A stretch of DNA of 23,397 nucleotides from a virus, in IMG/VR virus record IMGVR_UViG_3300020451_000676, positions 1-23,397 of that record, one strand, 5' to 3'. Positions 1-23,397 of the stretch are shown one piece after another. Made by a program: the position numbers and the translations under genes. Numbering within the stretch: position 1 is the first letter of the stretch; each line of letters opens with the position of its first letter. Below the pieces are notes generated by a model. That model was given only the letters and a program-made list of their open reading frames with translations, had not been told where the DNA came from and ran no database searches.

Positions 1-5
1 ACAAA

Positions 6-3000
6 ATGGCTGATTTTAGATTAGGAAGACTAAAATTCAATTGGAGAGGCGACTGGGTTGCATCTACTGCTTATGTCATCGACGACATTGTAAAGTTTGG
101 TGCGAACACCTTTGTCTGCACAACCAATCACACCTCTACTGCAAATGAAACAACTTGGTATACTACCGATGCGTCGAATTGGCAGGTACATACAGAGGGT
201 ATAAGAAACGTTGGAACTTATAATAGCGGAACATTCTACAAAGTTAACGACGTACTTAAGTATGGTAATACTCAGTACAGAGTAACATCTGGTATTGGCA
301 CAACAGATCCGCTATTGTTTGCTGCTGCAACATATACCGCACAATCCGTAGATTATAATCCTGTAACTGGTGTGATGACAATCGTCATCAACGGTCATGG
401 ATTATCTAACGGAGAAGAAATTAAGATTGCTGACAACTCTATTACATTAACTTGTGATAAAGATGGTCATGCAACTCTCCACAATTATCCAAGACCTACT
501 GACCCGATACACAATCAATGGTTACCTATTTCAAACGTAACCGCAAATAGTTTTGATGTACAGGTTCTAGCAACTGCTCCTTCAACAAACGTAACAGCAC
601 ACTTGTTTGTGTCTGCGGTTGAAGGATCTATTAGTAGAAAAGTCAATACATTTAACGTTACATCCTATACATCAGGATTTAATGGAGAGGGTACATGGGA
701 TGCTGGCATCATCTACGAAACTGGTGACGTTGTAAGTTATGCTGGTAACTCTTATGTTGCTATCACAACAACAACTCAAGGTGTAATTCCTCCAACTGAA
801 CTTCTAAGCCAATGGAACTTCCTATCCGAAGGTATAGATGCTGTTGGTCTTACAACTTATGAAGCTGGTGTAACATATTATAAAGGTCAACTTGTACAAG
901 CAGGTGGTAATGTTTATCGTCACAATGCAACATCATCTCTTAATGTTCACCCAACCAAAGGTTTAACCACTGGTATTGGATCAACACAGGTTGGTATTGC
1001 TAAGACAGCATGGATTCTGTTTAACCAGGGTCTAAGATATGATGGTACATATAGTAATAGTAAAGAATATTATGCAAATGATGTTGTTGAGTATTCATCA
1101 TCATCTTATGTTGGTATTGGTTCAACTGGATGGAAAGGTATCATACCAGGAACCAACGCAGATCTATGGTCTGCACTGTCACTCGGAGATTCTAATGCGG
1201 TTCTAACGCAACCAGGTGACGTTTTAATCAGAGACAATACCTCTCCAGTTAGATTAGGAGCAGGTCAAACAGGTCAAACATTAGGTATCAGTACACTAGG
1301 TATTCCTGCATGGCAGACTAGTGGTAACTCAACTCGTATCTACTATGTTGACCCTGAGAAAGGATCTGATACTTACAATGGTAGTTCTCCTGACATGTCC
1401 TTCAGAACTCTGAAGTATGCATGTGAAAATGCGAGTGCTATTACAAATATTTCAAATTTCGTATACGATAATGTAACTGGTTTATCAACAGTTACAGCAC
1501 CTTCACACGGTATTCTTTATCCTAACGTTACAGTTCGTCTTAACAGTGTTAAGTTTAACTGTTACTCAGGTGGTAGAACTTACTTAGTTAACGCCTTCCA
1601 ATATGATGGTGGTTCTGGTATTGGTACTGTTACTGTTGGTGCAGCGATGACAGGTATCACTGCTGGTGATTCTGTCAGATTAGATAACTTAAAACTAACT
1701 TGCCCAGGTTATTCTGGATTTACAACTGACATTTATCCTGATGGTACAAGACCAAATGGAAACAATTTCACTGTAGGAACAGTTATTACTCCACAGTCAT
1801 TTAACTTTAACGTTGGTGTATCTACATTCCAGCACGTTTATGTCTCTGGTGGTACAGTATTTGTTGGACTTACAACTGCTTACTTCCCAGATACAGTTCT
1901 TGGATCTTACTTTAACATCAACGAAGTTGTTGACAACAATACCTTCACAGTAAACGTTGGTACATCAACAATTACTCACTCTTATGATTCAGAAGGTACA
2001 GTTATTAACTTGTCACCTGCTGTTGTTAGGTTATCTGCTTCTGAATTCGTTGAGCAGACACCGATTGTTGTTCCTCCATTCACATCTGTTGTTGGATCTA
2101 CTCTAAGATCTTCAATGATCAGACCTGCTTCTGGTTTGTCTGGTGACGGTGTAACAGATAACAACCGTAATACTTTATTCCAACTATCTGACTCTACAAC
2201 TATTCAGGGTCTAAACTTCAAAGGAATGGTTGGATTCCAATATGATGCTGATAATCCTGCTCAGTTAGAATACTCCAGTGTTAGAACTGGTGTTGGTTCT
2301 ACTGCTTGTGGTGCTTACTTCGCATTCAACCCTGTATCACCTATCCTGAACAAGTCTCCTTATGTTAAGGATTGTACAGCATTCGGTGAACCTCCAACTG
2401 GTACTGACGCAAGAATTACTGGTGAGGGTGCTGGTGTTGGTGTTCTAATTGACGGTGGTGTTCACGCTACTGGATTCCGAACAATGGTGTTCGACGCATT
2501 CACTAACGTACTAAGTGACGGTGCTGGATTTGTTCTAGACAAGGGTGCTGGTGCTGAGATTGTGTCCTCCTTCACATACTATGCTAAGTGGGGTTACTAT
2601 TCAGGTGGTGGATCAAGAATCCGTGCCGTTGGTGGTAATAACTCTTACGGTGACTATGCTGTTATCTCTTCTGGATTTAACACTACTGAGACTCCAAGAT
2701 CAGCGAGACTCTTTGGTGGTAGATTAGATATGACAACTGGATCTATTACTGGAACAGTTGCTCTTGGTAACACTATGATTGGTGAAACATCTGGTGCTTA
2801 TGCTACATTCATTAATGACCAGACTTCTGCAGATAGGGTTTACTTCAAGTACTATCCTGGCTACGGTGATCCTTCAATCGGTGGTGGTGGTACTGGTATT
2901 GGTACTACAACATTCGTTAAGGGTGAGCAAATTACATTCATCGGTGCTGGTACAACTGGTGCTCTTCAAGTTCAGAACGTTGCTGGATCAGTTAGTGGTC

Positions 3001-4166
3001 AGAAGGGCGTTATTATGGAACTTGACCTAGCAGATCCTAATAACTTACCACTAGTTGGTGACGCAGTTGGATTTACAACTGATGCTGCTGGTATTGGTTC
3101 TGATAGAATTGGTGATGCTCCAAGGTACTATATTGTTAACGCTGTAACTGGATTCCAAACGAACTTCTCACAGAATCGTGGGTCTTCAGGTAACACTGCT
3201 CCTGTAACATATACAGGTCGCTTAACAATTACAATCTCTCCTGAGAAAGGTATTGCTACAAGTGATACACGTCTATCTGGAATTGCAACAGATGGTGTAG
3301 CACTTGCAGATGGTGGTTCATTCCTAGAGTTTAGAAGTAAATTCTCTAACGCACGTCTAACTGGACACGACTTCTTATCAGTTGGTGTTGGTAACAAGAT
3401 TGAAACTAATTACCCAGATGTGAACGAAGCAAACGTCGTTCAAGGTAATGAGACAACAACTTATGGACCAGGTAAGGTATTCTACGTATCTACTGACCAA
3501 GGTGGTAACTTCAGAGTTGGTGACTTGTTCGCAGTTAACCAGTTGACTGGTGCTGCAACATTGGATGCTTCCGCATTCAACCTATCTGGTTTGACAGAAC
3601 TAAGACTGGGTTCATTGGGTGGACAAATTGGTGAAGCGATCTCCGAGTTCTCATCTGATGAGACTATGAGTGGTAACTCCAACAATGCAACTCCAACTGA
3701 ATTCGCAGTTGTTGGTTACATAACTCGTGGAAACATGGGTACTGATCAGATGGTTCCTCCTAAGGGTACTACAGGTCAGCGTCCAGCAACTCCAATTCTT
3801 GGTGGTCTACGTTACAACACAACAATTGCTGCCTTTGAATCTTATAACGGTTCTGCTTGGGTTCCATTAGGTGGACTTCAGAACGTTGATGTCACATCTA
3901 CTTACAGTGCTTCATCATTCCAGTCAGTCTGGTGTAATACAAGTGGTGGTGGATTCACAGTTACTCTACCTGGATCTCCTAACAAGGGTGATACAATTAG
4001 GTTCTTCGACGTTGCTAAGACGTTCGATTCTAACAACCTAACGATTGGTAGAAACGGAAAACCAATTATGGGTGACGCTTCTGACATGACAGTTAACACT
4101 GAGGGTGCTGCATTTGATCTCGTATTCTACGACAACTCCTCAGGTTGGAGAGTCTTCACAGTCTAA
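6..4166 (+). CDS. Large phage fibre/baseplate-type structural protein with CBM-like repeats and beta-helix
   Basis: This 1386-residue protein is probably a virion fibre or baseplate component that contacts the host surface. The first 400 residues hold five repeats of a short beta module with the pattern W/Y...Y..(G/N)DVV.Y....Y (starting near residues 12, 65, 225, 278 and 343), similar to small carbohydrate-binding (CBM5/12-like) modules. A roughly 100-residue domain (about 112-212) interrupts them, and diverged relatives of it occur near 478-640. Near residue 445 a YYVDPEKGSD...TLKYAC segment looks like the start of a pectin-lyase-type right-handed beta-helix, and long Thr/Gly/Val-rich beta sequence follows. 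The last 75 residues form a compact cap shared with the protein at 18086-19984. Codon choice favours AAC and TTC, as in abundant virion proteins. A hairpin and late promoter follow. Virion role is inferred; the exact position in the particle is unknown. Confidence 0.8.
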   Translation: MADFRLGRLKFNWRGDWVASTAYVIDDIVKFGANTFVCTTNHTSTANETTWYTTDASNWQVHTEGIRNVGTYNSGTFYKVNDVLKYGNTQYRVTSGIGTTDPLLFAAATYTAQSVDYNPVTGVMTIVINGHGLSNGEEIKIADNSITLTCDKDGHATLHNYPRPTDPIHNQWLPISNVTANSFDVQVLATAPSTNVTAHLFVSAVEGSISRKVNTFNVTSYTSGFNGEGTWDAGIIYETGDVVSYAGNSYVAITTTTQGVIPPTELLSQWNFLSEGIDAVGLTTYEAGVTYYKGQLVQAGGNVYRHNATSSLNVHPTKGLTTGIGSTQVGIAKTAWILFNQGLRYDGTYSNSKEYYANDVVEYSSSSYVGIGSTGWKGIIPGTNADLWSALSLGDSNAVLTQPGDVLIRDNTSPVRLGAGQTGQTLGISTLGIPAWQTSGNSTRIYYVDPEKGSDTYNGSSPDMSFRTLKYACENASAITNISNFVYDNVTGLSTVTAPSHGILYPNVTVRLNSVKFNCYSGGRTYLVNAFQYDGGSGIGTVTVGAAMTGITAGDSVRLDNLKLTCPGYSGFTTDIYPDGTRPNGNNFTVGTVITPQSFNFNVGVSTFQHVYVSGGTVFVGLTTAYFPDTVLGSYFNINEVVDNNTFTVNVGTSTITHSYDSEGTVINLSPAVVRLSASEFVEQTPIVVPPFTSVVGSTLRSSMIRPASGLSGDGVTDNNRNTLFQLSDSTTIQGLNFKGMVGFQYDADNPAQLEYSSVRTGVGSTACGAYFAFNPVSPILNKSPYVKDCTAFGEPPTGTDARITGEGAGVGVLIDGGVHATGFRTMVFDAFTNVLSDGAGFVLDKGAGAEIVSSFTYYAKWGYYSGGGSRIRAVGGNNSYGDYAVISSGFNTTETPRSARLFGGRLDMTTGSITGTVALGNTMIGETSGAYATFINDQTSADRVYFKYYPGYGDPSIGGGGTGIGTTTFVKGEQITFIGAGTTGALQVQNVAGSVSGQKGVIMELDLADPNNLPLVGDAVGFTTDAAGIGSDRIGDAPRYYIVNAVTGFQTNFSQNRGSSGNTAPVTYTGRLTITISPEKGIATSDTRLSGIATDGVALADGGSFLEFRSKFSNARLTGHDFLSVGVGNKIETNYPDVNEANVVQGNETTTYGPGKVFYVSTDQGGNFRVGDLFAVNQLTGAATLDASAFNLSGLTELRLGSLGGQIGEAISEFSSDETMSGNSNNATPTEFAVVGYITRGNMGTDQMVPPKGTTGQRPATPILGGLRYNTTIAAFESYNGSAWVPLGGLQNVDVTSTYSASSFQSVWCNTSGGGFTVTLPGSPNKGDTIRFFDVAKTFDSNNLTIGRNGKPIMGDASDMTVNTEGAAFDLVFYDNSSGWRVFTV

Positions 4167-4181
4167 TAAAGACAAGACTTT

Positions 4182-4201
4182 AGGGGAACATGGGTTCCCC
4201 T
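4182..4201 (+). terminator. Hairpin after the large fibre gene
   Basis: An 8-bp perfect stem (AGGGGAAC with GTTCCCCT) closes a 4-base loop 15 bases after the stop codon of the large fibre gene. It is followed by TACTTTATAT rather than a clean T-run. It may act as a weak terminator or as a 3' RNA-stabilising hairpin. Confidence 0.6.
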
Positions 4202-4219
4202 TACTTTATATGATGTTCT

Positions 4220-4227
4220 AATAAATA
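4220..4227 (+). promoter_or_regulatory. T4-type late promoter for the Cys-rich gene cluster
   Basis: AATAAATA matches the NATAAATA late promoter core used by T4-like cyanophages (read by gp55-type sigma with gp33/gp45). It lies 20 bases before the ATG of the first Cys-rich gene and just after the hairpin, so the leader would be very short. An AAGGAC ribosome-site-like motif at 4230-4235 lies right beside it. Confidence 0.6.
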
Positions 4228-4247
4228 ATAAGGACTGATCTTAACAA

Positions 4248-5030
4248 ATGGCTACTTACGGAAGTTACAAAAAAATTGTAAATGGGCAGATAATCGATAA
4301 CACGATTCCAAACTCTGCTCTAGCCGCTGGTGCTGGTCTGGCATATAATGTGTTCCATGTATTTGGAGCTCAATGTCATTGCACCACTGGATGTTGCTGT
4401 TTGTGGACAGTTCCAGTTGGCGTAAAGAGGGTTACCTTTGAGCTCTGGGGAGCAGGTGGTAACGGACACGGTGCTTGTTCTTGTAACAGGTGTCATCACT
4501 ATCAAGGTGCTGGAGGAGGATTTTACAATAGTAAAACTATCTCTACTACTGGTGGATGTACTTATACTATTTGCGCTGCGGGTGTTTATCGTTGTCTAAG
4601 TAGAGAGTGTACTGCTTGTAATGGATGCTCTTCTTATATAAATGGTTATAACTTAAGTAACTTCTGTGCTATAGGTGGAGGACAAGGAAGATCAAATACT
4701 TCTTGGGATACTGCTTGTAACTCTGATTGGGAATGTTGCATAAGTCCTACTGCAAACAACGGTGATTTTGGAATGGGTAATCACAGAGGACATTGGGGTG
4801 GAACAGTATTCTGCCACTGTAACTGGGTTACAACATGTACAACTAGCGCACCATTCCTTGCTGGTGGATCAGGTATGTCTCAATCACAGGTTGTCTGTTG
4901 GATGAGATGTGGTGATTTCTACGCTCCATATGGAGTTGGTGGACAAGGTGCTATGACTACCTATTGTGAACGCTGTTGCGGTCAAGGTGGTACTGGTGGC
5001 AGTGGAGTTGTTAAAGTTACATACACATAA
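4248..5030 (+). CDS. Cysteine-rich, glycine-rich fibre-tip-like protein, copy 1
   Basis: This is the first of three tandem paralogues, 260 residues with 26 cysteines by my count. The start M-A-x-Y-x-SYKKI followed by a short N-terminal linker is shared by all three. Conserved landmarks are GCCCLW (residues 49-54), a W-GAGGNG segment, CSCNRC, CAAGVYRC.SREC..C.GC, NLSNFCAIGG, a W.RCG segment, and a C-terminal YCERCCGQGGTGG ending in VVKVTY. The Gly-rich runs and the terminal GGTGG-x-G-VVK motif resemble glycine-rich fibre adhesins such as the distal tips of T4-like tail fibres. I see no signal peptide or membrane segment. Most likely a virion surface protein that folds with disulfides or bound metal; this is inference. 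The start is fixed by the paralogue N-termini and an AAGGAC motif 12 bases upstream. Confidence 0.75.
   Translation: MATYGSYKKIVNGQIIDNTIPNSALAAGAGLAYNVFHVFGAQCHCTTGCCCLWTVPVGVKRVTFELWGAGGNGHGACSCNRCHHYQGAGGGFYNSKTISTTGGCTYTICAAGVYRCLSRECTACNGCSSYINGYNLSNFCAIGGGQGRSNTSWDTACNSDWECCISPTANNGDFGMGNHRGHWGGTVFCHCNWVTTCTTSAPFLAGGSGMSQSQVVCWMRCGDFYAPYGVGGQGAMTTYCERCCGQGGTGGSGVVKVTYT
4962..4999 (+). repeat. 38-bp near-identical repeat, copy 1 (Cys-rich gene 3' end)
   Basis: This segment encodes the YCERCCGQGGTGG motif. It is identical to the copy at 6566-6603 and differs at two silent third positions from the copy at 5772-5809. It could support recombination between the tandem genes. Confidence 0.8.
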
Positions 5031-5045
5031 GGACTAGAAAACACA

Positions 5046-5840
5046 ATGGCAAGTTATTCAAGTTATAAAAAACTAACAGGCGATGAGCTAGCAGATGGTT
5101 CAGTAGATGCTGCTGACTTAACGGTTGCTCTTAATGCTGTGTATGGTGTTAAGTGGTTCTATGGTTCTCCTGGCGCTTGTACTCCAGGTTGCTGCTGTCT
5201 TTGGAGCGTACCAACTGGTGTAAAGAAATTACACATTCAAATGTGGGGTGCTGGAGGAAATGGTACTGGTGCTTGTTCATGTAATAGATGTCATCATTAC
5301 ATGGGTGCTGGTGGTGGATATTATAATACAAAAACTATTGATACTGCTGAGGGATGCCAATACTCAGTTTGTGCTGCTGGTGTTTACCGTTGCTACTCAA
5401 GAGAGTGTACTGGTTGTGAAGGGTGTTCATCTTATGTAAATGGTTTTAACCTATCTAACTTCTGTGCTATTGGGGGTCAGAGAGGTAGAGCAGATACATC
5501 ATGGAACACATTATGTACCTCTCGTTGGTGCTGTTGCCTAAATCCAGGTAACAATGGTGGTGAGTTCATGCAAGGTACTCATACTGGTGGTTGGGATGGT
5601 GCTGAATTTGTTTATGATAGAGGATTCTGTCATTGCTATAACAGAGCACACTATTCTCAAGGTGCTGCATTGATTGGTACTGTATCACAGCAATCTATTA
5701 GAGAGTGTTGGATACGTTGTGGTTGCTGGACTGTACCTTATGGTAACGGTGGGCAAAACGCTATGACTTCATATTGCGAACGCTGCTGCGGTCAAGGTGG
5801 TACTGGTGGCGGTGGACTCGTTAAGATTACATACTTCTAA
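5046..5840 (+). CDS. Cysteine-rich, glycine-rich fibre-tip-like protein, copy 2
   Basis: This is the second tandem paralogue, 264 residues with 26 cysteines by my count. It keeps the same order of motifs as its neighbours: SYKKL start, GCCCLW, WGAGGNG, CSCNRC, CAAGVYRCYSREC, GC..Y.NGFNLSNFCAIGG, W.RCGCW, YCERCCGQGGTGG and a final VKITYF. The region between the NLSNFCAIGG motif and W.RCGCW (about residues 145-225) is the most diverged, as expected for a host-contacting surface on a conserved scaffold. The gene begins 15 bases after the previous stop, with an AAGGACTAGAAA motif in the gap much like the one before copy 3. Function is inferred from composition and context: virion adhesin or fibre-associated protein. 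Confidence 0.75.
   Translation: MASYSSYKKLTGDELADGSVDAADLTVALNAVYGVKWFYGSPGACTPGCCCLWSVPTGVKKLHIQMWGAGGNGTGACSCNRCHHYMGAGGGYYNTKTIDTAEGCQYSVCAAGVYRCYSRECTGCEGCSSYVNGFNLSNFCAIGGQRGRADTSWNTLCTSRWCCCLNPGNNGGEFMQGTHTGGWDGAEFVYDRGFCHCYNRAHYSQGAALIGTVSQQSIRECWIRCGCWTVPYGNGGQNAMTSYCERCCGQGGTGGGGLVKITYF
5772..5809 (+). repeat. 38-bp near-identical repeat, copy 2
   Basis: This copy matches 4962-4999 except for two T-to-C changes at silent positions, within the codons for the YCERCC motif. Confidence 0.8.
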
Positions 5841-5851
5841 AGGACTAAAAA

Positions 5852-6634
5852 ATGGCAGTTTATTCAAGCTATAAAAAAATTGATGGGTCTACTTTACCTG
5901 CTGGTAGTGTTACTGCTGGTAAATTAAATGCCACTGGATTGGATACATGGAATGTTAAATGGGTCTATGGTGATCCTAACCCATGTACTTCAGGTTGCTG
6001 TTGTTTATGGACAGTTCCTGCAGGAGTAGCAAGAATTACTTTTGAAATTTGGGGTGCTGGAGGAAATGGACACGGATCATGCTCATGTAACCGTTGTCAA
6101 ATATATGCAGGTTCCCAAGGTGGGTACTATGCTACAAGAACTATTGATACAGCTCCAGGATGTTCTTATACAGTCTGTGCTGCTGGTGTATACCGTTGTT
6201 ACTCAAGAGAGTGTACGGGGTGTTGTGGATGTATGTCATATGTAAATGGTTTTAACTTATCTAACTTCTGTGCTATTGGTGGTAGAGGTGCTTGTGCTCA
6301 GGGTAACTGGTCATATGCATGCTACTCTAACAATGCTTGCTGCCGAGGTCCTAATGATAACGGAGCAGAATTTGGAATGGGTAACATGCCTGGTGGATTC
6401 TGGAACCCAAGAGGTGTATTCTGTCACTGCCACGGTAGATTTAATATTCCTACTGCTGCACCATTTATTGGTACTAACGTCTTTACAAACCAAAACTTCT
6501 GTTGGGTTCGTTGTGGATGCTGGACTGTACCATACGGACATGGTGGACAGAGTGCTATGACCAACTATTGTGAACGCTGTTGCGGTCAAGGTGGTACTGG
6601 TGGTCCAGGACTTGTTAAGATTACATACGTTTGA
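5852..6634 (+). CDS. Cysteine-rich, glycine-rich fibre-tip-like protein, copy 3
   Basis: This is the third tandem paralogue, 260 residues with 27 cysteines by my count. It has the same N-terminal SYKKI segment and the same Cys framework as copies 1 and 2. The variable region is again between the NLSNFCAIGG motif and W.RCGCW, here with GACAQGNW and ACCRGPNDNG stretches. It starts 11 bases after copy 2 with AAAGGAC 7 bases from the ATG, the best-placed ribosome site of the three. The stop lies just before a terminator-like hairpin, so the three genes form one transcription unit from the late promoter at 4220. The tandem arrangement suggests duplication and divergence of a receptor-contacting protein (inference). 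Confidence 0.75.
   Translation: MAVYSSYKKIDGSTLPAGSVTAGKLNATGLDTWNVKWVYGDPNPCTSGCCCLWTVPAGVARITFEIWGAGGNGHGSCSCNRCQIYAGSQGGYYATRTIDTAPGCSYTVCAAGVYRCYSRECTGCCGCMSYVNGFNLSNFCAIGGRGACAQGNWSYACYSNNACCRGPNDNGAEFGMGNMPGGFWNPRGVFCHCHGRFNIPTAAPFIGTNVFTNQNFCWVRCGCWTVPYGHGGQSAMTNYCERCCGQGGTGGPGLVKITYV
6566..6603 (+). repeat. 38-bp near-identical repeat, copy 3
   Basis: This copy is identical to the repeat at 4962-4999 in the first paralogue, although the flanking codons differ. That fits recent exchange or strong constraint on the YCERCCGQGGTGG motif. Confidence 0.8.
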
Positions 6635-6660
6635 TATAATAATAAAACGTTTGAACTTTA

Positions 6661-6685
6661 GGGTGCGGTCAAACGCATCCTTTTT
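6661..6685 (+). terminator. Rho-independent-type terminator after the Cys-rich genes
   Basis: A 7-bp stem, GGGTGCG with CGCATCC (one G-T pair), closes a 6-base loop GTCAAA and is followed directly by TTTTT. It lies 27 bases after the stop of the third Cys-rich gene. A competing 7-bp stem (CGTTTGA 6648-6654 with TCAAACG 6669-6675) overlaps it. Confidence 0.75.
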
Positions 6686-6697
6686 AATGTCTAATAT

Positions 6698-6705
6698 TAT
6701 AAATA
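6698..6705 (+). promoter_or_regulatory. T4-type late promoter for the chaperone-like gene
   Basis: TATAAATA is an exact match to the T4 late promoter core. It lies just after the terminator and 40 bases before the ATG at 6745. GAAGGAG at 6711-6717 lies rather far from the start. Confidence 0.75.
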
Positions 6706-6744
6706 ATACCGAAGGAGATTACCTGAACAAAATCCGAAACAATT

Positions 6745-7455
6745 ATGGCTACTAACATTAGCGTCGAATACGACCTCCCACTACCAAACGATTACATGGT
6801 AGACCATGCTTTTACCGATGGTAAAACACGTAAATCCACATATGATGGACCTGATAAAATTTGGTTACAGATTGGTGCAGACGGCACAGAAAAAGCTGGA
6901 CCTTTAAACGAAGACGATATATTAGATGGTCGTCCAATGCCCGCTGACGTAGTGGAGTGGAAAGAAATTGATTGTGCAACTAATCCACTTATCTGTCAGT
7001 TAAGAGGTATGCCTATTGATGAGAAAGAAGAAGACTATACTGATAGTGCTACTTGTTCAATCACTCCTGCAGTATCTGGATATCCTCAGTGTACATATGG
7101 AACACCATTGATGCCTGGTGACATCTATGATAGAGATAGTGTTAAAGTTGTAGGTGGTAGCGTTACTATCCAACCATTTACTGCTATTGGTAAGTTACTT
7201 GATAGAGAAACTGATCTTACTTGGGATGATATCAGGAAGCACAGACAGAATGCTCTCCAAGCAACTGATGGTAAGGTTACAGAAGATATGCCAACTGATC
7301 TTAAAGAGAAGTGGAAGACATATCGCCAGAAGTTAAGAGACTTCCCTGCTACAATGGCAGCAGCAAGTGTTACACCTAATGGTGCATACTACATGATGCC
7401 ATTATCACCTGACGATGAGGTTCTTCCAACAAATGGTGGACTAGCTATTAGTTAA
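6745..7455 (+). CDS. Tail-fibre-assembly-chaperone-like phage protein
   Basis: This 236-residue protein probably helps assemble or attach the fibre proteins encoded just upstream. Its C-terminal part (about residues 155-205) reads LTWDDIRKHRQ...LKEKWKTYRQKLRDFP. This fits the pattern R..R...L......W..YRQ.LRD.P, typical of phage tail-fibre assembly chaperones (DUF4376/TAC-like). The following PNGAYYMMPLSPDDE tail is Pro/Asp-rich. The N-terminal half contains an acidic, Tyr/Trp-containing segment (KIWLQIGADGTEKAGPL, DVVEWKEID) and a small Cys cluster (near 77, 84, 104 and 116). It has its own late promoter after a terminator. Assignment rests on the C-terminal pattern and location; it could instead be a virion protein carrying this domain. 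Confidence 0.6.
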   Translation: MATNISVEYDLPLPNDYMVDHAFTDGKTRKSTYDGPDKIWLQIGADGTEKAGPLNEDDILDGRPMPADVVEWKEIDCATNPLICQLRGMPIDEKEEDYTDSATCSITPAVSGYPQCTYGTPLMPGDIYDRDSVKVVGGSVTIQPFTAIGKLLDRETDLTWDDIRKHRQNALQATDGKVTEDMPTDLKEKWKTYRQKLRDFPATMAAASVTPNGAYYMMPLSPDDEVLPTNGGLAIS

Positions 7456-7471
7456 TTGCTTTTACTTTAAC

Positions 7472-8014
7472 ATGAATGAAAAATTTAAGATTTATAAATT
7501 TGATTACATAAAAGAAAACCAAGCAGAGATTATAAAGGTGGCATCTGATTGTCACCGTTCTCTGGTAGAAGACGGATTCGGGGACACAACCTGGAGTTAT
7601 TATCTGTATAATATCTTCAGTGTCACCAGTCCGTCTATTCATTTCTGGAATATTTTTAAGTATTTACGTGGTATTATTAAAGAGAATGTAGAGGATGAGA
7701 GGTGCTGGTTCCAAGCATGGTTAAATTATCATGACCATAATCAGGTTTTAGATTGGCATAATCATTCTGCACCTTGGCATGGTTACATTGCATTAGAACC
7801 ACAGGACACCACAACACAATTTGGTGATTGGGAAGTTAAGAATGAGACAGGTAATATATATTTTGGTAGAGGGAATGTTCGTCATAGAGTGGTGAATGAT
7901 TCCTACTATACAGGTAAGAGACTTACTATTGGGTATGATGTAATACCTGAGAGTACATTTACTAATATTAATGCACGGGCAACCAAACAATATGGTGCTA
8001 TGCCCTTGCTTTAG
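7472..8014 (+). CDS. 2-oxoglutarate/Fe(II)-dependent oxygenase-like protein (first of four)
   Basis: This 180-residue protein looks like a small double-stranded-beta-helix oxygenase, which couples 2-oxoglutarate decarboxylation to hydroxylation of a substrate. Likely Fe ligands are in WHNH (residues 95-98) and RHRV (His138), with Arg150 in KRLTIGYDV as the expected 2-oxoglutarate carboxylate binder. The strand between them (GYIALEP...GNIYFGRGNVRH) has the usual DSBH alternation. It lies between the chaperone-like gene (16-base gap) and the late promoter of the sugar operon, so it may be cotranscribed with the chaperone gene. No good ribosome site precedes the ATG. Substrate unknown: free metabolite, sugar, or a residue of a virion protein. 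Confidence 0.65.
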   Translation: MNEKFKIYKFDYIKENQAEIIKVASDCHRSLVEDGFGDTTWSYYLYNIFSVTSPSIHFWNIFKYLRGIIKENVEDERCWFQAWLNYHDHNQVLDWHNHSAPWHGYIALEPQDTTTQFGDWEVKNETGNIYFGRGNVRHRVVNDSYYTGKRLTIGYDVIPESTFTNINARATKQYGAMPLL

Positions 8015-8039
8015 TTGACAAAATACCCTATAATAAGGG

Positions 8040-8047
8040 GATAAATA
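8040..8047 (+). promoter_or_regulatory. T4-type late promoter of the sugar-tailoring operon
   Basis: GATAAATA matches the NATAAATA late core and lies 34 bases before the GT9 ATG at 8081. It is the only recognisable promoter I found for the 9-kb run of + strand genes ending at 17244, which would make this operon a late one. Confidence 0.6.
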
Positions 8048-8080
8048 AAGAAGAGATTATTATTCTTTGGAGTATATGCA

Positions 8081-9250
8081 ATGAGATCGAAGGCGTTTTT
8101 TGTTAATGGTGGAGCTGGCAGAGTGATTTGTTCCATACCTGCGTTTGAAAAGTATGCAGAAACACACGATGATTTTGTCATTGTATGTGAGGGAGGGACA
8201 GACTTTTTTAAAGGTCATCCAAAATTAGATGGTAAAGTATATGATAACTGGCATAAGGGATTATTCCAAACACAATTAAAAGATAGGGATATAATATCTA
8301 CAGAACCATACAGAGTATGGGAATATTATAATCAGAAGTGTAGTCTTGCACAGGCATATGATATTCAAATCAATGAGTTAGATGAACCAAGAGAACTTCC
8401 AGTTCCTAGAATTGAACTAGCAAAGATGGAAGCTATCCAAGGTTTTAATGCAGTAGAGGAAGTAAGAAAGGGAACAGGTAAAGAAAAGATTTTGGTTGTT
8501 CAACCTTTTGGTAGGTCAGTTGAACAAGTTGGTGGTGATTTTATTGCTGATATTACTTCACGTAGTTTTCCTTTGAATGGTATTGTTGAAATTATTAATG
8601 AACTTAAAAAGGATTATGGTATCATTATAATGAGTGAGATTCATTTTCCACTTGAAGAGAATGAAGAGAAGGCAAAGATAAAAGTTGCAAGACCAGAGAT
8701 TCAGGACATGAGGACATGGGCAGGTGTTATTAATGCAGCAGATCACTTCTTAGGATGTGATAGTATGGGGCAGCATCTTGCTAAGGCATTTGGTAAGACT
8801 GCCACAGTTGTAACTGGATCAACATATCCAGTTAATATATCTTATCCTGACTGTAAGGATTTTGATATCATTGATGTAGGAGAGGGAAGGAGACAGTACT
8901 CACCTATTAGACTTACTACTGATGAAAGAGTTGATCGTTTTAATGATCAAGCAATGGAACTTGATAAGGATCAAATAAGATCTATACTTACTTCTGTTCG
9001 TAAGAGAATGGGTAAGTCAACTGCTTATACAAATTATAATAAGACTGCTGCCCCACAGCAGAACGATTGTTGTGCTCCAAAAATGGGTATGGGTGGAGGA
9101 AGTTCATCCCCTTCTTATGGTGTTCCAAAGGGAACTAATAAACCACAATTAAAACCATCATCAAGTAAAGGTTTTATGGCAGATGTTAAGAACGCATCTC
9201 AACAAAAGGTAGAAGGTCAAGTACAGGATATTTTAAAGAATCTTAAGTGA
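8081..9250 (+). CDS. Glycosyltransferase family 9-like (heptosyltransferase-type) protein
   Basis: This 389-residue GT-B fold protein would transfer a sugar, by family likely an ADP-heptose-derived one, to an acceptor. The N-terminus MRSKAFFVNGGAGRVICSIPAFEKYA resembles the GT9 start with its G-x-GD/GR turn and following helix. The C-terminal donor half has VVQPFGRSVEQ (about 138-148) and DHFLGCDSMGQHLAKAFGKTATVVTGSTYP (about 222-251). The latter is the GT9 pattern of D-S-x-x-x-H-L-A, small residue, G, then a hydrophobic strand ending in G-x-T-x-P. After residue 310 comes a non-family tail rich in Ser, Gly, Gln and Lys, including CC and MGMGGGSSS. GGAG at 8069-8072 lies 8 bases from the ATG. 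It opens the operon containing HldC-, HldA- and HAD-type genes, which supports a heptose donor; donor and acceptor are inferred. Confidence 0.65.
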   Translation: MRSKAFFVNGGAGRVICSIPAFEKYAETHDDFVIVCEGGTDFFKGHPKLDGKVYDNWHKGLFQTQLKDRDIISTEPYRVWEYYNQKCSLAQAYDIQINELDEPRELPVPRIELAKMEAIQGFNAVEEVRKGTGKEKILVVQPFGRSVEQVGGDFIADITSRSFPLNGIVEIINELKKDYGIIIMSEIHFPLEENEEKAKIKVARPEIQDMRTWAGVINAADHFLGCDSMGQHLAKAFGKTATVVTGSTYPVNISYPDCKDFDIIDVGEGRRQYSPIRLTTDERVDRFNDQAMELDKDQIRSILTSVRKRMGKSTAYTNYNKTAAPQQNDCCAPKMGMGGGSSSPSYGVPKGTNKPQLKPSSSKGFMADVKNASQQKVEGQVQDILKNLK

Positions 9251-9260
9251 GGTTTATATA

Positions 9261-11057
9261 ATGACTCAATGGATTGCAGCTCTTGCTAGAGGGCATAACT
9301 CTGGTGTATGTTTACTTAAAGATGGTGAGATAGTATTCTCTACTGAGGAAGAGAGATTTACTAGGAATAAGTATGATGGTGGACCATTGGCATCAATGGT
9401 TAAAATTTTAGATTATACTGACCATGTTGATTACCTTGTGATTGCTCACACTCAACCTCTAAGTGATGCTGGTAAGATAGATTTCTCTGGTGAGGATATC
9501 TATACTGGATTTGCTAGGAAGTTGGGTTTGATTAATCGTAAAGAGAATTGTTATGATCATCCTCAAGTTATAGATCTTAGTAGAACACATCATAAACTTC
9601 ATGCTGCTTGTGCATTTTATCGTTCTGGATTTGAATCAGCAGTAGCAGTTGTAGTAGATGGTGCAGGTACTTTTGTTCCAATGAACATTGGTGGTCAAGA
9701 ACCAGAGATGACATGGGAACTTGAGTCTATGTTTACTTGTGATTATCCATCAGAATTTAAAACAATCTATAAGCACATGGCAGGTAGAGGACCGTGGGGT
9801 TCTGCACATATACCTGAGATGGATAGTGAAGGTGAAGGTGAGGAAGGAACACATGAATTATTCTTAGATGAGAGTGCTGGTATTGTTAAAGCATACGAAG
9901 CAGTGACTCAGTATTGTGGTTGGTCTCCTATAGAAGCAGGTAAGACAATGGGATTGTTCCCATATGGCGAACCAACTGATAAGGTTCCAACGATTTATAC
10001 TGATGGTGGCGGGGGAGCATGGAAGACAAGTGATCGTAATGTAATAGTTCCTACATATCCAAATGGTGCTGTAGTTAATGAAGGTAGATATGAATATCTT
10101 AGGACACCTCAAGGTACTGAAGATCTAACTAAACTTCAGAACCGTAGAGATGTTGCCTATGCTATTCAAACAGAATCACAGCAGATGGTTCTTGATTTAA
10201 TTCGTAAGGCAGTTGAGATGACTGGCAATAAGAATGTAGTATTGTCTGGTGGATATGGATTAAATTGTGTTGCAAACTATTGGTATCTTGAACAGTTAAA
10301 GGGTGAAGGTATTAATTTGTTTGTTGAACCAGTAAGTAATGATGCTGGTACTGCTCTTGGAGCAGGATTATATGTACATCATCAAGTAAATGAAGACATG
10401 AAAATTAAAGAAAGGATTACAAATTTATACACTGGTCCTACATATAACTATACAACGGAAGAGATCTCTGAGTCTTGTCAAAAGTATGGTGCAACTAATG
10501 TAACTAGTGCATCTTATGATGATGTAGTTAAATTAATTACTAATAAGAATATAGTTGCAATGTTCCAAGGATCATCTGAAGCAGGTCCAAGAGCACTTGG
10601 TAATCGTTCTATCCTATATGATCCTCGTGATAAAGACGGTAAGGATTTTGTTAATAGTGTAAAGCATCGTGAATACTTCAGACCATTTGCAGGTTCTATT
10701 TTAAAAGAACATGTACATGAGTGGTTTGATCTTCGTGGTATGGATGACACTCCATTTATGATGTATGCTGTGAAGTGTCAACCAGGAATTGAAGAGAAGA
10801 TACCTTCTATCATTCATGTTGATGGTACTTGTCGTATACAAACTGTAACTGAAGACGTTAACGCACATTACTATGGACTCATCAAGGAATTCTTTGAACA
10901 GACTGGTTGCCCTATCATCTTTAATACTTCCTTTAATTTGGGTGGAGAACCTCTGGTTGAAACACTCGATGATGCGTTACGGACTCTTGCTAATAGTGAT
11001 ATTGAGTATCTATATCTTCCTGAGTACGATCTATTGATAGAGGTTAAGAATCAATGA
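9261..11057 (+). CDS. O-carbamoyltransferase, NodU/CmcH/TobZ family, full length
   Basis: This 598-residue enzyme would transfer a carbamoyl group from carbamoyl phosphate, via carbamoyl-adenylate, to a hydroxyl of a sugar or small molecule. The N-terminal Kae1-like domain shows ARGHNSG (9-15), EEERFTRNK (29-37), HHKLH (110-114, the metal-binding HxxxH), VVDGAG (131-136), GKTMGLFPYG, SGGYGLNCVANY (about 328-340) and EPVSNDAGTALGAG (about 355-368). The C-terminal YrdC-like domain has GSSEAGPRALGNRSIL (about 437-452), HREYFRPFA, HVDGTCRIQTV and NTSFNLGGEPLVET. All the expected blocks are present, so it should be active. It starts 10 bases after the GT9 stop and overlaps the next gene by ATGA, which implies translational coupling. 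The acceptor is probably the sugar made by this cluster (inference). Confidence 0.92.
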   Translation: MTQWIAALARGHNSGVCLLKDGEIVFSTEEERFTRNKYDGGPLASMVKILDYTDHVDYLVIAHTQPLSDAGKIDFSGEDIYTGFARKLGLINRKENCYDHPQVIDLSRTHHKLHAACAFYRSGFESAVAVVVDGAGTFVPMNIGGQEPEMTWELESMFTCDYPSEFKTIYKHMAGRGPWGSAHIPEMDSEGEGEEGTHELFLDESAGIVKAYEAVTQYCGWSPIEAGKTMGLFPYGEPTDKVPTIYTDGGGGAWKTSDRNVIVPTYPNGAVVNEGRYEYLRTPQGTEDLTKLQNRRDVAYAIQTESQQMVLDLIRKAVEMTGNKNVVLSGGYGLNCVANYWYLEQLKGEGINLFVEPVSNDAGTALGAGLYVHHQVNEDMKIKERITNLYTGPTYNYTTEEISESCQKYGATNVTSASYDDVVKLITNKNIVAMFQGSSEAGPRALGNRSILYDPRDKDGKDFVNSVKHREYFRPFAGSILKEHVHEWFDLRGMDDTPFMMYAVKCQPGIEEKIPSIIHVDGTCRIQTVTEDVNAHYYGLIKEFFEQTGCPIIFNTSFNLGGEPLVETLDDALRTLANSDIEYLYLPEYDLLIEVKNQ

Positions 11058-11707
11058 TTCATATTGATTGCACAAAAGAAGCGTTAAATTTTGCTAAGTA
11101 TGATCTAGCAGAGGATGAGATATTTGTTATTGATAATTTATTTCCTTGGTGGTTTGTAGAACATCTGGATCAAACAATCCTACATGGATTTGGATGGCAG
11201 TATGGATTATGTAGTAGTCATAAAAATAATCCAGATGGTACACCAGACATGGATTATGATAAGGGTACAGATTTAGAATCAGAAGTTCCTTGTTTTAAAC
11301 AATCAATCTACCCACCAAGATCGGAATCTGCACAGGACAGTGCATATCAAATGCTATACAAGGCAGTAACTAAAACTATTCCTTTTGACTTAGAGTTGGG
11401 TGAGATATTAGTTAATGGACAACAATATATACATGATACTCTTATACATACAGACTGCAATTGTGATAATGGACTTAGTTGGATCTACTATGTTAATAAA
11501 AGATGGGAAGATAAATGGGGTGGTCCAACAATAGTTGAATTTAATGGAGAGAATGTAGAGATACTTCCTTCGCCAGGAAGAATTGCTTTTTTTAAAGGTA
11601 ACATTCCACATAGAGGAGCACCACCAAATGGTGATCACTATCATGGACTAAGAGCAACTCTAGTCTATAAAACAATGCGTAAAAACCCTTTACCTGCTAG
11701 AACATGA
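11054..11707 (+). CDS. 2OG-Fe(II) oxygenase, prolyl-hydroxylase-like (second of four)
   Basis: This 217-residue protein carries a clear HxD...H...R iron and 2-oxoglutarate set: HTD (His132, Asp134), His186 in the GNIPHRG segment, and Arg200 in LRATLVYK. Between them LSWIYYVNKRW..KWGGPTIVEF and EILPSPGRIAFFKG follow the prolyl 4-hydroxylase-like core (hydrophobic strand, GG, E/T.F, then P..GR...F). It would hydroxylate a substrate or be adapted for another radical oxidation. It overlaps the carbamoyltransferase stop and the halogenase start by ATGA on each side, so the three products are probably made in fixed ratio and act on the same product. Substrate unknown. Confidence 0.8.
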   Translation: MIHIDCTKEALNFAKYDLAEDEIFVIDNLFPWWFVEHLDQTILHGFGWQYGLCSSHKNNPDGTPDMDYDKGTDLESEVPCFKQSIYPPRSESAQDSAYQMLYKAVTKTIPFDLELGEILVNGQQYIHDTLIHTDCNCDNGLSWIYYVNKRWEDKWGGPTIVEFNGENVEILPSPGRIAFFKGNIPHRGAPPNGDHYHGLRATLVYKTMRKNPLPART

Positions 11708-13230
11708 TTAATAAATTTGTAATCGTCGGAGGTGGAACCTCTGGATGGATAACTGCCATGTCTCTTTTTAGAGAGATGGAGAACTGTGAAATATATCTTA
11801 TTGATAAAGGTCAAAATGACTCTGTAGGTGTTGGAGAAGCAACTCTATTAGGTTTTGATGATTTTATGAGTGGATATTGTGATTTTGATGAGAAGGAATG
11901 GAAGAAAGCATTAGATGCAGTTCCTAAAGCAGGTATATTATTTCCAGGTTGGGGTAAAGCATCAGATCAAATTTGGCATCCATTTTATTTTCCACAGATT
12001 AGAGACGTACCTATATGGGATGCTTTGTCACACACTGATGAATCTATTCGTGAATATCTTCCTTTATATGATTCTAGTATGAAGAATGAAGTTGATCCTG
12101 GTGATATAGAATTCATGCAGGACGGTAAAAAGACAAGTTCATATGCATGGCATGTTGATTGTGGTAAGTTAGTTACTTATATTAAAAATTTTTTAGAGAC
12201 ACACTGCCCTACCTTCTCATATATTGAAGGTGAGGTTGGTAATATTAATAGATGGGAAGATGGTAGTATTCGTAGTTTAGTTTGTAAGCATGGTGAAGAA
12301 ATTGCTGGAGATGTTTTCTTTGATTGTAGTGGGTTTAAGAGTATACTTAAAGACCATAGAGACAAAGTAGATTTAAAGGGTCGTTTGTTTGTTGATACTG
12401 CTGTTGCTGGACACATACCATATTTAAATGAGGGTGATTGTAAATGTAATGGTGGTGATAATTCTGAGAAGCATCCTTATGTTTCATGTCCTGCTGTAGA
12501 TCATGGTTGGATATGGAAGATACCTTTACAGTCTAGGATAGGATCTGGCATGGTCTTTAATAGAAGTATTACAGATCCAGAAGAAGCAAAGGATTATTTT
12601 GTAGACTATTGGGATGGTAGAGTTGATAGAGATTCGTTATCTATAATTGACTGGTCACCTTATTATGATAAGAACATATGGGATAAGAATGTTATATCTA
12701 TTGGGTTAGCTGCTGGGTTCATTGAACCATTAGAGAGCACTGGTGTTGCTTTAATTATTGAAGGAGTGTGTAAAGCAACTGAGATATTAAAGGGAAGATA
12801 TTTTAATAACTTTGATATTGATATCTACAATGCATACCTAGTTAATTTGTTTGAGAACTGTGCTGACTTTGTATCTATGCATTATGATTTGAGTATACAT
12901 GAGTCTAAGTTTTGGGATTATGTGAGAGATACCTTTGAACCATCTGATTATCAAAGGTTGTTCAAAGATAATATTAATAGTCCTGCAACATCAATTGTTG
13001 AAGGTAAACCAGGAATGTTTGGTGGATCTAATTGGCTTTATTGGATGCTTCAGATGGGATATCCCACATCAGTTAAGTCGGAACCATCTCCTTTAGTTGG
13101 TATAAAATTAATTGATGACTATAAGAATCATATTAAAAAGATGTATGAGGAGATTCCTTCTGTACCATTGAATGAATATCTTAAGGGTGTCGGAAGTAAG
13201 TCAAAAATACGCATCGTTCCTCAAAATTAA
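11704..13230 (+). CDS. FAD-dependent halogenase (tryptophan-halogenase family)
   Basis: This 508-residue flavoprotein would use FADH2, O2 and halide to halogenate an electron-rich compound. The N-terminal Rossmann motif is VIVGGGTSGW (6-15), followed by GVGEAT (42-47). Lys75 in the VPKAGILFPGW segment aligns with the catalytic lysine (PrnA Lys79) that carries the haloamine/hypohalous acid. The diagnostic W-x-W-x-I-P motif is WIWKIP (269-274), and GLAAGFIEPLESTG (334-347) matches the active-site/FAD segment with the key Glu344. All halogenase hallmarks are present, so it is not merely a monooxygenase. Cyanophage Syn10 encodes a characterised member, VirX1, reported to iodinate diverse substrates; this gene is probably related. 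The sequence does not reveal the substrate or halide. No flavin reductase is encoded here, so FADH2 would come from the host. ATGA overlap upstream, TAATG downstream. Confidence 0.9.
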   Translation: MINKFVIVGGGTSGWITAMSLFREMENCEIYLIDKGQNDSVGVGEATLLGFDDFMSGYCDFDEKEWKKALDAVPKAGILFPGWGKASDQIWHPFYFPQIRDVPIWDALSHTDESIREYLPLYDSSMKNEVDPGDIEFMQDGKKTSSYAWHVDCGKLVTYIKNFLETHCPTFSYIEGEVGNINRWEDGSIRSLVCKHGEEIAGDVFFDCSGFKSILKDHRDKVDLKGRLFVDTAVAGHIPYLNEGDCKCNGGDNSEKHPYVSCPAVDHGWIWKIPLQSRIGSGMVFNRSITDPEEAKDYFVDYWDGRVDRDSLSIIDWSPYYDKNIWDKNVISIGLAAGFIEPLESTGVALIIEGVCKATEILKGRYFNNFDIDIYNAYLVNLFENCADFVSMHYDLSIHESKFWDYVRDTFEPSDYQRLFKDNINSPATSIVEGKPGMFGGSNWLYWMLQMGYPTSVKSEPSPLVGIKLIDDYKNHIKKMYEEIPSVPLNEYLKGVGSKSKIRIVPQN

Positions 13231-13757
13231 TGAGGAAAAATCTATTTGCTATACCTATCTTTGAAGATAAAGTTGATCTAACTAAAATTCACATAGAGAA
13301 TGGTGAGTACCATCCAACATGGGATAGTGAAGTACATAGTAGTTTTGGTTCTAATACCAATGTACCTGAAGAGACTTGGCAACATATAATGGATGTTGTT
13401 ACTAGGAATATTCAAACCATTGAGTGTTCTTATACAGATGCACGGATTGACAGTCTATGGAGGAACGTATATACTGAGACCGATTATCAAGAACTTCATA
13501 TACATCCACATTGTCAATGGAGTTTTATAATATATGAATCAGTAGAAGTCTCTAAGACTGTGCTACACAACCCTTCCTTTAAGGATATTCAGAATCATAT
13601 GTCTCATAGTGGGATACCAGACTTTCTTTTGGATTATAAACCACAGTTAGAGTCTGGTAGTATAATGATTTTTCCATCTTTTATTATGCATAGTGTTTTG
13701 CATGGTTCTAAAGGTACAACCATAGCAGGTAATGTTAAACTCTCTTATAAACCATGA
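13230..13757 (+). CDS. 2OG-Fe(II) oxygenase-like protein (third of four)
   Basis: This 175-residue protein resembles the small phage 2OG-FeII_Oxy_5-like oxygenases. HIHPH (residues 90-94) supplies the first iron ligand, followed by the strand WSFIIYESVE. Then comes SGSIMIFPSFIMHSV, in which His154 is the distal ligand. The position that normally carries an arginine for 2-oxoglutarate is Lys161 (GSKGTTIAGNV) in place of the family's R-x-S-x-x-x-N, an unusual feature. The start codon overlaps the halogenase stop (TAATG) and the stop overlaps the next start (ATGA). It is likely to tailor the same product as the halogenase; substrate unknown. Confidence 0.7.
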   Translation: MRKNLFAIPIFEDKVDLTKIHIENGEYHPTWDSEVHSSFGSNTNVPEETWQHIMDVVTRNIQTIECSYTDARIDSLWRNVYTETDYQELHIHPHCQWSFIIYESVEVSKTVLHNPSFKDIQNHMSHSGIPDFLLDYKPQLESGSIMIFPSFIMHSVLHGSKGTTIAGNVKLSYKP

Positions 13758-14179
13758 CCTTTTATTCTCCATCTACTAAAGTTTTTGTGAATGGTACGTT
13801 TGATTTAATTCATCGTGGTCATATTGAATTACTTAATTATGCTAAGTCATTAGGTGACAGAGTGTATGTTGGTATTGATAGTGATAGGCGGGTATCCGAA
13901 ATGAAGGGTAATTCTAGACCCATATATAATATGCAAGATAGGAAGTTCTTTCTTGAAAATCTAAAGGCAGTGCATAGAGTCGCAGTCTTTGATAATGATT
14001 CTCAGTTAGCAGCGATGGTTGAGTTTATTAAACCTCATTTTATGGTTGTTGGATCTGATTGGAAGGGTAAGTCAGTCATAGGATCTATGTCTGCTGCTAA
14101 GTTAGTATTCTTTGATAGGGTTGGTGATTATGCAACAACAAAAACAGTACAAGGTATTATTGATAGGAGAGACATGTGA
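13754..14179 (+). CDS. HldC/TagD-type nucleotidyltransferase (ADP-heptose synthase domain)
   Basis: This 141-residue enzyme has the cytidylyltransferase-like fold that joins a nucleotide to a sugar phosphate. It shows VNGTFDLIHRGH (12-23), with the nucleotide-binding HxGH at 20-23, LGDRVYVGIDSD (32-43), MKGNSRPI (49-56), NMQDRKFFLENLKAV, PHFMVVGSDWKGKSVIG (93-109) and YATTKTV (125-131). The order and the G(N/S)RP and DWKGKS-like segments favour the RfaE/HldE C-terminal domain, which makes ADP-D-glycero-beta-D-manno-heptose from heptose 1-phosphate. Length fits a stand-alone HldC. The kinase half, fused upstream in E. coli HldE, is here a separate gene immediately downstream. A glycerol-3-phosphate cytidylyltransferase (TagD) role remains possible; the adjacent HldA-type kinase and HldD make heptose more likely. 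Confidence 0.8.
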   Translation: MTFYSPSTKVFVNGTFDLIHRGHIELLNYAKSLGDRVYVGIDSDRRVSEMKGNSRPIYNMQDRKFFLENLKAVHRVAVFDNDSQLAAMVEFIKPHFMVVGSDWKGKSVIGSMSAAKLVFFDRVGDYATTKTVQGIIDRRDM

Positions 14180-14897
14180 AGATAGTTATATCTTTGGTAG
14201 TGTAGATAGGATAAGTCCAGAAGCACCAGTTCCTGTAGTAAAGCACGAGGAGACTCTTACTGCTCTTGGTATGTCTGAGAATGTTAAAAGGAATCTACAA
14301 GCATTTGGAGTTAGTGTAACTCATATTACTAATAAGAAGTTGATAAAGAAGAAGAGAGTAGTTGATAGTGCTAGTAAGCAACAGTTACTTAGGATTGATT
14401 ATGATGATCATGTTGATCCAATAAAAGCTGCTGAAGTTAAGATGGCATTCCTTTCGTCAGAGTTTGACGCTATTGTTATATCTGATTACGACAAGGGTTT
14501 TGTTACCCTAGAAAATCTCATGACGTTTTGCCAAAATTTTCCAGGTCCAGTCTTTATAGATACTAAGAAGAAGGATTTATTCTCTTGTCAGAATGTTATA
14601 TTTAAGATTAATCAAAGAGAAGCATCTACTTTAAGGGTTCAACCTTCTCCACAAAATTTAATTACAACTGCAGGAGGTCAGGGTGCATGGTATATGGATA
14701 AACTATATCCTAGTGAGAATGTAAATGTATTTGATGTAGTAGGTGCTGGTGATACATTCCTTGCTGCATTGTGTGCTGAATTTTTAAAAGAACATGACAT
14801 GGAAGCATCAATTAAGATAGCTAATAAAGCATCTGCTATTGCGGTACAGAACTATGGATGTTATACCTTAACACCAGAGGATATTCAAAGTTTATGA
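14130..14897 (+). CDS. PfkB kinase, HldA-type (heptose 7-phosphate kinase domain), shortened
   Basis: This 255-residue kinase resembles the N-terminal domain of RfaE/HldE, which phosphorylates D-glycero-D-manno-heptose 7-phosphate. Matches are LIGETCEDSYIFGSVDRISPEAPVPVVK (11-38, close to the RfaE start), QQLLRIDYDD (84-93), ISDYDKG (117-123), DTKKKD (144-149), KINQREA (159-165) and the PfkB signature VVGAGDTF (203-210) with catalytic Asp208. Two oddities are visible. The family GGAANVA segment is replaced by ALGMSENVK (45-53), and about 30 residues between VTHIT and KKK are missing, giving 255 rather than about 315 residues. I chose ATG 14130, not the more upstream ATG 14112, because homology begins just after it. 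It overlaps the nucleotidyltransferase gene by 50 bases, an HldE-like pair in reversed order and split. Sugar specificity may be altered. Confidence 0.78.
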   Translation: MQQQKQYKVLLIGETCEDSYIFGSVDRISPEAPVPVVKHEETLTALGMSENVKRNLQAFGVSVTHITNKKLIKKKRVVDSASKQQLLRIDYDDHVDPIKAAEVKMAFLSSEFDAIVISDYDKGFVTLENLMTFCQNFPGPVFIDTKKKDLFSCQNVIFKINQREASTLRVQPSPQNLITTAGGQGAWYMDKLYPSENVNVFDVVGAGDTFLAALCAEFLKEHDMEASIKIANKASAIAVQNYGCYTLTPEDIQSL

Positions 14898-15895
14898 AGA
14901 CACTTGGTATAAATATGACACACGATGCTTCAGTATGTCAGTGTGATGATGGTGACATTACTACATTCTTGGAAGAAGAACGTCTTACTGGTATAAAGCA
15001 TGATGAATTGCCAGTTAAGTCATTTCATAAAGTAGTTGATCCAGATTCTGTAATAGCATTTACTGGATTAGAATATGCAGATGATTTAGTAGGTGATAAG
15101 GTTAATAATTTTGTTAAATATGTTTTAGCAAAGTCTGAATATGGTGAGCGTAATGTTGATACTTATCTAGAACATCATTTATTACATGCTTATTGTGGTT
15201 TTTATAACTCTGGTTTTAGTAATGCATGTGTTGTAGTTGTTGATGGTATGGGTAACTACGTTGATAATGATCATCATGAGGTTGCAAGTATTTTTCATAT
15301 GACATACCCAACTAGAGCAAAGTTAGTTGGACAACAAGCATGTATTAGATATGACTCTGAGAAGTTAAAGGAAAGAGATGTCCATGACACTTGGCCAATT
15401 GGTATTGGTATGGCATACTCATCAATATCATCTTACCTTGGGTTTGGATCAATGGGTTCTGGTAAAGTAATGGGACTCTCTGCATATGGTGTTGATGATT
15501 CTAATATAAAACCATTTGTCTTAGAGGATGGAACGGTTAACTCTACATTATTCTATAGAACATATGATGGTGCATGTTTTATACCTTATGATTATCTACC
15601 TGATAAGTGGGATTTGAGAGTACAGGATGATAAATTTCAAAGGATTGCTAACCTAACATATAGATTGCAAAAGGACTTTGAACTTCAGATGATAGATACT
15701 ATATTAACTGGTTTAAAAATGACACAATCTAAGAATTTAATAGTGACAGGTGGATGTGCTTTAAATTGTGTTGCAAATTATGAGTACTTGAAATATCTTC
15801 CTGAAAATGTTAAAATGTATGTCGAACCTGTTAGTACTGATGCTGGTACTTCTATTGGGTTGGCAAAATATTTGTATCATACTAAAAACAAATGA
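14894..15895 (+). CDS. N-terminal half of a NodU/TobZ-type carbamoyltransferase (Kae1-like domain only)
   Basis: This 333-residue protein covers only the Kae1-like domain of the carbamoyltransferase family. It retains MTHDAS (8-13), EEERLTGIKHDELP (27-40), HHLLH (94-98) with the metal-binding HxxxH, VVDGMG (115-120), GKVMGLSAYG, TGGCALNCVANYEY and EPVSTDAGTSIG, and stops a few residues after this last block. The YrdC-like C-terminal domain that makes carbamoyl-adenylate is absent, and no remnant of it follows in any nearby frame; the next gene begins at the stop by ATGA overlap. The start at 14894 overlaps the kinase stop (ATGA). It may work with the C-terminal domain of another carbamoyltransferase, act as a pseudo-enzyme, or be a naturally split form. 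The clean junctions argue against random decay. Confidence 0.85.
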   Translation: MKTLGINMTHDASVCQCDDGDITTFLEEERLTGIKHDELPVKSFHKVVDPDSVIAFTGLEYADDLVGDKVNNFVKYVLAKSEYGERNVDTYLEHHLLHAYCGFYNSGFSNACVVVVDGMGNYVDNDHHEVASIFHMTYPTRAKLVGQQACIRYDSEKLKERDVHDTWPIGIGMAYSSISSYLGFGSMGSGKVMGLSAYGVDDSNIKPFVLEDGTVNSTLFYRTYDGACFIPYDYLPDKWDLRVQDDKFQRIANLTYRLQKDFELQMIDTILTGLKMTQSKNLIVTGGCALNCVANYEYLKYLPENVKMYVEPVSTDAGTSIGLAKYLYHTKNK

Positions 15896-16269
15896 GATAT
15901 TGTATAGATATTGACGGAACTATCTGCACACCTGGTGAGGGGTGTGGTACTTGTCAGTATGAAAATGCTACTCCTAAGAAGGATAGGATAGAAGTGGTCA
16001 ATAAATTATATGATGATGGACATTACATCATATACTTTACTGCTCGTGCAATGGGTAGGAATAAAGATAAACCTCTTGCAGAGGCAGCAGCAGTAGCAGA
16101 TGACTTGTTAAGACCTCTTACTCAAGCACAATTAAAGATGTGGGGTGCTAAATATCATGAATTACATATGGGCAAACCACATGCAGATATCTTTATAGAT
16201 GATAAAGCTTCTCCTGACCATGTGTTTTTTAAAGATACTCCTACCAAATCAGGTGGGACTTGTTGGTAA
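15892..16269 (+). CDS. Small HAD-superfamily phosphatase
   Basis: This 125-residue protein has the HAD motifs in order: DIDGT (Asp6, Asp8), FTAR (Thr50), GKPHAD (Lys95) and IDDKA (Asp103, Asp104). Its size, and the C-T-P-G-E-G-C-G-T-C loop after motif I, fit the small capsule/sugar-pathway HAD phosphatases. Between a kinase, a nucleotidyltransferase and an epimerase of heptose type, a natural role is removal of the 7-phosphate from heptose 1,7-bisphosphate, the GmhB step. GmhB itself is longer and has a different zinc loop, so this would be an analogue rather than a clear orthologue. A general phosphosugar or capsule phosphatase role is the alternative. ATGA overlap with the half carbamoyltransferase. 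Confidence 0.8.
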   Translation: MRYCIDIDGTICTPGEGCGTCQYENATPKKDRIEVVNKLYDDGHYIIYFTARAMGRNKDKPLAEAAAVADDLLRPLTQAQLKMWGAKYHELHMGKPHADIFIDDKASPDHVFFKDTPTKSGGTCW

Positions 16270-16272
16270 CCA

Positions 16273-16632
16273 ATGAATACAGATCAACCAATTAAAATAG
16301 TAAACAAAGGGTGGGGACATGAGAAATGGATTGTCAACACTGAAGAGTATTGTGGTAAATTATTATTTTTTGAGGGTGGTAAGAGATGTTCTTGGCATTA
16401 CCACAAGTTAAAAGATGAGACTTTTTATCTACAGTCTGGTAGGATTCTATTATTCTATGGTAAGACTGATGATTTATCTAAGGCAGAGACTAAGATACTA
16501 GAACCTGGAGATACTTTTCATATATTTCGTGGACTAAGACACCAGATGATTGCTATGGAGCACTCTGAATTGTTTGAGTTCTCCACACAGCATTTTGATA
16601 CGGATAGTTATAGAATAATGGTAGGTGATTAG
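16273..16632 (+). CDS. Cupin-fold protein, sugar-isomerase/epimerase-like
   Basis: This 119-residue single cupin has the metal-binding set HxH (WHYH, His42 and His44), Glu49, Gly56, then LEPGDTFHIFRGLRHQM with His90. The opening GWGHEKWIVNTEEYCGKLLFF resembles the cupin domains of type II mannose-6-phosphate isomerase/ManC and of D-lyxose-type isomerases. In this operon it could isomerise a phosphosugar. The GmhA step (sedoheptulose 7-phosphate to heptose 7-phosphate) is the only heptose step without a recognised enzyme here, but linking it to this cupin is speculation. It starts 3 bases after the HAD stop and ends directly against the next ATG, so it belongs to the same operon. Confidence 0.75.
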   Translation: MNTDQPIKIVNKGWGHEKWIVNTEEYCGKLLFFEGGKRCSWHYHKLKDETFYLQSGRILLFYGKTDDLSKAETKILEPGDTFHIFRGLRHQMIAMEHSELFEFSTQHFDTDSYRIMVGD

Positions 16633-17244
16633 ATGAACCTCGTAGATTGCATTGCTGAGTATGACAATATTCTCAGTGATGAGATGTGTGATGTCATGAT
16701 TGATTGGTTCAATGCTAATGAAGAATTACAAGATGATGGTGCTATTGGAACTATAGAGGGGGAAGGTGTAGTTAATAATAAGATAAAAAAATCAAGACAA
16801 AGTTATCCTCATCCAGAAGATTCAATATCTGATTTAATGACTGAGGTAATTAAAAAGACTTACAGAGAATACAAGAAGGATCATTTTGTACCAGAAGATT
16901 CATCTATGATAGCGGTAAGAGATTATTCTATTAGAGTTTATGATAAAAATGACGGACACTTCTTACGTCATATGGATCAAGCAGGTGTTGCAAGTAGACT
17001 CTTTGCTATTATAATGTACCTTAATACAGTTGATCAGGGTGGTGAGACTGAGTTCTCAGATCATAATATTAAAATTAAACCAGAGAAGGGTAAGGTATTA
17101 ATATTTCCATGCAATTTTATGTTCTATCATCAAGGTAACACACCTATCTCTGGGGATAAATGGATTGCTACTGCTTTTATTAACCTTGTAATTCCTACTG
17201 CTACTAATACTCCTAAGAAGGAACCAGTTAAGATAAGTTATTAA
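16633..17244 (+). CDS. Prolyl 4-hydroxylase-like 2OG-Fe(II) oxygenase (fourth of four)
   Basis: This 203-residue protein is the closest of the four to prolyl 4-hydroxylases. It shows IRVYDKNDGHFLRHMDQ with HxD at His113/Asp115, then FAIIMYLNTVDQGGETEF (124-141, the YLN...GGET.F core), IKPEKGKVLIFPCNFMFYHQGNTPISGDKWIATAFI with His166, and Lys176 as the 2-oxoglutarate ligand. T4-like cyanophages often carry such genes. Substrates could be a protein side chain, for instance in the fibre proteins, or a sugar/metabolite made by the operon. TAG-ATG abutment links it to the cupin gene. Its last 17 bases overlap the end of hldD on the opposite strand. Confidence 0.88.
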   Translation: MNLVDCIAEYDNILSDEMCDVMIDWFNANEELQDDGAIGTIEGEGVVNNKIKKSRQSYPHPEDSISDLMTEVIKKTYREYKKDHFVPEDSSMIAVRDYSIRVYDKNDGHFLRHMDQAGVASRLFAIIMYLNTVDQGGETEFSDHNIKIKPEKGKVLIFPCNFMFYHQGNTPISGDKWIATAFINLVIPTATNTPKKEPVKISY

Positions 17245-18019
17245 TATATTCTTCAACAGTAGTAAAATTATAATTACCCCACTCTTTTTTAGCACGAGTA
17301 TATTTTTGATACTTTCCTTCTAGATGTTTTGGGAATGGGATATATTCTATCTCTGCATTATATTTCTTAGCAATTATTTCTCCAACTTTTTGGAAGCTAA
17401 TAGGATTACTTGTTCCTAGATCATAGATTCCAGATGGTTTATCATTGTTTAAGACGTGATGTATGATGTCTTTCACACAAATAAAATCTCTAATAAAATT
17501 CTCAGATCCTTCAAACAGTTTTAGTTTACCTGTCTCTTTAACTTGTTCTGTAAATGTTTGTATCGGACTTGCTTGATTACCTTTATGGTCTTCACCTTGC
17601 CCATATACATTGAAGTATCTAAACCCCTGAACTAATTTAAACTCATCTATATGATCTTGAACCCAGTAGTCTGTGATTACTTTGGTTATTGCGTAGTAGT
17701 TGAGTGGATTGATTACGTTAAGACTCTTACCATACACTGATGCAGAGGATGCATACTTGACTGGTATCTTATATTTGATTGCGTTGTTTAATAACCACTC
17801 TGTAAATGCAACGTTTGTGTTGATGAGTAATTCAAGATCTGTACAGGTTGTAGAAGAGATAGCACCTTGATGTATTATTAGTGTTACTTTCTCCCATTCA
17901 GTAAATTTTTTAATAAAGTCTTGACAATTATCCTTCTCAACTTCTATTACTTCTTCATTCCTTAATGCTTTGAGGAAGTTTTGTCCAATGAATCCTTTTG
18001 AACCTGTAAGTATTATCAT
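17228..18019 (-). CDS. hldD: ADP-L-glycero-D-manno-heptose 6-epimerase
   Basis: This 263-residue short-chain dehydrogenase/epimerase converts ADP-D-glycero- to ADP-L-glycero-beta-D-manno-heptose. The NAD(P) motif is GSKGFIG (6-12), SSASVYG (91-97) precedes the catalytic YAITK (Tyr109, Lys113), and the C-terminal half has several blocks specific to HldD/RfaD: GFRYFNVYG...HKG..AS (132-151), KLFEGSENFIRDF (167-179), SGIYDLGT, SFQKVGEI and IEYIPFPKHLEGKYQ. These match E. coli HldD as I recall it far better than other epimerases. It is about 45 residues shorter than E. coli HldD, mostly in the N-terminal half. AAAAGAAG lies just before the ATG at 18019. It is convergent with, and overlaps, the oxygenase gene at 16633-17244, and is the only heptose gene on the minus strand. 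Confidence 0.9.
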   Translation of the reverse strand: MIILTGSKGFIGQNFLKALRNEEVIEVEKDNCQDFIKKFTEWEKVTLIIHQGAISSTTCTDLELLINTNVAFTEWLLNNAIKYKIPVKYASSASVYGKSLNVINPLNYYAITKVITDYWVQDHIDEFKLVQGFRYFNVYGQGEDHKGNQASPIQTFTEQVKETGKLKLFEGSENFIRDFICVKDIIHHVLNNDKPSGIYDLGTSNPISFQKVGEIIAKKYNAEIEYIPFPKHLEGKYQKYTRAKKEWGNYNFTTVEEYINNLS

Positions 18020-18043
18020 CTTCTTTTTGACAATATTCTAACA

Positions 18044-18051
18044 GATAAATA
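18044..18051 (+). promoter_or_regulatory. T4-type late promoter for the second fibre gene
   Basis: GATAAATA matches the NATAAATA late core, 34 bases before the ATG at 18086. It has the same spacing as the GATAAATA at 8040-8047. AGGA at 18074-18077 is the ribosome site. Confidence 0.65.
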
Positions 18052-18085
18052 GTTTTACTGCAAACTATACGATAGGATATAGCCG

Positions 18086-19984
18086 ATGTCATTTGGAAAA
18101 TTAGCAAATGTTAAGCCAGAGACGGCTAAGTTAAATCAATTACTATATACTGCTCCAGCGGATACGTTGACTCAAGGTAAAGTATATGTCACGAACCAAA
18201 CTCCTTCGACGATTTATGTTAGGGTTGGACTCGCCACTGCAGGTGGATTAGATTCTTTTAAAGCGAATGGATATGTAACATTTGATCAGGAAATAAAAGT
18301 CGGAGAGTATTTTGAATCCGATCCTCTTTATTTTGCTGATGGAGATAGTGTAGTCATCAGATCTACAGATACAAGTTCTGCGTTTACATTTATTGGAGAA
18401 GAGAGTCCTAATATAGGTGGTGCAGGATTCCTAGCGCAAGGATTTTCTACTGCAGATAATGGAGCTGATTTACTATTTGAATTCCCAACAGGTAAGAGTT
18501 TTAGGGGTAATTTATTTGTTTGTAACAAGTCTTCTGGTGATAGTAAGGTTCGTGTAGGTCTTGGTACAACTGCGACTGACTATCTAGAATATAATTATGA
18601 GGTAGAGCGTAACTCAACCCATGTTAGGTCTGATATATCAGCAAAACCTGGTGATCAGATGTATGTTCGTGCTGACTCGATTCGTGAGACTGAGCATACT
18701 ATACAAGGTATAACATACAATCCTAATACAGGATTTATGACCATTCAGATCAATGCACATAAATTTGTTGATACTGATAGGGTATATCTTAAAGGTGAGT
18801 CTGTTGTATTAACCTGTGCTAAGGATGATTATCTTACAAAGCATTACTATCCAAGATCGACTGACCCAATCTATAATAAGTGGATTCCCATTTATAATGT
18901 TACAACTAACACGTTTGATATTCAGGTGTTGGATGTTATTCCATCTACTAACGTAACTGATCATAAATTTATATCAGCACATACTAATGGACTGAGAAGG
19001 ACTACTGGTGCTGTAAACTTTGTTCTTAGTGGATATTATGTAGACTATCAACACTTCTACGGTTCTGTTGGTATTGGATCTACATTAACTGCGACCAATG
19101 CTTACATTAAAGAGGGTCTTGGTATTGGTGTTACTTATCCAGGTTCTTATGGACTTAAAGTTATTGGTGACACATCACTTTCTAAGTTAGATATTACTGA
19201 TGACCTTCATGTACAAGGTAATGTACAGACTGTTGGTGTATCTACCTTTGCTGGTACTGTAACCTTCCAAGGTGGTACTGTAAACACTGGTGTTGGTACA
19301 GAGAACGCAGTTGTTCTTGATGCTAACGTTAACTCAAACATTACTCCAGGTGTTGCTAACTCCTTTGACTTAGGTCAAGACTCTAAGAGGTGGAGGTATG
19401 TATATTATGCTGATACACTTAGAGGTAATCAGATTGATTTAAGTAATGGTACTACTGGTATAGCAACTATTGGTGTTGGTTTTGGTGCTACTACAACTCA
19501 AGCAATCATTGGTGCTGCTAACACAGCAGTCATGGCATTTGGTGACATTGGTATTAATGGAGACCTTGTTCTTAAAGGACAGATTGGTATTGGTACAACA
19601 ACTGTAAATCAATTAGCATATGATGCCACTACAGATGAACTACAAGTCTTTAACAAGTCTCTTAATAGAAATGTACCTATACATGGTGTAGATACTAACT
19701 ATTATACTGTAACAAGTAACACTACTGTTACATCTTGGTCAACAGTTATGGTAGATACCCTCGGTGGTACATTTACTGTTACTTTACCAGCATCTCCAGT
19801 ACAAGGAGATAGGATTAGGTTTATAGATTATAAGAAGAACTTTGATACTGCTGCTCTAACGATTGGTAGAAATGGTAAACCAATCATGGGTGATGGTGCA
19901 GATATGACAGTTAATACTGAAGGTGCTGCCTTTGAGTTAATGTTCTGGGACAATACCTCTGGTTGGTGCTTGATGAATGTATAA
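18086..19984 (+). CDS. Second phage fibre/virion structural protein sharing domains with the large fibre
   Basis: This 632-residue protein begins with two related beta domains (about 1-110 and 118-205), each with an RVGL-type strand (YVRVGLATA, KVRVGLGTT) and a phrase on a D-S/D-Q plus V.RS/VRADS turn. Residues about 205-305 are the domain also found at 112-212 of the large fibre (TGFMTIQINAH...LTCAKD...YPRSTDPIYNKWIPI...FDIQVL). Then come fibre-type repeats (GVSTFAGTVTFQGG, NSFDLGQDSKRWRYVYYAD, GATTTQAIIGAAN). The last roughly 75 residues are the same cap as in the large fibre (IGRNGKPIMG, NTEGAAFELMFWDN.SGW). It has its own late promoter. Probably a virion protein acting with the large fibre or sharing its attachment site (inference). 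Confidence 0.8.
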   Translation: MSFGKLANVKPETAKLNQLLYTAPADTLTQGKVYVTNQTPSTIYVRVGLATAGGLDSFKANGYVTFDQEIKVGEYFESDPLYFADGDSVVIRSTDTSSAFTFIGEESPNIGGAGFLAQGFSTADNGADLLFEFPTGKSFRGNLFVCNKSSGDSKVRVGLGTTATDYLEYNYEVERNSTHVRSDISAKPGDQMYVRADSIRETEHTIQGITYNPNTGFMTIQINAHKFVDTDRVYLKGESVVLTCAKDDYLTKHYYPRSTDPIYNKWIPIYNVTTNTFDIQVLDVIPSTNVTDHKFISAHTNGLRRTTGAVNFVLSGYYVDYQHFYGSVGIGSTLTATNAYIKEGLGIGVTYPGSYGLKVIGDTSLSKLDITDDLHVQGNVQTVGVSTFAGTVTFQGGTVNTGVGTENAVVLDANVNSNITPGVANSFDLGQDSKRWRYVYYADTLRGNQIDLSNGTTGIATIGVGFGATTTQAIIGAANTAVMAFGDIGINGDLVLKGQIGIGTTTVNQLAYDATTDELQVFNKSLNRNVPIHGVDTNYYTVTSNTTVTSWSTVMVDTLGGTFTVTLPASPVQGDRIRFIDYKKNFDTAALTIGRNGKPIMGDGADMTVNTEGAAFELMFWDNTSGWCLMNV

Positions 19985-20012
19985 ATGTATTATATAATAC
20001 GAATTATTTTAA

Positions 20013-20258
20013 ATGAATATGAACTTTGCCGTTTACTCTAAAGATGGATGCCCATATTGTGATAAAATAGTACAACTTCTTGAGTTAGGTGACCTCAAGC
20101 ATGTTGTGTATAAATTAGATCAACATTTTGATAAGAAGGCATTCTATCAAGAGTTTGGTGATGGTTCTACCTTCCCACAAGTTGTAGTTGATGGTAAGAA
20201 ACTTGGTGGTTGTGCTTCTGCTGCCAACTATTTACAAGAGAATAAACTTATAGTCTAG
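20013..20258 (+). CDS. Glutaredoxin
   Basis: This 81-residue thiol-disulfide oxidoreductase has the CPYC active site (13-16), the cis-proline TFPQVVVDG motif (53-61) and the glutathione-binding KKLGGC segment (62-67). T4 (NrdC) and cyanophages encode similar glutaredoxins that reduce ribonucleotide reductase or proteins with reactive thiols. A second ATG two codons in (20019) is an equally possible start, and no strong ribosome site is seen. TATAAATG at 19980-19987 is one base off the late promoter core and may drive it. Its stop overlaps the minus-strand bilin reductase by 11 bases. An additional link to folding of the Cys-rich virion proteins is speculative. Confidence 0.92.
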   Translation: MNMNFAVYSKDGCPYCDKIVQLLELGDLKHVVYKLDQHFDKKAFYQEFGDGSTFPQVVVDGKKLGGCASAANYLQENKLIV

Positions 20259-20943
20259 ACATATCAAATAAAAATGTGTTGATATATTTGTCAGCAAATT
20301 GAGAGTTATAATATGTTTTTAGTATTCCATATGCTGGGTCTGTACTTGCTAGGTGATAATCATATCCCTTTTGAGCAATGTGTGCAGGTTGTATAGTGTT
20401 ACAACCAAAACCAATATCTCCCTTGCTGTTATTAATTCTCTTTGATCTTTTTATTTGTTGTAGATATCTAGAAAGATATAAATCTAAAGATTTTAAATAC
20501 TTCTCATAGAAGTCGTTGTTTTCTACTTTGATCCACAACTTCTTTGAGAAGTATTTGTTTAAGTCATACACATTAGATTTATCTTTACCTCTATCTGGTT
20601 GATCTCTTAGGTCTTTGTTGATATAATGATCGATATATTCCTTCCTCATATCAAGTGGATGGAAGTCTATAGTCCCAAAGAATCTTTTACCACCAGCAAT
20701 TACATACTCTGTTCCGAAGACAGGATTATTTAAGTCCCAGTCTGGATATATAACCAAAGATTCTGCAATAAACTTACCTTTTAGGTTTAAGTTACAGAGT
20801 CTAAGTCTTCTTAACTTATCACTCTTCCATGCATATGATTTGATAGTACAACCATTGTCATTTACTTCTGGTTCCAACCATTCAGGAAGATCTATCTCTG
20901 TTAAATCTTTACAGTTTTTAAATAGAATATCTTTTACTTGCAT
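20248..20943 (-). CDS. pebA: Ferredoxin-dependent bilin reductase, PebA-like
   Basis: This 231-residue protein belongs to the family that reduces biliverdin IXalpha with ferredoxin; PebA makes 15,16-dihydrobiliverdin, the precursor of phycoerythrobilin. Landmarks are KSYAWKSDKLRRLRL (35-49, close to the PebA W-W...RR.R pattern), YPDWDLNNPVFG (66-77), TIDFHPL with the conserved Asp93, EYIDHYI (102-108, the PebA-type insertion), YFSKKLWI, then YHLASTDPAYGIL (196-208) with Asp202 and the final YINTFLFD. The spacing and EYIDHYI segment fit PebA better than phage PebS (two-step phycoerythrobilin synthase) or PcyA. The position of PcyA His88 holds Ser62, where PebA and PebS usually have Asn. No pebB or heme oxygenase gene is in the window, so host PebB would have to finish the pathway. 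Confidence 0.75.
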   Translation of the reverse strand: MQVKDILFKNCKDLTEIDLPEWLEPEVNDNGCTIKSYAWKSDKLRRLRLCNLNLKGKFIAESLVIYPDWDLNNPVFGTEYVIAGGKRFFGTIDFHPLDMRKEYIDHYINKDLRDQPDRGKDKSNVYDLNKYFSKKLWIKVENNDFYEKYLKSLDLYLSRYLQQIKRSKRINNSKGDIGFGCNTIQPAHIAQKGYDYHLASTDPAYGILKTYYNSQFADKYINTFLFDMSRL

Positions 20944-20981
20944 TACAAGATTAATACTTCATCAACTATATCATATTTAGT

Positions 20982-22589
20982 ATGAAAATTCTAACCTTAT
21001 TTTCAGGACACGAAGCTTCTGCTTGCGTTCTAGAAGATGGTGTTATTAAAAATTATTATAAAGAAGAGAGATATTCTAAGAAAAAACATGCTACAGGTAA
21101 TGATTTTATCTATAATAAAATCTTAAAAGAACAACGTGATATTGATTATGCTTTGATATCTACTAATTTATCTGATGAAGATGATAAAATAAAGAGGTCT
21201 ATATTAAGGAGTTATAATCCAAACATTACATACATGACAGGAGGTGCATCTCAACATCATATATTCCATGCGTCTCTTTCATTTTATAACAGTGGGTTTG
21301 ATAAAGCATTATGTTTTGTATGTGATGCTTCTGGTGGGTTGATAAATGGATATGATGAAGTATATGAAGGAGAGTCTATTTACATTGCAGAGTATCCGTA
21401 TAGTTTTAAACCATTAATTAAAAATTACTGGAGTGCTGAAGATAAAGTACAGTCTATAACAAGAGAGAAGGATGGTTGTACATATAATATACACAATGTG
21501 TTTGGAACCTATCCAGGTATAGGTAATCTCTATAATACTGCTGCAATTATTATGGGACAGACTATTAATGATTGTGGTAAAGCAATGGGTTTGTCATCAT
21601 ATGGTAGTGCTGATGATAAGTTTGGTAATTTATTTTCAAATGGAGTATTGGATCGTGTTGAGAAATATTTTTGGAAGTATCCAGATCTTATAAGGGTATT
21701 AAGAGGTGCTGATATTGACTTTGATCTGACTATAACAAAGGAAAATTATAAACCTTTTGCAGATTATTGTTATGAAGTTCAGAAGCAATGCCAAGAGAGG
21801 GTCTGTAAATTTATTGGAGATGCTATAGAGAAGACTGGTATAAAGAAGGTGTGTATTAGTGGTGGATTTGGTATGAATATAGTTACTAATTATAAATTGA
21901 TTAAACAATTCCCTGATGTTCAATTTTATTTTGAACCTTTATGTGATGATGGTGGCAACTCTATAGGTGCTGCCATGTATTTACACAGGAAACTGACTCA
22001 AGATATGAATATTAAACCTATAACTACTACAGCATATCATGGAGATCTTCATGATGTTAGTAAGTATGTGGGTAAGACTGTGGATCTCAAGGGTATTGCT
22101 AGTCTGTTATATAATAATAAGTCTGTTGCAATCTTTAAGGGGTATGCAGAGGCAGGTCAACGTGCATTAGGTAATAGATCTATTTTATTCAATGCTCTGA
22201 ATCCTGATGCTAGAGACATTGTAAATAGAATTAAGAAGAGAGAATGGTATAGACCATTCGCTGCTATAGTATTAGAAGAGGATGCTCATCTATATTTTGA
22301 TGATGTTATACCTAATCCATACATGACAGTGTGCTTCCCAGTCAGGACAGATCTCATATCAGGTGTTACTCATATTGATAACACATGTAGGATACAAACA
22401 GTAAGCACTGGACATCTTTATGATCTCTTGCTAGAATTTAAACGACTAAGTGGTCATGGTATCTTACTCAACACCAGTTTTAATCTTGCTGGCGAACCAT
22501 TAGTTGAGACTCCTGAAGATGCACTTAAAACATTGAGTTCATCTACACTAAACCATCTTTGGTTCTATGATACCGAGCAGTTACTATGA
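20982..22589 (+). CDS. O-carbamoyltransferase, NodU/CmcH/TobZ family, full length (third copy)
   Basis: This 535-residue protein is a second complete carbamoyltransferase, distant from the one at 9261. The Kae1-like domain shows FSGHEASA (7-14), KEERYSKKKHATGN (27-40), HHIFH (92-96), CDASGG (114-119), GKAMGLSSYG, SGGFGMNIVTNY and EPLCDDGGNSIGAA. The YrdC-like domain has AEAGQRALGNRSIL (about 388-401), REWYRPFA, HIDNTCRIQTV and LNTSFNLAGEPLVET. The family AGPRALGNR motif reads AGQRALGNR here, the only obvious change in a core motif. It lies outside the main sugar operon, divergent from pebA with 38 bases between, and overlaps the next small gene by ATGA. Acceptor unknown; different substrates for the two full copies are likely. 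Confidence 0.9.
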   Translation: MKILTLFSGHEASACVLEDGVIKNYYKEERYSKKKHATGNDFIYNKILKEQRDIDYALISTNLSDEDDKIKRSILRSYNPNITYMTGGASQHHIFHASLSFYNSGFDKALCFVCDASGGLINGYDEVYEGESIYIAEYPYSFKPLIKNYWSAEDKVQSITREKDGCTYNIHNVFGTYPGIGNLYNTAAIIMGQTINDCGKAMGLSSYGSADDKFGNLFSNGVLDRVEKYFWKYPDLIRVLRGADIDFDLTITKENYKPFADYCYEVQKQCQERVCKFIGDAIEKTGIKKVCISGGFGMNIVTNYKLIKQFPDVQFYFEPLCDDGGNSIGAAMYLHRKLTQDMNIKPITTTAYHGDLHDVSKYVGKTVDLKGIASLLYNNKSVAIFKGYAEAGQRALGNRSILFNALNPDARDIVNRIKKREWYRPFAAIVLEEDAHLYFDDVIPNPYMTVCFPVRTDLISGVTHIDNTCRIQTVSTGHLYDLLLEFKRLSGHGILLNTSFNLAGEPLVETPEDALKTLSSSTLNHLWFYDTEQLL

Positions 22590-22807
22590 CAGAAGATAAA
22601 AATGGAGAAGAAAACTCTCTAAATAAAACTAAGGATGAATCCCTTCAAATTAATAAGGGGTTTGAATTAATGTTACGCCATCGTAACGGGAGGAGAAAGA
22701 AACTACGCCCAAAAACATTTCATATAATGTTTGGTAAAGTTATCTCTCTCTTTAAGCGAGAGATACGATTTCAATTTGAGTTATCAATTGACATTAAAAA
22801 ACAGTAA
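22586..22807 (+). CDS. Small basic phage protein of unknown function
   Basis: This 73-residue protein is not recognised. It has a charged Glu/Asn/Lys-rich start, a basic middle (LRHRNGRRKKLRPK, about 30-43) and a hydrophobic/basic C-terminus (FGKVISLFKREIRFQFELSID). ATGA overlap with the carbamoyltransferase stop supports it as a real, translationally coupled gene. A basic character of this kind could mean nucleic acid binding, but nothing proves it. An 8-bp inverted repeat (22741-22748 with 22758-22765) lies in the coding sequence without a T-run. Confidence 0.6.
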   Translation: MTEDKNGEENSLNKTKDESLQINKGFELMLRHRNGRRKKLRPKTFHIMFGKVISLFKREIRFQFELSIDIKKQ

Positions 22808-22825
22808 ATCTTGCGGAGAAGTATC

Positions 22826-23056
22826 ATGGAAGCTACTATAGTAACCCTGACCCTGACGACATTAGTGTCGTTCCTTGCCTTATTAGTCGGAGGTATGATA
22901 GGATGGATGGCACGACAGCACTCTTATGAGACTACACCCCAGATGGTTTACACTCACCCTGAGATGTTTGATGAGAATGGTCACTTAGTGCCCGATGAAA
23001 TTGTAGCTGTGAGGTTTGAACAAACTTATGACAACGAAGAAGACGACGAAAACTAA
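22826..23056 (+). CDS. Small single-pass membrane protein
   Basis: This 76-residue protein has one N-terminal hydrophobic segment (about residues 4-28, ending LVGGMIGWMARQ), then a soluble, acidic tail rich in Glu, Asp and Asn ending in EEDDEN. I chose ATG 22826 because GGAG at 22815-22818 lies 7 bases upstream; the more upstream TTG at 22811 would put that site inside the gene. Similar small membrane proteins are frequent hypothetical genes in T4-like cyanophages. Orientation N-out/C-in or the reverse cannot be decided. Its 3' end overlaps the next gene by 29 bases. Function unknown. Confidence 0.7.
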   Translation: MEATIVTLTLTTLVSFLALLVGGMIGWMARQHSYETTPQMVYTHPEMFDENGHLVPDEIVAVRFEQTYDNEEDDEN

Positions 23057-23397
23057 ACCAGTTCCTAAACTGGAACCCAACCCCTTTATGCATGAAATAC
23101 TGGAGTTGGCTTCCAGACAAAGGAGTTCTAAAGCAAAGGCAGAAGTTCTTGCAGAGTACAGGTGTGATGCACTTGTTACTATTTTGATATGGAATTTTGA
23201 TGACACTTGTAAGTCTCTGTTACCTGAAGGTGCAGTACCTTATTCAAGAGTGGAAGATCAAACACCATTCGATGATACTTTATCCTCAACAATGGATAAG
23301 GCAGTGAATAATAATTATGTACCTGATGAAGCAGTTAGGAATAAGCATACATCAATTCGTAAGGAGTTCCAGAACTTCTACAACTATTTACAGGGTG
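23028..23397 (+). CDS. Conserved cyanophage protein, DUF6433-like, 3' end cut by window
   Basis: The open frame runs from ATG 23028 to the window edge without a stop, giving 123 codons. It starts MTTKKTTKTKPVPKLEPNP, then FMHEILELASRQRSSKAKAEVLAEY, LVTILIWNFDDTCKSLLPEG and SIRKEFQNFYNYL. The combination of a Lys/Pro-rich start, a helix with ASRQRSSKAKAEVL and a LIWNFD segment resembles a family of small T4-like cyanophage proteins (DUF6433) of unknown function. The family name is from memory and moderate in certainty. It overlaps the membrane protein gene by 29 bases in another frame. Confidence 0.7.
   Translation, partial: MTTKKTTKTKPVPKLEPNPFMHEILELASRQRSSKAKAEVLAEYRCDALVTILIWNFDDTCKSLLPEGAVPYSRVEDQTPFDDTLSSTMDKAVNNNYVPDEAVRNKHTSIRKEFQNFYNYLQG

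Follow-up and report, generated by a model that had tools for sequence, protein, structure and literature searches.

A fibre-linked gene module of T4-like cyanophages with a predicted NDP-heptose pathway and a variable set of tailoring enzymes

We analyzed a stretch of 23,397 bases from a T4-like cyanophage, a virus of marine cyanobacteria (IMG/VR record IMGVR_UViG_3300020451_000676), here called the window, to which the closest isolates are Sf-FS3 and S-SSM7. The following features were identified:

6-4166: fibre gene FIB1
4248-5030, plus strand: GLYa, Cys/Gly-rich fibre-tip paralogue, proposed acceptor (PF21722 Gly_rich_2)
5046-5840, plus strand: GLYb, Cys/Gly-rich fibre-tip paralogue, proposed acceptor (PF21722 Gly_rich_2)
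5852-6634, plus strand: GLYc, Cys/Gly-rich fibre-tip paralogue, proposed acceptor (PF21722 Gly_rich_2)
6745-7455, plus strand: APC, tail assembly chaperone-like (PF16778)
7472-8014, plus strand: OX0, small oxygenase-like gene upstream of GT9 (no Pfam match; oxygenase reading by eye only)
8006-8034, plus strand: sigma-70-like TTGCTT-17-TATAAT
8040-8047, plus strand: late promoter motif GATAAATA
8081-9250, plus strand: GT9, GT9-fold glycosyltransferase, heptosyltransferase-like (AF2 model, Foldseek; phrog_8954, unknown function)
9261-11057, plus strand: CT1, two-domain O-carbamoyltransferase (PF02543 and PF16861)
11054-11707, plus strand: OX1, 2OG-Fe(II) oxygenase (PF13640; HxD...H...R motif)
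11704-13230, plus strand: HAL, flavin-dependent halogenase (PF04820, 277 bits)
13230-13757, plus strand: OX2, 2OG-Fe(II) oxygenase (PF13759)
13754-14179, plus strand: HldC-like heptose-1-phosphate nucleotidyltransferase (TIGR02199, 106 bits)
14130-14897, plus strand: heptose-7-phosphate kinase, like HldE domain I (TIGR02198, 152 bits)
14894-15895, plus strand: CTh, half carbamoyltransferase, N-domain only (PF02543 only)
15892-16269, plus strand: small HAD phosphatase, candidate heptose bisphosphatase (HAD catalytic residues; 9iqw match)
16273-16632, plus strand: cupin, candidate phosphoheptose isomerase (invariant H42/H44/E49/H90; 2y0o profile match)
16633-17244, plus strand: OX3, P4H-like 2OG oxygenase (PF13640, 50 bits)
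17228-18019, minus strand: EPI, HldD-like NDP-heptose 6-epimerase (TIGR02197, 210 bits), convergent with the operon
18086-19984: fibre gene FIB2
between FIB2 and CT2: glutaredoxin, then an antisense bilin reductase
20982-22589: CT2, third carbamoyltransferase

A first-pass annotation of this DNA had described eleven coupled genes at 8081-17244 between fibre genes. All eleven were found there, on a single strand and stop-free, with FIB1 and GLYa-c before them and FIB2 after them. The junctions, described as ATGA or TAATG overlaps or gaps of 0-10 bases, are of this kind with one exception: for the kinase, ATG 14130 is the most plausible start, and the gene then overlaps the HldC-like gene by 50 bases instead of by ATGA. 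Overlaps of four bases (ATGA) join CT1/OX1, OX1/HAL, OX2/HldC, kinase/CTh and CTh/HAD, a one-base overlap (TAATG) joins HAL/OX2, and gaps of 10, 3 and 0 bases separate GT9/CT1, HAD/cupin and cupin/OX3, respectively. The eleven-gene unit is thus real, but it is larger than had been described, as it takes in the antisense HldD-like epimerase and the upstream fibre-tip genes. EPI itself had been overlooked in the earlier annotation. The operon encodes one glycosyltransferase and no membrane protein, transmembrane segment or exporter. No tRNA lies within the window, which rules out a tRNA-borne insertion, and an anti-phage defence function was rejected as there was no PADLOC match.

The motif upstream of GT9 follows the consensus NATAAATA, a documented cyanophage late promoter (PMC2984593). 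The window contains five copies of ATAAATA, all on the plus strand, a number below the 10.5 expected from shuffling; four of these sites lie directly before GLYa, APC, GT9 and FIB2, and the fifth is inside CTh. Among the relatives, the late motif stands before APC in 51 of 56 loci, before GT9 in 48 of 61 and before FIB2 in 18 of 27, where a Markov model predicts 3.6, 5.6 and 2.5, respectively. None of 63 loci has it ahead of CT1, and for every further internal gene there is no more than one such case. The claim of a single recognisable promoter is too strong, since a sigma-70-like element is located at 8006-8034. This element is preserved across the close clade of the window (loci L007-L014), and a sigma-70-like match stands beside the late motif in ten more distant loci. 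Late timing of the operon, as proposed previously, is supported by the conservation of the motif and by its match to the documented promoter; expression earlier than late is possible because sigma-70-like elements, including a -10 box, sit beside the late motif.

We found 448 stretches in IMG/VR that encode relatives of GT9, of which the best 80 were retrieved. Among 63 distinct GT9 loci, fibre-tip genes lie upstream of GT9 in all 57 with at least 2.5 kb of upstream sequence, and CT1 lies downstream in 51 of the 52 with enough downstream sequence, immediately adjoining GT9 in 43. OX0 was found in many relatives as a conserved neighbour of GT9. When the search was seeded on the fibre tip, GT9 was present downstream in 54/54 loci with at least 4 kb of downstream sequence, at a median distance of 1.05 kb, in a set that has some contigs in common with the GT9-seeded one. 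A related portal gene is present in about 480 annotated, cyanomyovirus-like phage records, only 23 of which (cyanophage and marine-virus records) carry GT9; a fibre-tip relative is detectable in 13 phage records, and all 13 have GT9. Across the 91 loci compared for synteny, the inserts vary while GT9, CT1 and the fibre tips are constant. The cassette GT9-CT1-HldC-kinase-HAD-cupin with the antisense epimerase is found at the same position in P-SSM2, S-CAM1 and S-CAM3; the same cassette carries inserts in S-SSM7 (halogenase, oxygenases, methyltransferase and a CTh-like gene) and in Sf-FS3 (oxygenases and CTh), and place and strand of the epimerase are identical in all five phages. The genes are therefore not scattered and unrelated in close relatives, an outcome that the first-pass annotation had considered; the cassette holds together. 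The eleven-gene operon is part of a widespread T4-like cyanophage module, and this module is almost certainly real and fibre-linked, although the synteny of fibre genes and operon could persist merely from inheritance as one block. The fibre-tip genes GLYa-c encode about 10% Cys, and an AF2 model of the fibre tip (pLDDT 74) matched best the fibre of cyanophage Pam3 (7ypx, E 1.6e-6) and also the Bxb1 tail tip.

The earlier family assignments hold, except that GT9 had to be assigned by fold, as no sequence match was found in Pfam, NCBIfam or the PDB (the latter also searched by profile). The AF2 model of GT9 (pLDDT 80, with a disordered tail) had 3tov (E 3e-10), TibC (4rap), WaaF (1psw) and WaaC (2gt1) as its top Foldseek matches, at TM scores of about 0.45-0.52 and an identity of about 12%. 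GT9 is thus predicted to adopt the GT-B fold of heptosyltransferases, including the protein heptosyltransferase TibC. The donor-site residues D227-x4-H232 are invariant. In an alignment by hand, an invariant arginine (R14, 41/41) takes the place of the catalytic D13 in the first loop of WaaC, and the mechanism of GT9 may therefore differ. The four-Cys iron finger is not conserved in GT9, where only C87 is invariant in an alignment of 46 sequences. The locus resembles the BAHT systems (TibC, AAH) in the fold of GT9, in the predicted heptose donor genes close by and in having a neighbouring surface adhesin as candidate acceptor (PMC4358343). It differs from them in lacking the iron finger and the canonical catalytic Asp, in the proposed phage-fibre acceptor and in the predicted additional tailoring by carbamoyl, hydroxyl and halogen groups.

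Curated models place the kinase (TIGR02198), the nucleotidyltransferase (TIGR02199) and the epimerase (TIGR02197) in the ADP-heptose pathway, with scores (152, 106 and 210 bits) that are all under the NCBI equivalog cut-offs (274.6 bits for TIGR02197). Together with the HAD phosphatase, these genes are predicted to form an NDP-heptose pathway and not a miscellany, and we consider it probable that the module makes NDP-heptose. That the pathway is kept although its gene forms and layout differ speaks against co-location by chance. In the divergent loci L056 and L060 and their relatives, GT9-CT1 stands beside a fused HldE (264 bits), GmhB (146 bits), HldD (241 bits) and a cupin. A separate antisense operon of two halogenases, HldE, epimerase and cupin lies about 20 kb from GT9 in L067, L070 and L076, and in L044 the order cupin-oxygenase-HldC-kinase-epimerase is found 13 kb from GT9. 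Overall, an HldE-type kinase and an HldD-type epimerase are present in 15 of 16 GT9 contigs, even where they are 13-20 kb distant, and the sole contig without them is a 36 kb fragment.

A search for the isomerase GmhA (SIS fold) in 24 phage genomes or contigs gave no match. The reaction of GmhA is a ketose-aldose isomerisation, and sugar isomerases of cupin type exist; its substrate sedoheptulose-7-phosphate is abundant in a Calvin-cycle host. A cupin is present wherever the kinase is (16/16 named cyanophage and marine virus records), and its metal ligands H42, H44, E49 and H90 are invariant in the alignment. The cupin profile matches D-lyxose ketol-isomerase (2y0o, E 2.3e-6) as well as non-isomerase cupins with similar E-values, and PF01050 is matched in 4/29. 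Judged from these sequence features, the cupin likely replaces GmhA as phosphoheptose isomerase. The small HAD protein bears the GenBank name phosphoheptose isomerase, an assignment ruled out by its invariant HAD catalytic motifs. In the PDB it matches HADs of capsule biosynthesis (9iqw, E 6.5e-19); the window protein differs from GmhB with motifs intact and is not a GmhB orthologue, true GmhB occurring in the divergent lineages.

CT1 is a complete O-carbamoyltransferase with a Kae1-like N-domain and a YrdC-like C-domain, related in the PDB to TobZ, GdmN and 7xb6 (E 5e-55), while CTh lacks the C-domain and is 30% identical to the N-domain of CT1. HAL has kept the FAD motif GGGTSGW and the PrnA residues K79/E346 (K75/E344 in HAL); the free-tryptophan pocket of PrnA is lost (H101 to P97, F103 to I99). 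A free-tryptophan halogenase serving an antibiotic was ruled out by this loss and by the absence of partner genes. More generally, the operon might yield a soluble product, either a sugar nucleotide or a small molecule with halogen and carbamoyl groups, which would function inside the infected cell or following lysis; adjacency to fibres would then reflect shared late transcription only. Carbamoyltransferases of the TobZ, GdmN and novobiocin type and PrnA-type halogenases do mostly serve natural-product pathways. However, the cassette contains no scaffold-building gene (NRPS, PKS or terpene), the tryptophan pocket of HAL is gone and the strict association with the fibre tip, seen in both directions, would be left unexplained, which makes such a product quite improbable.

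Across 70 halogenase records, the gene shows no fixed association with GT9. In syn9, a near relative of Syn10, the source of VirX1, fibre-assembly genes are followed by two halogenases and by 2OG oxygenases, with neither GT9 nor heptose genes. In Sf-CH11, again without GT9, a halogenase with 2OG oxygenases comes immediately after tail-fibre or structural genes, and the P-SSM2 halogenase adjoins tail-fibre assembly genes. P-TIM40 carries a tandem halogenase pair amid unannotated genes, and Syn1 is a counterexample, its halogenase being located away from fibres. The fibre neighbours in syn9, Sf-CH11 and P-SSM2 suggest that the halogenase is part of the tailoring linked to fibres and not of the heptose route. 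One transcript could accordingly hold two systems, that is, a fibre-modifying set of GT9, CT1, halogenase and oxygenases next to an NDP-heptose route that is independent of it and serves elsewhere. The distance of 13-20 kb between GT9 and the kinase, epimerase and cupin in L067/L070/L076 and L044 would agree with such a division, as would the arrangement in syn9. Since the kinase and epimerase nevertheless accompany GT9 at any distance in all but one of the 16 contigs, and since the fold of GT9 is that of heptosyltransferases, we regard two separate systems as improbable.

In S-SM2 and Sf-CH8, the heptose genes are found without GT9, in glycosyltransferase-rich LPS-like clusters, and the sugar therefore has other uses. 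Gene families of the window are shared with the cyanophage "LPS gene clusters" of P-SSM2, S-SSM7 and S-SM2 (T4-GC 304, 305, 307, 308), and those of P-SSM2 and S-SSM7 correspond to the cassette of the window, located alike. These clusters were published as LPS genes or stuffer DNA of uncertain use, Sullivan 2010 leaving open whether they are functional (PMC3037559). The combination had been thought not to be a described pathway; its sugar genes do appear in the published clusters (PMC3037559), but a description of the unit as a whole was not found. In the literature searched, no description was found of the fibre linkage, of a complete heptose route, of the cupin as isomerase or of halogenase/oxygenase tailoring within a single unit, and neither the late promoter nor the GT9-CT1 core was found stated for the "LPS clusters".

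For the P-SSM2 genes, the literature proposes a role at the host surface: both Sullivan 2010 and the Millard/Clokie review class them as LPS synthesis (PMC3037559, PMC2984593). Heptose would then be placed late on the LPS or capsule of the host, acting against superinfection, grazing or the sticking of progeny to debris, and the clusters of S-SM2 and Sf-CH8, away from fibres, speak for this possibility. On the other hand, the fibre-linked cassette has a single glycosyltransferase and none of the polymer assembly and export genes of an LPS cluster (no flippase, polymerase, ligase or membrane protein), its constant partner is a fibre-tip gene, late expression gives little time for surface remodelling, and cyanobacterial LPS cores are reported to be heptose-free (PMC4390846). 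A host-LPS role thus fits the fibre-linked cassette less well than a virion target, and we consider it rather unlikely. That the product goes on the virion, as proposed in the first-pass annotation, is favoured by the reciprocal fibre-tip linkage, the lack of a membrane protein in the operon and the heptose-free LPS cores, and it stands as a candidate.

From the computed gene families, the folds of GT9 and of the fibre tip, the late motif, the reciprocal linkage and the conservation of the heptose set, we infer a late, fibre-linked glycan module that makes heptose, places it on fibre proteins and tailors fibre or glycan. Our confidence in this reading is moderate, and we are evenly divided on whether the heptose acceptor is a virion fibre; each reaction, the sugar, the order of steps, the acceptor and the products are predictions. 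The cupin, standing in for GmhA, would convert sedoheptulose-7-phosphate to D-manno-heptose-7-phosphate, the HldE-like kinase would phosphorylate C1, the HAD protein would take off the 7-phosphate and the HldC-like enzyme would make NDP-heptose, C6 of which might be epimerised by the antisense HldD-like enzyme. GT9 would transfer the heptose to a tail-fibre protein, most likely the Cys/Gly-rich tips encoded just upstream, and CT1 would carbamoylate a sugar hydroxyl. The 2OG oxygenases, the halogenase and CTh, which differ between relatives, may then act on fibre residues or on the glycan and in this way diversify the fibre tip. In its most specific form, which is tentative and rather doubtful, the proposal is that the tips are glycoproteins with phage-made carbamoylated heptose, hydroxylated and halogenated at the tip, that the cupin replaces GmhA and that the tailoring genes are swapped between relatives to change tip chemistry.

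In mycobacteriophages, glycosyltransferases encoded by the phage have been proposed to decorate virion proteins (PMC11256854); the window also brings a predicted nucleotide-sugar pathway and several tailoring enzymes. According to a commentary on Tang et al. 2024, that study described a viral kinase and nucleotidyltransferase for NDP-heptose but reported no viral phosphatase; the commentary itself leaves the viral use of heptose enzymes open (PMC11461863). Our analysis names candidate phosphatases (small HAD, GmhB), together with a likely destination of the sugar. HAL belongs to the same superfamily as the Syn10 flavin halogenase VirX1 (PDB 6qgm, E 7e-36); it shares about 27% identity with the Syn10 copy and sits within the heptose operon. 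What viral halogenases such as VirX1 act on is, to our knowledge, likewise an open question. The fibre linkage offers one testable answer, the phage's own tail fibre, to the questions of the "LPS" genes, the heptose enzymes and the halogenase target. If it is correct, viral halogenases of the HAL group would act on the phage's own fibres and not on host tryptophan, and fibre chemistry would add a dimension to host recognition or defence evasion that is invisible to sequence-based host-range prediction.

A cellular origin of GT9 was rejected, as only five matches were obtained in bacterial and archaeal genomes, all on phage-like contigs binned into MAGs. GT9 adjoins a carbamoyltransferase on each of these five contigs, and phage fibre genes are present on four of them.

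Several public labels for the protein families of the tailoring operon are misleading or probably so. In public cyanophage records (L005, a related locus, 19055-19769; GenBank T4-GC 306 and 307), the HAD protein, a candidate heptose bisphosphatase, is named 'phosphoheptose isomerase', while the cupin, itself the candidate phosphoheptose isomerase, is labelled 'nucleotidyltransferase' or 'cysteine dioxygenase'; these names are misannotations. The product of 11054-11707 in the window matches a 2OG-Fe(II) oxygenase model, and its family, which includes L005 14960-15514, carries the PHROGs label 'DNA endonuclease V' (phrog_274) and the name 'denV' in the annotation of S-SSM7. This label is probably erroneous as well.

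Other cyanophage-like contigs carry, on the opposite strand, a compact second operon that combines halogenases with heptose genes, for example:

L092 8254-13725, minus strand, halogenase-halogenase-HldE-epimerase-cupin

Phage-like contigs with GT9 (L178-L182) were also binned into bacterial and archaeal MAGs, namely of Rhodobacteraceae, Euryarchaeota, Flavobacteriales, and Gammaproteobacteria.

Further genes downstream of the window's operon include:

20248-20943, minus strand, ferredoxin-dependent bilin reductase (PF05996), a known cyanophage auxiliary gene
20982-22589, CT2, a third, two-domain carbamoyltransferase

The bilin reductase is preceded by its own late promoter motif in all eight relatives (8/8), whereas none was found upstream of the window's copy. 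Locus comparison showed that the position of CT2 after glutaredoxin and bilin reductase is kept among relatives.

Cysteine makes up about 10% of the fibre-tip proteins (4248-6634), and many of these residues are conserved. According to structural modelling, the fibre-tip fold also resembles the glycine-rich domain of the ALK/LTK receptor kinases. The glutaredoxin gene (20013-20258) lies near these cysteine-rich genes in the window.
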